Of a stretch of 64,000 nucleotides of DNA, positions 1-64,000 are shown one piece after another. The number at the start of each line of letters is the position of its first letter. Positions within the stretch are counted from its first letter, which is position 1. The DNA comes from Amanita rubescens. Taxonomy: Eukaryota > Basidiomycota > Agaricomycetes > Agaricales > Amanitaceae. The notes under the pieces were generated by a model. That model did no database searches and was not told where the DNA came from. It saw nothing but the letters and a program-made list of their open reading frames with translations. The translations under genes and the position numbers were made by a program. The DNA lies in contig WION01000101.1 in the NCBI GenBank assembly GCA_015039365.1, positions 1 through 64,000 of the forward strand. Reading direction: 5' to 3'.

Positions 1-130
1 ACTGTACAAGTCTAACAGTATGTTGCCAGTACTGACGGCAGCTGTTGTGCGGTACTCCAGTGTATTGTCACAATGCACACTAATGCCGATGCTTGAATGT
101 TACAGTACATTCATAGTTTTCCTTGATGCC
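1..130 (+). repeat. Tail of a third copy of the F-box duplication unit
   Basis: The first 60 bases repeat the sequence just 3' of the two F-box copies at 5520-5592 and 8220-8290, including ACTGTACAAGTCTAAC and a GGTACTCCAG block. Bases 65-125 then match 8713-8775, which lies between the second F-box copy and the UBP14 gene. About 400 bp present at 8300-8700 are missing here. The window therefore opens at the end of another copy of the same unit. Confidence 0.75.
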
Positions 131-1463
131 GCATGCAGTATATACATGACAGCGCAAAGAACGACCGTCGGGTCCAGGCGTAAACCCCAAGTCACGTACG
201 AATCATCCTTGTAGGAGAATTATCCTAACTGATGATGCAGTCGCATGATAGACACAACGGCGATGGATTGATCCGAACTCCTCATTCACTTAAAATACCC
301 GTTGGAGCTCCCTCTCCCTCTTTATCATCCATTTGGCGGTCTGACACTCTCATTACCTCCCCTTGATCCATCTTCGCTAGGGTTACCAGTGCTGCCACGG
401 ACCGAGGATACACAATATGCCAATCGTGCGAGGCGACCAGCACCGAAATTACGTTCATTTGGGATACGAAGGGGATTCTAATATGGATATCCACCGCTGT
501 TCTCATGATCACCGTCAGAGATAAGTCTAGTCCTCGGAAACGAAGAATGACTGGGTCAAAGGGGAGGCGTAGAGAGATGGACGATGGAGATGCGACATAC
601 CCTGTCAAACGGGCAAGGCTACCCAGAATAGATGACGTAAATATCGTCACGCAAGGATTGGAAGCTCAGCAGGGGGAAGGGCGACCACTGCGTTCGCGCG
701 GTCAGGTCCGACAACGGACCTCAGACGCCAGTGAATCCGCATGTCTAGCGTTGCGCCATCTGGGGAAATGTAAACATCACACCGCGGCGATTCGGCAAAC
801 GTCAAACATATACCCTTTGACGAAATCCTCCACGACACTGCTACCGAGGAAAATGAAGATAGAGAGGAAGGTGAGGCCTATTAGGGACAAGGGACGATCA
901 ATCGTGAGAGTTATCTCCATGTCCGATTGTATTTCTCCCACGACCTGTCACGCGAAACATGCCAATGTAGGCAAGCACAACCATCTCGGACGCAGGGCCT
1001 GGTGCCGAAGCGGTATACCTAAGTAACCTCACGAAATACGCGATCCATTGAAACTCGGACCGTCGATTACGCGACGTGAGCGTTGCGGATGGAGGTTTGC
1101 ACACACTGTATCTTCTAAAGCACCAAGATGAAAGATATTTTCCAATTACTCAACAGCTGGTAGAAATAGCGTTACCAAAGAGCTCTGAAATAATCCACCG
1201 ACCTGCTCAGATTTCCTTACGCCTCTTGTCTTGTTTGGGAAGCAAGTCGGTTGTCCATTTCGGAACGCATGCTCCTCGGGTCGTGCGACGGACCAACGAA
1301 AATAACTCTCCCTCTCGCCTGCCATGCTGCAACGGGAAAGTTAACGAATTCGGATCTCAGGAATGTTTAACCTTTTGTGGTTTGGGGTCTATCCCTTATA
1401 TCTTGCACACTTTTTTCTCCTCGTCTTTTACCTCCCCTTCGCGCCACCTATCCAGTCGCGACA
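131..1463. other. Stretch without a recognisable gene
   Basis: ORFs run on both strands: a basic 173-codon frame at 505-1026 (+) and frames at 282-650, 647-838 and 898-1104 (-). None shows a domain I recognise and no splice model joins them convincingly. The minus frames contain hydrophobic stretches that might be membrane segments of a decayed gene. No call is made. Confidence 0.3.
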
Positions 1464-2488
1464 TGGAAGAGTCAAACTCCGCGCGAGGCAGCAGTGGCGT
1501 CTACGATGCGGCTTACGGCAACTCACCCAATTCAGCGTCAAACGCATCCTTGAGAGGTGACTCTATACTTTCCATGGCATCCACGTTGAAAACCAACCCA
1601 GTATAATAGGACACGCTGTTGCTCCTGGTTTTACAACTCCTCCAGGCGCACCCACTGGCGTCGATGCTGCTAAACCAACTCCCGCGATGGACTATCGCGC
1701 GAATTCAGATCCATTTCCTCTCCCTACACGACCGCCCACACCGTTGTACAAGAGGAAATGGTTCATCATATCTCAAATTATCCTCGGGGCAATTGGCTTC
1801 GCGATGATATTTATTTTGCTTTGGCCAGTCGTTCGTGCCGTTGTACAACTGGTCGTCAACAGAACCACGCTGGATATTCAGGTCGCAACAGTCTCGAATG
1901 CTGCAAACAATTCGTGAGTTTCATATTTATTGCATACAATGCGAGTTAATCCATACTATGCGCTTCAAGGTTTACCTTGAACCTGTTGGGAAATGTGCGC
2001 ATACATGCCCAACTTTCTCCCTTCATAGATATTAACTAATATTAGGTTGCACATACCGGCGAAGTTCACTCCACAATTAAATTCACAGAGCCAATTAGCG
2101 TAGCATGGGTCTACAATGGAAGCACAACGCAGATCGGTTCTATGCGACTGAACGAACCCTTCAAGGCCAGACATGGCCGCGCACCGCTTAATCAGACTAC
2201 GACGTTCAGCATCACAAACGCGACTGGCTTTGCTCGCTTCTCTGAGTACCTGATAGCCTCGTCCGACTCGAATTTCACCTGGTTCCTACTATCACACAAT
2301 TTGCACGTATATGCTGCGAGATTTCCTGTGGCTAGAAGGATCAAGTTCAAAAAGGAAACGACCTTGCATGGTTTGTCTATGCGTCCATGTATTTTGTCGG
2401 CCCTCACATGATGTGTCAACCAGGATTGATCGGTTTTAATTCTATTGTCGGGGATTTGCAGCTTCCCAGTGATAATCCTGCGGGTTGA
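1464..2488 (+). pseudogene. DUF3712-type membrane protein, cut short by an in-frame TGA
   Basis: Five exons join cleanly: 1464-1556, 1610-1913, 1970-1994 (25 nt), 2046-2370 and 2424-2488, with GT-AG introns of 50-56 nt. The product has a Gly/Pro/Ala-rich cytosolic head, then PLYKRKW and one membrane helix (about 1770-1850), then a domain with NRTTL, TIKFTEP and FTWFLLSHNL characteristic of fungal DUF3712 proteins, whose function is unknown. After LPSDNPAG the frame meets TGA at 2486-2488, but the family-like sequence INFIAVTELTN continues in frame to about 2528. What follows does not resemble the usual C-terminus, so the gene is both stopped and truncated, just upstream of a UBP14 fragment. 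The family assignment rests on remembered motifs; the exon structure is read directly. Confidence 0.75.
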
Positions 2489-2729
2489 ATCAATTTCATA
2501 GCTGTCACTGAATTGACTAATCGCAGGTAAGTTTTAGATACAATGAGTTCTTCCATTGTGACGGGCAAACCCTGCAACCTAACGATTTCTATTCACGCTG
2601 TGGTACACGAATTCGCTGATATCTACTATAAACACGTCTGTACGTAGTTACTGACGCAAAAAAAAATCATCCAGGTTTTTTTTTGCCCTACTCCCATAAA
2701 ACCCTTCACACCTACCTCACCTTCTCTCC
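2489..2729. other. Junction DNA with an A9/T9 hairpin
   Basis: This is unassigned sequence between the broken DUF3712 gene and the UBP14 fragment. At 2656-2686 GC plus nine A pairs with nine T plus GC across a 9-nt loop. That is a perfect 11-bp stem, possibly terminator-like or a mobile-element trace. Confidence 0.4.
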
Positions 2730-3234
2730 TCTTTATGACTTATGACTTACCTGTTCACGCCTTCTCGAATACATACAAATACGCTCTACTGTTACCACTT
2801 TTTCGTAATTGAATAACACCCTTCCACCTGGTCTGGCGTCAGACGAATGTCCACTGTGGACGTTGGGTCCCTTGTGAGACACAAAAGCTTTGAGGGTATA
2901 CTGCACAGAAACGGTTGTAGTTCCCTGTTCTGTTGTGTTGCACTTGACGCAGAGGAAGATTGAGCAACATCTTCTCCTTCAGGACGATTGAATAGCCAAT
3001 CGTGGTTTTGTCGATGATCGATCTGGATTCTGGACGCGCTTGGCCGGACACCAGCTTGAAAAGCGGGCGGATCGGAGGAGGATGGAACAGGGTGAGATAG
3101 AACACCAAGTGTAGACGTTGGCAGCGGCGGATATGGAAGAGGAGAGGTAGATTGCGGAATGGCAACGTAACTATGCAATCATGGTGACCTAGAATATCCA
3201 ATTTTACTTGTCCATTGTGTTTGCCCGCTTTCAC
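2730..3234 (-). pseudogene. UBP14/USP5 fragment 1 with internal deletion
   Basis: Read on the minus strand, this block matches two separated parts of the intact UBP14 gene. One part is the low-complexity insert around 10200-10360 (VLSHPVPSS, FQAGVRP). It is joined directly to the second UBA end and C-terminus from 8802-9110 (WLFN, QSSSASS, LTPDQVEGCYS). The catalytic Cys, both zinc-finger regions and UBA1 are absent, and the His-box segment is shortened. It is a dead copy whose deletion removed roughly 1.1 kb. Orientation is the same as the parent, and it lies upstream of the F-box copy at 3760. Confidence 0.8.
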
Positions 3235-3759
3235 AGTCTTACCTTCGATGGGACCGACGATTCGATCGACTCCTATAAGGGGGATTCGGCGATCGGCCGA
3301 CTCGGGACTCCCCGGAGGAATATTGCCGATCAGGCGGCCGTCGGACGTCGGACGTCACCGGGATATTTCTCTTTGTTCAGTAAGATAATTTTCATCATCA
3401 CATTGCCGTATCTACTATCAACGCCTCTTAAAATCCATGCTCACGCGTCGTTATAGAGCATATACAGAGTAGAGAAGCGACCCAAGCATGTAATGGCTTA
3501 GAAGCAGCAGCAGCAGAAGAGCTTGTGCACTCGCGGTACGCGGTTCTCTCGCGAAGGATTCTTCCTTGGATTCTGCGAATGTTCTTGCTTCGTGGACGAT
3601 GGGATCCGGAGCAGCACAGGATTCTCTGATCAGATTGGATGGTGAATCATTAATCATAATGTTGTTGGCTCTGTGGAATGTGAATGTGATCGAGATTCGT
3701 ACTAGTCCTCCAGCTTGAAATAGGGTCCAGTTCGTACAGCGCGGAACCTCAGATCTACA
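3235..3759. other. 5' region of F-box copy A, shared with copy B
   Basis: The sequence is homologous to 5920-6470. Shared blocks are ATTCGATCGACTCCTAT, a GATCAGCCGACTCGGGA-like block, the CAGCAG-rich stretch near 3500 and the CTCTGTGGAATGTGAATGTG block. No coding sequence is supported. It is the upstream part of the duplicated F-box unit. Confidence 0.5.
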
Positions 3760-5496
3760 ATGAGACAAAAATCTGAGACCTCCAGCTCTTTCTCGATAGC
3801 CATGAGATCCTGGCGTATTGGCAAGCGCGCCATCCCGCGGTCTCCCTTGGCCGAATTTCCACTTGAGTTGCTGGAACAGATTTTCGCTCACGCACGTTTA
3901 CTTCATTTAACTTACTGCTATCAGTCTTTTCTGAATCGGGTTGCAGTTCACAAGGAACCCCGATACGACTTTTGAACACCTGAAATCTCTTCGTCTGGTT
4001 TGCAGAAGCTTCGACCAAGCTGCGCGACGCAGAGTCTTGTCCCGTGTCCGCTTATTCGGAAATGTCGATAATCCAATGTCAAATATGCTTCAACTCCATT
4101 CTATACTCTCTTCCAACTCAAACGGTCATCTAGACGCTACAACGACACTTGTTATGGGCGATTGGAAATGGAGATACAGCAAACAGCTATTCATGTCCTT
4201 CAAGCATATGCGCATTCGCGGCGTATCAAAGGTTATTGGAATCCTCTGGAATTCTACGTTTGTTCTGTTGTGGTATCTTTTTATGATCCTTTGCGCTCCG
4301 CATTTAGTTGTTTTGTTCATACACGATTCGGTCGCTCGTTTGTGCACAAGATATTGCCTATCACACGCCCCGGTGCTCAATATGCCTTGTGTCCGTCGCG
4401 TCATGTGAGTTGGCTGACACGATTCCGAACTAAACTGACGATCCCACAGATGGAAAGGAGATTGGGATGCTCCAAATTGGATAACGTCTAATACACTCAG
4501 GCTGCTGCTACAGTTTCACCAGCTGTCCGAGCTGGTGCTTCTGATCGACTACCACCAAGGTCTGAGCCACATCTTCAGATGCCTCTCCAAATTGCACAAT
4601 TTACGCAGGTTGAGGGTTGAAATTATCGATCTGTGGTACCGCAATGGGCCCAATCCTCTTAATGACTTGGGAAAAGTTATAGGAGCAAATCTTAATCTTA
4701 CTCACCTCGAGCTATTTCTACACGGATGCACTCGAGTGAGCTGCTCTGCGATCTTTGGCCATGTACCTGCCGGTAGTCCTTTGAAGCTGGAACACCTCAG
4801 CATATCTGATAGTTTTTTCAATGTCAAGGCGATTATCCCTCATATACGTTTCTTGACCTCCATCAATTTTTACGCATGCTACGATCGAATACTTCCGGTA
4901 TTGCAATCTGAACGTATATTCCCGCCGTTCATCCAAGCCTCGAATATTGATAATAATTTGCTTGACTATCTTGGATGCCATCCGCACATTGTCAGTCTTT
5001 TTACCCACGATTTTTACGTAGCGGGCGCTGGGACGACAATACTAGGAATCATGGCTCGACATTCTGAAAGCTTAAAATATTTCAGCACTACTTCCATGGA
5101 CTTCTTTCGCTCTCTACGATCTGCCCAGAATGAACTTTTGTTGCGGCAGTGCAAGAAACTCAACCAACTCATGCCCGTGCCTCAGCATGAAGGTCACTGT
5201 AGTTTCCTATTTCGCGATGCGGGCACAATGCCACGGGAGATGGTGAGTGAAAATCGCTGGAATAAGTATCAATGGTACTAAGGATGCTCCTGTAGGTCAA
5301 GACTTTGCCAATTATTGCTCGTTTGCCGAGGTCATTGACACTGGTGGTCACTGATCTGACAGTGTTCAAAGCATGTGTTGAACATTGCAGTCGGTCACAG
5401 GATCCTCTGATCCATGACCTGGCCGGGCGTATTGAGTGCGGGGAGCCTCAGCTACTATGGACTGGAAGGCGGCATAGTTGTTGCAACCTCATCTAA
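3760..5496 (+). CDS. F-box/leucine-rich protein, copy A
   Basis: This is a likely subst­rate-recruiting subunit of an SCF ubiquitin ligase. The first exon from ATG 3760 gives an N-terminal head and an F-box (EFPLELLEQIFAHA). Next come KSLRLVCRSFDQAARRR (to 4404), an exon at 4450-5242 with repeated Leu-rich segments (LLLQFHQLSELVLL, LSKLHNLRRL), and a last exon at 5296-5496 (KTLPIIARLP). Introns at 4405-4449 and 5243-5295 have clean GT-AG ends. The junction after the F-box (about 3893-3944) is unresolved. The only nearby donor (GTTTAC) and acceptor (TTGCAG) leave a one-base phase mismatch, so either a non-canonical intron or a frameshift is present. A near-identical copy lies 2.7 kb downstream. 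Confidence 0.65.
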
Positions 5497-5565
5497 TCTG
5501 AATGCCGACACTGCCGAAAACTGTACAAGTCTAACTTCAGAGCAGAAGACGCAGTAGGTTGCCAG

Positions 5566-5960
5566 TTACAGTAGCTGTTGTGCGGTACTCCAGGGTATTT
5601 CGTCTAGTATAACTATGAGACCACAAGCCAATCGATGATTCCAATCATTCTTCTCGAGCTTGACTCTTTGGGTCTGCCACGCGTCCCCATCGCCACCAAG
5701 CGCAATCCCAAGCCGCTTATTGTCCTCCCTGATGCGCTTTAAAAGATGCGCAAAGAACCCCTCCGCGTCTTGTTGACGCATTGTGGGGATTTTGTTGTGG
5801 TTTTTGCCGATGGTTTATCTGGAGGCGCTTGGCAAGATTCAGGCCTGAAATGCGGTGTTGGGGATAGGTGAGATAGAACATCGGTTAAGGAAAAGTGTTG
5901 TTTTCCCGCTTCTATAGCCTTGCCTTCGCGCCTGACATTCGATCGACTCCTATTTCGCGC
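5566..5960 (-). pseudogene. UBP14/USP5 fragment 2
   Basis: The minus strand carries MRQQDAEGFFAHLLKRIRED and LGIALGGDGDA. These match the peptidase-domain segment of the intact gene at 10040-10180, including the QQDAEEF-type motif of USP proteases. Both sides then run into unrelated or degraded sequence. It contains neither the catalytic Cys nor His box. Like fragment 1 it precedes an F-box copy and keeps the parent orientation. Confidence 0.8.
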
Positions 5961-6470
5961 AAAGGGGTCCGGTCGCTCTCCTACCGTTGCAGGCGGGACT
6001 GTTTGGACCTGCCATTGAAAGCAATCATGCAGGTAAGGTAGTACCGCAATACTGATGTGATAGTTCAGTGCTCACGACGAGACAATTCAGTCAGCGATCA
6101 GCCGACTCGGGATTTCGTGGGGGCGCAAAGGGCGGGATATTTGTCTTTGTTAGGATAGTTTTCATCACATTCAACGCCTCTCAAAATACATGCGCACGCG
6201 TCGTCATAGAGCATATACAGAGTAGAGAACCGACACAAGCACGGAACGGCTTAGAAGCGGCAGCAGAAGAGCTTGTGCGCTCGCGGTACGCAGTTCTCTC
6301 GCGAAGATGTTCTGGCTTGGTAAATACTGTTCGTGAGATTGGATGGCGAATCATACATGATTTGCTTGCGTACGGATAGGAAAGTGATAATGTCATTGGC
6401 TCTGTGGAATGTGAATGTGATCGAAATAGGGTCCCGTACAGGCGCAAGAGGCGCGGAACCTCAGATCTAC
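5961..6470. other. 5' region of F-box copy B
   Basis: This is a diverged duplicate of 3250-3759, with the same CAGCAG-rich block and the CTCTGTGGAATGTGAATGTG block directly upstream of the F-box start. The intervening sequence differs by short indels. No gene is seen. Confidence 0.5.
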
Positions 6471-8258
6471 ATGAGACAAAAATCTGAGACCTCTAGTTCT
6501 TTCTTGATAGCCATGGGATTCTGGCGTATTGGCAAGCGCGCCATCCCGCAGCCTCCCTCGGCCGAATTTCCACTTGAGTTGCTAGAACAGATTTTCGCTC
6601 ACGCACGTCTGCTTCATTTATCCTACTCCTATCAGTCTTTTCTGAACCGGGTTGCAGTTCGCAAGGAACCCCGATACGACTTTTGAACAGATGAAATCTC
6701 TTCGTCTGGTTTGCAGAAGCTTCGACCAAGCTGCACGACGCAGAGTCATGTCCCGTGTCCGCTTATTCGGTAATGGCGACAACCCAATGTCCAATATGCT
6801 TCAACTCCATTCTATACTCTCTTCCAACTTAAACGGTCATCTAGACGCTACAACGACGCTTGTGATGGGCGATTGGAAATGGAGATACGGCGAACTTCAA
6901 CTATTCGTGTCCTTCAGGGAAATGCGCGATTTCGCTTATCCGAAGGTTCCTGGAATCCTTTCGAATTCTACAATTGTTCCATTGGCGTACCTTTTTGTGA
7001 TGCTTTGCGCTCCGCATTTATTTGTTTTGGGCATCCACGATTTGGTTGCCCTTTTGTGCACAAGATATCGCCTGTCGCACCCTTCGGTACTCAATATGCC
7101 TCGTGTTCGTCGTGTCATGTGAGTTGACTGACGTGATTCTGAAACTTAACTGACGAGCCCACAGATGGAAAGCAGATTGGGATGCTCCGAATTGGATAAC
7201 GTCTAATACAGTCAAGCTGCTCCTAGAGTTTCACCAGCTGTCCGAGCTAGTGCTTCTGGCCGACTACGGCCAGGATCTGGGCTACATCTTCAAATGCCTC
7301 TCCAAATTGCACAATTTACGCAAGCTGAGTGTCGAAATTCTCAATTCGTTCAACTGGTATCGTAATCGGCCCAATCCTCTTCATGACTTGGGAAAAGTTA
7401 TAGGAGCGAATCTTAATCTTACTCACTTCGAGCTATTTCTACACGAACACACTAAAGTGAGCTGCTCTGCGATCTTTGGCCATGTACCTGCAGGAAGTCC
7501 TTTGAAGCTGGAACACCTCAGTATATCTGATAATTTCTCCAATGTCGAGGCGATTGTCCCTCATATACGTTTCCTGAACTCCATCAATTTCTACGCACGC
7601 TACAATCAAATACTTCCAGTACTACGTTCTGAGCGTATATTCCCGCCGTTCATCCAAGCATCGGAAATTCATAATAATTTGGTTGACTATCTCAGAGGCC
7701 ATCCGCACATTGTCAGCCTTTCCACCAACGACGATTACAACAAGGCCACGGGGACAACGATACTAGAAATCATGGCTCAACATTCTGAAAGCTTAAAATA
7801 TTTCAGCACTACTTCCCTGGGATTCCGATTATGTGTAATAGAATCTTTTCAGAATAGACTTTTGTTGCAGTAGTGTACGAACCTCGACCAACTCACGCTC
7901 GTACCTCGCCACCATTGCGATCTTTTATGGAACCTCGTGAGTGAACAATCGCCGGAATGAGTATCGATGATTTCTGGTGGTACTAAGGATGTCATAGGCC
8001 GCGACCTTGCCAATTATTGCCCGTTTGCCAAGCTCCTTAACGCTGGTGGTCTCCGGTCTGGCACAGTTCAAAGCATGTGTTAAACATTGCCATCAGTCAC
8101 AGGACCCTGTGATCCATGACCTGGCTGGGCGTATTGTGTACGGGGGGCCTGTACGAAAGTGGCGGGAAGGTTATTGTAGCGAGTACTACACACCTAATGT
8201 GAGTGCTGACGCTGCCGAAGACTGTACAAGTCTAACTTTAGAGCAGAGGGCGCAGTAA
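6471..8258 (+). pseudogene. F-box/leucine-rich protein, copy B, with premature TAG
   Basis: This duplicate of the gene at 3760 has the same layout: F-box (EFPLELLEQIFAHA) from ATG 6471, KSLRLVCRSFDQAARRR, intron 7119-7164, and a Leu-rich exon from 7165. The exon stops at TAG 7871-7873, where copy A reads on (LLRQCKKLN), apparently a CAG-to-TAG-type change. The former last exon survives after an intron-like stretch at about 8000-8258 (PIIARLPSSLTLVV). The unresolved one-base shift after the F-box is present here too. The product would lack roughly the last 90 residues of copy A, so I call a decaying paralogue, though a shortened product cannot be excluded. Confidence 0.65.
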
Positions 8259-8376
8259 GTTTCCAGTGACGGTAGCTGTACTCCAGAGTATTTCGTCTAG
8301 TATAACTAGTATGAAATCACAAGCCAATCTATGATCCCAATCGTTGTTCACCTAGTGTCCTGGCCATTAGACAGTT

Positions 8377-8688
8377 GTGACGCGCCTCGCCTGCTCTCAA
8401 GGCCATCCCGCCAGCTTGACACGCAGAATCATTGGCACCAGGAGACCACAGACGACAGTCTACATCGTAAGCACGGGGATGATCGTTCTAGCATCGGCCA
8501 TCTATTTGGCACCCATAGTTGTTCAATTGGTCGGATCGCGCCGTGCTCCAGCTGTTTCAGCTGCCGTCAAAAGTGAATATTTGGTGCCACAGAAGGGACA
8601 CGACGGCCAGGAACCTCCGAGTCCATCCTACTCGAGAACCTTGCCTCCGCCGAACGCTGTGACTAGAATCATCTGCCTCCGTAAATAA
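8377..8688 (+). CDS. Possible single-pass membrane peptide (unrecognised)
   Basis: A 103-codon ORF lies between F-box copy B and the 3' end of UBP14. It has a basic head (SLTRRIIGTRRP), then about 25 hydrophobic residues (VYIVSTGMIVLASAIYLAPI) and a Pro/Ser-rich tail. The layout resembles the helix region of the DUF3712 protein at 1464, but residue identity is low. It may be a relic or a chance ORF. Confidence 0.2.
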   Translation: MTRLACSQGHPASLTRRIIGTRRPQTTVYIVSTGMIVLASAIYLAPIVVQLVGSRRAPAVSAAVKSEYLVPQKGHDGQEPPSPSYSRTLPPPNAVTRIICLRK

Positions 8689-8801
8689 CAGCGCAATGCA
8701 AGAAGGAACTTGTGTCACAATGCACACGGATGCTGAGACTTGGATGTTACAATACATGGACAGTGATTTTCCTTATTCTCTCCTTTTTATGACGCACCCA
8801 T

Positions 8802-11681
8802 TCACGCCTTCTCGAACACATACAAATACGCCAATTGCTTCAGCTCGTTCACGCTCTCCGCGTCTGCTTTTACCACCTTTTCGTCATTGAATAACACCCA
8901 TCCACCTGGTCCGGCGTCAGATGGAGGGACCCTGACATGCGCAACGTAATGTCCACTATGGACGCTGGGTCCCTTGTGAGACACAAACGCTTTGAGGGCA
9001 TATCGCACAGGGACGGTTGTAGTTCTCCCGGTCTGTTGCGTTGTGTTGCTTGGCGCAGAGGAAGATTGAGTAACATCTTCTTCTCCTGTAACGTCTGGAT
9101 GGTTGAACAGCCAATCTACAGCACGCTCCGCGTTATTGTCCTATCGTTTGTCACTCGTTAGCACCTGGAATCTCCGCAGAACACGGCGGACTCACGGTTT
9201 CCCGCAAGGCTCTTTTAGCCTGGCCGACTGTGAATCCCATATCGGTCAACATAGCCACCATCTCCAGCGATGGCTCCGATGTCGCTCCAGAAGGCTGTTG
9301 CACCTCTGCGGATTGTGGGACGTCGATGTCTAATCACGTCGTAAGCGTTCCAATCACCCGAAGAGAGAAGGTTCGGCCAGAACACACCTGGATCATCCAT
9401 GTGCGAAAATATCCACTCCATAGCCGACTCGGCGTCGCTGTTACCTGTTGCCCTCAGAGCCTTTTCGCACCGAACACGAGGGAATCCCATCATCTCCAAC
9501 TGTGACACTAGTTCCTCATTAACGGGTGGTAACCCACTTGTCCCACCTCCCTTCGTGTCGTCCGGCAACTCAACTTCACCGGATTGAAGTCCACTTCCAA
9601 GGTGCTTCTGTTCAAAGACGAGCGTATCATTCTCAGGAAGTATAACCGGGATGTCTGCCCGTCCCAGATCAACGCCAGTGAAAAGAGAGTAAGAATAGCG
9701 ACTCACCCAACTTGGTCGGAACCCAATTTACCAACTTGAATTTCTTGACGTGGACGACGAGCACCTCAGGGAAGGATGCAAACCGGCTGCCCTTGGTTAC
9801 AATGACTTGAGTATTCTCAACAGGACAAGTATAATGGAGCGCCTCGGCTGAGAGGAACGAGTCGATACAGGATGTGAGCTTGACAGGCTTGTATTTAGTC
9901 TTCTTCTCTCCTTCGCCGAGGATCTCCTCTTCCTCACCAGTGACTTGGACACTTAACGTGTCCATCGCGTCGACGCGATAGCTGACCTTCTTACAAGACT
10001 GGCACTGCAACCTTTGTTCCATCCCATACTTGAACACGCGCGTCGCGTCCCCATCACCGCCAAGTGCAATCCCAAGCCGCTTATTGTCCTCCCTGATGCG
10101 TTTTAAAAGATGCGCAAAGAACTCTTCCGCGTCTTGTTGACGCATCGTGGAGAATTCGTTGTGGTTTTTGCCGATGATCGATCTGAACGCGTTTGGCCGG
10201 ATACCGGCCTGAAATTCGGGCTGGTGTTCCGAATCGGAGGAGGGTGGAACAGGGTGAGACAGAACATCTGGTGTAGACGTTGAGGAAAATGCTTCAGCGG
10301 CGGATATGCTAGTTTTGGGAAGAGGAGGGGTAGATTGCGGAATGGCATACCGCCCGCTGAGGAGACCGTCTGCTATTTTTTGTATTTGGCATTCGAGGCA
10401 GTCTGCGGGAAGAAGCACTCTGCATTCTTGGGCGTGAGTGGGGTCCGGTTGGAAGTAGCGTTGCTGGAAGGTCGGGAGAGAAAAGACGGTTTGGAGGATC
10501 GATGCGATATAGCAGCTGTTACCCAGATTGGAGAGACCAGTCAGGCCTGGTCCGCAGACGGGCTCAAGCGTTTCTCCAGAATTGGAAGTGAGAGAAAAAT
10601 CGTATTGGAGGTTATGTTCGATGTCCTGGCAAAGTGTTAGCCAATTGACGATTGTGACAAGGACAATCTTACGAGCTCAGTCATGGATTTCTCGGTTTTT
10701 GCCAATGATTTAATGTTAATTCCGAATGTTTTGAGGTGTGCTGCAATCTCTGTATCTCGTCTGGCATCGTTGCATGTGTAGCAGTAAACGTCTGGAGAAG
10801 TTGGTGAATATTACGTATGCCGCAGTAGTCCATAACGCACCTGCACCGCCTTCTGGTGTAATGGCACCTAGCTTGACAGATACAGAGTGTTGTGAATCTG
10901 AATCTTGATAATGGGTCAAGGCGTGTCCACGGCCTTCTAAACCGCCGACTTGCTTGCGTCCGCAACCGAGGTTGCCGCACGTGAGACATAACCACAAGTT
11001 AGTTGTCAAATCACAAGAAGCGCAGTGCGCCAAGCCTGGGAGGAAGGCCCACATTAATCTATTCCAACATGAAGGACTTGATGCCCACCTGACTCGGCAA
11101 TCGGCCCCGTCGCAAACTGTTCGAGCAACAATGTATGCTCGCAGGGGATGATCTCTTCCACCCACGCTTTAATTTCAGACTGACGCGCAGAAGAATGGGA
11201 GGACATGCAAGCATCTACCAGTGACTTCACCTTGGTCGCGTTAGCCTTTCCAGTTATTCCAAAATGCGAAACTTACCTTGGCATCGTTTGCGGCCTCCGG
11301 AACGAGTACGCCCTCCACAGGATCACACATCCAACATTTGATGGTAGTCAAGAACTGATACTTTTCCTTCTCGGTTGGTTCTTCTTGAATTGCCAACTTG
11401 GCCATCTTGGCAGGTGGCCCATTCTCGTCTCGTCCGTTCCCGCTGGCTGTCTGCGGAGCTGGAATGCGTCGTACGTTGAGGGTAAATGGATGATCCGCCT
11501 TGTGAACGTGCATTTGAGCGTGTAGTCGCGGGCAAGCGCCATTGAAACAAGACAAGCAGAGGTCGACGCCTGTTGGCAGATCCTGGCTATCAAAACACTG
11601 AGTACATTCCTCCCTGTGCACCTGCTGTGATAACTTTGGGTGAGATAAAGTAGAGATGCGCGATATATGTGCGCATTCCAT
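8802..11681 (-). CDS. UBP14: Ubiquitin C-terminal hydrolase, USP5/UBP14 type
   Basis: This deubiquitinase disassembles free polyubiquitin chains and supplies ubiquitin to the proteasome pathway. Eight exons, read from high to low coordinate, are 11277-11681, 11089-11230, 10841-11035, 10673-10791, 9707-10625, 9388-9654, 9196-9305 and 8802-9140. They sum to 831 residues, close to USP5 length, and the introns are 46-82 nt. In order come a Cys-rich variant zinc finger (CTQCFDS, CLSCF), the ZnF-UBP domain (CASC, CLTCGNLGCGR, HALTHY, YCYTCND), the Cys box GLSNLGNSCYIASILQ, the QQDAEEFF motif, and the two UBA domains inserted before the His box (MMGFPRVRCEKAL; LTDMGFTVGQAKRAL). Last is the His box VHSGHYVAHV with a WVLFNDEKV end. 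Start M at 11681 is the first fitting the family N-terminus. Partial copies lie at 2730 and 5566. Confidence 0.95.
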
Positions 11682-12161
11682 CTTGCGTTCGTGGCCGCTG
11701 CAGTGGTCCAAAGTCGCGCGTCCTGCCAATGATTATCTAATCAATCATCTCATCGCAAAACACGTGCTCCATCACAAGTTCTTCAGACACGTAAACTCGG
11801 TTTCTGAAACGCGTAGTATGCCTTTCAATTTTCGATGTCATTGGCTGAACGCAACCAAGTAATCCGATAGAAAGGTAAACCGTAAGCACTCTTCTTTCTG
11901 GTGAAGGGCAACACGTTTATAACAAGGGAAACAAATGTACACAAACGCTAAATATAACCTCTGCCGTTTTAACACCTGCGCCCATACCAGGACACAATTG
12001 CGCCGTTCGGCTATCCTCTCCACCACCAAATATCTAACGGTCGCGAACGCCAGCATTCCTCATATATCTCCTCCACCAATTTTCTGGAAACCACATTGGG
12101 TTAGCTGTGCAATACTCCGGGTCGAGAGGCCACGTGCCGCGAGCCCTCTGCACACTACAAA
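11682..12161. other. Shared upstream region of UBP14 (-) and F-box C (+)
   Basis: This divergent intergenic region should hold both promoters. From 11726 (CAATGATTATCTAATCAA) onward it is repeated at 13936-14440, so the duplicated F-box carries its upstream region with it. No TATA-like element stands out. Confidence 0.4.
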
Positions 12162-13511
12162 ATGAGTTCAGACGAAAAAACAATACCAACCGAAATTTTA
12201 AACCACATCTTTCACCTTCTTTGTGATGCACCTATCGCTCTCCATGATTTGAAGAACGAATCACACTTTCACGAGTTCCCATGGGCCGTTGGACAGGTTT
12301 GCAGGCACTGGAGAGCGGCATTTCTGTCCCGCACGCGTTTGTGGACCTCTTTTGCCCTAAAGCCCGGCAACTTTAACGCCGCTTACTTTGTTGAAATGAA
12401 CCGGCGCGCGGCCATATACCTCGAACGATCTGGACAGCAGCCTCTCGCGATAGTCGTGTCCATGCCGTGTTCAGGCACTCGAAAATTTCCTAAATCAGTT
12501 TGGAGAATGCTATTATCGTGCTTGAAACGATGGAAAAAGGCCGATTTGGTGCTGGGGAATGGAGCTGTGCAAGACGAACTCTTTAGATGCAGAGGGTACA
12601 TGTCGAGCCTAGCGTCCCTCAGGATGTTTATACCCGATTCCACAGCCCAGAAGAACTTTAACGCATTCGAAGTCGCACCGCACCTAACTGAACTTGATCT
12701 AGACCACCGCGGATCCACGGCAACATGGCAGTTCCCTTGGGCTCAATTGACAAAGCTCAAAATAACAGTGTTCTGCACAGAGTTCCACCACTCCTACAGC
12801 AATAATCTGTGGGGAGTTCTATTCCAGTTAGAAAATATTGAAGAGTTACACATCATCACAACCTTCGAGGACATAATACATGCTCCCCTTCCCATTATAC
12901 GCCTTCCTGGCCTTCGGCTTCTCGAAATCTCCTTACCCTTTGCCAAGATGCTCTCCTGGTTTACTGCGCCTTTACTGGAGCATCTCCACATACGGAGTAT
13001 CAAGAGTTCCACTTTTCTTCACTATAACGAGCCCTACGAGAGAGAACTAACGTCTTTAATCCAACGTTCATCTTGTCACATTCGCCGATTGGTACTCGAG
13101 AATTGTAGAACGGAGGAGATGCGCATAGTGATGAAAGTACTGCCGAGCGTCGAAGAGCTCTCCATTATTCACCTAAGTTCCTTCGATATAATCCAGGACG
13201 TTGCGAGACTTGATGGCTGCATCTATCTACCCAAATTGCAAGTACTGCAAGTGATGTTTAAAATTGTTCATGGGAAGAATGAAGTGACAACATTAGAGAA
13301 CACGACAGCAGTTTTCTCTCGTCTTTTGGAAGCGCGCGGGAAGGGATTATCCCTTACAAGCCACGGCATTGTGCCACTCGAGAAGTTTGTGCTCCGGTTG
13401 AACTCACTCTTCCAAACAAAGTGGCCTGACAAATTCTCGGAAGTGGTGCACGGTTGGCCGTCCTTTGCTCAAGTTTATGTCAACGGCTCACGATTGACTC
13501 TATCCCTTTGA
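12162..13511 (+). CDS. F-box protein, intronless, copy C
   Basis: A single 449-residue ORF. An F-box-like domain lies at residues about 7-60 (TIPTEILNHIF, WAVGQVCRHWRAAF, TRLWTSFAL), followed by a long Leu-rich repeat-like region (LTELDLDH, LTKLKI, LPGLRLLEI, LLEHLHI, RRLVLENC, LPSVEELSI, LPKLQVLQV). This is the usual plan of Agaricomycete F-box/LRR proteins that bring substrates to SCF ligases; the substrate is unknown. It is unrelated at sequence level to F-box copies A and B. The tandem copy at 14445 is very similar, and both frames are intact. Confidence 0.85.
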   Translation: MSSDEKTIPTEILNHIFHLLCDAPIALHDLKNESHFHEFPWAVGQVCRHWRAAFLSRTRLWTSFALKPGNFNAAYFVEMNRRAAIYLERSGQQPLAIVVSMPCSGTRKFPKSVWRMLLSCLKRWKKADLVLGNGAVQDELFRCRGYMSSLASLRMFIPDSTAQKNFNAFEVAPHLTELDLDHRGSTATWQFPWAQLTKLKITVFCTEFHHSYSNNLWGVLFQLENIEELHIITTFEDIIHAPLPIIRLPGLRLLEISLPFAKMLSWFTAPLLEHLHIRSIKSSTFLHYNEPYERELTSLIQRSSCHIRRLVLENCRTEEMRIVMKVLPSVEELSIIHLSSFDIIQDVARLDGCIYLPKLQVLQVMFKIVHGKNEVTTLENTTAVFSRLLEARGKGLSLTSHGIVPLEKFVLRLNSLFQTKWPDKFSEVVHGWPSFAQVYVNGSRLTLSL

Positions 13512-13639
13512 TTGTCATGTTATCCGAGTCCTGATTGTTGTAAGAATAGCGGATGCGATGCTTGTACATTTAGTTTAGAATTTTTTTCGTACAAAAATTT
13601 CAATATCAGAGTATCGGGATCAAAGCGAGCGAAAGGATA

Positions 13640-13910
13640 AAAAGGGCTGTTACCCGCGCTCGCAGCGCCCACTTCTGAACCGGTGATCCGCGACGCGATA
13701 CATAACCTAGAAGCGACGACCCTCTTCTTCCGCTCGCTAGCGCAATCGACAGAGGACTTTCTCAGAAAACGATTGACTGGGGCCGTCGTCGCTGTCCCAA
13801 GTTATTTTACCCCTTCAGCCCTTCTCCAAACCGCCGAAGACGCTTCGGTTCCAGTTTTGCAGCTGCTCTGACATGGTCACCCGAAAGGCCCAAACGACTC
13901 TCTGACAATT
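13640..13910 (+). pseudogene. Fragment of an Ssz1-type Hsp70 gene
   Basis: Translated in one frame this reads RDAIHNLEATTLFFRSL, STEDFLRKRLTGAVVAVPSYF, then TAEDASVPVLQLL and a stop at 13869-13871. It resembles the ATPase-domain segment of the ribosome-associated Hsp70 Ssz1 (DFLG-K-GAVVTVPA-F, AAEDAGV-VLQL). Only about 65 residues remain. The phosphate-binding loops and the rest of the ATPase are missing. It lies directly behind F-box copy C, and a partly complementary relic follows copy D. Confidence 0.6.
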
Positions 13911-14083
13911 CGGAATCGATGCAGGACGTGTCCAATGATTATCTAATCAACCATCTCATCGCAAACGCAGGCTGAGGTACTTCTGACACGTAAACTCGGT
14001 TTTGACTTTGAAAACGCGTAGTATGCCTTTCATTGTTTCAATATTGTCTGCACTAATCCTGACAAGCAGGCAGTCCACGTCGT

Positions 14084-14444
14084 TCAGAAAAGAAGATGGA
14101 TTAAATGGATCAATGGCAAAGATTCTGACGTCTCCGAGCCAAGTAATCCGATAGAAACGTAAACGCGTAAACTGTACTCTTCTTTCTGGTGAAGAAGGGC
14201 AACACGTTTATAACGAGGAAAATAAACGTACACAAACGCTAAATAAATATATAACCTCTGCCGTTTTAACACCTGCGCCCATACCAGGACACAATTGCGC
14301 CGTTCGGCTATCCTCTCCACTACCAAATACCTGCGAACGCCGACATTCCGCAGATATCTCCTCCATCTAGAAACCACGTTGGGTTAGCCGTGCAATACTC
14401 CGTGTCGAGAGGCCACGTGCCGCGAACTCTCTGCATACTACAAA
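14084..14444. other. Upstream region of F-box copy D
   Basis: This stretch duplicates 11840-12160, including the block ending CCACGTGCCGCGA before the start codon. It carries a few short insertions relative to unit 1, for example around 14050-14130. It contains no gene. Confidence 0.45.
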
Positions 14445-15791
14445 ATGGGTTCAGGCGAAATAACAATACCAACCGAAATTTTACATGACATCTTTCATCT
14501 TCTTTGCGATGGACCTATCGCTCTCCATGATTTGAAGAACGAATCACACTTCCACGAGTTCCCATGGGCCGTTGGACAGGTTTGCAGACATTGGAGAGGG
14601 GCATTTGTGTCCCACACGCATTTATGGACTTCTTTTGCCCTAAAGCCTGGCGACTTTAACGCCGCTTATTTTGTTGAAATGAACCGGCGCACGGCCATAT
14701 ACCTCGAACGATCTAGAGAGCAGCCTCTCACCATAGTCGTGTTCACGCCGTGTTCAGGCACTCAAAAATTTCCTAAATCAGTTTGGAGAATGCTATTATC
14801 GTGCTTGAAACGATGGAAAAAGGCTGATTTGGTGCTGGGGAATGGAGCTGCGCAAGACGAACTCTTCAGATGCAGAGGGTACATGTCGAGCCTCGAGTCC
14901 CTCAAAATGTCTATACCCAATTCCACAGCCCCGAAGAACTTTAACGCATTCGAGGTCACACCGTACCTAACTGAACTTGATCTCGCCCACAGCGGATACA
15001 CGACAACATGGCAGTTCCCTTGGTCACAATTGACGAAGCTCAAAATAACAGCGTCCTGCACAGAGTTCAGCCACTCCTACAGCAATAATCTGTGGGAAGT
15101 TCTATTCCAGTTAGAAAATATCGAAGAGTTACATATCCTCACAACCTTCAGACGCATAACGACGCCTTCCCCCTTTCCCATTATACGCCTTCCTGGCCTT
15201 CGGCTTCTCGAAATATCCTTAACCTCTGCCATGATGTTCTCCTGGTTCTCTGCGCCTTTACTGGAACATCTCCACATACAGAGTGCCGGTAGAGCCAGTT
15301 TTCTTCACCATGATCAGCACTACAAGAGAGAACTAACGTCTTTGATCCAACGTTCATCTTGTCGCATTCGCCGATTGGTACTCGAGAATTGTAGAACGGA
15401 GGAGATGCGCATAGTGATGAAAGTACTGCCGAGCGTCGAAGAGCTCTCCATTATTTACCTAAGTTCCGTTGCTATAATCCAGGACGTTACGGGACTTGAC
15501 GGCTACATCTATCTGCCCAAATTGCAAGTACTGCAAGTGACGTGTAAAATTCAGAAGAAAGCGGGGGCATTATTAGAGCACGCGACGACAGTGTTCTCTC
15601 GTCTTTTGGAAGCGCGCGGGAAGGGATTGTCCCTTGTAAGCCACGACATTGTGCCACTCGAGAAGTTTGTCCTCTGGTTGAACTTAAGCTTGCAAGGAAA
15701 GTGGCCTGACAAGGTCTTGGAAGTGGTGCACGGTTGGCCGCCCTTTGCTCAAGTTTATGTCAACGGCTCGGTGCTGACTCCATCCCCTTAA
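14445..15791 (+). CDS. F-box protein, intronless, copy D
   Basis: A 448-residue ORF and tandem paralogue of 12162-13511. It has the same F-box-like head (TIPTEILHDIF, WAVGQVCRHWRGAF, THLWTSFAL) and the same Leu-rich body (LTELDLAHS, LPGLRLLEI, RRLVLENC, LPSVEELSI). Differences cluster in the Leu-rich part (for example the segments at 15130-15310 and 15550-15600), as expected when substrate surfaces diverge. The last residues differ slightly (SPLTPSP-like versus LTLSL). No introns and no disabling changes are seen. Confidence 0.85.
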   Translation: MGSGEITIPTEILHDIFHLLCDGPIALHDLKNESHFHEFPWAVGQVCRHWRGAFVSHTHLWTSFALKPGDFNAAYFVEMNRRTAIYLERSREQPLTIVVFTPCSGTQKFPKSVWRMLLSCLKRWKKADLVLGNGAAQDELFRCRGYMSSLESLKMSIPNSTAPKNFNAFEVTPYLTELDLAHSGYTTTWQFPWSQLTKLKITASCTEFSHSYSNNLWEVLFQLENIEELHILTTFRRITTPSPFPIIRLPGLRLLEISLTSAMMFSWFSAPLLEHLHIQSAGRASFLHHDQHYKRELTSLIQRSSCRIRRLVLENCRTEEMRIVMKVLPSVEELSIIYLSSVAIIQDVTGLDGYIYLPKLQVLQVTCKIQKKAGALLEHATTVFSRLLEARGKGLSLVSHDIVPLEKFVLWLNLSLQGKWPDKVLEVVHGWPPFAQVYVNGSVLTPSP

Positions 15792-15957
15792 TCTATCCTG
15801 ATGAGAGCATAGCAGATCGATGCGAGAACTCGGGCTGCTTGTGCATAGGGTAAATTTACTAGTTTAGAATATTTTTGTACAAGAATTTATTTTCAATCTC
15901 AAAGCAAGAGACACGGTTATCCGCCCACGTGGCTGCGTCGTGGCATGCAAATTTTGA

Positions 15958-16480
15958 CCACCTAGTCCTTGCCAGTCGTCGGCATCAACTGAGCAACCCA
16001 TACGCCTCCATCACCGTCCATGTCGCAGAATGTATCGCAAATCAGGCGAAGCGACTGCATTTATTGGCCAGGAAATCGTGCGTGCGCCTCGTCATCTGCT
16101 CTCTTTTGACCTGGTACTAACGGAGAGATATGCGGGCAGTACATCGAAACCAGGCAAAACCCCATTTTGTGGAAAATGCTACAAACACGATACAAGGCTT
16201 CTGCGACTTGCTGGGAGCGTCGTATGCGGATTTACATCATCCATTTGCGGGTTCGCTTGTGCAACATCCGACGATCCTACTGTGCTCGTGTGGAAAGTTG
16301 AGGTGCTGCAGCCTGCGCCGTCGCCGCTACTGTGACGTCCAATCCATCCACAGCTCAAGCGCTCACGCCTCGCCTAACCCTTCGGCGGTCGCAACGCTCG
16401 CTTCTGAGCCGGTGACTGCGACGCGAAACATCACCCTCCTAGAAGCAACGACCCTCTTCTCTCAGTCCCACATTGTCGTC
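15958..16480 (+). pseudogene. Decayed N-terminal half of an Ssz1-type Hsp70 gene
   Basis: Pieces in different frames line up in Ssz1 order: VVGIN then NPYASITV and AECIANQ (15970-16050), GEATAFIGQE (16045), NQAKPHFVENATNTIQGF and LLGASYADL (16138-16230), SDDPTVLVWKVEVLQPAPSPL (16270-16332), and EPVTATRNITLLEATTLF (16409-16460). At least three frameshifts and an in-frame TGA after VVGIN break it. With the fragment at 13640 it shows that an SSZ1 copy was once downstream of the F-box gene and was split or lost during duplication. Identification rests on motif order rather than an alignment. Confidence 0.6.
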
Positions 16481-16927
16481 GGTCAGCAGCATATATATCC
16501 CCTTCCCTCCGATCACGTCCACCACAAATGCCGTTCAGCAGTTGCTGAAAATGCACAAAGCATGACAGGAACGAGGAAGTCGTGAAATTGGCACACTGGA
16601 TTGTTGTTGCAGCGGGAGCAGTCACGTCACCCGTTTCTTCTTCAGCTACAGAATAACATCAGGAAAAAGCCAAAGTGTTAATTAGATTTAATTGGACCCA
16701 ATTATATCTAATTACACGTAAATAGGAGTTCCTACATTAGAGAGAGTTAGATTAGCATTATCTTGCCCCAAATTAAAGGCTGCTTTAGTTAGAGACAATT
16801 AGACATAACTGGATACAATTTTTCGTATATTAAAGATAACCAGTTCAGAGATTAATACAATCAGAACATATTAGATATTATTAAAGAGTGTTTATGATAT
16901 GTCAGTTTACGAGGTTCCGAGGCCGTA
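16481..16927. other. AT-rich stretch without genes
   Basis: From 16660 to 16900 the sequence is AT-rich, with repeated TTAGA/ATTAGA words. It has no ORF of note. At 16915 the word TTCCGAGGCCGTAGTG begins, which recurs at 37003 inside block C. This may be a transposon end. Confidence 0.35.
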
Positions 16928-18200
16928 GTGAAACGTAGGTCTCGGTTTTATAATCTGAAACGACTCTCCATTCTTGTTCCCGTTAAACGCCGGCACATCC
17001 CGGATTATATAATCCACATACTAAAAATGAGCACTTCGTGTGAGTCCCCCCCCCCAATTCTGCACGGAATCTGTATCACTGATTCACTGTATCCACAGCG
17101 AGTTTGGCTGGCACAGCCTATACACGTTCCGCGTGGAATGTGGAATTCCAGCAGAATACGAGTGGAAAATCCGCACATCGGCATTTACCGAGCCACGACT
17201 ACACGCCTCTTTCCCACGCATCACAACGCTCCCCGACATCGTCATGCTCGCTCACCCATTGCCTCGCCCTCACAACACGTCCATTCCATCCTAAACCCAC
17301 GTCCGAAGAGCCCTGTACACCCTCAGTCCACCTCAAAGATCTCACGCCCCTCGATCCGCCGTACTTGCCAGCCAGCCACTTCCCTCAACCCCAGCACCAT
17401 CGGCCACCATCCCGTGCGTTCCGCAGGATGCGGTCACTCTACCGCATCATCCAAAGACTGTCATCGACACTTTCGTGCCCAGCAGAGAGCGAGGTTCAAC
17501 ACAGCGACAAAGTCCGATCCGACGTAGTCTATTACGACGTCCATGGCAGCTAGCATCCATCATGGCTCCCAGTACCGGGCGAGTCCCTCCACCTTGGCTA
17601 CAACACTGCGGTGCACCCCCTACGCTGGATTCAGTGCCGCATTTCGCATCCGACTAATCCCGCAACTCGTTCTTTCCGGTTTCAACACTAGCGCTCCCCC
17701 GATCGCATTCAAGTGAGATATCTTCATTATTTTTCTCGTATTCTGACCACACACGTAGCTATAACCGGTGCCCATCTCGAGAAATACAACCAACTGATCT
17801 GGACGCCGACACCAATGCGACCAATTGGACGATGTAGGTGCGGCTACCACCGCCCCAACACCATCTCGCGCTTCCAACTCTTGCGTTCCTTCGTACGCAG
17901 CCCAGCGCTGAACACCGTTCCCTCCCTGCAAACCTCAGCGTGCCACCAATGCAGTCCCAACCTCCCAGTATAGCAGGCGGCTCCCTCCGTGGCTACAACA
18001 CTGCAGTACACCCCCGCTATGCATCCCTTCACGCGCCATCGCTCCTGCAGCAGCATCAACAGTATCAGCCTCGTCATCATGTCGCACCCGTCCCTCAAGC
18101 ACCTCCGTCTTCCATTACTGCGCAACCCGCCAGCACCTCTCGTAACGAAGATCATCGCTTCTCTCGTCACTTCAGACACGTCCTAAATTATCAATCATGA
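16928..18200 (+). other. Pro/His/Ser-rich ORFs, gene status unclear
   Basis: Overlapping plus-strand ORFs at 16928-17527, 17104-17553, 17713-17973 and 17838-18200 are rich in Pro, Ser, His and Thr, with no recognised domain. Two related segments (about 17578-17625 and 17976-18020, both reading GYNTAVHP in one frame) suggest an internal duplication. Candidate GT-AG pairs exist, but none gives a unique model. Confidence 0.25.
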
Positions 18201-19032
18201 TTTGGTGATTTCTCCGCTCTCAGCTCTCTGCGTAATCCTTACGCCTATAACAGGTCACCAAGTCTCCCAAATAAGTCTCTGCTCTTAAGCCTTGATCCCG
18301 TTCGATTGTATGCCCTTCGACGATCTCCCTTCAACTCTCTTCTGGTCTTCCTCACCCATCAATATCACCTTTATCGACAAGCTGTGTGCAGACTTAACCG
18401 CCCGTTCTTGTCCATCTCTCATCTCTCGGCTTTACTGCGGGTACACGAAAACATGGTGATCCTCCTCCTTGGCTCTCTCGAGTGACCCCTCAACTCACCC
18501 TCTAGACTGGCTTTTCGCCATATCAATGCCTTCCCGCTACCCATCCAAAGAATTCGGACCAGGACTTTCCCACCATCATTGACACTTTCGTGCCTAAGCC
18601 TTAAGTACGTGATCTATCCCCTCCCTCGTCTGCTAGCAGCAAGCGGGATTTAACATCACCTCCCTACACATCAAATCAAAAGTTCTTGTTCAATGCATTC
18701 ATCGCTATGCGTTCTCAAGTTGTCCAGGTAAGTGGCATTCTCATTATGTTTGTTCTTTTCTCATGCATAACGGCCATAATTATCTAATTCGCTTGTTTTG
18801 GCACGATCTTTTTTATCAGCTGTGGTTCTCCCGCAAAATGTACGTTTCCAGAATTCTGTCAGAAGTTTTACAGTTATATACGGTGGCACCTAGGAAATAT
18901 CTCTACACCTTTTCACTCTGGACTCCAAGGGATTTGGGACCAAATGTGGACATGTGTTTGAAACCTGACCTTTGTATTTAGACAGTATTTTAAGATAAAT
19001 ATGTTTCTCATCTCCCTTGAAAGCCTGAGTCA
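18201..19032. other. No gene seen
   Basis: Pyrimidine-rich sequence on the plus strand with only short ORFs and no recognisable domain or repeat. Confidence 0.4.
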
Positions 19033-19203
19033 TGGTCAGAGCTAAAGCAATCAAAGCAACTTGGACAAATTCTAAAGCTCAAAAAGCCAGCAGACCCAAA
19101 GCTAAAGCTTAAAAAGTGGGCATGCCCAAAGCTAAAGCCCAGGAATGCTCTACTGGCAAAGCTGAAGCTGCCAAAGCAAAACCAGCTGTTTTCCTGATGT
19201 AAG
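19033..19203 (+). pseudogene. Lys/Ala-repeat peptide relic
   Basis: From ATG 19033 the frame reads MVRAKAIKATW, then KAQKASRPKAKA, a TAA stop, and on in the same frame KVGMPKAKAQE, GKAEAAKAKPAVFLM. The AAAGCTAAAGC DNA word recurs. Lys/Ala repeats of this kind occur in N-termini of basidiomycete transposon-associated proteins. Here the frame is stopped, and no partner domain follows. Confidence 0.3.
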
Positions 19204-19208
19204 AGAGG

Positions 19209-19240
19209 GGCCTCGGACCTGCCACTTGGTGGCCCACATC
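19209..19240. repeat. GGCCTCGG-type interspersed repeat, copy 1
   Basis: About 32 bp (GGCCTCGGACCTGCCACTTG and onward) recur with two mismatches at 37362-37393. The first 14 bases recur at 56519. This is possibly a terminus of a dispersed element. Confidence 0.6.
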
Positions 19241-19468
19241 TACAAGTATAGTGATTGATTGTTTTTTTAAAAACTTAGCTACGAGAGTGGGGGTTATATC
19301 AAGGCTAGTATGTACGAAGATATGGCAGGATATCATAGTTACGTGCCACCATTGTCAGTAGTCTCCATATTAAATACGTCCAAATATTCGGCACCTGATA
19401 GACGCAAGTGTCGGTTGCTGCTGTAGCTCGTGTATCAGCCAGAGCCTAAGTAGGGTGTATATTGCAAC

Positions 19469-20818
19469 TTACGAAACTGTACGGAACAGCCGACGAAGCA
19501 AGTGCTTGTAGCCATTCGGATTTATCTGGTTGATTTTATTCAATAGAGCCATATGACCTAGATAAATGTCAGTGTACACGTTCGCCTGAAAGTCATGGCT
19601 AATCCGTCGTCCGGTGCTCCATTCTTGGATTGCTGCATGCATCTGGAAACCTGTCAGACATATTCATCACTGATAATAGGACTTACAGTGGTAGCCGCAA
19701 AAGCTACGAGCGACGGAGGAAGCTCCCCATCCTTAAAGTAATCCGGAAACTCCTCGGTAATGGAATTGCGCGGATCGTCAAACAGGCGCTGTCTGATGAC
19801 TTCGATGATTGCCGGGTGCTCAAACGGCTTGTGACCAATTGCAAGACGCTGCATCAACGTGAGCAACGGCAAAAGAAAGTTGTTAGGAGCACATACCCTC
19901 GATGATAATGGATATATATATTTATTCTGCTTAAGAAGGTCAGCCACCACATCTGCGCAGTCTTCTCCGAGGTCGTATGACTTCTTGACTGTTTGTACAC
20001 ATGCTGATTTAAAGCCACCACGGTAGAGGCTGATCCGGGCATCTGGCTAGTTCATTGTTTAGTAAATAGCTAATGGTCTAGATAGTAGAACATACCAAAC
20101 GACCAATCCTATTGACAAAGGTAGGGTCAAGGGAGATTCTCTGCCGAATGACTTGATAGCGGTCTTTCAGTGGTCCTCGAGCACAGTCCATGAATTCTTT
20201 AGATGCTTCAGCAAGCGCATCGCGGTTCCAGATGGCGCGCGTGAGGAGCGAAGGGAAAGAGTCTTGAAACAACACCCAAGATATGATTTTGTGGATAGCG
20301 GATCATATGATGACAACTAGTTCAGGTTTTTGTAGCCGGATCCCGATGCCACCTGTTCTGCCGAGCACAAGGCATGCATATTCGGGCCAGACGCTACTTG
20401 CCGTGGCCGTGGTTGTAGAGGTAGCTGGGGATATCATAGACTCCTTTGTTTGCCGCACCGGGGGCATCTTGAATAGAGGGCGCGGTTTGGGGACTGTTGA
20501 AGTTTTAGAAGAGTCTTTGTCAGCACAACTATCAGCATCATCATCTACTACGTGCACAACGCGTTGGCGAACTACAACTGCAACCGTTCTTTGGGCAGTA
20601 TCTGCGCTCACGCTGGCCATAGCAGGTGAGATGTCAGAGTCCTTTTCCTTGGGAAAAATCGGACGCTTGACGTCGTCAGTGGCAAAAGACAACAAGATGA
20701 ATTGAAACTGTACCTCGGCAGTTAGCTTCTCAAGGGAAAGTGACTGTCTGAGTGACCGTCCTATGTCGGAGTTTAAAGATTTTAGTCGGAGTTTGATTGT
20801 ATTGGTGACCACTGGCAT
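19469..20818 (-). pseudogene. DUF6532-type protein, interrupted
   Basis: The minus-strand model starts at ATG 20818 with a Ser/Thr/Pro-rich head. Exons with good GT-AG ends follow at 20096-20302, 19897-20046, 19687-19848 and 19469-19642. The spliced core reads IWNRDALAEASKEF, RISLYRGGFKSACVQTVKKS, HKPFEHPAIIEVIRQRLF, DDP, SLVAFAATT, and MHAAIQEWSTGRR followed by YTDIYLGHM. This is the pattern of the fungal DUF6532 family, of unknown function and often expanded in Agaricomycetes. A TGA at 20303-20305 interrupts ELVVII/SAIHKIISW in frame. CGA would restore continuity of the family pattern, so a nonsense change is likely, though an unrecognised short intron is possible. Confidence 0.6.
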
Positions 20819-20977
20819 GCTTCATGACAATCACTCATCTTTTATAAAGTTCACTTAGCCTCAGAACTTAACACCCCATCTGGTACTTGCCAAGTGGGTA
20901 TGATAACCATGGGTGCTGGGCAACATTTCAATTGACAGGTACAGGTGGTATGTGGGCAGTTTTGGATTGTGAGGAGC

Positions 20978-21160
20978 ACATTGGGGGAGTACCCCAGTTT
21001 CCTGGCGTCCACCAGGGTACATCGGGGGAGTACCCCAGTGTCCTGGCGTCCACCAGGGTACATCGGGGGAGTACCCCAGTGTCCTGGCGTCCACCAGGGT
21101 ACATCGGGGGAGTACCCCAGTGTCCTGGCGTCCACCAGGGTACATCAGGGGAGTCCCCAA
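20978..21160. repeat. 41-bp tandem repeat, about 4.3 copies
   Basis: CCTGGCGTCCACCAGGGTAC followed by ATCGGGGGAGTACCCCAGTGT repeats at 21001, 21042, 21083 and 21124, with a partial unit before. Copies are nearly identical. Each unit has inner complementary words (GGGGAGTACCCC). All frames stay open because the unit has no stop, so the ORFs here are not evidence of a gene. An inverted related copy occurs at 30325-30360. Confidence 0.95.
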
Positions 21161-21416
21161 CGGCGAGCATTGGGGAGGCAAACACATAAGTATATTCAAT
21201 GGTATCTAGGTACTATTTATACTTAGTCTGGAAATTAAGTACTTTAGTGATGTAATAGGAACGAGGTGAACATGAGGATATCCTCGAGGTGGTCACGGAG
21301 TCGTTTGATCCGCCCAGAATTCCAACACACCCCCACAAATGACAAAGTGATATGGAATTAATGAAAGTAAAGAAAAAGAATAGAAAAGGGATAAGAAAAA
21401 GCGCACCCCCATAAGC

Positions 21417-22287
21417 CTAGAACGATACATCCTCCCGATCATCATCTTCAGCTAAGTTTGCATTGATCGGTGATGCAGGGTTAGCGGCGGAGTTTGCCAG
21501 AGCACGGGATGGGCAGTTTGCCTGATAGTGCCCCTTGTTGCCACACATAAAACATGTAATGTGCGCAAGTCTCGGCACAGGTGTGATGGCAGCAAAGGCT
21601 TCATTTGGATGCCCATTTGTGGTTTCCAATGATGGGAAAGTGCGAGGGGTCAATGATGGGAGATTGCGAGGGTTCAATTAGGAGTCAATAGGTACATGTG
21701 TTGCCTTTGATACTCCTTGTTGAGGCGCATGATCAGATGGTATTCAGGGTGTATTCCAAATTGGTAAGGGTATCTAGGGATATGAGAAAATGATTGTATG
21801 AATGTGGAAGTCCTGCTGTGATGGCCAGGATTATGTCATCATTAGAAACTTTAACTTTTGCTTCTTCAAGTAGGAAGGCAACATAGCGGACACAGGCTAT
21901 GTCAAAGGCGGTCATGGTTTCGGTTTTCTCGAGGTGGAGACGATGGAAATGGCAACAGAGAGCGAGGACTGTCGAGTGGCCACAGGATACATGGGCATTT
22001 GTGAGCATCATCCAGATTTGGTAGGGGTCGGTATTTTGGCAATAGATCAATTGGATTTGGGAAGGTGAAACATGTAGGGTGATCTCGGCATGGGCCTCGG
22101 CCTGTTTCCTGTAACAGTGTAAAAGTCCCTGACCTTCTTTGTTCCTTCATTCCCCCCTGGGTGCCTCTCGGTACCATCAACGACTTCCAACAAACTCTTT
22201 CTGACTAGTAGAGCCTCCATATATATTTTCCATTCGAGGTATGTAATTGCCATCGGCGAGTTTCTCAAATTTTAACTTGGCAGGCAT
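21417..22287 (-). pseudogene. Copia-type gag relic with CCHC zinc knuckle
   Basis: From ATG 22287 (KLKFEKLADGNYIP) the minus strand gives, across frameshifts, WKIYMEALLVRKSLLEVVDG, RKQAEA, ITLHVSPSQ, then the gag core of 21733-22050 (AKVKVSNDDIILAITAGLP, YNHFLISLDTL). The zinc knuckle is CFMCGNKGHYQANC (CX2CX4HX4C) near 21520-21560, and the stop is at 21417. This is the Ty1/copia gag plan that packages element RNA. No protease, integrase or reverse transcriptase follows downstream, and no long terminal repeats are evident. It is a truncated, frameshifted insertion. Confidence 0.75.
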
Positions 22288-22538
22288 ATCGGCGGTGATG
22301 ATGGGAATCAATGGCTAAAAATAAACAGCAGTAATGGCAATGTGGAACGGCGACGATGATAGGATCAACGATGGTAACAGCAACATGTAACAGTGATGGC
22401 GATGGGATCAATGATCGATGAGTAGGGATTCAGCCCCCTGTGGCAGACGACGACGACAATGGCAACGGTAACTGATGATTACATCAGGAAAAATCTGATT
22501 TTACTTATCAGTATTTTGCACTTTTTTGGTCTTACAGT
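22288..22538. other. GATGG/CAACGG-rich sequence
   Basis: Imprecise short repeats of the type ATGGCAATG and CGATGATGG occur here. No gene is seen. Confidence 0.35.
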
Positions 22539-22745
22539 GGGTAAAAAAACTGCCCCAATGTTTGCCTGTTTTGGAAAGATCAGAATGGTGTGAGACAATG
22601 ACATAAGCAAAAGGTCTGAATAAATCACATGACATATTACTACATGTTGGCTACCTACCAATCCAAAAATCTTGTGATTCTGATCAAAACTCATTGCTGA
22701 ATAAATCAAACAAAATAATCAATCATTGGGGCAGTTTTTTGACCC
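22539..22745. mobile_element. MITE candidate, 207 bp with 22-bp inverted termini
   Basis: The left arm at 22539-22560 (GGGTAAAAAAACTGCCCCAA...) and the right arm at 22724-22745 are reverse complements with one mismatch over 22 bp. The interior is AT-rich and non-coding. CAGT precedes the left arm, but no clear target-site duplication is found, so the exact ends and superfamily stay open. Confidence 0.6.
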
Positions 22746-23372
22746 TCAATCAATTTTTCTATACAATAAGTAACTTTCAAGGTGTCAAATGTTGGTCTTA
22801 TCTGATGACTTATTTTCAATGTTTTGAAAATCAAACTGGACAGCTTTGACTTTTGGACTTTTTGAGTTGCCTTGTTCACTCCTTAGAAAATAAAAGAAAT
22901 AGCAACAAAATAATTCCATTTATGTCATACTTATTTTTGCTTATCTCTAACTTTCTACTTATTCTACTTATTACTAGTATTAGTGGTACTTATATGAACT
23001 TAGGAAAAAGCAGAGATCGGGGGAGATATGAAATAAAGGCCCTCCTTATATACCTGGGGGTTGGCGCACGGACCATGTCACATGTTTTGTATTATGTAAG
23101 CAGATCACAAAAATGTCAAATCTAATTTTAGAATTGCCAAATATGGCTTAGTTCAAGAGATATTTGCAATTTTCACTTTTTGATGTGCCAAATGTGCTGA
23201 CAACTTATGCACTTACTAGCACCTTGAGGTGGAGGTGAACATTATCAATGGTCTTAATGGACTTATAATATAGCCTGGTGTCTTATGCATGTTGGTTGCT
23301 AAGGCAAAAAAGGCATTTCAAGTGCCTAAGCACATAAGCAAATCCAGGATTTTTGCTGATGAAGGGTGTACT
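22746..23372. other. AT-rich, no gene
   Basis: Homopolymer-rich sequence with an unremarkable 90-codon hydrophobic ORF at 22853-23125. No domain or repeat is recognised. Confidence 0.35.
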
Positions 23373-23530
23373 GTGTGGGTGTGGGTACTATGGAAGTGGG
23401 TGTGGGTATGGGTCAGCTTGCCATGTACCCTGATCCAAACCCATACCCAGAGTGAGGGTATGGGTATGTCACAGGGTGTGGGTGTGGGTATGCATCTGGA
23501 TACCCAGGGGTTCACCCAAGCCAATCCCTA
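23373..23530. mobile_element. Fragment of the hAT-type element at 30621
   Basis: About 158 bp of GTGTGGGTGTGGGTA-rich sequence ending CCAATCCCTA are nearly identical to the right end of the element at 30621-31659 (31504-31659). The left part and left terminus are missing. It is a truncated second copy. Confidence 0.75.
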
Positions 23531-23540
23531 CCCATTCCTG

Positions 23541-24367
23541 CTAGACCACATAGCAAGAAATATTTCTGAGTACATTATCAATGTCGGCATCATCCGCATC
23601 AACAACTTTCCCGTTGTCTAGTTTCATGTAGAGCACGTCACCTACTTCTGCCACTGTAATTCCCTCCGATGTAACTCCTGCGCCCTCGGATGCAGACTCT
23701 CTCATGCTGAAAAAAAAAAACGGCATAATTCGCACTTTCGATCGTGACGCGGACCCAATTATGAGAAGAATCACTCGTGTGCGTGCTTGAGATAGGAGGG
23801 CCAACTTTTTCTAGCAGTTGATGGAACGAACGCTGCGTTTCCGCTCAATCCCTTCTTATTCGCCGGAATCCCAGCCTACCCCGATCAAGTATAAATAACA
23901 GGAGCGACGCCCTAATTTCCCTATGCCCTTCCACGCATCTCGCTGGACACTGTATGATGATGTTGCTCGCAGGTGTGACGACATTATAGCTCGATATGAG
24001 CAAATTGCACTGGAAACGGTTCGTCACCGTTGCTCATTTCTTCTATAACCTTTTCTCAAACTGCTGGCGGAATAGCGCCCAATCGAATGGGGATATTTCT
24101 CTATAACGGATTGAAGTCTGCGCGCACGGTCCCCATTACAACCAACGTTCGAGTGGTCGAAACATGAATAGCTACCTTCATCAAGCGAAATTGGTGCAAA
24201 GGAACATTGTCGACGTCGATGGCAAGTTAACTGCCCCGTGGCATGAATATGACAAATTGCGCACGGGCTCGGTGGTCCTCATGAGAATATCCTTGCGTAC
24301 ATACACGCCGACTGACAAAAAAAGTTTCATTCCATCTTGGTTAACAGAACGACGACCGAAGTACTGA
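23541..24367. pseudogene. Fragments of a transposon-associated protein
   Basis: The plus frame at 24164-24367 (LHQAKLVQRNIVDVDGKLTA, PWHEYDKLRTGSVVLMRISL) resembles the minus frame at 40107-40367 (VNAKLMQREVVDCDDKLVPP, CDKLRPGTLVLMKVQL). This sequence pattern recurs in proteins of repetitive basidiomycete genes whose role is unknown to me. A minus frame at 23541-23804 (VGDVLYMKLDNGKVVDADD) lies next to it. The copy has no intact start-to-stop model. Bases 24368-24600 contain scraps that may continue it (RIKVLLPSYDPIDERPF). Confidence 0.4.
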
Positions 24368-24857
24368 CCACTTATAGTTATACAGAATCAAGGTCTTGTT
24401 GCCATCATACGATCCGATCGATGAACGCCCATTCGTGGTGTCATCGAGAACATTGCGCGCAGCGAAGAAGACAAAAAGGGCGACAGCGACAACGAGTTTG
24501 TTAAATCGTTCGCACGGACCAGAAACAAGTTGGTGACTCTCAAGCGTCCAACGTAACGTGTTTCTTTCGTCTGATAAAAACTGTGGTCTTATACCATTGG
24601 TCAGACCCCTGCTGCTTCCTCAAGCAGCGCTCCACCCCCTCCCACCGTAAAACAGGCGAAAACGTCTAGCAGGAAAAGTGCCGACAAACAACTGATGGAA
24701 GAAATGAATTTGGAACGGCGTCGCTCTCCATTTGTTCTATTACTGCTAAAAGAATGCATTATCTGTAAAAATAATGGTGTCGCTCACGTTCATTGAAGAA
24801 AAAAAGCGTTCGTGTTGAGGGTTTGCCGCGCAGGCGGGCGTAAAGCTTAATTTGTTT
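24368..24857. other. Left flank of hairpin block A
   Basis: No gene is recognised. The dense hairpin pattern of the next 5.4 kb is absent here, which puts the left boundary of block A near 24858. Confidence 0.4.
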
Positions 24858-25009
24858 GAGTATGTGTCGTCGCATATCATCCTCGAGGAGGAGGAACTGT
24901 AGATGACTTGCGAGTTATCTAACTAAATAAGTCCGGTGTCGGCTCAATTGCTAGAGTCGATAGCCGGAGGTCATGTGACACGCCCAAGGCGCGTCAAGCC
25001 TTGTTTATC

Positions 25010-25312
25010 TCAAGAGATAACAATACAAAGAGAGCGTGCAGGTTTAGAGGTGGGCCGTGACCCCATCTTAAGCTCAAGTGAGCGCTTCACGATAACGCCC
25101 AAAGTGAACAGGAAGCTAACGGCATCGCAGGGGTACTGTTGAGGACCTCCCTCGTCCGGAGGTTTCAAGACTAGCTGGCCGGGTCTCATGCTCGACTCGC
25201 TGAAGGAATCGGCCTGCGAAAGGATGGCAGGCAAGAGAGCAAACGGTGTGAGGGCCGTTGAGGGGATAGGTGAGTGCGGACGTGCACTCGTTTCTATCTT
25301 ACTGACAGCCAA
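25010..25312 (-). pseudogene. C-terminal segment shared with block C
   Basis: A 100-codon frame (SKIETSARPHSPIPSTALTP, LLPAILSQADSFSESSMRPG, LVLKPPDEGGP). It matches residues of the 288-codon frame at 38586-39452 (SKIEMSARPHPPIPLTALTP, LLPAVLSQADSFSESSMRLG) at high identity. Protein-level conservation between blocks with mostly silent or conservative changes supports real coding in the past. Confidence 0.5.
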
Positions 25313-25453
25313 AGACGTAAGCTGTCGTTTGGTGGACGCAATGGTTTGCTCTCCTTCGGGAACTTGAAGAGCTGGTGTTGCCGGCTCTTCCGAGACATCC
25401 GCAGTCTCTAGATGTTCGAATGAACATCTAACAGTCTTGATGGACCCAGCGGG

Positions 25454-26548
25454 CTATGCGTAACGACATTCCCAAGACCCATCTTTATGCATATCACGTG
25501 TGGGTCTAGCAAGCATCGAAACGGACTCCGAACATCCTGAATAGGGCAAATCGGCCTCGCACTGATGGGGCATAGCTCCGACCGTCTCATTAGGCTGTAA
25601 CCATACAGCCTCGGGTTTCGAATTAGAGAACTTAACGTTCTCTACTGTAGACCTAGGTGAGCGCGTGCTTAAGTTCGCCTTCCCTCCCCCACTAACGACG
25701 CCGTGAGGACATCGTTCAGGGTCTCCGTCTTCAGAAGACTCCAACAGCGTCTCATCAGATGCAAGACCTGGCTGACGAGGAGAAGGAGCGTGCGGAGAAC
25801 GGGCAGACGAGAGCATTGGTAACAGAGGGGTCACCGGGAAAGCAGGTGAGTGTGTGCGCACACTCATAGTGTCATCACTGACAAAATTCGGCTCTCGAAG
25901 CGGGGCTACCGCGTTCTTGGATTGCCGAAGCGCGCCAGCATCGTTGTCGGCCGTCGAGGTTTCTTGCAGGACAGCGAAACATACGACACCGTCCTGAATG
26001 GCCTTCCAACCACATATGAGAGTCTCGCGAGAGTCTCTCAAGGTTTCTACCAGCGTTGGTATAGCTGGCCCTTTCGAAACTGACTCTTCAGTTTCTAGAT
26101 GCTCATTTGAGCGTCTATAAGCCTCGACGGCTTGTTCAAGTCGTCGTGGCTTTGTTTCGTGACCATCCGCGATGGGAGCTACAGGAGTTGAGGCCAACGA
26201 TCCAGGAGCGGCTTCCAATGACGAGCAAGAGAGCTCTAAGCTCTCAGTACGACGAATAGGCGAGGTACGTGCTACGTCCGCCTTCATTTCTTTACTCACA
26301 ACATCTACTTTTAGACATCGCGAGGCAATTCCTGTCGATGCGAATTCTGATTGTTTATCCGGTGGCACCTTGGGACTATGACGAGGAAACTCGTCAAATG
26401 CGGCAGAGCGACGTTTAAGACGCTCTTGGATATACACAGCGGCTCTTGCGAGCTGCCCTTCCCCTTCAGCAGAAAAGGGAGTGATGTATTGGTTAGACCG
26501 CTTCCGAGCGGTCTCGAAACTTGGTGAGCGCAGGTTATGTACTCCCAA
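25454..26548 (-). CDS. Ser/Pro-rich repeat protein, C-terminal part
   Basis: This frame continues the preceding ORF after a frameshift. It starts VNKALGVHNLRSPSFETARK-like and includes AEGEGQLARAAVYIQERLKR, paralogous to AEGSYIASAAAYVQERINRR in block B (33213-33731), so this segment is conserved between copies. Later parts are Ser/Pro-rich (SSLEAAPGSLASTPVAPI, SARSPHAPSPRQPG) and end at TAG near 25454. A further frame at 25010-25312 (SFSESSMRPGQLVLKPPD) matches block C at 38586-39452 and probably belonged to the same ancestral protein. Confidence 0.45.
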   Translation of the reverse strand: MGVHNLRSPSFETARKRSNQYITPFSAEGEGQLARAAVYIQERLKRRSAAFDEFPRHSPKVPPDKQSEFASTGIASRCLKVDVVSKEMKADVARTSPIRRTESLELSCSSLEAAPGSLASTPVAPIADGHETKPRRLEQAVEAYRRSNEHLETEESVSKGPAIPTLVETLRDSRETLICGWKAIQDGVVCFAVLQETSTADNDAGALRQSKNAVAPLREPNFVSDDTMSVRTHSPAFPVTPLLPMLSSARSPHAPSPRQPGLASDETLLESSEDGDPERCPHGVVSGGGKANLSTRSPRSTVENVKFSNSKPEAVWLQPNETVGAMPHQCEADLPYSGCSESVSMLARPTRDMHKDGSWECRYA

Positions 26549-28299
26549 AGCCTTGTTGACAACATTACATCGTGTCGTCCAGATATCATCTTAATAGGCG
26601 GTATTGAGTCATCCGAAGGTTGATGAAGGGGTACTGCACACGTAGGAAGGACGGACGGAGCGGAAGCTTGCAACGTGGAGGTTGTCGAGGGCTTAGGTGA
26701 GTATACATCTTCCTTTTCTCCGTTATGTATACTGACGATGGTGTCAGTGACCCGTCGTCTCTCCCCCACCTCAGCCGAGAGAGAAGTTAGGGCTTGCTCA
26801 ACAGCAGGCCCTATATTCACATTAGAATGCTCACCGGAGCGTTCTATATCGCCCGCGGAAGGTGTTTTTCCAAATCGCGGAGTAGCGGCTTCAAATGAGA
26901 CTCTCGAACGAGTCTCGACCTTCAGATGGGCGTTTAAGCTCACTGTGGCTTTGGGACTTACGACACTAGGAATATGTCGTACCGAGATCGCCAGGTGCGG
27001 CGATTTATCAAGCAGCGGCAAAGCGAGAGAATGGGAGACTTGAGACGAAGCCCGAGCTTCGGGGTTTAAGTGAGTCGCTGTTTTCGCTACTTGACACGTA
27101 CTAACGACGTTTGACGCGCGGGACTTCAGATTCGCTCGGGAAGATGGCGAGATACCATCTTTGGACGAGTCGGCAAGAGGAGCTCGTCTTGGGCTCGAGG
27201 AATTTGCAGGAAAGGCCCGTATAGAGGAGACAGGTGCGGATTCCAGCAACATTGGGGCTGCCTTGGATGCAGGTGAGGAAAGCTCTCCATTTTTGCACTG
27301 CGTGTTGACAATGGTCTCTAGAGCCCGCTGTTCTTCCTTCGTCCTGTCAGAAGCGGACTTATCCAGAACTTCGTTATAGAGAAGTCCTTTGGAAAGGTCA
27401 GAACACTCGTAGGAGCGCTCGCGGATACCAGTAGACGGCGGTTCACCAGATCGCAAGATAGCGGTCTCAAGTGAGACTCTAACAAGAGTCTCTGCCTCTC
27501 GGTAAGCATTGACGCTTGCCAGTTGTCCGTTATTGATAGTGTGGACCGTATCTGGTATAGCAGCTGCGGGAGACGATGGTATGACTTCATCCAAGGAAGG
27601 ACAGGTGTGAAGAGTTGAAATCGAGGAGACGAGTGCGGGACTGGGCAGCCGAAAGGTTGTGTTGTCAACAGGTGCGTGTGTTTCTTTATTCATTCCTTTT
27701 CTCTTGCTGACGACGGTTGTAGGAACCCGTCGTTTCTCCTCCACTTCAGATGAAGAAGAAATTAGGGTCCGCTTGATAGCAGGCCCTACAACGACATTAG
27801 AACGCTTTTTAGAGCGTTCTAGAACATCCGCAGGAGGTGGTTCAACCCGTGGGGTATAGGTTTTCGATGAGACTTTTTTACAAGTCTCTTTATTTAGGTG
27901 ATTTCCATTTCTCACCGCGTTTTCTGAGCCTGTGACACTATGTTTACGTCCTCCAAATACCGCGCGAAGCGGTGTTTCACTAAACCGTGGTGAAGAAAAC
28001 GAGAGGGGAACCCGAGGACAAGTCTTAGGCGTACAGTGAGTAATGATACTCGCTTCTCGACGCGTACTGACAACGTTCGACGCGAGCTGTGTAGCGACCT
28101 CTCGGGAGCACAGGGAAGACAGAGAAGACGGCGCGGAGCCGTCTTTAGAAAGGCTGATGCAAGAGGCCGGAGCCAGGGAGACAGGCGGCAAGGGATTACG
28201 CAGTGAGAGAACTGCGTTGTTGAGTGGTGAGTGGGTCTTTCCGTTCTTTCCCATTATTCTGTTGACGACGGCATAAGGAACCGGCCGTCTCTCCTCCAC
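26311..28299 (-). CDS. Ser/Pro-rich repeat protein, middle part (662 codons)
   Basis: This is an open frame of diverged repeats with a super-period of about 190 residues. Recurring motifs are ERSKKRSN / ERSGEHSN, SEVEEKRRV / AEVGERRRV, VVSTRREA / VVSTCQVA / TIVSIHNG, SAPVSSI, SRVSFEAATPRFGKTPSAG, and DDSIPPIKMISGRHD. Composition is Ser, Pro, Arg and Val rich and low in aromatics, which suggests a disordered or fibrous protein. The end of this frame (after SGRHDV) runs out of register with the homologous frame in block B (SGRHGSGVVNVN). A frameshift near 26570 passes the pattern to the next ORF. The DNA hairpins fall at fixed places in these repeats, for example on ERSxxRS and RVSxE codons. 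Confidence 0.5.
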   Translation of the reverse strand: MEERRPVPYAVVNRIMGKNGKTHSPLNNAVLSLRNPLPPVSLAPASCISLSKDGSAPSSLSSLCSREVATQLASNVVSTRREASIITHCTPKTCPRVPLSFSSPRFSETPLRAVFGGRKHSVTGSENAVRNGNHLNKETCKKVSSKTYTPRVEPPPADVLERSKKRSNVVVGPAIKRTLISSSSEVEEKRRVPTTVVSKRKGMNKETHAPVDNTTFRLPSPALVSSISTLHTCPSLDEVIPSSPAAAIPDTVHTINNGQLASVNAYREAETLVRVSLETAILRSGEPPSTGIRERSYECSDLSKGLLYNEVLDKSASDRTKEEQRALETIVNTQCKNGELSSPASKAAPMLLESAPVSSIRAFPANSSSPRRAPLADSSKDGISPSSRANLKSRASNVVSTCQVAKTATHLNPEARASSQVSHSLALPLLDKSPHLAISVRHIPSVVSPKATVSLNAHLKVETRSRVSFEAATPRFGKTPSAGDIERSGEHSNVNIGPAVEQALTSLSAEVGERRRVTDTIVSIHNGEKEDVYSPKPSTTSTLQASAPSVLPTCAVPLHQPSDDSIPPIKMISGRHDVMLSTRLWEYITCAHQVSRPLGSGLTNTSLPFLLKGKGSSQEPLCISKSVLNVALPHLTSFLVIVPRCHRINNQNSHRQELPRDV

Positions 28300-29858
28300 C
28301 TCAGAAGAAGAAAGAATTGAAGCTTGTCCGTCAGGCCCGTGTCAGCATTAGAACGCTCGTCTAAGCGTTCTACAATACCCGCGGACAATGGTTTACCAAC
28401 CCGCGGGACTGCAGTTTTCAACAAGACTCCAACATGAGTCTTAATGTTTCGGTGGGTCTTGTTCACTGTCGGTTTTGAATCAGCAACGCTAACTTTACGT
28501 TGCGCTGAAACTGCTATAAGCAGCGGTTCACCAAACTGTGGCGACGAAGACTCAAGGGAGACTCTCGAAGGAGTCTCTATTTTATCATGGCGAGTCGTTT
28601 CGCTCACTACCCGACGCGCGTTGACTATGTTTGAAGGACTCGTTTTCAAAGTAATCTGAGAAGACGGTTTACTTCCGTTTTTGGAAGATCGAGTCAGAGG
28701 GGGCCGTATAGAGAGGACGGCCGTGGAGTTACGCGGCGTGAGGGCTGCGTTTGGCCAAGGTGAGTGCCTGCTCGCACTCGTCCGTTTCTGTGTGCTGACT
28801 TTGACCTTTCTAACAGATCTATTCTCGGGTGTATGAACTTTCACGCGTTTAGGAGTAGGAGCCGATACAATTCGGCTGGAGGGTGTAATACCCATTAGAG
28901 AGTTTCCCTTGGGAGACTCTCTACTTAGAACGACTGTATTCAACCGTTCTAACGGCTTCACGCGCACGCCAGGGCGAGGCTGGAGCCGTGAGATGGGTAA
29001 TCCCGTCTCTGAGGTTGACTTGGGGGTCTCGGACCTCGTGGTCATGTGTTTGGGAGCCCGAGGAGACTGGTGAAGGGTTCCCTGAGGTGCGGAAGGACTG
29101 TCCGGCTTCGTGGAGCTCGGATTTACTATAGGACGAGTCGTTTGAACTCGTTCGGGTGAATTCGAAGCCTCATGAATCGAGACTTCCTGAGTCGCAGAGG
29201 TTGCTTGCGAGTAGATTCCCTTGAAGAAAACGGGCCGTGGCCGACTGGAGCCGTTGGGCGTGTGGGTAGGACTCGGCATTGTCCTTCCTTCGAGCCCGGA
29301 TGAGCGCGGGCTTGACGCTGCGCGGATCGCAGAGCCGACTGACGTAGTGGCTGAATACGGCTTCGCAAGGTTTTCCGTCTCGCGTATGAGAGCTTCCAAC
29401 AGCTCCCGGCAATGTTTGGACCACAAGTCCAACTTCTCATCCGACTTCTTCTGCTCCTCAACCCGGATCTTGTCCCTCTCAACCCAGGCCTTATCGGATT
29501 TCTCTCGACGGAATCTAGCGTGCTTCCGTTCGCTCAACTTGTTTTCGTGGCAGGCTACAAGCTCGCCGATAGCCCGTAGCTTTAGGCGCCATTCGTTGGA
29601 GTTAGGTTCAAGCTGAACCTTCTCCTGGATGTATTCATGAGCTTCCCGTACCACGGAAAGCCCGTCTTTTAATACTTCCCTCTCACGGGAGTATTCCGAT
29701 AGAGCCTTCGGATAGAAGAGCTCTACGAACTTAGAGAAGCTCGAGAGAGCTTCTCGGGAGACTGGACCTCTTCGGGAACCAATCTCGGGGGGGTCCTTAG
29801 CATTGTAAGAGTTTTGGGAAACTCGGTCGTGTGACGAGCCTCGAGTTGCGAGACTCAT
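28254..29858 (-). CDS. Coiled-coil-headed Ser/Pro-rich repeat protein, N-terminal part
   Basis: From ATG 29858 the first 170 residues are charged and helical-looking (SREALSSFSKFVELFYP, REVLKDGLSVVREAHEYIQE, ENKLSERKHARFRREKSDKA, DEKLDLWSKHCRELLEALI). After that the sequence is Ser/Pro/Thr/Arg-rich and falls into diverged repeats (SRVSLESSSPQFG, ERLDERSN). The frame stops at 28254, but a one-base shift near 28336 carries the repeat pattern into the next ORF (SSSEVEERR). I recognise no family. The upstream 450 bp carry hairpins rather than an obvious promoter. Either a decayed gene or frameshifted expression could explain the break. Confidence 0.5.
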   Translation of the reverse strand: MSLATRGSSHDRVSQNSYNAKDPPEIGSRRGPVSREALSSFSKFVELFYPKALSEYSREREVLKDGLSVVREAHEYIQEKVQLEPNSNEWRLKLRAIGELVACHENKLSERKHARFRREKSDKAWVERDKIRVEEQKKSDEKLDLWSKHCRELLEALIRETENLAKPYSATTSVGSAIRAASSPRSSGLEGRTMPSPTHTPNGSSRPRPVFFKGIYSQATSATQEVSIHEASNSPERVQTTRPIVNPSSTKPDSPSAPQGTLHQSPRAPKHMTTRSETPKSTSETGLPISRLQPRPGVRVKPLERLNTVVLSRESPKGNSLMGITPSSRIVSAPTPKRVKVHTPENRSVRKVKVSTQKRTSASRHSPWPNAALTPRNSTAVLSIRPPLTRSSKNGSKPSSQITLKTSPSNIVNARRVVSETTRHDKIETPSRVSLESSSPQFGEPLLIAVSAQRKVSVADSKPTVNKTHRNIKTHVGVLLKTAVPRVGKPLSAGIVERLDERSNADTGLTDKLQFFLLLRWRRDGRFLMPSSTE

Positions 29859-30324
29859 TTTCGGGCATTGCTAAAGCCCAAGAATGGGTTATGGTGTTTA
29901 TTTTCGTGTTTTCGGTGTAGTATAGGTTGGCAATAGACAATTATATGTTATCTAAGATGTCTAATATACTCACTTTCGAGTGTATATATGATACACTCCA
30001 ACTTCGGAAGTGTAAAAAAGTGTAACGGGTGAAAACCTGTTATAAGGTGTTATGAAGCTGAGGACAACCTATTAGGTTGTCTTGAGGTGATATATGCACG
30101 GTCTGATGCCGTGTTGAGGTCTCGCCACTCGAAGTACACTGAATCCAAGTATATATTGGTCGTGTATCGAGTAGATACTAGAGAGTAAGTTGTTTGTACA
30201 TGTGTAGTGACACGCTCCATAGGTTTGCACGTCACATCAAACACCTATCTATATATGGTAGCTACTTGTATTTACACGATGGAGAGAGATCGAACCCAGT
30301 AACGGGCTACCCGTTACAACTGGG

Positions 30325-30360
30325 GCACTCCAGGGGCACTCCCCCAATGTACCCTGGTGG
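30325..30360 (-). repeat. Inverted single copy of the 41-bp repeat
   Basis: The reverse complement (CCACCAGGGTACATTGGGGG, then AGTGCCCC) matches the 41-bp unit at 20978-21160. It lies immediately outside block A's last hairpin (30299-30317). Confidence 0.7.
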
Positions 30361-30365
30361 ATGCT

Positions 30366-31790
30366 TTTTTCCTACCTTCTACCAGATCATTGTTCCCAAA
30401 GTTGTATCAAAAAACACAAAGGCAGTGACAATTGACAAGGTTGCTGCACTACAATAACTTGGGCTGGAAATGAGGGAAGTGAGCCCAGGTATGTTTTGCG
30501 ATACTACTACAAGTACTACTATTCAGTTTGAGGTACATTTTATGGTGTCTTCCCACTACTAGTAATGCAAGCAAGAAGTTTCTCTTTTTTAGACAGTTTT
30601 ATGCCAAACTTTGCTAAAAGTAGGGATTGGCGTGGGTTGGCCAAACCCTTGAGGGTCTTGGGTGTGGGTGTATAGTGGGTATGGGTGGGGGTACAGACTC
30701 CATGGACCCTCATTCAAACCCATACCCTCAACGTGGGTTTGGGTATCATCAGGCATACCCACTCCTGTACCCACTCCTATGTATGTCAGGATAAGGTGGG
30801 ATGTGGGTAGCTCTGTTGGGACAGAGGCCAGGCCCAGGTCACAAATGCAGCCTGTGTGGGTGTCTGATAGTTGCAGGGGGGCAGGGGGAGCCTTGGAAGC
30901 AGAACCTGTGAAGGGCCACTGGGCCACATGCATCAGTGGCTCACTCCATGGGTCATGATGATGGCAGAGGGTGGCGATTACAGAGGCTGGACCTGGGTGT
31001 GGCCTGTACACCTGAGGTCTTAGGGTGGCGGCCTGAGTAGTGGGCTGCTGGGTGGGGTTTCACTGTTTGGATTGCTCCAGAACAGGTGTGGCTAGAGAGT
31101 TGAATTGGGGGTGGCAGTGGGGACCTCAGGTGGAGGGTGGGGGGTCAGGAGTGTGTTCTCCTTCTGGTGGTCCATGGGTGCAATGCTGGTGGGCCTGTGG
31201 GGTCACTTCTCTGTCAGCCAGCAAAGGAAAGGGAATGGAGGGGAAGGAGTGGCACTCCTGGTCCTGTTTGCTTCAAATTGTCTCACATGGCTTAAAGGAG
31301 GTGGCAGTGATGGGCACCATTGGAGGCTGGACTGGGCCTACTAGAGTAGGGGGATGTTGATGGGATATGATTTTGAATGGAAAGGCCAAAAGGGAAGGTG
31401 GGACTCACCTTAGTTTCAATTACTAGTTTTTTCTTTTCTTTTTCATTTTAATTAACTTGTATTACACATATCATTACCTTCATCAAGGGGTATAACCCAT
31501 AAGGGTGTGGGTGTGGGTATGGAAGTGGGTGTGGGTATGGGTCAGCTTGCCATGTACCCTGATCCAAACCCATACCCAGAGTGAGGGTATGGGTATGTCA
31601 CAGGGTGTGGGTGTGGGTATGCATCTGGATACCCAGGGGTTCACCCCAGCCAATCCCTAGCTAAAAGACAAATGGTAAAGTTTTATGCATTTGTTGTGAC
31701 ATTGATGATTAAAAAATAAATTATACAGGAAATAGCATTGACTGCCTCAAATTCTACATGTTTGATTCTAGTTCAGTTCGAGTTCGAACT
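30366..31790 (+). pseudogene. Partial copy of the gene at 62137, split by a hAT element
   Basis: Bases 30366-30620 and 31668-31790 match 63585-63905. Shared parts include VVPKVVSKNTKAVTIDKVAA versus VVPKVSSKNPKAATIEKAA, the intron-like stretch with CTACTAGTAATGCAAGCAAG, and the exon start with acceptor ACAGGAAATAGCATTGACTG. A CAA-to-TAA change (ACTACAATAACTT) stops it. The element 30621-31659 interrupts it. This is a dead copy of a repetitive gene. Confidence 0.75.
30621..31659. mobile_element. Non-autonomous hAT-type element, 1,039 bp, 8-bp TSD
   Basis: Termini are TAGGGATTGG and CCAATCCCTA, a 10-bp perfect inverted repeat. They are flanked on both sides by GCTAAAAG (30613-30620 and 31660-31667), an 8-bp target-site duplication typical of the hAT superfamily. 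The uninterrupted target is visible at 63802-63830 (GCTAAAAGACAAATGG), so the empty site is known. Interior ORFs (for example 31105-31344, Gly/Trp-rich) have no transposase motifs, and GTGTGGGTATGGG subterminal repeats are abundant. It depends on a transposase elsewhere. Confidence 0.9.
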
Positions 31791-32180
31791 GACAGAACCG
31801 AAGAATCTAGCAGTGACCCTAAGTAAACTGAACATATTATACACACGAGTTTTGCCTAGCTAAAAAAATATTTTTCTCTCCTGAGAGCTTTGGGGCACTT
31901 GAGGGATGTTTATGATTGCGAAAGCGAATATTTCTAATGTGGTTTCGGTGTACTTTGAGCCTACAGAACGTTTGATGGGCGCGAGCGTCGAAATTTGGCG
32001 TGCCTTCCATGTTTGGAAGTTTGTGACGGGTTGTGTGTGACACAGAGCTCAATTTTGGTGACGTATTGTTGATTCGGTTCCCCCCGATGTAAATGTGAGT
32101 GAGGTTCACTCACGACATTTATCTTATTGACGGCAAGGTGATCCCGTCGTCTCAGACTAATTACAATATTGTGCGGCTTG

Positions 32181-33146
32181 CTACGAGCGCGCCAGCCAAG
32201 ATTGATGCCCAACAATTGAAGGAACTTCCGCCCACCTCAGGGTCTTGGGCGGATGAATGGGTAGCTCGTTTGCTACCTTCTGAAAATGTGAGTGTTTATA
32301 AACACTCAAATTCACGTTTATATTGACGATGTAAGTGTTACTTCGTCCGGTTGTTACCACCGAGTCTGGTGGCTTACGCCGAGTTTGCCATGAAAGCTCC
32401 TTGCTCTCGCAACGACTAGAGACGTTGACCAGACAGCCAACGAGTTTGGGAATAGGTGGAGTGGGTTCCACCTCTAGGTTCGGTGAGTACGCAAAGGCAC
32501 TCAGGTTGAATGGCTGATTGACGACATCACAGGGATATCGTCGGGAAGGAAAGGGCCAGTCGAGTTTGTCACTCGACTGTGCTAGGGATTGAACCGATTG
32601 ATGCGTGAAGCCGTTCAGCTGTGTGGTTGGAGGAGATAGCGTGGGATAGGTGGACGCCAATGAGAAGAACGACGTTGGGACCGCGTTTGGTACAGGTGAG
32701 TATGAGCTCTCACTTATTCCAACTGCTTCACTGACAACGTATAGGACTTGTCGTCGGGTTGGGTCAAGACAGTAGGTTCGACTGCACGGGAGATTGGTCC
32801 AGCTGGAGCATAAGGTTTTCCAGCTGAGGGATTGGATGGACCTGCTCTGTATCGGCAGGCATGGACGGCTGGAGTGGTGAAACGACCACGATGAGTGCGA
32901 GTTTGCATTCGTTTCCTCGTTAATAACAACGAGGTCTGGCAGTCGTCCTTCAGCCTCGCTAGGCCGCTTTTGTGCTTGAGGGATATCCTCTTCACGTTCT
33001 TCAGCGTTATTGGCCTCAAGACGCGTTTCCTTACAACCTTCCGAGACTTCGACATGGGAGATTCCCAGCAAGGGCTCAGGATGGTGCGGGACCGGTTTTG
33101 AACAAGGAATGGAGAGTTCCTTGACTCTCGGGGTAATGAGCTGCAA
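32181..33146 (-). CDS. Repeat-protein ORF of block B (321 codons)
   Basis: An open minus-strand frame (LEANNAEEREEDIPQAQKRP, LPDLVVINEETNANSHSS, VLYVVSEAVGISESSYSPVP, CDVVNQPFNLSAFAYSPN). The recurring VV(S/N)-x-E/S-x-SP pattern every 60-70 residues matches the sub-module of block A. No domain is recognised. Five GTGAGT-type hairpins on the opposite strand fall inside it at about 190-bp spacing. Confidence 0.4.
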   Translation of the reverse strand: MQLITPRVKELSIPCSKPVPHHPEPLLGISHVEVSEGCKETRLEANNAEEREEDIPQAQKRPSEAEGRLPDLVVINEETNANSHSSWSFHHSSRPCLPIQSRSIQSLSWKTLCSSWTNLPCSRTYCLDPTRRQVLYVVSEAVGISESSYSPVPNAVPTSFFSLASTYPTLSPPTTQLNGFTHQSVQSLAQSSDKLDWPFPSRRYPCDVVNQPFNLSAFAYSPNLEVEPTPPIPKLVGCLVNVSSRCESKELSWQTRRKPPDSVVTTGRSNTYIVNINVNLSVYKHSHFQKVANELPIHPPKTLRWAEVPSIVGHQSWLARS

Positions 33147-33212
33147 AGGAGCAGCTTTGGGTTGTGCTGGAAGGAATTCCGAATCTTCAGACTGGCGAGC
33201 ATAAGTTCATGC

Positions 33213-33731
33213 TCATGTCTGATTCTTTCCTAACGACGAACTCAATCGTTGGGATACGGGCTCAATCGTCTTATCCAATGGATCTTCTGTAACACGACGA
33301 ACGACTTCCTCGCGTGAGGACGAGCGTCTGTTTATGCGTTCTTGAACATACGCAGCAGCGCTGGCTATGTAACTTCCTTCTGCGACTACAGAAGGATGAT
33401 TGTCGGGCTTGGACTGTCTTCGAACAGTCTGAGAGTTCCGTGAGTGTACTTCACTCACAATCGATCCATCATTGACATTGACAACACCTGAACCGTGTCG
33501 CCCGGATACCACCTCAACAGGTGGGTAATTCTCGTCTAATGAATGACGAGGGGACTCTACTTGCAGAAGATGGATGGGAGAGGTAGTAGGAGCAGGGACA
33601 GGCGCTGCAGACGCTACCGAGGCATCGGGTGAAGAAGTCTCCTCACTTATGTGCTGTATACTAACGACGGTGGAGTCGTAGACCTGCCGTTTCTCCCCCA
33701 TTCCGATTGGAAGCGAAATTTTTGGACCCAT
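33213..33731 (-). CDS. Repeat-protein ORF of block B with conserved YVQER segment
   Basis: This frame runs GMGEKRQVYDSTVVSIQHIS, SLDENYPPVEVVSGRHGSGV, VNVNDGSIVSEVHSRNSQTV, AEGSYIASAAAYVQERINRR. It aligns without a break to the region where block A shifts frame at about 26570, so block B preserves the ancestral register. The last residues (EDPLDKTIEPVSQRL) parallel SPKVPPDKQSEF in A. No function is assigned. Confidence 0.45.
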   Translation of the reverse strand: MGPKISLPIGMGEKRQVYDSTVVSIQHISEETSSPDASVASAAPVPAPTTSPIHLLQVESPRHSLDENYPPVEVVSGRHGSGVVNVNDGSIVSEVHSRNSQTVRRQSKPDNHPSVVAEGSYIASAAAYVQERINRRSSSREEVVRRVTEDPLDKTIEPVSQRLSSSLGKNQT

Positions 33732-34272
33732 ATGTCAACAGATCCAGGAATTGACGTGGAGCGTTCGGCTACGCTCTCTTTTGACGTTTTGGGAGGTAAG
33801 GGTACACTCCCTTCGATTTCTACAGTTCATTTTAACTGTTGAGGTTCTCTTGCAGTGTATGCGAGCCAAGATTTACCAGTCCGTGTATTTACGGGTGGTC
33901 TCGGAGGTTTGGAACGAGTTTCGTTCCTTCGGTGAGTAATTCTACTCACTGCCAGTTTCGTACTGTTGACGCGAGATTCACGTCATTTAGAAACACAAGC
34001 AGAAGAACGAATCAGCTCATCTTTGAGCTGCGACGAAGGAGTGGCCAATATTGAAGGAACGGGCGAAGGTCTTGGTACCAAGGGGACTTCCTTGGTAAAA
34101 GGTACACGTTCCAGAGGACTTTTTAGTTTCTCTGTACCAACCACTGCGTCTTAGATTCGGACGCCTTTATGGGCATTCTGCCGGGTAGGACCTTCCGGAT
34201 TCGACGTCGTGAACAGCGTCGACTCGTACGCTCCTGAACGGATGTCACGGCTTTGGCCGGTGGCCTTCCTTC

Positions 34273-34653
34273 CTACGCTTCGGAAGGGGTTGTCAGGTGT
34301 TCGGACTGCTTTCGAGCGGCCCTACAATAAGGTGAGTAAACTTTACTCGACCTCAATTGCTTGTTGACGACATTTAGGCTATGTCGTCGTGGTACCACCT
34401 GAACAGATGGTTCAAGCTTTTCTGTAGGCTCACAAGAGGGCTCTGCTTGAACAGAAAGGACGGGCGTGGCGATGGAATCGGAAGTTGACAGCATAGGGAG
34501 TGCCACGTCATCAGGTGAGATTTCCTCACTCTTTTTTTGTATACCGATGACGTTATAACCAAGTCGTCTCGGTACCACCTCAATTGGTGGTAGAAGCTCA
34601 TCTGATGAACGACGAGAGGAGGCACCACGAACGGGAGGGGCAGGTGAGGACAC
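34273..34653 (-). CDS. Repeat-protein ORF of block B, tandem modules
   Basis: Two modules are seen in one frame: SSDELLPPIEVVPRRLGYNV-IG...SEEISPDD and EPSVQVVPRRHSLNVVN. The consensus is D/E-x-x-PPIEVV-xx-R-x-x-x-NVVN. A third module (SDECIPLIEVVS) lies in a shifted frame at about 34680-34740. This is direct evidence of tandem amplification of a roughly 60-residue unit. Confidence 0.4.
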   Translation of the reverse strand: MSSPAPPVRGASSRRSSDELLPPIEVVPRRLGYNVIGIQKKSEEISPDDVALPMLSTSDSIATPVLSVQAEPSCEPTEKLEPSVQVVPRRHSLNVVNKQLRSSKVYSPYCRAARKQSEHLTTPSEA

Positions 34654-36229
34654 TTCCTCATCTTTGTTATTATTATGATGTTCAGGTTACATCGCACTGT
34701 TGATACCACCTCAATAAGTGGTATACACTCGTCCGAATGCACGCAAACAGATGTGGCTGTGAGTGGAGGGATTGGAGAGGCCGCATGATCGTTTGGTGAG
34801 GAAGCTTCCTCACTTTCTTTATGTATATTGATAAAGGCGTAGGACTACAGCCGTTTCTCCCCCAATTCACTCGGAAAAGGAGCAGTATGGATGGGCGCGC
34901 TCGCAAATTCAAGAGTATCAGACGAGTGCGCAGGAGTTTGCTTGTTGGGGAATTCGGGAAGCAAAGGTAAGATTTTCCTTGCTTCTACAGCACGTTTGAG
35001 CTGTACTGATTCTCGCGCAGCAGGTGTGGGTAGTGGTTCACCAAACTGCGGGTTTTTGGCCTGGTTATGTACTCAAGGACAAATCTCGTCCATTAGGTGA
35101 GTAACTTCGCTCACTGCAGGCTTTGAGCTGACGACACGAGGTTCACGTCCTTTAGGTAGCCAGGAGGGCGCAAGAATCAGCTCATCATCGAGTCAAACAG
35201 GAGCATTAGCCCGTATAGAGGAGACGGGCAAAGGATTAGACAGCGAGAGGGCTGTCTCGGCTGCAGGTGCGTAATCGGCTCCGTTCACTCGTTCCTTCGT
35301 GTTTACTGTCTTATTTTCGATTCGAGACTTGGATTTGGAGGCTAGGAGCGCGAGGCGTGGCAGCGGCAACGACAACTTAGGACTTATACGAGTTTCCGGC
35401 AGCTCTCGTGCCTTTGTCCGGAAGTTTCTGGACAACAATAAGAAACTGGTAAATCTATTTTGTCCATTTAGTATTGACCAAAAGATTTTGCTCCGCGAAA
35501 TTGGACAAAAGTCCCTTATCCATAATGATCATTGGTGATCATTAGTGATCATCATAGATCTTGAAACGATCATCATGAATGATCGCTATAGGTAGTAATC
35601 ACTAATGAATCACGAGTGATCATTAATGAATTACGATTATCCCGAGTGAACAGTCGTGATTTGTACTTGTTGGATCGTGAATAGAAGTTTTCAACTATTC
35701 CAATTCCCTCCTGAGAACTCGTTAAGCAAGATGAACCATGGTGAACAACTGTTGAACTGTGCAAAGTGTGTTCATGATCAATTGTGGTCCATTCCAAACC
35801 ATCGGGATCACTCATGATTTGCCATTCACCCACACCATCTCATGATGAATTTCATGAAAACTGAGAATGTAGAAATAATTAGGATCGTGATTAGAGGGTA
35901 TTTAACGGCCAACTTCACCTAAGGCAGCGCGTCGAATTTCGACGTTCCTTCCTAGTATGGAAGGTCGTCACATCGTGTGACTGGCCGAATTTAGAGCGTG
36001 CAATCCCGGCGCGCTCTATTGAGAAGGAGGTCCCCGCAGGAACAGGTCTGCGCAACGATCGTCCAAGATTGGTTGGAGTACGTGTCGTCGCATATCTCCG
36101 AGGTGATCCAGCGGGAGGGATTGTAGATGACTTGCGAGCCATCTAAATAAGAAAGTCCGGTGTCGACTCACTAGGCGCGTCAAGCCTTGTTTATCGCTAG
36201 AGAGCCCCTAGCGATAAGGACAGCAAGAG

Positions 36230-38560
36230 GGTTCTTACAAGCGAGAGCTCCGCGTAATAGTAACGGCTACAGGGGCCGTTTGATCCCTTCTTGCCCGCGA
36301 CGCGATCCGAGGAGAAAAGGAGAAGGGAGAATAGCCGCATGAGGCCGGCTTGGTTGTATGGTGTGTCCCTTTTTCTTCCGTCTTTCTTTCTGCTTACTGA
36401 CCATCCGGATGACGCATAAGTACTGCGGTGAAATCCGTGCCAGCCAAACCGAGGACGGCGCAACACGAGGACTCAAGACCGGTCCTCCGTGACGACATCT
36501 GAGGCCTGGACTCATGTCGGCTTCGAGGCCAGGACTTAGGGTCAGCCTCTTCTCGCTCAATAGGACGACTACGGCAAGGTTAGGACTCAGAAGAGAGTCC
36601 TACGACGCTTACACATCACCACATACGAGAGACGAGCTACGGGTCGACTTTGGGTCGGCTTGCCTCTCATTTCCACAAGGCGGCAGTAATGGGACGGGGA
36701 GCTGCGTGGCAGTTCGGGACTTGGTGCGTCTCGATTCCTCGGTCCAATAGTGTATTGATCAGCAACGTCAAACAGGTACACGCTCAACGATGAAAGACCG
36801 GCATCGGAATAACAGGCTGCAGCCTGCGGGATGAACTACGGCTATAGAAGACTCCCATAGCCTTCTACAAGGTAGAGAGTTCATTGAACTCTCTATGAGA
36901 TCGACACCGGCGTCGGATAAATTCGACGACTAGCCGGTATCTCCCCTTCTTAATGGAGAAAGGAAAATTTGGTTAGACGGGCTCGAACGAGCCTCGTCTA
37001 CATTCCGAGGCCGTAGTGTTAACGAAGGTCTCGGTCTTATGAGGTGAGTCCTGTAATGTTCTCTTAACCTAGCGGTGATTGCCGTATTACGTCAGCGGCC
37101 ATTTCCGGAATCCGCGGCACAGCCTTCCTCCTGCCTGTCCTCGCTGCTCGTCCTGCCCGCCAGACAACGGCTTAGTATTTTCATTCAATGGTATTACGTT
37201 GAGAGTTCAGGTTGCTGTGCAGATTTCCACAACATCACAATTGATAATGGTTGACAAAATGGGTGGGGTGGTGCTGACAAAGTGTGATGTCACATAGTGT
37301 GAAACTGAATTATATAATCAAAATGTGTCGGATCTGTCACGTTGTAAATTTTAAAAAAATTGGCCTCGGATCTGCCACTTGGTGGCCCACACCTTCAAGT
37401 TAAGCCATGATTGACGACTGATATCGGGTAAGACATCATTTATGTTAATGAGCCTAGCCTAACCCGTTGATGAGGAAAGTGCAAGGCATGATCTTCCGTC
37501 TTAACTGTCAAGCAGCCGACTTCAAGCCTATGGGGGACTCCGAAGAATCCTGAAGATCTCGTCACGCGCGCGCTAGTAGTAATGGACCAACCAGCATGCG
37601 AGGAGGGCCATGACAAGGTCTGTAGAGAACTTGGTAAGCTCTCTATATTATTCTGTGCGTCCTCAATGTACTGAGGCTGCAAAAGGTTCGCCACCGCTGA
37701 CGTTAAGCTTCTACATGCCAGCATCAGCACGTCATCAAGCGCAAGATGAAGTCGTTTGTGCCGGTACGGAAGCAAAAATGACATTCGTAATTGCAACGCC
37801 TGTTGGAAAGAATCGCGACAGGATAGGACTTGGGTAAGTCCTCTATCTTGTTTTTTAAGAGAATCTATCAAGATTCTCTATAAGGCTTGAATTACAACGA
37901 CTCGCTGCGAGTCTCTTCCCCTTCAAGAAGGGGAAAGGTATTAAAGACGGGCAAGTCCCTCAGTTATACGTCTTAGTGTTCACTAACGGCATATATAGAC
38001 GTGTAACATCAATCGGTCCAGCCTGGACTTGTATCGTCTAGCGGCCAAGGTCGCAGGGAATGATCGCTCAAATGATTCGTTTGAATCATAAGAATGAAAA
38101 TCATTTTCAATGGGAGGTGTCGACTTGTAAGTCCAATTCCTCCAGAGTCCCGATGTGCTAATTGAGCCGCATCATACAGGCGTGTTCCTTTCGACTGGAT
38201 CAGCCGTCCTTAGGTCTAAGGAGGACTCGAAAGGGTCCTGAAGTATTGTGGACTAGGCTACTAGTCGTCCGCGGGTTAGACTCAGCGTTCACACTGGGTC
38301 TAGAGCGAACCCACTGGGTGAGTTCTCGTATTGCATTGTATTGGGGATCCTATTAAAGCTCTCCCCATGCTAGGACCCAGGAGAATCGACAACGACTCGT
38401 CCCGAGTCCTTTCCCCTTCAAGAAAGGAGGAATACAAGGCTATAGACGGGCTCAGCAAGTCCCGCCTAGCATAATAATGATTAAGTGAGTCATGTAATGA
38501 CTCAAATATAGTTTTTAAAGTCTAATTCATAGAATTTATGTATAATTTACATAGATACAA
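36230..38560. other. Non-coding hairpin-rich segment unique to block C
   Basis: About 2.3 kb without convincing ORFs. At least three diverged tandem modules start with a TCCCCTTC-AAG-type hairpin followed by AGACGGGC (36950-37000, 37917-37955, 38413-38455). Two start with GGACTC-GAA-type hairpins and CCTGAAG (37535, 38222). Sequence differs between modules while pairing is kept in most stems. Confidence 0.5.
37362..37393. repeat. GGCCTCGG-type interspersed repeat, copy 2
   Basis: Nearly identical to 19209-19240 (two mismatches in 32 bp), in the same orientation. Confidence 0.6.
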
Positions 38561-38585
38561 GTTAGCCGACTCGGAAATCGACTAG

Positions 38586-39452
38586 TTATGCTGTCCAAAG
38601 ACAGCTTCGAGCAAACGACGACGATAACGACGCGATACTCGGCATCTGCAACCTGCAGCCACGGAGACGAGAGGGATGGGAGATGACGGGAGCGTCACGG
38701 TTGAGCGCATCGATGGGCCTGCTAAGGTTCGTAGCTATTCCCTTTCGTTCGCTCGTCGTATTGACAATTTCGTATAGAAGCTGACTACAGACTATCCAAT
38801 TGGGCGGCTTACGAACTGGGCAAGCGAGTCCAATACTCGGGTGACCAAGACTCGATATCCGCAGCAGGCGTGCAGATAGGATAGGCAGTATGAGGGCCGT
38901 CTCAACAGACGGTAGGTGCTTTAAAGCACCTAAGCTGAATTTTGTATTAACGACGTTGTTAAGTCGTCGTTTGGCCTTAACCGCGATATTCGGCGGTTTA
39001 CCACGAGCCCGCCACCAGCGTTCGACGCTTTGAGGGCAGCAGGAATAAGCCTGGAAGAATGCAGGCTTAGAGACGGGTCGTGACCCTGTCTTAGGTTCAG
39101 GCGAGTGCACGATGGCACTCAAGGGGAACAGGAAGCTAACAGCACGGTAGGGATACCGTTGGGGGCCTTCATCGTCCGGAGGCTTCAAGACTAGCTGACC
39201 GAGTCTCATGCTCGACTCGCTGAAGGAATCGGCCTGCGAAAGGACGGCAGGCAAGAGAGCAAATGGCGTGAGGGCCGTTAAGGGGATAGGTGGGTGCGGG
39301 CGTGCACTCATTTCTATCTTACTGACAGCCAAAGATGTAGGCTGTCGTTTAGTGGGGTCTAGAGGCCGCTTGACCTCTATTAGAGCTAGTATAACCGGCT
39401 CTACCGAGACCTTTTCGGTCTCTAGATGTTCAGCTGTGCATCTATCCGCCAC
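38586..39452 (-). CDS. Block C ORF, paralogue of the block A C-terminal part
   Basis: A 288-codon open frame. Its N-terminal half (HLETEKVSVEPVILALIEVK, SKIEMSARPHPPIPLTALTP, SFSESSMRLGQLVLKPPDDE) is colinear with block A 25010-25410. Its C-terminal half (RLLRISSLGHPSIGLACPVR, LLYEIVNTTSERKGIATNLS) has no counterpart in A, where the left end follows directly. No recognised domain. It probably represents the more complete 3' end of the family's ORF. Confidence 0.4.
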   Translation of the reverse strand: MADRCTAEHLETEKVSVEPVILALIEVKRPLDPTKRQPTSLAVSKIEMSARPHPPIPLTALTPFALLPAVLSQADSFSESSMRLGQLVLKPPDDEGPQRYPYRAVSFLFPLSAIVHSPEPKTGSRPVSKPAFFQAYSCCPQSVERWWRARGKPPNIAVKAKRRLNNVVNTKFSLGALKHLPSVETALILPILSARLLRISSLGHPSIGLACPVRKPPNWIVCSQLLYEIVNTTSERKGIATNLSRPIDALNRDAPVISHPSRLRGCRLQMPSIASLSSSFARSCLWTA

Positions 39453-40106
39453 TACGGCTTCAACGGGCTGTACGGAGCAGTCTTCTCGGACCCTGAAGAC
39501 TCCTCCGTAGAAAGCTTGTCGGCTCTCTGTACCTCAGGTTGAGACAAGGCGGGTACTATAGCCTTGTTAGGCTGCAATAATACAGCCTCAGGCTGCGAAC
39601 GAGAGGGCAACGCGCTGCTCAAGTTTATGTGCCAATCATGTAATTCTCCTTGATTGTGTCATACTAATTAACAAACTGGTGTATGACCTGGCTATAGTAC
39701 GGGATTGTTAAAGATCATGATTTATGAACAACACATTAATTGCTTGTTACACTAAAAGTACAGTAACCATGATCACTCATGATCACTAGCAATCACTGGT
39801 GATTGATGATGTTTCAAAGCTTGGTAAATTTTAATCTATACTCTAATAACACCATGGACAACGATTGGTTCACAAAGGTTCATGAAGGTTCATGAAGGCC
39901 TCTTTGAAAAGAAAAGAAGTAATCATGATAAAGCACTAATGTACAACGATGTATCACTTCCATTCACGAGCTTTTATATTAACGACAATTTGTGATAATC
40001 TGTCGTGATCACGGGGAAATCACTAGTGATCATCATCATTTTCGTAGGTCTTAGACCATTTGTCCAATTTCGCGGCACATAAAAGATGGATGGTCCAAAC
40101 TACCTT

Positions 40107-40367
40107 TCATACTCCGTCATTTTGCCGATCAGGTAACGAGTCAAACATGAGTTGCACTTTCATTAACACCAGGGTTCCTGGACGAAGTTTGTCACACATT
40201 TCTGGCAAGGGAGGTACAAGTTTATCGTCGCAGTCGACTACCTCTCTTTGCATCAATTTGGCATTTACGAGACAGAATACCAGACCGCCGAAATCAGGAA
40301 GGAGATGGGGGTCGTAGTATGAACCAACAGACAAATCTTCGAGGCAGATGGTGCCAGGTGAGCACAC
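40107..40367 (-). pseudogene. Fragment of a transposon-associated protein
   Basis: The minus frame LLPDFGGLVFCLVNAKLMQR, EVVDCDDKLVPPLPEMCDKL, RPGTLVLMKVQL resembles the plus-strand piece at 24164-24367. It lies just outside the right 17-bp inverted repeat. A similar piece also lies outside the left side of block A. No start-to-stop model is intact. Confidence 0.4.
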
Positions 40368-40589
40368 AAGTTAAAAATGTGTCAGACAATTTACCTGAAG
40401 GAATTTCCAACCGATTGTTTGTTCCGGGCGCGGTAATCCAATAGTCAACATCAACTGAACCCACTACTTACGTAGCGGGGGATGTGTGTTCCCCTCCTCA
40501 GCAACTACTCGGCTTGACAAAAGGTATGTGTATTTGCTCTAAACATTGCGCTGACATGGTTTTTTCTAGAAATTTAGCATTGTGTTGAA

Positions 40590-40997
40590 CTTCTGCGCTG
40601 ACATGGCTACTGTCCCATAACGGGCAAGGGGAAGATGTGGATGCCTCTGATCTTTCGTCCTCAGGGCATCCAACTTGTCATCACACCCCTCAACATTCTC
40701 AGAGGACAGAATACTCTGGGTTTAGACAGGATTGGGCTTATTTCTCGGACAACAGCAAAGCTGGAAAATTTTCATGTTCACCTTGTTTCCTTTGCAGCCA
40801 CTAATGTGAGTATAGGATATCGCTTCGCTTCGGAGAGTGTGTGGGATAACCTGGTGCTAGGGGTTGAAAATGAAAGGGATGTTGTAAAAGAAAAGGTCGA
40901 AGAAGCTTGTAGGGCCGCTATGGTCCATAAATTCATCGAGGATTTCTTGATGGATATGAAACACATTGAGGTCAAGCGGGGCAGAGACAACAGCTAG
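40590..40997 (+). pseudogene. RecQ-type helicase fragment
   Basis: The frame reads GKGKMWMPLIFRPQGIQLVI, TPLNILRGQNTLGLDRIGL, resembling the motif I to Ia region of fungal RecQ-like helicases (GSGK then ITPLNIL). The Walker A Lys-Thr/Ser is not intact (GKGKM). The rest of the ORF (ERDVVKEKVEEACRAAMVHK) no longer looks like helicase. The DEAH box and later motifs are absent. Confidence 0.45.
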
Positions 40998-41290
40998 CCC
41001 TCGCTCCCGTCAGCTCCGGAACCCCTGTGTATTATTTAATACCAGGTAAGCCTTTCTTCTCTCGGCTTTCCTTTCCCATTCTAACTCCTCGGTTATCATA
41101 GACAAAGCATCGTCCACACTGGCGCCTACTGGTTTTTGAAGCGCTCAAACGCTGGCGCGCAACCAATTTCGTTCATGTTTTGAATGTATCGTCAAACAAG
41201 GCTTTCAAGGTGACCTGGAAAATCCGAACTGTAGGTAAGAGTTTTGCTTTATGCTTGAAGCACAGGTAGACTGGCGGATACCTTCCAGGG

Positions 41291-41590
41291 ATGAATTTGG
41301 ATGACAAAGTTGATGCGTATCCCGTCGAACTCCCGGATGGCCCAGATGAAGAATTGGTGGACATCCCTTTTAGGTTCAAGCACCATACGTTGAGACGAGT
41401 AACGTCTCTAGCCAACTGGATATTTGATGCTCTCACCGTCACCGACCTGACACTGGTTCCGACGAAACATCAGCCCCCTACTGAGACGGGACTGAAAAGG
41501 ATCAGTCGATTCGTTCCGCTGGAGGCATTCAAGGCAGACTCAGAGATAAAAGAAGATAAAGACGTGGGAAGGTGGTTGAGGCAAGGTTGA
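41291..41590 (+). CDS. Unrecognised ORF, 99 codons
   Basis: MNLDDKVDAYPVELPDGPDE, ELVDIPFRFKHHTLRRVTSL and on. Acidic N-terminal part, no known domain. It may join 41087-41160 through an intron, but no model is decisive. Confidence 0.2.
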   Translation: MNLDDKVDAYPVELPDGPDEELVDIPFRFKHHTLRRVTSLANWIFDALTVTDLTLVPTKHQPPTETGLKRISRFVPLEAFKADSEIKEDKDVGRWLRQG

Positions 41591-42900
41591 AAAAGGCCAC
41601 TATAACGGTTCGCAGCCTCGCGCTACCTGCCTTTCCCAGTGCTGTCAAAATGGCTACAAGTCGAAGACTGGGCTTGCAGTTCTCTCTGACATCCTTTGCC
41701 GTGGGTACTTCGATTCCTTGGGAGGCCAGGAAACGATTAAAGCTGCACGCCGTATTCTCTACATGAAATTTCACACTCGACGCTGTCAACAAACTTCAGC
41801 TCCCTCACACCCGCAACCCCTACCTCCTTCGTGCTCACACCCCCGGGACCACAGCTCCCACCGCCCTCGCACCCACGCCTCCCAATCGGCAGATTCGGCA
41901 CAGATAAAATTGACCGTACCCGTGTGGTACTACCCTACCCCATCCCGTACTCCTCTCTACTCTTGCTGTAGCAACTGCTCTTCCTTAGGCTCCTCAGCAA
42001 CCCTCCCCATCCTGCACCAAGCGCAAACGACCATCGCCCTAGAAAAGAGAGCACGGGTCGGCTGGCCGGCCCGCGTCATCTCCTCCGCCCTGTTCAATGC
42101 TGCCTGCCGCCCATTCTTACCAACATCCCATGCTAGTTGGCTATGTCGACACAATCGTCGGACAACCACCCCAGAGTCCCGCTAAGTCGCAACAACTTGG
42201 AGTGAAGTGCCTACTCCGAGTCGGTCAGTACCCGTTGTATTCTAAAGCCTCAAGATCTCGTACGACAAAGGATATCCGAGCGAGGTGCGGCATCCGTTCT
42301 CCCATCCGAGTGACTGAGTTGTGCTAACCAGTATAGTATATTGAGCCTCGGAGCAAGGCTACTTCTCAAATTACCCAACCTACGCACACCCCAACCCTAC
42401 AACCCTTTGTACAGCTAGTACGCCTGCCCTCCTCCCACCTCTTGCAAACATCACCGCATACGGTAACCAACCCGCCTCCTTCCCCCTTCACCCTTCTTAC
42501 ACACCTCCCACAAACTAACATGCACCAGCAATCTTGCTGGCCGAAAGAAATACCGCACGCTTCCACGACCAACCTCTCTTCCTTCTCCCCCGACAACGTA
42601 TCCCCTAATTCGGCTCGCATTGAAACAACCACATTCTCAAGTCCATCCCCAACACAAACACAGCGTTTTTCCCGGGACCTCTAATAGCAACAGTCCGCAG
42701 AGCCCCGTCCAGCAACAATTTCCAGGTCCTTTATCTCAGCAGTCGCCCCTCGACCAACCTTTTGGTTCCCAACAGTCTCAATCCGCAAGTCACACATTCG
42801 CGGGCCAAGGTTCGCCTTCTCCAACAGCTACTGTGCCATCACAAGATGCGCCAAACGTTTGTGTGGGGTTTAAAAGGTATGTTCCGTGATTGATCACCTC
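41591..42900 (+). other. Pro/Ser/Gln-rich ORFs, gene status unclear
   Basis: Plus-strand ORFs at 41718-42185 (Pro/Ser/His-rich) and 42620-42889 (SNSNSPQSPVQQQFPGPLSQ) are low in complexity. A donor-like GTATGTT follows the second at about 42875. They could be exons of a disordered regulator or chance ORFs in C-rich DNA. Confidence 0.2.
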
Positions 42901-45259
42901 ACAGATGTTAACGTATCTTTATAGATCCTGTCGTCACCCCGACGCTTACAACCTAGCACCGACGTATCACGCGACAAGGTCAATTTAAGACCAGCTGAGC
43001 GATTTCAAAGCTCATACCGTCAAAACCGAAAGAAAACGGTCGGAAACGAAAAGGTGTTCGGCGAGGGTATCAAAGTGTAAACAACTTTACTCGATACGGT
43101 AAGTCATACATATCAAATCTTTTACTTTGAAATAGTGCCACATGGTAATTGAGTACAAAATTAGTACCAGAGTGTAGTGCAGGCGGGTCTTGTAGGAAAT
43201 GATTTGATGGTAGAATCGGCCGAGTCAAGCGGGATGTCTTCTTGTGGACATTGCAGCATCTCCATCAGTTTCTTGTTCTATGCCGTTTCGTGTGTAAGTC
43301 CAAATACAAGAGAGTATTTCAAGTATGTACCGCATGTTCCAGCTCGAGTAACTTATATTTCGAGACAGACGCATGATGCTGTAAACATCCAACCAAGGAC
43401 TTGTTTTCTTTAATTTATTTCATACACCCAACATTAGTAGTAGGGAAATCACCTTGGGATTTGTGGCATACGGGTACCCGTAGTGTTCTGATTCATCGAA
43501 TGCAACTGGCCAAAACCCAATCCTTCAGGAACATTAGCAAGCCTTATTTCTGGAGAGGAATTGTGAGTACTCCTTTATTTGAGCATGTAAACAGTCAATA
43601 TGTGCTTCCAAGCTTGCGACGTAGATGGTGCGCCTGTATGGCACTCTCAAGGTTAATCTAACCGGGCAGAGGCTTAGGTACTCGACTCGAACGGACTCAA
43701 CAACCTACAGTTCGTTGGGAGAGAAGATAACTTTCTCCAGGACGTGATTCCAGATTCTTCGGGTCCTGGTTCCATCCCTCTTGGCTAAGAGACGGGCATA
43801 GGGATGAGCAATATTTATCCTAGCTAAAGTATTCCGAGCCAAGTGGTCGTAGAGCGGAGAAGAGTGACCACTGGTGAGATGTGGGCTGGACTGGGGTTGG
43901 GTAGACATGACGAAGCAAGAGAGCAAGCGTATGAGCCGAATATAACGCGGCACGAGAGGAGTGCCGGTCAGATCTGGGCTGCCCGAACAGCAGATTCAAC
44001 CGATCTCTCCTCGGCCGCCGCACGGCCCATTTTTCCTCATTTTACCTTTTACAAGTTCGTTCTAACCCACAATCCTTCTTTCTGTCCGGAACCTTTGCGT
44101 GGCAGCGTGAGAGTGAAGTTTACGTTTAGAAACAGCGAAAAGGATACGCCGCAGCCGAGGCGTTGGAGCGGCTGGCAAAGCAGAAAGTCCAAATCCCTTT
44201 TTCATGATGAGATCTTGAGAACAGATTGCCGATCAGAACTAACGAGCTTCAGGGGACCCGCCTTCGGCGCGTCTTCGCTTCGCTCAGACTGCGGCCTTCG
44301 TCTTGCCCCTTCAGCTCGCCGGGGGCTGCGCGCGCGCCCCCAGACCCCCATAAAACCCATTACTTAATTTAATGTTAAATCCCAATTTCTGCAGTTAGTA
44401 GTACCACATTATTTAGTGCTAAACAATACATAAGTTCCTGTGTTACTGCACCCCTCCGCTTCGCTCCGGGGATGCGGGCGCGATATACACATATTTTCCA
44501 AGTTAATACTGTCCGGCAACCGCGGTGCGCTGCCGCGATTGGCCGAGCGATGGCCGAGCAGTGCCAGTTGATGCCGCAAAGGCCAAGCGATAGCCGAGCG
44601 CTTTCCACGTGGTTGAGCCAGATATAATATTAAAAGGCAATACACGTGGCATTAAGCGACGCGTATCGGGATCTATTTTCTCACACCGTTGTCCGCTAAT
44701 ATTATAGATTATAGATAGATTATAGATATATTATAGATCTTCATTGCAACTGCGGAATTACTACATATAGCATCAAAGTATGTAGAATGCTAGAGAAGAC
44801 GAGAAGACACAACAAAGCACTAGGTCATCATCGAGACCCGTCTGACACGGGGATTTCCTTACATAAATAGAATATGTCTGAATAAGAAACTGCAGCACAA
44901 TATTTTAGTAACATTAACTTTTTGATGAGGACTGTATGTATTAGGCAGTCGCGGATGAGGCGGGCACAAGAATTAGTAGCTACTGGAGTCCTGCAACCTA
45001 TTCGAATACTTCGATCGGGACTTCCGTGAGGGTGCGGTTCTCCCGCGCGCCTGCATAAAAAAATGAGTTTACTTCATGAAAGACATGAACGATGAACGTT
45101 ACCTTGTGAAATGTGCCATAAGGCCTCCTGCGCCAACTGTACATAGCGGGCGCTAAACCTACTTCACCCGGCCCGTTGCCACTGTGCTGCATTTTGACCA
45201 GCCTCCTGCTCTCTGAAGAATTTGTTCTGCTAGAGGTATCATCAATCCTCTTCAGCAAG
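42901..45259. other. Long stretch without a recognisable gene
   Basis: Only short ORFs occur. A GC-rich, CTTCGC-repeating segment lies at 44240-44360 and a related one at 44445-44480, followed by GCGATGGCCGAG-type direct repeats at 44540-44600. These look like transposon-derived sequence. A minus ORF at 44998-45258 has an intron-like interior but no domain. Confidence 0.35.
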
Positions 45260-45483
45260 ATGGCGGCTTCCTTCGAGTCTTTTCACTCCAAAATCAAGCA
45301 GGGGAGGCATGCTGCCAGTTTGAATGGCAAGCCTTATGAGGTTGTGCCACCGTAAGGTCGAATTTGAAGTGGGCTGCTTCATGCCAACAGCGCGATCAAT
45401 GTTATTTCATTGATTGCAGCCTACCCGTAACCCCTGCACCCGTGTGCTTATGTTGTCTATTGCTTCCCATTGTCCATGGGTGA
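45260..45483 (+). CDS. Possible two-exon small protein (53 residues)
   Basis: ATG 45260 opens MAASFESFHSKIKQGRHAAS, LNGKPYEVVPP. A GTAAGG donor at 45352 and a TTGCAG acceptor ending at 45419 join it to LPVTPAPVCLCC and a TGA at 45481. The splice sites look good but the product is short and unknown. It could also be the first exons of a longer Pro-rich gene (PAPVIVRPAPPALVPL at 45855-45900). Confidence 0.25.
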
Positions 45484-46488
45484 TGCTCTGCCTCTGCTGC
45501 CTTTCCCGCCCGAAAGCAATTCTCAGCATCGCCTGATGCTTCTCCGAGTCCTGCTGTGGAAGTGGCATGACGGTGGTGTGGGAGATGCATTTCGAGTTTC
45601 CGCGAGAGCTGGAGGCTCAGCTACCGGCACAACCCCAACGGCATCATCATCAGCAGCAGCAAAGAACGAATGAACCAGCGACAACGGTACCGGGCGGGAT
45701 ATGGATGACGAATGGAAGCCATACAGTAGAGACCTCCGAAGCCCGCTTTGCAGTAAAGCAGAACAGCAGCGTTGATCGGGATGTATTGGGAATGTAGACA
45801 TGGCGCGGGCTCTAAACCTATTTCACCTGGGGCCGCAGGTAACGGTTTCGACCCCTCCTGCGCCTGTCATTGTGCGACCAGCACCACCAGCACTAGTTCC
45901 TTTACCAGCAATGCCTGTACCCTTCCCCTGTGAGCCGTATCCCTGTGGAACAACAAAGGAGCCAATCTTGGTCACGATTCCAGTATTAGCCTGCAGCTGA
46001 ACAACCCTATACCGGCTACGAAGTGCTAAAGCAGATACATACATAACCAACTACTAAACTAGTCAGCATTGACCATGGAAAACAAAAAAGATCCCTCCAG
46101 GAAAGTTAGACTCGCCTTCTTTCTCGACGAGCGTGATGCGCGCATTGGAAACTTCCGAGAGAGGTGGAATGCGCTGGACAGGCCTGTTAAGATGATTCCG
46201 CAACCGAGGACGACGATGTGCTTTTCTACTCACCGCTCACGACTCACGAGCAACGGCGGCGTAAATCAGACACAGGACTTCTTCACCTGGCTGAGTTTGA
46301 TTCTGAATCCAATTCCGGCAGTGGCACACCGTGTTCTGGTTCACGATATAATGTTAAAATCCATACACTCTTCTTCATGGCGTTTCACGGAGGTTCACGG
46401 CGAACCGCAATGAACATGGATCAAAATGTAATCACAACTGGATTTGGTCCAATACGGCAAGTCATAGAATTAGGCGCTGAACGTGTAA
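45484..46488. other. Low-complexity ORFs, no clear gene
   Basis: Plus ORFs at 45567-45797 (HHHQQQQ), 45800-46000 (Pro/Val-rich) and 46069-46413 have no domains I recognise. They may be parts of the kinase gene whose tail follows. Confidence 0.25.
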
Positions 46489-46689
46489 ATGTATAAGATC
46501 CAGTTTGACACTATACCTTTCAAGGGTACGAATGAGATTCAAATCGTGAAGCTTGTCTCTCGTGGGAAGCGTCTGCCTCGACTGGAAAAGCCACCTTTGA
46601 GTGATGAGGAGTGGAAGTTGATTAAGCGATGTTGGGTGAAGGAAGCGGTGAGGTGTCTTGCAATAAGGGTATTGTGGAAAAGATTATGA
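46489..46689 (+). pseudogene. C-terminal tail of a protein kinase domain
   Basis: IPFKGTNEIQIVKLVSRGKR, PPLSDEEWKLIKRCW followed by a scrambled CLAIRVLWKRL matches the end of a tyrosine-kinase-like Ser/Thr kinase (subdomains X-XI: V-x-x-G-x-RP, D-x-W-LI-x-CW). These kinases are expanded in Agaricomycetes. The N-lobe, HRD and DFG motifs are not found upstream. A frameshift before the final Arg-containing helix is likely. Confidence 0.6.
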
Positions 46690-47394
46690 CCTGGAGATCT
46701 GTGTGATTATATGGCGTCTTGATACGGGGATCCTTGGATAAACGGATCTTACGCACTTGAGCAGTTTTTAGTCGACGACAGATAGATCATAAACGTAGCG
46801 TAAGGTTGCGCTGCTTGTCTGTCAAGAATAAGCTTATCGAAAGTATTCAGGTTGTATACTTGCCAATTGTATGCACGTACATACATATAGTATATACGGG
46901 TGACACGCATGGTACGCCAGCCTCAAACGTGCTGCACGTTGAAAAGATGCCCATACATAGTAAGCATCGGCATCATCTATCCTTCCTTTCCTATTACGCG
47001 GACACTCGACCCTCGCGTGCTGAAAATTTCCAGCCTATCCAAACCAAATTGGTTAAGCACAACTTTGTACTTGGGCGACGATACGTGTCATTCAACATTT
47101 GGGAGGCGTCAAACAGCGCGGACACAGACTGCAGCGTGCAAGGATCATACGCGCCATGCATCTATTTCTGTGATGGCAGTTTCCCTGTTCGCTCTGAAGC
47201 CGCAGGGTTAGTGAGGGTCATTAGCGAATCTTCCGGGAGCGGTAAGTACACACTGATTGCACCATGCGCTGTCACCAACAATGCTTAATGATACATACAG
47301 TTGTACTGTGATTGTTTGAACAGAGTATTCCATCAAGCAAGAAAACTCAAAATGTGTTCGCGTGACTGCCTGAGGCCAAGGTAACCTTGAGGTC
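46690..47394. other. No recognised gene
   Basis: A 160-codon plus ORF at 46806-47288 has no domain and overlaps another frame of similar length. No repeat is noted. Confidence 0.3.
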
Positions 47395-47730
47395 GTCGAC
47401 TTAGAAACATCGCCATCCCTCGAAGGGGTCGACAGGCCTCACGTTCACGTCCTACTCCAGGACACCATCCCGGAGACGTGGTGGAAATACGCACAATGTG
47501 AAAGACAGCAGAGAAAGCAAGCAACGTCTGGAGAAGCCATCCAGGGACCCGTACTTCGGAACTCAGATTCGTTCCTGCTTCAGTTCCCAGCAATTCGGAG
47601 GGTTCAGACACGCAGTGGCTCCAAGGCACGCACTAAAGTCAATACTCGTGAATCGACGTCCGCAATACCACGGCGGAGTGCATGATGCACAGGTACCCGG
47701 CCTGTATTCCCCATATCACTTCCAAAACAA
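47395..47730 (+). pseudogene. Possible copia pol connector region
   Basis: One frame reads QGNLEVVDLETSPSLEGVDR, IPETWWKYAQCERQQRKQAT, and RRVQTRSGSKARTKVNTRES before a stop. Position (upstream of the reverse transcriptase) and basic, Ser-rich composition suit the spacer between integrase and reverse transcriptase of a copia element, but no catalytic motif is present. The call rests on context. Confidence 0.3.
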
Positions 47731-47848
47731 TGGTTACAGCGGTAGTACTTGATCATATCCGCCTAGTCCAGTAGTCCTTCCCTGTCCATTACAAAAATGA
47801 CTAGCACTGACTCCTGATGCATGAGGGGTACGTAGAATGTAGTCTACA

Positions 47849-48385
47849 CTGGCCCGAAAGCCGTCGCTAATAAATGGGTGTTCGTCAAGAAATATAATAA
47901 AGACGGACAAATTACCAAATATAAAGCGCGTCTGGTTGCTAAGGGCTTCTCCCAAATTCCAGGCATGGATTTCAATCAAACGTTTGCGCCTGTCGTACGC
48001 TTTGAGACAATCCGCAGCATAATGGCGGAAGCCGTCCGTAGAAGATGGAAATTACGTCAGATGGATGTAAAAGGAGCGTACCTAAATGGATACCTCAAAG
48101 AAGAGGTATATATGGACCAACCGTTCGGGTTTGGCGACGGAACGGATAAAGTTTGTCGCCTGATAAAGACCCTGTATGGTCTGAAACAATCAGGGCGCGA
48201 ATGGAACGAGGAGCTAAATAAGAAGCTCACCAAAAAGGGATTTCGTAGATTAATCTCGGATCCGTGCGCATATCGTCGTGAAAAAGACAGCCGTATTGAA
48301 ATTTTAACTGTCTGGGTAGACGACTTACTGTTGTTTACCAATGACGATGCGGCAATGACGCAAAAAAAAAAAAAAAAAAAAAAAA
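47849..48385 (+). pseudogene. Copia reverse transcriptase fragment ending in 24 A
   Basis: The frame TGPKAVANKWVFVKKYN, KARLVAKGFSQIPGMDF, MDVKGAYLNGYLKEEVYMDQ, LIKTLYGLKQSGREWN and VDDLLLF is the first two thirds of a Ty1/copia reverse transcriptase. The catalytic YVDD-type box is present as WVDDLL. At NDDAAMTQ the coding sequence changes abruptly into 24 consecutive A (48362-48385), after which unrelated DNA follows. A stop lies just upstream of the fragment. It is 5'- and 3'-truncated. The A tract suggests either retrocopying of a prematurely polyadenylated transcript or a chance junction. Confidence 0.8.
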
Positions 48386-48998
48386 CGCTATCCTCATTCT
48401 CTCGCTCCCGCCTCTTACAGGTCCGTACTAAGGAAGGCCACTACAATTGTTCCACGCCTTTCGCCCTCCTTAGTCCGACCGTGATGTGCTGCAGTCCTAG
48501 TTCAACGAGGCTCACCTGTTCGGCGCCCGCCCGCCCACAGCCCACCTCACCGACCCCCCGGGCCAGGAGTCCCTCTCGCGGCTTCGCCCATCCGTAGTTT
48601 CTTCATTTCAAGTATACAATACAGTTGCTCTCTTGCAATATAGTTACCTTCAATCTGCCATATATGCACCTCACCCTTCTCTCTCTCCAGATCTCTTCCT
48701 TCCAAGCCCTTTACGACCAGCTGGCATAGATTCCTCATTCGGCGGAGTTGGTTTTCGATCAAAGATCCGCATAATTTAAAATTCAAATTCTAGATGATAA
48801 ATTTGGAATTTGGAAATACATGCCTTCTTAAATAACCTAACTAAGCGACGATTGCGACTTTTTTGGACTACTACGTTTTGCCTTTTGTGGTGGATTCTGC
48901 TTACGCCCAAGCTCCGTCACATTAAGTTACCAGTTAAGATTGTGCAACATAAATGAGCCAGTCAACGTTTTCTAACACTCTCGTCCCTCTCTATCACT
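48386..48998. other. No gene; pyrimidine-rich then AT-rich
   Basis: The stretch after the A tract has no domain-bearing ORF. The last 150 bases before 48999 should hold the promoter and leader of the next gene (CTCTCGTCCCTCTCTATCAC just upstream of the ATG). Confidence 0.35.
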
Positions 48999-50117
48999 AT
49001 GGCATACCTTGCTGCCTTCCCTACCCCCTCACCTTACGCTGTTCAATGCCAAATGGCCCCGTGGCACGGCTCGTTCCGAGTTGTCAGTAATGAGATGTGC
49101 GCCTCAGACAGAGACAGCAGTCAACTCGTGTATGTTACTGCTGTGGAAACTGATGGACAGAGGTACGCAGCCAACTCAACTTCATCAAGCCCATGCCTGA
49201 TAAGCCAGTAGCAGGATGGACCTATGGCCGCATCAGTTCGTCACTTATGTCAAAAGCAACTCGACTGTCCTAAGGGAATTCCTCGCCTGGGTTGATCAAT
49301 ATCACCCCCCGACCTGTACATACGTCCCTACCAAATTTCCGGATGCAAATAGAGAAGCAATGAATCAAAGCAACTTTCGTGCGTTGTCTAGAATCCTTTT
49401 TGAGAGTCAGACCGTGAGAGTATTTCCTCTGGACGCTCCTCGAGGTTGGGAACCTGACGATAATCGTAACAGATTGCCATTGCAAGTTGGAACATCGACG
49501 CTATTCCTGGTGCTGGGATCATTATTTACCCCGCCCAAAATTCCACTGTTATGCTTGTCGGTGCATTGTTTTTACACAGTTCTTTCCCTGAGTTCATTTC
49601 CGGAATGTCACAAAGTGTTCATCCCAACCCCTACACGATGCAATGGCACGCCCAAATTCCCTACTCCCAACCCATGGAATATGCCAATGGATTCCACTAC
49701 CCGGCTTATTATCCGCATCGATTAGCTTGTCCAGAGAATTCGAATGCAAATAATCCATTCAACCGCTATCGTTTTTTCCCTGAGTTTGTTTCTGGAATAT
49801 CACAAAGTGTTCATCCGAACCCATGCATGATGCAGTGGCACGCTCAAATTCCCTATTCCCAATCCGTGGGTGGTGGATTCCACTACCCGGTTTGTTATCC
49901 ACATCAATTGGCCTCCCCAGAGAATTCAAATGCAAATGGCAGTCCATTTGACCATTATCAATACACAATACCGCAAAATATGGGCTGGAACCCCAAACAA
50001 ACTCAATCCTTTATGGGAGGCACCTCGGGTGTGCTGAAAACTGAAGATGAATCCACACAGCAGGTAACAGGCCCACGATACACGTTATTTATAAATTCTT
50101 CAGGGACCGATGACTGA
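48999..50117 (+). CDS. Unrecognised protein with an internal repeat (about 320 residues)
   Basis: Three exons fit: 48999-49162, 49212-49485 and 49593-50117. Introns are GTACGC...GTAG and GTTGGA...TGAG, with the second acceptor chosen because TTACACAG (ending 49579) would give an immediate stop. The N-terminal third has LREFLAWVDQYHPP. The C-terminal half contains a duplicated segment of about 60 residues: ISGMSQSVHPNPYTMQWHAQ with IPYSQPMEY, and VSGISQSVHPNPCMMQWHAQ with IPYSQSVGG. The rest is Tyr/Pro/Asn-rich. No family is recognised. The conserved repeats and open frames suggest a real recent gene. Confidence 0.55.
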
Positions 50118-51882
50118 CGTATATAGCCCATACTACTAGTACTAAGGAAGGAAGTTTTTGTAACGAACTTGGTCTTGATGGGGAAGGATGAAACATCAAT
50201 GCATCGGTTACTTTTAACGCTACCTAGTACCGCCTGGATATCAATGCAACAGATGATTGAAAATTACTCATATTGGATCTATATACAAAACAAATCACTA
50301 AACACTTGATGGTTTGGGAAAGGGGGAGGAGGCGCGAGGGAACAGCGGGAATCGATGACGTGAACAATCTCCCGCCTGGTTGACGATAGCAATTTCAAAG
50401 GCTGCGCTCCTTACTGACAGTGCTGGCTGGCTGGAACTCACTAATTGAGAATGAGAAGACTTTCTATTGCGATATCGTAATCGTGGATGCCTGGGCACAT
50501 CGTCTGGAAACGCCAAGTGAAGATGGTGGCGTCAAATCGCCAGCTGTCTCAACTCCGCAGTCTGCTTGAGGCACGTCAAGCCGGCACGCTCGTTCCGTTT
50601 CTTTCTTTTCTTGAGTTCGTGCTTTCATTGCCTGCGACAATTGTCAGTGGTTTGCCAACATAAGCTGTTCAATCCTCATTCTAAAAGACGGGTGACAAAT
50701 ATAATGGTATGACGGCAGGGCGGCTGTCACCTTTGTCTGTCTTCTTGGCACGGATCACGTCGAGAGACATTGATTGATCTTTTGGGTCCCAAGCAAAATC
50801 GTCACTATTAAAGTGTATTTGAACAGCTGGCTACATTCATTCGCTAGTCGAGACTTGCATTCCGAAAGGCGAAGGAAGGCAAGAAAGTCAAATTTCCCGT
50901 AGTAGAGCCAACTCCTGAGGCAACCATCACCGTGCTTGCAGTTAGGGGACTAGTGGCAGTCAGCGCTGCAGAAAGAGCGAGAGCAGGTGCGTTGGACTAG
51001 AAGTGGTCTCTTCGGCAGTCAATAGGTGAAGATGTGTCTGCAAACGCCGTGCATGGCAAGAGACCAAAAGATGGAGAGGCAGGAGAGAAGAAAGACGAGC
51101 ATATATATACGAACGTCATCGCAGAGGTTGGCATGGTCGTGTGACTGAAATCATCATCGAGAGACGCAGGAAAGAGGGACGACATGGGCAGTTAACAACA
51201 TTGACTCGGTCGTACTAGCATCAGTGATGTATGCGTCGCGCATCGTGGTGACACTCGAGCGCACACATGCGGGCAAGCAATAAACGTGAGCTGAGACAAG
51301 GACATGCGACACCAGACATGCTTCAGGTGGAGGTGAAATTGCGCAGCAAATAACAGAACAGGTATGGCTCGGGGACAAGGAGCGTGTGTCAAGTGAGATC
51401 AGGATGCAAGGAGCGGCATTCCCAAGTCTATGCCAGGCGCTGCGTGCATGAAATCTTCTAAAGGCGAGGGCAAATGCATGAGGCGCAGCAAGCTGGTATC
51501 GGTATTGAAAAGTTAGCTGAGACCAAGGTGGGCGCCCGTTTCGATCGCTCGTCGATCGCTCTGACTCATCCCAACACGCCGTTAAGAGTCGCCGCATGAG
51601 CAGATTTAAGGTCGTTTAAATCAAAACACCTATGCGGAACGGACACTGTAGCGATAGCGGTGAGAAAAGACACCGTACGTGAAATTACAACATACTGTAA
51701 AGGATACCTCTGGTTGATAGTGGGAAACACATGATCTGACATATACACACTTATCTTTCAGATTGCCGGGATGGTGATTTTGTACGCACGCATCTAGCAG
51801 TTTGAGATTGGCGCGCAGAATGGTGGTGAAACGTTGAACGTTGAACGGCGTACTGCAGTGCAGTTGCACCGAGAAACGGACG
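50118..51882. other. No recognised gene
   Basis: Several minus ORFs (50298-50516, 50997-51185, 51154-51597) lack domains and overlap frames of equal length. Nothing else stands out. Confidence 0.35.
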
Positions 51883-52143
51883 TCACGCATGCGGCATCGA
51901 ATGAATGTCTCCTGTGGTACTAGAAAAAGGTCCAATGTGCATCGCGTCGTTCGCTGGTGTAACACGCACTGAAGGCGGAGTATCGGAGTCGCGAGGGAGC
52001 TGAGCCATATCCCCGGCGAAAATGATGTTTATATCGCGGAAAAGGGCAGAGCGACCAGAGGCCGGGGAGAAGATCCCAACATATTCACGACTGAACACGG
52101 AAACTTCGTCAAAAGCGATCAAACGCGTTGGGCGTGAAGCCAT
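51883..52143 (-). pseudogene. Pif1-type helicase fragment
   Basis: The minus frame RLIAFDEVSVFSREYVGIF, then FRDINIIFAGDMAQLPRDSD carries the Walker B (DEVS) and the GD-x-x-QLP motif III of Pif1-like helicases, which in fungi are often parts of Helitron-type elements. Walker A and motifs IV-VI are absent. The frame runs into unrelated sequence that is part of a local direct repeat. Confidence 0.6.
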
Positions 52144-52304
52144 GTGGATAACTAAGATGGATTGGGCAATTGGATCACATATTTATGTATGCTCAGGATG
52201 CAAAGGAGCTCCCGATGGAACAGGGCAAAGAAGGGCCGCGCGTCCTGTATCGAATGAATGTCCCCTGTGACTACCAAAAAGGTCGAGCATGCATCGCGTC
52301 GTTC
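51896..52304. repeat. Direct repeat pair, about 55 bp, 353 bp apart
   Basis: ATCGAATGAATGTC ... GCATCGCGTCGTTC occurs at 51896-51952 and again at 52249-52304 with about 80% identity. The Pif1 fragment lies between. It could mark a small duplicated insertion. Confidence 0.6.
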
Positions 52305-53900
52305 ACGAGAGCGGTATATGCTGAGAGGTGGGGTTTGCATACAGGAGGATGCAGGATGTAATGGATAGATGAGAGCACGGCGGACTGGTCGCCGAAAAGC
52401 AGGCAGCAATAGAAAACGGCAGAAGGTGACGGTCGTCACAAAGGGTCATACTGATTATGTTAGCCTGGCGGAGACTGCTCCCTGAGTAAAACTCTTCACC
52501 TTTCAGGTTGCGGGGATTTCAATTAAATCATTCCCAAAATCTATAATGTGTGGGCAAAAGCACGCCAGGGGCCCTCAAGGCTCAAGAGTTTCCTGACATA
52601 CCTTATTAGGGTGATATCACCGTGGTTGCTACATCTAAGATTGAGATCTAGATTCCAGGCCATGCTGCCATTTTTGTACACTTGGCTAGACTGGGCCACC
52701 ACTCCGTGTGGCATGTCCGACGAGGCCCAAGTTTTGGAATCTCGCTGCATAAGCAAGTTGTGGCTGTGCCACAGTTTGGTCAGGCTTCTCGGGTATCACC
52801 GGCTCTGATAACGTTACAAGCGCCTGGACACCCCCATATACATCCCTCCTTCCTCGTCTTTTGGTCGTCTTTCCTCTCCTACCGCCAACCATCCGTCCTA
52901 GCTTTTACCCACCCAGCCGTTGATCAAGTGAAGATGGAAAGGTAGTGGGGACAAAAAGAGAATTTGTACATCGGAGGGTCAGTATCACTGATCGTTTAAC
53001 GGATTGCGAGTTGATCCATTATAGAGTGTCTGCCCCTTTGTCATCGGCACAGCAGCCTTCATTGCTATTGTTGTGGGCACCAATTCCCTCCATTCCTCCA
53101 CCAGATTTAATTCACGTGTGCGGCTTAGCCCCCCAGCAAATAGGGTATACGTATACGTATATGTATAGGGTCGGTGAGGGAAAGGTCAAAATACGGTAAA
53201 CATACAGTATATGGTTTATTTATACGGTTGTCTCCAGAACAAATATACCCAAATTCCAATCTTGCATCGCGCTTCATGCCAGCTGCGCCATTCGTGCCGA
53301 ATCAACCGGATGACTGATGAAGCACATCGTATCATCACGTTGGACTGTATAACGTTTCATCACCAGAGAATGTCAGCGTTACTTTCTTCGATGAAGCCAA
53401 GGACACAGTTATCATCACCAGCCAGGAAGAACTTCAGTATTTCTACGAACGCTATGATCAGTCTTTTATCTAGTTTATATATATGTTCCTTATATTGAGT
53501 ACAATACCCGACTTTGAGTGGGAGACAAGCCTGGATAACAGAGCAGCAGTTGTGATGATTTGTTATTGGAATATTTCGGGCCAAATCGAGCGCGTCGCTC
53601 GCTTTCCATTTTAGGACAATTCATGGCATCATGGACTCGAACGGTTTATTTTAACATTTGTACCTTGAAATTTCAAATTCCGAGGTCAAGCGCAAACGAA
53701 GGACTCGGTTTTAGGGGCCTCTTAAGAACGCTCCACAACCACGTCGAACAACCTACAGCACATAATTGATAACGAGAAGTGCACTGGTGACTGGTAGGCA
53801 AATGGAAATCTTGGGCTACGGCCAGGGCGGAAACGGCCGAAAACGTTATATTTTCAATTCCCCGCTGTTCTTCTGATTACGTTATGATTGTCAGACAGCT
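52305..53900. other. No recognised gene
   Basis: A plus ORF at 52548-52808 and smaller ones have no domain. TATACGTATACGTATATGTATA-like dinucleotide runs occur at 53148-53168. Confidence 0.35.
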
Positions 53901-53962
53901 CCGAGGGGCTTTTCGGCATTTTCGAAAGGGGGAAAGGGGGGAAAGGAACACCATTGTCAGTC

Positions 53963-54111
53963 GATAGTCTTAAGACTATCCCGGATATTCTCGGGATGGT
54001 TGTCTAAGTCTACACCCATGATATACTAGTCTAATCCTACACATACAATTCAGTACCTGCTTGATTAATAGTCTAAGACTATATGAATTGACGGATAGTC
54101 TTAAGACTATC
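53963..54111. repeat. Three related palindromes (TAGTCTTAAGACTA family)
   Basis: GATAGTCTTAAGACTATC is a perfect 18-bp palindrome at 53963-53980 and again at 54094-54111. ATAGTCTAAGACTAT lies at 54068-54082. Another hairpin (CCCGG/CTCGGG arms) follows at 53980-53996. The surrounding 300 bp are non-coding. Confidence 0.9.
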
Positions 54112-55312
54112 AACTGATATCACCGAAAGGAAGTTACATACAGCGTGCCAGTGAGTGAAGAGTGGGGTGTTGATTATACTTTAATCTTACACGGTAAAGG
54201 ATGCTCCTGCTCCCTCTTAGTACGTCAGTCAATACGTCAGCTTCTCAAGCACCGACAGACATAATATTTGATAAGGAAAGCGTGACCTTGTTTACGCCAA
54301 CCGGAACATGGTCAACAGTGAACGGTGGATGGAAAGCGGATAACGGTATATCACTAGAATAGCTATATTTGTGACTAGCGTATTAGAGTCTTAGTACCGA
54401 TCTAGTGGCATAGTTATGTCCTTACTGCTAATCAGACATAGATAGGGATCTCAGTTTTTCTCATGCGGCAGGAGGCATCAGACGGTTTTATACACTTTCG
54501 TTATGTTTCGCATAATTTGTTTGATTGCGTGCAAGGAGGAGAGTCTAAATGACCTTTACGTAGATTACAGAATTACCTTGCTTGCAAGGTCTCTCCCACG
54601 TCCCTTCGGCTATCGACCGACATGAATGCTAATGACTAACTTCGAAAAGCATATCGGCTGCCCTGATCTTTAATTGGCAATCCAGCGTATTGAATTATCG
54701 CAACACAGTCACCTTCAAGTTTCCTCAAGAGATAGATTCCTGGTCTCAATGCACAGCCTCCTCAGCTTGGGCGCTGGGAAGAATTCCAAGTCCACCCCCA
54801 AAATCGTGGGAACCGACTGCTATCTTAGAGTGAGCATTCGGAGTGAGCCGGGCTGAGTTTTAATCTGGGCCCCGACATATACTAGAGCAGTTAAGACTCC
54901 TATTTAGGAGCGCTCGACGTGTTCGTGAACGGGTACGAGACTAGGCGATGGGAGCTCTCGCAATCGAGAAATTACGGCTACTACGATGATGAGGTGACGG
55001 ACGGCTCATTGAAACTGCCGCTCGCCCAAGTTTTTTTTCGCACGATCACAGGTGGCGACCCATACCTTCGAAGTTTACACACATTTTTGCTCATGGATCC
55101 CGTTTTTCCTGATTCAGGCATGGGGCAGACTTTGAATGGCACATGCCAACTAGCCATACCTGCCGAAACCACCCCAATAATGAAAAGACGTGGTGGCGAA
55201 ATGCCGTTGAAAATGATCAGCACTTCCTTAGATAACCTGAGCTCTGCCGTCACGTCACATCACGTCGTGCACACTTATTAAACCCATGTGCACGGCCGAT
55301 GTTGAACAAACG
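54112..55312. other. No firm gene
   Basis: The plus ORF 54919-55281 (120 codons) has no domain. The last part (55286-55312) is the leader of the next gene or an N-terminal extension (MCTADVEQT). Confidence 0.3.
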
Positions 55313-55957
55313 ATGGCTGCTCCCGCCCCTCCGAACTTTGCTTTGATAGCACAAGAATGCGAAGCTATATCCCAATCATCCCATCAAATTACTGGCGAGC
55401 TTTCACGCCTTCCCCGTTATTTGGGCCAGTTCAACATAAACGAGGATTTGCGACAATTTCGTGCCCAAATGATTCGGCAATTTGAGGAGGTGAGCAATTT
55501 AACGAGGGATTGGAGAAATTAACCATCGCTCTTCGATTTATCAGGTGATGCGGAGATTCGATGGCTTGTCGAACAAGCTGGAACGCTTGTGAGCTTGTCA
55601 ACCTTCATTCCCTTAAGAAATGATAAACGTTTATCAGGGAAGAAAATTCTATTCGGCGAGGCAGCAACGTCCATCTTGGCCTCAAGGATTTACTTCATCT
55701 ACCCCTCCATCGCATCACGGGGCAGGAGGTCCAACTTGGGGACTTCTGGGCAATAAATCATGGCGGTGTATGTGTCGACAGGATTGTAGCAGCAAACCGT
55801 ACGTGTTTCATTGTTCCCAAGCTCCCTGCTGATCAAATTCATATCAGTTGACCAAATTAATGATCTCATTGAACGACTGGGAATAGATGTGCCACGAGGA
55901 CAAACTTTAAGGGAAAAAAGGGCAAGTTTGACTTCTTTCCATCATTGCCTGTTCTAA
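55313..55957 (+). CDS. Small four-exon protein of a basidiomycete family of unknown function
   Basis: Exons 55313-55489, 55545-55588, 55638-55798 and 55848-55957 are joined by three GT-AG introns of about 50 nt, each ending TATCAG/TTATCAG. The 163-residue product begins MAAPAPPNFALIAQECEAIS. It has a helical middle (FRAQMIRQFEEVMRRFDGLS, NKLERLEENSIRRGSN) typical of a short coiled coil, and ends LDQINDLIERLGIDVPRGQT, LREKRASL. The pattern helix, ENSI-x-R-x-x-N, then a DLI-x-x-LG-ID-PRG-TL-x-EKR tail is familiar to me from small uncharacterised Agaricomycete proteins. ATG 55286 is an alternative start. All junction phases agree, so the gene looks intact. Confidence 0.7.
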
Positions 55958-57520
55958 TCTAAATTAATTAGAAGTCTGTGAGGAGGCACCTGGGCATCCA
56001 AATTCACTAGTTGTGATCTCCCAGCATAGTTTTGGTCTGAGGGTGCTTGTAATTAGTATGATGTGCCATTGTTATCTTGCTTAGTTGTAACATTTTGTTT
56101 AACTGAAAGGTTGGATTCTGTAATCAAGTCTTGCATGAGATAATAAAACTACTATAGTAGTCACAGGCTATAAGCATTTTTCCAATGAATGACGAGGATG
56201 AGTGATTCTGAATCCGAGATTGCGACGAGGTTGTCATTCGAGAGAGATGTGCGAGCTTGGCTCTCACATCACCTCGTCACGAAAACACTAACTGCTTAGC
56301 TCAGTGAATCGGCTCGTAAAATCGACCTGAGCCCAGTCGGCAACCGTATCCCAGATCCCTCACATCCCGTCCTTATGATTACTCCTCGATGAGGCTGCAA
56401 GGGTGCATGGGCCGCTACTAGAACTGACTCGGAGAACGACGATGACTTGAACGGTCCGAGGGACTGGGCAGGAGTCTACTAGGAATTCCGGGGTTTACTC
56501 AAGATTTATAATAAAAAGGCCTCGGATCTGCTGCTTTCAGTACTAGGACAGACGTCTTTCGTACTACTCTAAATGATATCATCTTATTTTAATTTGGAAG
56601 CTTGGACATTCTAAGATTAAACGAACAACATGTGTTGCTTAGAGATCGTATGTTATAGAGCTCAGGGTCCGGTTCCAATTGGCGCGTTTTTTTGGCAGGT
56701 GCGCAAGTGAGGGAAGAGGTGTTGATAGTTGCAATTGGGCGCGATGGGTTGTAGAGGGGTCAAAAATCATCTATCGTCACTGGGATACTGCAGAGATGTG
56801 AGACTCGTTTGATGCAATAGAGGGAACACATACGTCGTCCACACAAACGCGATTTGCCTCAACATCAAAACGAAATCATCGATCACGATCCTCGAAATCG
56901 GTATCGTCACCCTCCGAAAAGGAGCACTGTTGGGGTGTTGAGGGATCAGGCGTGGATGTAAAGCGTTCCATGTAGTGATATTGGTTTTTTTTCCCAAAAG
57001 GAGATGTCTCAAAAAGGAGACGTTCACAGGCGAGCGTCCTTTTTTTTGGAAATAAGCAAAGCAGATAGTAGAAGGGACGCGGAGTTGGTTTACGCATAGT
57101 TGGAACAGTTTTTCGGTGGGTAGAATTGGGTATAGAGGGATTACTGCGCAGTTGTAAGAGTCGTTGGGAAGCAGGATTTGGCATGGTGGAGTGTAAAGGT
57201 TCACAGATGGACGTAGAGGAGTTTCGTGTGATGAGTACGAAAGTTGAGGTAGGATAGTCATGAATCATAGCTGGTCAGCACAATTGAACGGTTTAGAGAG
57301 GGAACACATACCTTGTGTAGGTGCTATGTTAACACGAGAAAGCAGAAGAGAGTGACAGAGATGGGGGAAGACGAACAGATTTGCGAAGGCAGAGGACACA
57401 GCAACTGACGGAATAATTCATATCGTTGGTGTCTTCTTTATCATCGGGAATGTTGACGTCTTTGTCTTCTTTGTCAGAGGGAAAGGGGCGTAGTGTTGCG
57501 TTTCGCCGCACGATCTGTGT
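55958..57520. other. No firm gene
   Basis: Two overlapping minus ORFs at 56767-57261 and 56876-57268 lack recognised domains. At 56519 the GGCCTCGGATCTGC word of the interspersed repeat (19209, 37362) recurs. Confidence 0.35.
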
Positions 57521-57639
57521 TATGTCTCGCGTCTGTCCGGGGACGTTTGTGCCGGAAAATGTCGTTGTCGGAAAATGCCGTGACTCGGGTCTCGCCGACC
57601 AATTGGTCGGTTAAAGCCGCGTCAGCAAGATACCGAGTC
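57521..57639. repeat. TATGTCTCGCGTCTG repeat, copy 1
   Basis: About 120 bp, starting TATGTCTCGCGTCTGTCCGG and ending GATACCGAGTC, recur at 60166-60280. The copy contains the perfect palindrome CCGACCAATTGGTCGG (57595-57610). Shorter pieces (TGTCTCGCGTCTGG) occur at 59860-59980. This is a dispersed element of unknown type. Confidence 0.8.
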
Positions 57640-57734
57640 ACGCAACCGCCGCACCTGCGCCCTCATCTCCCACCCCTGCCCCTCATCCTAAAAAGCGTAG
57701 CGCGCGCAAGAGAGGAAAGAGCAAACTCGATTTG

Positions 57735-58115
57735 TGGATGGGGACAGCGACAGTGGTGCGTTGACCCAGGAAAGCGGAGACAATCATACTGCTGAGACAC
57801 CGCGCGAAAGTATAATCACGGGTACAGATGCAGGGACGGACTACGCGGACGAAGAGGACGTTGAGGTGCGGGAGCCATCACCGCCAGGTACGTATATTGT
57901 GTCTTTGCACTCTGACGTTTTCATGGTGTTGATATATTGTTGCTAGCTTCACCGAAACCAACACGGGGACGCGGTAGAGGAACAAGAGGGCGGGGTGTGG
58001 GAAGGGGCCGTGGTGCTAGAGCTTTGACACGCGGAGCAATGAAGATGTGGGCCACCGCATCGCGTGGCATGGTCCGAGGCCACATTCACGTGCACTGCCT
58101 TACAATATGTCCATG
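57735..58115 (+). pseudogene. Acidic then Arg/Gly-rich protein, broken
   Basis: Two exons joined by a GTACGT...TGCTAG intron (57890-57947) give an acidic part (DSDSGALTQESGD, DAGTDYADEEDVEV) and an RG-rich part (RGRGRGTRGRGVGRGRG), then LTRGAMKMW. RG-rich tails commonly bind RNA. Upstream, the frame carries a TAG, and a basic stretch (PKKRSARKRGKSKLDLW) lies in another frame, so a frameshift has probably separated them. No start codon fits the acidic part. Confidence 0.35.
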
Positions 58116-58790
58116 ATATATGTTAAGAAGAGGATGATGACGATTAGTAATCGTCATCATCCATATCGGTCTTATCACCGGGAATGTTGACATCTTTGTC
58201 GGAATGAAAACGTCTATTGATAGGGATCGTCATCAAATAAGAGACAGACTCACGCTATACCGCGATTAGTTCTCGTTCAGATGATTTGGATACGTTGTTG
58301 CGCGAGATTCAGTACGTTAATCTTTACGTTTGGTGTTCTTCTCATTGTTTATATTCTTCCGGAGTACGATATGCAGAGTTTATTACTTACATATGTCTTA
58401 CCTGATGAAGTTGCCATTTCTCTAGGCGGTTGGTAGTCTTCATTCACAGATGTTCATATGCGTGCTTATCCGCAATCATTTGTTTGTTTTGTTCAACGAA
58501 CAGCATTCACTGGCAGAGACAAATTACACGCGCAGCTAAGACGCAGTACACTACGTAATTTAGATAACATTTAACGCCGAATAACAAGCTTGATTTACAC
58601 TATAGAACCCACGTTTTACCGATTAGGAAAACGTTGTAGTCGTGTTCTGCTTGAAAGAGGGCGACAAAGCGCGAGACTGTCATTTCAAACATGTGACAAT
58701 CGGTCATCATCAGAAGGAGAGACTAGTGGAGAAGAGGGAAGCGACCTACGTTCTTCATCTTTTAAGGGCAAACAGATAAGGTTATAGAAA

Positions 58791-59712
58791 GTGTACGAGT
58801 TGGTGGTCGATGTCGCCAAAAAAAGGGTGCGCTGTGCAGTGATTTTTGGACGAGGAAAAAAAAGAGTGCTTGCAACCGAATGATTATAGGTCTTTGTCGC
58901 TTACAATGTGTTCCTCATTAAACGAACGAGACACGAGATGAAAATCAATGCGCTCACCAGTAATTGTCGTGTATAGGATGTGTTAGGTCTTCGTTTACCG
59001 GCAAACGTTGTGCGCCACGCGCGAGAGGTCTTGCATTGCCCTGAGAAGTTGTTATGCTTAAATGTTTGGCATAGAGCCGGCAAATATGACGACACTTCGT
59101 TTTGATAGCATGAAGAGCCCTTCTCCACCTATCACCTGAGGAGGCCTTTCGAGGTCCGCTTTGATGGTAAAGATAGCAAGGAGCGTCGAGGCCATTGAAA
59201 AGATGGCTGAAACGAGCGCTACGAATCCCGCGATGCGCATGACGCTATCCAGTCCCGACAATGTGAGGAAAGTCACTGATGCGCTCAATATAATGGATGC
59301 CTTCAAACACGACAACTTGAGTCAAAGTCTCGGGGTATAGAAAACCAAACACGTACCATGATACACGTGCACGCGCCAATGACAAACATTGGAGCAGCGG
59401 TTCTCAACCCGCTCTCTTCGTCCGCTCTGTGGTCTCTCGAACGGTCGAGGAAGACGTAAGGAATACCGATACACAAGCAGGATATGGTAAAGTCCACAAG
59501 AACGCGGGGGGGAACAAGTGTACGAGGTGGTCTGAGTAGGTCGATGTCACCAAAAAAGGGTGCGCTGTGCAGTGATTTTCGGACGAGGAAAAAAAAAGAG
59601 TGCTTGCAACTGAATGATTATAGGTCTTTGTCGCTCACAATGGCTCCTGAAGCAATTTGTTCCTCATTAAACGATCGAGACACGAGGTGAAAATCAATGC
59701 GCTCACCAGTAT
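58791..59712. repeat. Direct repeat pair, about 180-195 bp
   Basis: 58791-58962 and 59518-59712 share GTGTACGAG, CCAAAAAA-GGGTGCGCTGTGC, GAGTGCTTGCAAC-GAATGATT and CAATGCGCTCACCAGTA in the same order, with a 20-bp insertion in the second. The truncated membrane-protein gene at 59058 sits between, so it was duplicated or inserted together with these flanks. Confidence 0.8.
59058..59500 (-). pseudogene. Truncated multi-pass membrane protein
   Basis: The exon at 59356-59500 (DFTISCLCIGIPYVFLDRSR, GLRTAAPMFVIGACTCIM) is joined by a GTACGT...TTGAAG intron (59301-59355) to ASIILSASVTFLTLSGLDSV, MRIAGFVALVSAIFSMASTL, LAIFTIKADLERP, GGEGLFMLSKRSV and then a stop. Basidiomycete membrane proteins with this pattern (GLD-x-R-AG-x-VA, FSMAST, EGL-LLSKRS) usually continue with another helix, which is missing here. 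The N-terminus is also lost, because no ATG opens the first exon. Flanking direct repeats suggest how it was copied. Confidence 0.5.
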
Positions 59713-60165
59713 GTATGTTGTGTAGAGCGTGGTGAGTATGGCCATTCTGCGCCAACTGCTGCATGTCATGTGAGCGTCGCATAATGCGCTGTCTATCGCT
59801 TGAACGTTGCCGTGGGTAGCTTACGCCGCGTTTCGCCATGTCGTGAAAGGGCCATTTTACCAGATGTAGCCTGTGCGGATGTCTCGCGTCTGGCATAGCG
59901 AGCAGTGCGTCGGGTCTCATTTTACCGAATGGAGCCGGCCCGTGGGTATGTCTCGCGTCTGGGCGTGTCTCGCGTTTTCCCATCTTTGACTTCTTCGTCA
60001 GAGTGGAAATATCTGTATTGATAGGAATCGTCATCATCAACATCACGAAAGTTCGAGACAGACTCTACATACTCGGTATCGTCTTGATCTTTTGTTAAAT
60101 GGGAAGTAAAGAGGGTGTTGGTAAAGAGGCGTGACCTAGCACTTGGGTCTCATCCGACCTGTTGT

Positions 60166-60280
60166 TATGTCTCGCGTCTGTCCGGGGACGTTTGTGCCGG
60201 AAAATGCCGTGCGCACTAGCGTGTCTCGGGTCTCGCCGGCCAATTGGTCGGTTAAAGCCGCGTCAGCAAGATACCGAGTC
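60166..60280. repeat. TATGTCTCGCGTCTG repeat, copy 2
   Basis: Counterpart of 57521-57639, same orientation. Its palindrome has one change (CCGGCCAATTGGTCGG at 60236-60251), and about 10 bp differ in the middle. Confidence 0.8.
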
Positions 60281-60424
60281 CTTTCAGGCCTCGGAAAAAA
60301 GCCTGTTATTCCACGCAACCATTTATACTTAATTCGGCAGTTGGTGGTAAGGGAAGTTAACAAAAGATGTTGTATTTCGCCCTTGCATCGAATGAAACTA
60401 GAATAAATTCAAATACTAATAATC

Positions 60425-61150
60425 TAAACTATTCTGCCGCATGCGATGATGTACTAGCTTCATTACCCAAAGCGACAAGCAGATGGTCCACCACGAATTC
60501 AATATACTGATACATTAGCTTTGCAATCAATTTTGTAGGAGGAACGTCTAAAGTCACTAGTGAGTATACATGCCTATCAACATCATGCAAGCGTGATGAA
60601 CCTGTCAGAAATTCTTGCTCAATTCCGACGGCTTTCGTGATGATCGTCTGGACAACTTCGGGGTGAGGATGACGTTTCATGTGACTAAACAACAACAGGC
60701 AAAATTGGTATGCAACCCTCGTCCCGAGAAATGAGTTCGTTGGAGAAAGTCAGGCCAGACATCAAACTTCTTGAGCCAGAAGATAGACGCAAAAGAACAG
60801 CAGGAGAAAACTTGAATGCCTTCCACTGCGGCAAAAGGTTCGGCGAATCATGTTGACTTCTTGTCAGAGATCCATCGAAGAGCCCAATCCGCTTTCTTCT
60901 TGATGCAAGGTATGGTGTTGATGGCGTCGAAAAGATATTCACATTGACCACAGGTCTTTGGCGTAAGTATCGATGAAGCGGGAGTAAGTCTCAGAGTGGA
61001 TATTCTCCATCATTATTTGGAAACCCTAGAAGCACCGGGCCTCGGCAACTTCTTGAGAATCGTTCTACCAGATTCTCGTTCACAATGACATCCGATGCGG
61101 TGAAGAACGCCAGAACATGGGAAATAAATGGTGTTCGTTGTCATTGAGGC
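60425..61150 (-). pseudogene. Ribonucleotide reductase small subunit relic
   Basis: Pieces in three frames follow the order of the R2 subunit. They are NEHHLFPMF and [10 protein letters not shown] (61130-61060), [20 protein letters not shown] (61030-60985), [19 protein letters not shown] (60950-60895), SFASIFWLKK (near 60790), GLTFSNELISRDEG (60740-60720), LFSHMKRHPHPEVV, IIT-AV-IEQEFLT (to 60600) and LIAKLMYQYIEFVVDHLLVA (60480). R2 makes deoxyribonucleotides through a di-iron tyrosyl radical. Here the frameshifts and missing N-terminal iron ligands make it non-functional. The Glu-His pair of EARCF...ENIHSE is still visible. No introns are seen, so it may be a processed or ancient copy. Confidence 0.85.
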
Positions 61151-62136
61151 GATTTGTCCATTCACGAAGGTCTGATCACCAGGTTTTCGCACTTTACGGG
61201 TTATGATGGGGTGTGTCGTTCGGTTTCAGGCTGCATTGGACATGAGTGCAGGGCCGATCAGGTTCCGATCGGTTTAGAGTGCCGAAGCGGTCGCCGAGAG
61301 GGCCAAGCCGAGACTGGGACGAGTCACGTCGCGTATAACCATGGGCGCAGTATGTTCAGGAGAGGGAGAGACTGATGCTGATGTTGGAGTGGATCCCGGG
61401 CTCAACACGCGGCTGTGAGGCCCGTATACAGGCGAGGTCCAGTTGAAGTATCTGGTCAGGGTTCAGTGTAATGTTAATGTCGATCACCTCAGCGGGGAGT
61501 GGCGGTAAGGCTGGTGCTACGGTTAACAGTGAAGCTGAAGGGGTGTCGCGTGTATTCCAATGCAAATGAGGCTGGATGCGTGAAGTGGGTTTCAAGTGTT
61601 GGTCATATCGGGTATTAGTGATACTCAGGAGAGGTTTTCGAGGCTTGATCCCTAAAGATATCATGAAGTTGAGAAAATACGAGTGATAGGACGGTGACGC
61701 ACGTGAGACCTCGCGCTAGTGCCTGCACAATCCCGAGTCCACTTTCCAACAGTGCTCTGCCATCACGTTCGATACGAAATACTCTTGAGCGCTGAGCGTT
61801 GACGGCGACGATTCCAAGTCGACCTCGAGCTGAACTAGGTCGAGTTACCTGGCTTAGTAAACAGCGAGTCAAAGCTGCGAGAGTCGCGAACTGATGATTC
61901 CGTGAGAATTTGATTACGCCAGTATCTACTATCTACCATCACGCCCGGACCCCAGGGCACACGGGGACAGGATCAAGTAGCGGATAGACTTTGGGTCATC
62001 GCGAACGATAAACGAGGAAACGGGCTAGACAGGCTTGTCACCCAAAGTACCGTTGGGAACGCCAACTTCAGAAGAGAGTCCCCCACTGCCAGATACTACC
62101 ACAGTTCTTCGCTTATCTCGTTGGCATCTCATCCCG
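61151..62136. other. No recognised gene
   Basis: Minus ORFs at 61356-61664 and 61615-61872 have no domains. The part next to 62137 should include the promoter of the following gene. Confidence 0.35.
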
Positions 62137-64000
62137 ATGGCCCAAAAGAAAGCGAAAGTTTCGTTGTCCCCCTTGTTTACCAACACAATTCATTCAGATG
62201 AAGTACCGCTGGACCCATCTCCCCTAACTCCACTCGGTGCAGATATGGACTGGTCGATCACAATTCCTTCAACACAGTCTAACTTGTATTGGCGCCGATA
62301 TGCTGCGCAAGGCTTTCAGCTTCCTGGGGAACTTGCTGCCAACGGCCCACAATACCCAGGTAAATTACATGTGTTCACCACTAGTACCGCAAAGCCAATA
62401 CTGCATTACAGAACCAGAACCTTTCAAACAGGTCAAACTCACAGACAGCATGAAGAAGCTCATCAATACCATATCGACAGATATCATTCAAACTTGGCCC
62501 CCATACCAGAGTCCTGAAGACATGTCCAAGAACACCTTACTCTTGGTGAACCCATATGCATTTGTTACACATGCATTCAATCCCAGGCTGCAACTGCTCG
62601 TCAACGAGGCCCAAAATTCACAACAACAGGTTGGGAATTGGTCACTGAGTGCATATGCAATATCTGATTAGTAATCATTAGGATGCTGTTTCACTAAAAC
62701 TTCAGAAACTCCTGGAGGTATGATCATCATTTACTAATCTGGCTCTGTCTTATTTTTCAGGGTGCTTCAGTGGCAACTTATAGCCAGCAGGTGTTTTATT
62801 TATTTATGAAAAGTGTCGGTGATCTTGAAGGGGAGGGGGATCTGAAGCATTGCATTGCCAAGGCAAAGGAACATACATTTGTCATCAAGCAAGCAAAAGT
62901 GTCTGGGAAAAAGTGTAGGAAGCAAGCTGTTTGGATTGGATTGGAAAGGCCAGGATCTGCTTTCTGCGGCTTCTCTCTCATCTAACAGGGGTAATAGGGT
63001 ACCAGAAGAGGAACTGGAGAAGCTTACAGGAAAGCATATGGTTGAAACACTTCAACAGGTTATTGATGGTGTGGAACATAAAGCTTTCACCAATGAAGGC
63101 TACATCTGCATCAAGGACAACACCTATCGTATATGTGCACCAACTCCTCATGATACACAAATGAGAGCTTGCATTTTTTGGACCAAGACATCTCCTGAGG
63201 ATACTTCACCAACATGGGACAAGGTGGTAAGTAAATCTCTCATTATCTGCATTTCGCCTGAAAAAAAGGTTTTAGTTTGGGTCAATTGTCTACAATATTA
63301 ACCTACTTGATACAAGGTTCGGTCAAGACAATGAGGAAGTTGCAAAGGATATGAAGGCCACTTTCAATTCAGTGATGTAGGTGCCACATGATTCTTATAC
63401 CTTTGTTCAAATTCAGTAAATTATACAGATCAGGCTCCTCTAATCCTCTCATTCGTGGTAGAATGGCGTCTAGTGGAGTGATGACAAAGGCAATTGGACG
63501 CACCTCAACCTTTGGAACTCCTCGGGATGTCCAAGTAAATCATTTTGCTGCATATTTTAAAGGCATTATTCAACAACTTTTTCCCCACCTTCTAGATTGT
63601 TGTCCCAAAAGTTTCTTCAAAAAATCCAAAGGCAGCAACAATTGAAAAGGCTGCTGTACTACAACAACTTCGGCTGGAAATGCGGGAAGTGAGTGCAGGT
63701 ATGTTTTGCAATATTTATTTTAAGGTACATTTTATGGTGTTCTACTACTAGTAATGCAAGCAAGAAATTTTTCTTTTTTGGAGGGTTTTATGCCAACTTT
63801 TGCTAAAAGACAAATGGTATGTTTTGCATTTGTTCAAGTGGTATTTGATGATTATTAAAAATAAATTGCACAGGAAACAGCATTGACCACCTCAAATGCA
63901 AGGAATATTTTGGGTTACCCCAACACATCAGCTTTTGGGACATATGCCTACTGTGCATCATCCCATACTGACCAAGATGAATCATCAACAAGTGGTTGGG
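62137..64000 (+). CDS. Multi-exon repetitive-gene protein, cut by the window edge; possible 2OG-Fe(II) oxygenase start
   Basis: Exons read with consistent phase: 62137-62359, 62412-62629, 62682-62717, 62761-62912, 62989 to about 63223, then about 63317-63378, about 63430-63534, 63598 to about 63700, about 63760-63814 and 63874 onward. The product includes FKQVKLTDSMKKLINTISTD, TLLLVNPYAFVTHAFNP, SVATYSQQVFYLFMKSVGDL, ELEKLTGKHMVETLQQVIDG, YICIKDNTYRICAPTPHDTQ, RTSTFGTPRDVQ, VPKVSSKNPKAATIEKAAVL and NILGYPNTSAFGTYAYCASS followed by HTDQDESSTSGW. The last motif resembles the HxD iron-binding start of the 2OG-Fe(II) oxygenase-like domain that is abundant in basidiomycete repetitive genes; the deciding second His lies outside the window. 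A broken copy at 30366-31790 shows the gene is dispersed. Confidence 0.6.

Follow-up and report, generated by a model that had tools for sequence, protein, structure and literature searches.

Between positions 24858 and 39620, the 64,000-nucleotide stretch of Amanita rubescens DNA analysed here (the window) carries three blocks packed with short perfect hairpins, which are decayed remnants of a non-autonomous LTR retrotransposon that was recently mobile. We read the hairpins as genome-scale ordered RNA structure (GORS), predicted to extend along the whole of the element RNA. The same property is found in a group of Copia elements of the same genome that encode their own replication proteins.

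Hairpin density in the window

Hairpins with perfect arms of at least 6 bp and loops of 3-8 nt were scanned for exhaustively, with dinucleotide shuffles of each bin as the control. Positions 24001-40000 hold 116 such hairpins (7.3/kb) versus 71 (1.5/kb) over the remaining 48 kb of the window, where the per-bin shuffles of the window predict about 1.3/kb. Within 24858-39620, 110 perfect hairpins compare with 18.2 ± 3.0 in shuffled sequence, the highest of 20 shuffles reaching 24, and at arms of at least 8 bp the counts are 31 and 1.0. An earlier, sequence-only reading had described this region as dense in hairpins and its flanks as free of any similar density; both statements are borne out, since the density exceeds that of shuffled sequence and flanks alike and the rest of the window lies at background, which also rules out a region-wide effect. 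The hairpins it had placed at either end of the region are present (Table 1), and the arms differ in sequence from one hairpin to the next, as it had stated, which rules out a single amplified palindrome. Its conclusion that codon use could not suffice as a cause likewise stands: the long ORF of C786, a copy of the element outside the window, contains 32 hairpins versus 7.3 ± 2.7 after codon shuffling. Two of its details do not hold. Density is not equal in coding and non-coding sequence (6.6/kb and 9.6/kb, respectively, in the C786 copy), and the commonest loop is not 6 nt, loops of 4 nt (36) being slightly ahead of those of 6 nt (29) when loops of 3-12 nt are counted over 24.5-40 kb.

Stems are mostly 6-10 bp in length. 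The excess is 1.5-fold in the non-autonomous copies and 0.9-fold in Copia elements at a loop of 0, rises to 3-10-fold at loops of 3-9 and, in the non-autonomous set, declines past about 12-15. This dependence on loop length fits real hairpins, unlike dyad protein-binding sites, which are ruled out by the lack of a comparable excess at loop 0. Tetraloop motifs are rare on the sense strand (GNRA in 1 and UNCG in 3 of 86 loops), and Rfam RNAs are ruled out, there being no match up to E=1 within 20-44 kb.

Anatomy of the element family

The sequence-only reading knew of no fungal element with this architecture, a view that stands for the hairpin density, which is unusual, but not for the frame, which is that of an ordinary non-autonomous LTR retrotransposon. 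The search for further blocks that it had proposed was productive, yielding four independent insertions in the genome outside the window, 6.2-8.4 kb in length, with LTRs of 203-286 bp and TG...CA ends. Their terminal direct repeats are identical at 243/243 positions in C786, counted over what remains of its 3' LTR, at 202/203 in C62 and throughout in C664 (an 89-bp and a 115-bp piece with a 1-base overlap), and share 89% identity in C640. Three of the four (C62, the C664 group and C640/C167) have 5-bp target duplications (CCTTG, GACCA, CAGAC); none was seen at C786, the 3' LTR of which is truncated. The family LTR starts with TGTAACGGG and ends with CCGTTACA or CCGTGACA. A polypurine tract, GTGGGGGAGAG or AGGGGAGAG, immediately precedes the TGTAAC of the 3' LTR, and this tract-plus-LTR pattern, at up to 2 mismatches, occurs at 56 genome sites versus 4 for the reversed control; sites of the GGGGGAGGATGTAACGGG form number 22. 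CTTTTTTACACTT comes directly after the 5' LTR, where reading by eye showed no TGG... tRNA primer-binding site. Hairpin counts are 4.9-8.3 times those of shuffled sequence in all seven copies or fragments of the family. No relatives of the element were found among viral contigs, and a plasmid look-up returned none.

The C786 copy contains one long frame of 1636 stop-free codons to which Pfam assigns no function. Between C786 and C62, none of 480 single-change codons is a stop, versus 13.0 ± 3.5 expected, i.e. stops are avoided. The first 170 residues of the N-terminal ORF fragment of copy A in the window (Table 1) are modelled, at low confidence (pLDDT 68, pTM 0.33), as long helices, and a sequence search of the PDB up to E=1 gave no match. 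No ORF of the family matches a Pfam family at its cut-off, and at that cut-off no gag or pol domain is found, neither the gag-PR-IN-RT-RH polyprotein of autonomous Copia elements nor a recognisable Gag as in the TR-GAG type, a gag-only class of non-autonomous element. In a comparison by eye with 150 listed Copia RT matches (some 170 further RT candidates lie outside this set), none of the 56 sites with tract and LTR and none of 40 matches to the LTR fell where the 3' or 5' LTR of such an element would be expected; within this set, no Copia helper sharing the LTR was found.

The three blocks of the window are related, as the sequence-only reading had proposed: they are decayed copies of one family, with copy C drawn from a related subfamily (Table 1). 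Copy A aligns collinearly with C786 over 30318-28559, 28460-25884, 25771-25105 and 25035-24850, at 79-90% identity; it has lost about 2 kb internally, near 25035-25105, and its 5' LTR starts with TGTAACGGGTAGCCCGTTAC, a hairpin in its own right. Copy B, in which no LTR was found, matches C664 and C786 in blocks, at 72-83%, with protein matches of 51-86%. Copy C has protein matches of 29-39% (33243-33734, 34147-34593 and 34665-35141) together with short DNA blocks, and its positions 31869-32046 match C515:57771-57947, 235 bp from a GGGGGAGAGTGTAAGGAG site. The predicted folding-energy excess over dinucleotide-shuffled controls (MFED) is 14.4% for copy A, 15.9% for copy B and 19.9% for copy C. 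The spacer between blocks at 30319-31800, which has no element match apart from short repeats, has an MFED of 8.9% (se 5.0, four fragments).

Table 1. Features of the hairpin-dense region, in window coordinates
Feature	Position	Strand	Description
Example hairpin	25409..25430		9-bp perfect arms, 4-nt loop
Example hairpin	38486..38504		8-bp perfect arms, 3-nt loop
Copy A	24850..30318	-	5' LTR, leader, frameshifted long ORF; 3' end absent
5' LTR of copy A	30023..30318	-	86% identity to the 286-bp C786 LTR
Copy A ORF fragment, N-terminal (534 aa)	28254..29858	-	No Pfam family
Copy A ORF fragment, middle (662 aa)	26311..28299	-	No Pfam family
Copy A ORF fragment, later (364 aa)	25454..26548	-	No Pfam family
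Copy B	35926..39628	-	ORF 3' part (38589-39628) and 3' non-coding part
Copy C	31801..35300 (approximate limits)	-	Divergent fragment, related subfamily

Distribution among retrotransposons

The hairpin density is not unique to the element. Three Copia families with frames of ~2000 codons, encoding Gag, integrase and RT, show a similar excess in the same genome, which also has Copia frames of roughly 1390-1580 codons. Three of their ORFs contain 31, 39 and 31 hairpins versus 9.2, 10.6 and 7.7 after codon shuffling, the last two belonging to one family (99% protein identity), and the third family has 32 versus 6.8 at its locus and 21 versus 7.3 codon-shuffled in its ORF. In 5 comparisons between families, the placing of the hairpins showed no significant coincidence (p 0.09-0.59). 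The MFED is 17.5-21.4% in three non-autonomous copies and 20.5-27.6% in the Copia families, compared with -2.4 to 2.5% in four Gypsy loci and about 0 in host sequence. Host sequence, two other Copia remnants (both short and old) and all but one of the five Gypsy loci show no hairpin excess; the exception, L041, has 14 hairpins versus 5.4. Among 14 Copia elements from other hosts, most lack the hairpin property, although five have an MFED of 7.7-13.6%, and moderate structure is therefore not limited to this group. As a predictor of structure, an RG-rich Gag stretch has a counter-example in L055, which combines an RG-rich Gag that lacks a zinc knuckle with an MFED of 0.3%. The putative LTR start of Copia L039, read by eye, differs from that of the non-autonomous element.

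Evolution of the arms and strand of folding

Seven copies were compared at arms of at least 6 bp; they are related, so that the changes are not independent events. Divergence is 0.10 in arms, 0.22 in loops and 0.19 elsewhere, and 184 double changes in arms restore pairing versus 68 that do not. The restoring doubles comprise 169 transitions and 15 transversions (92% transitions, versus 69% in the background), where the observed rates predict a transition share of ~69% if each pair arose in one templated event and ~90% if it arose by two separate mutations. The closest copies, E62 and E664, differ by 7 restoring and 3 non-restoring doubles versus 67 one-sided changes, and E786 and W1 by 51 one-sided changes with no doubles. 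At third codon positions of Copia elements (ten copies), 12/81 are variable in arms versus 223/1017 (p=0.16), a trend at most.

By prediction both strands fold well, and the sense strand has the lower z in all six elements, with a mean difference of -0.30 (Wilcoxon p=1.6e-4 over 342 windows, the three non-autonomous copies being mutually related); in the Copia families alone the difference is not significant (p=0.12). Unpaired sense-strand positions of the non-autonomous copies have lost more G than C. There is no wobble preference among one-sided changes (219 G-T versus 227 A-C). This test is weak because a 23S rRNA control showed little power (37:35 at arms of at least 6, 17:6 at arms of at least 7), yet its result still does not favour RNA. 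Wobble signs inside versus just outside stems, themselves weak, are opposite in the two element groups.

Models for the origin of the hairpins

The sequence-only reading proposed a structured-RNA or snap-back-replicating selfish element. Its structured-RNA half is supported, the element being a retrotransposon whose coding strand is predicted to fold better than the complement. Snap-back replication is not supported: the element has LTRs, target duplications and a polypurine tract, and the transition share of its restoring doubles lies closer to that of two mutations. A related model, in which templated (snap-back) copying by the RT of the Copia group turns near-palindromes into perfect ones and the hairpins have no function, would explain their limitation to elements sharing one RT, the paired changes, found even between the closest copies, and the lack of wobble preference. 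The same transition share, the wholly one-sided differences between E786 and W1, and the better folding of the sense strand argue against it; templated snap-back mutation is disfavoured as the source of the hairpins, and we consider this model improbable. Selection on single-stranded cDNA or DNA cruciforms, rather than on RNA, is more improbable still: it agrees with the equal frequencies of G-T and A-C changes and with the good folding of both strands, but the strand asymmetry of folding and the greater loss of G at unpaired sense positions point to sense RNA, and the rRNA control shows how little the wobble test can weigh in its favour.

The explanation we favour, and consider somewhat probable, is that the sense RNA of an LTR retrotransposon without detectable gag/pol domains is folded throughout, that it is moved in trans by Copia proteins and that its hairpins aid packaging. 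The element would be mobilised by proteins of the ~2000-codon Copia group, and the hairpins would serve as dispersed, sequence-independent features helping to compact the RNA and package it into particles of that group. A common Copia machinery is proposed as the reason why the property is shared without evident shared internal sequence and is mostly absent from Gypsy elements. More tentatively, and with some doubt on our part, fold density rather than sequence may be the entry ticket, a single trans-acting machinery (Gag particle or RT) causing elements and their parasites to converge. The same RNA structure could instead have been selected as a shield against host RNAi or another RNA sensor, which we regard as rather unlikely. 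The genome does contain Argonaute/Piwi domains, with 36 exon-level matches spread over 8 contigs (equal-scoring contigs may be duplicates of one another), and stems of 6-10 bp, the prevailing length here, are too short for Dicer. Density rather than position is common to the families, as it is between the virus pairs described in the available part of the coronavirus study PMC7642675. Against such a shield, the four Gypsy loci and two short, old Copia remnants without excess are exposed to the same RNAi.

On the tentative reading of convergence through one machinery, genome-wide ordered RNA structure would characterise an entire group of LTR retrotransposons together with its parasites. GORS appears here in retrotransposons at a predicted strength comparable to or higher than that of RNA viruses. 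In the latter, where GORS has been studied, it is difficult to tell a role in packaging from one in shielding or stability. A single nucleus here offers structured Copia elements, mostly unstructured Gypsy elements and a structured element without detectable gag/pol, and because these contrasts coexist, the purpose of whole-genome RNA structure becomes directly testable. The case is also a warning that short hairpins with perfect arms, when met in a TE-rich genome, can be a trait of RNA folding and need not be DNA palindromes or precursors for RNAi.

Comparison with known systems

In its frame the element resembles LARDs such as Sukkula of barley, non-autonomous LTR elements with a large internal domain; such a domain is present here and no gag/pol coding was found in it. 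LARDs are, however, described as encoding no protein product, whilst the C786 copy has an open frame of more than 1600 codons; the LTRs here are also short (203-286 bp), and base pairs turn over between Copia families with density kept. The ~2000-codon Copia elements are alike in hairpin density and MFED but differ in encoding Gag, integrase and RT. In the openly accessible literature searched, neither GORS nor arrays of hairpins were found reported for LTR retrotransposons, including in the available parts of PMC7215508, PMC9784701, PMC7642675, PMC11381356, PMC9503155 and PMC10760457. The miRNA-like structure described in maize TEs is related but rests on another measure (PMC10760457, in the part available). 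Ty1 and Ty3 genomic RNAs are similar as LTR retrotransposon RNAs with stable local structure, low-SHAPE/low-entropy regions making up to 30% of them; these are discrete, SHAPE-measured regions, and the available parts of both reports give no folding-energy excess for the whole genome (PMC11381356, PMC9503155).

A further likeness is to GORS viruses, as portrayed in the accessible sections of PMC7642675: these too have many short-range stem-loops across coding and non-coding sequence, a high folding-energy excess over shuffled controls, and pairings that are poorly conserved between relatives although structure is kept. GORS has been linked to persistence and shielding in viruses (PMC7642675, PMC9784701, each as far as available). 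The folding excess that marks them is also predicted here, at 17.5-21.4% in the three copies and 14.4-19.9% in those of the window. The same sections of PMC7642675 give an MFED of 15% for SARS-CoV-2 and 7-11% for HCV and name 23.4% as the highest for a vertebrate RNA virus, a value that the upper part of the Copia range exceeds by a similar method with different shuffling and fragment steps. Like that of the three Copia families, the element RNA is predicted to fold about as strongly as the most structured RNA viruses, with the difference that its structure resides in LTR retrotransposons of a fungal genome.

Hairpin excess in the window

The sequence-only reading had described 24858-39620 as unusually dense in short perfect hairpins, and this observation is real and far beyond chance. 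A listing of hairpins with perfect arms of at least 6 and loops of 3-8 over the entire window placed 116 between 24 and 40 kb (eight 2-kb bins) and 71 in the remaining 24 bins, against a mean of ~2.6 per 2-kb bin in dinucleotide shuffles. Within 24858-39620, 110 hairpins compare with 18.2+-3.0 in shuffled sequence, where the highest of 20 shuffles reached 24. For arms of at least 8 the counts are 31 and 1.0. The flanks are at background (35 versus 29.3 shuffled for 1-22000; 32 versus 30.0 for 41000-64000), and the F-box region, said to contain nothing similar, indeed has a mean folding-energy excess over shuffled controls (MFED, computed at 350 nt) of -3.4% at 12001-16000. The loop length named as commonest, 6, proved slightly less frequent than 4.

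Anatomy of the element

A 1-kb piece of the hairpin region has 44 matches in the A. rubescens genome. Comparison of genome regions identified direct repeats flanking the matching stretch on contigs C786, C62, C664/C494/C443/C64 and C640/C167; as the flanks of C494, C443 and C64 are common with C664, and those of C167 with C640, each group represents one insertion. These repeats, together with termini of TGTAAC...GTTACA or GTGACA, 5-bp duplications at three of the four insertions (CCTTG, GACCA, CAGAC) and a polypurine tract preceding the 3' LTR, define an LTR retrotransposon. Without the nested insertion it measures 6.2 to 8.4 kb. Three of the insertions must have moved recently, as their LTRs are identical or nearly so. 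In the window, where three decayed remnants (copies A, B and C) are present, the element's coding strand is the minus strand.

Features of the window and LTRs of the genomic copies
Feature	Position	Description
F-box paralogous blocks	11855-15888	two blocks, 87% identity over ~1.7 kb
Repeat shared with C664	16915-17449	~81% identical to C664:4971-5472, within the ~2-kb insertion splitting the C664 5' LTR; probably a further mobile element
Tandem repeat	20978-21159	41 bp, 4.5 copies; resembles a long 52-bp-spaced array in C673, C21 (~77.6%)
MITE-like inverted repeats	22539-22745	35 bp, 137 nt apart; relatives at C167:33119-33349 and 34405-34639 lie at the ends of an insertion in a non-autonomous copy's 3' LTR
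GGGTATGGGT-type repeats	23373-23530, 31505-31659	~97% identical, both sides of copy A; also near 30644-30746
Copy A	30318-24850	sole LTR found in window; lacks ~2 kb and 3' end
Copy C	about 35300-31801	divergent fragment
Copy B	39628-35926	3' part of element
C786 LTRs		243/243 identical; 3' LTR cut short
C62 LTRs		202/203 identical
C664 LTRs		identical in two pieces, 89 and 115 bp; 5' LTR split by nested insertion
C640 LTRs		89% identity

The C786 copy contains 1636 stop-free codons, and a Pfam search of ORF pieces returned no family reaching its cut-off. A protein search found ten relatives, seven from A. rubescens (including the C786 product) and three from ENA or JGI. Within the ORF, other copies diverge from C786 by 13-25%, near-equally across the three codon positions, these being taken from C786 whilst the other copies have indels. 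Non-coding sequence is less divergent than the ORF in four of five comparisons (0.12-0.18 versus 0.21-0.25), the exception being copy W1 (0.139 versus 0.130). Stops number 0, 1, 0, 0 and 4 in these comparisons, against 13.0, 10.1, 11.2, 5.4 and 11.8 expected. The reading frame is held open, with its amino acids near-free to change. This non-autonomous element must borrow its reverse transcriptase (RT) and integrase.

Selection on the hairpins

Hairpins exceed shuffles 4.9- to 8.3-fold in all seven copies or fragments examined (the E515 count takes in neighbouring sequence). How large the excess is varies with the length of the loop. It is 1.7- to 3.5-fold at loops 1-2; in the non-autonomous set it is 19 versus 12.4 at loop 0, 86 versus 11.7 at loop 4, 96 versus 9.6 at loop 6 and mostly below 2.5-fold at loops 15-24. 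In Copia, loop 0 gives 5 versus 5.8 and the long loops are less clean (loop 16: 15 versus 3.5).

The hairpins are under selection. Over 42 ordered copy pairs, arms diverge by 10.2%, loops by 21.8% and other positions by 19.3%. Double changes in arms retain pairing in 184 cases and lose it in 68; because related copies each enter separately, these figures do not number independent events. Double transitions make up 169 of the 184; background changes are 69% transitions, which predicts ~69% for one templated event or ~90% for two separate mutations. In the closest pair, E62/E664, 7 double changes restore pairing and 3 do not, versus 67 one-sided changes, and E786/W1 shows no double changes versus 51. 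Among ten Copia copies, hairpin pairs have 2 distinct restoring double states versus 27 one-sided, and the lower variability of arms at third codon positions is a trend only (p=0.16).

RNA or DNA

G-T and A-C mismatches arise equally often through one-sided changes (219 versus 227), and single-mismatch stems show the same balance. This equality was first read as a DNA-level sign, a reading undercut by 23S rRNA from six bacteria: the same wobble test gave 37:35 at arms of at least 6 and 17:6 at arms of at least 7, so the test has little power. When 120-nt windows were folded with 40 shuffles each, sense-strand z was lower than antisense in 6/6 elements, by 0.30 on average (p=1.6e-4). The Copia families by themselves give p=0.12, and four controls were mixed in sign. 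Unpaired loops and flanks of the sense strand are G-poor in 7/7 non-autonomous copies, with C less reduced, and less clearly so in Copia. With moderate confidence, the selected level is sense RNA. What distinguishes this element and a group of LTR retrotransposons is probably whole-length ordered RNA structure and not chiefly palindromic DNA.

Hairpins in other retrotransposons of the genome

A Copia RT search listed 150 of 321 candidates, and all ten loci scanned are hairpin-rich (4.6-7.0 per kb). Identity to L029 is 93-98% for the four loci set against it, which count with it as one family, and L016 and L022 (99% protein identity) form another, so that three families are represented, at 51-56% identity. 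Hairpins exceed codon shuffles in a 2031-aa gag-pol ORF (31 versus 9.2+-3.2), in L016 (39 versus 10.6), in L022 (31 versus 7.7) and in the L045 ORF (21 versus 7.3); the whole L045 locus has 32 versus 6.8. Hairpin positions show no significant coincidence across the three families (p 0.09-0.59). The trait may not be common to all Copia of this genome, since an RT fragment of another lineage at window 47851-48426 (MFED 1.0% over 46500-49500) and one in L018 (1.3%) are unstructured. Families with 1390-1580-codon frames also occur, outside the hairpin and MFED comparisons. Gypsy hairpins are at background in four of five loci; the sole exception, L041 (C11:76500-81500), has 14 versus 5.4, yet an MFED of 2.5%.

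Possible roles: packaging or protection from RNAi

The non-autonomous element and the ~2000-codon Copia group have like hairpin density with no evident sequence similarity, and four of five Gypsy loci lack it; the simplest reading is common trans-acting machinery. Such machinery would prefer folded RNA, and the Copia-group Gag would compact and package hairpin-folded transcripts. The Copia ORFs L039 and L016 lack a CCHC knuckle and possess a long RG-rich stretch, and a CCHC match is present in 9 of 14 other-host loci; L055, from another host, is a counter-example, with an RG-rich stretch and neither knuckle nor structure. Hairpins could instead protect the element from RNAi, for which the host offers Argonaute-domain matches, 36 at exon level, spread over 8 contigs. 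This appears less likely, and packaging is modestly favoured because the trait tracks the element group, not the host. Argonaute/Piwi-domain clusters lie at C124:200831-242121 and C37:3133-18415; some matches are equal in score, and the clusters may duplicate one another.

Comparison of polypurine-tract-plus-LTR sites and LTR matches with the Copia RT matches listed found no helper element with the same LTR. A second repeat family, with 22 sites GGGGGAGGATGTAACGGG in the genome, closely resembles the element in its polypurine tract and in the start of its LTR, and is possibly a helper or a sister non-autonomous family.

Folding energy across elements and hosts

MFED is 14.4, 15.9 and 19.9% for the window copies and 8.9% (se 5.0, four fragments) for the spacer between them. 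Non-autonomous copies reach 19.7, 17.5 and 21.4% and the Copia families 27.6, 20.5 and 25.0%, compared with -2.4, 2.5, -0.1 and 1.8% for four Gypsy loci (L043 left out) and -0.0 and -0.3% for host sequence. Fourteen other-host Copia elements lie on contigs of bacterial assemblies that are presumably eukaryotic in origin, L060 and L063 sharing one contig. Their locus hairpin ratios are 0.4-2.6, and three ORFs (L056, L057, L060) exceed all 60 codon shuffles. MFED ranges from -2.0 to 13.6%, nine elements falling below 4% and five (L065, L060, L056, L063, L064) at 7.7-13.6%; ordered RNA structure may also exist in further Copia lineages. Values published with a similar method are about 15% for SARS-CoV-2 and 7.5-10.7% for HCV, with 23.4% given as the highest for vertebrate RNA viruses (PMC7642675).
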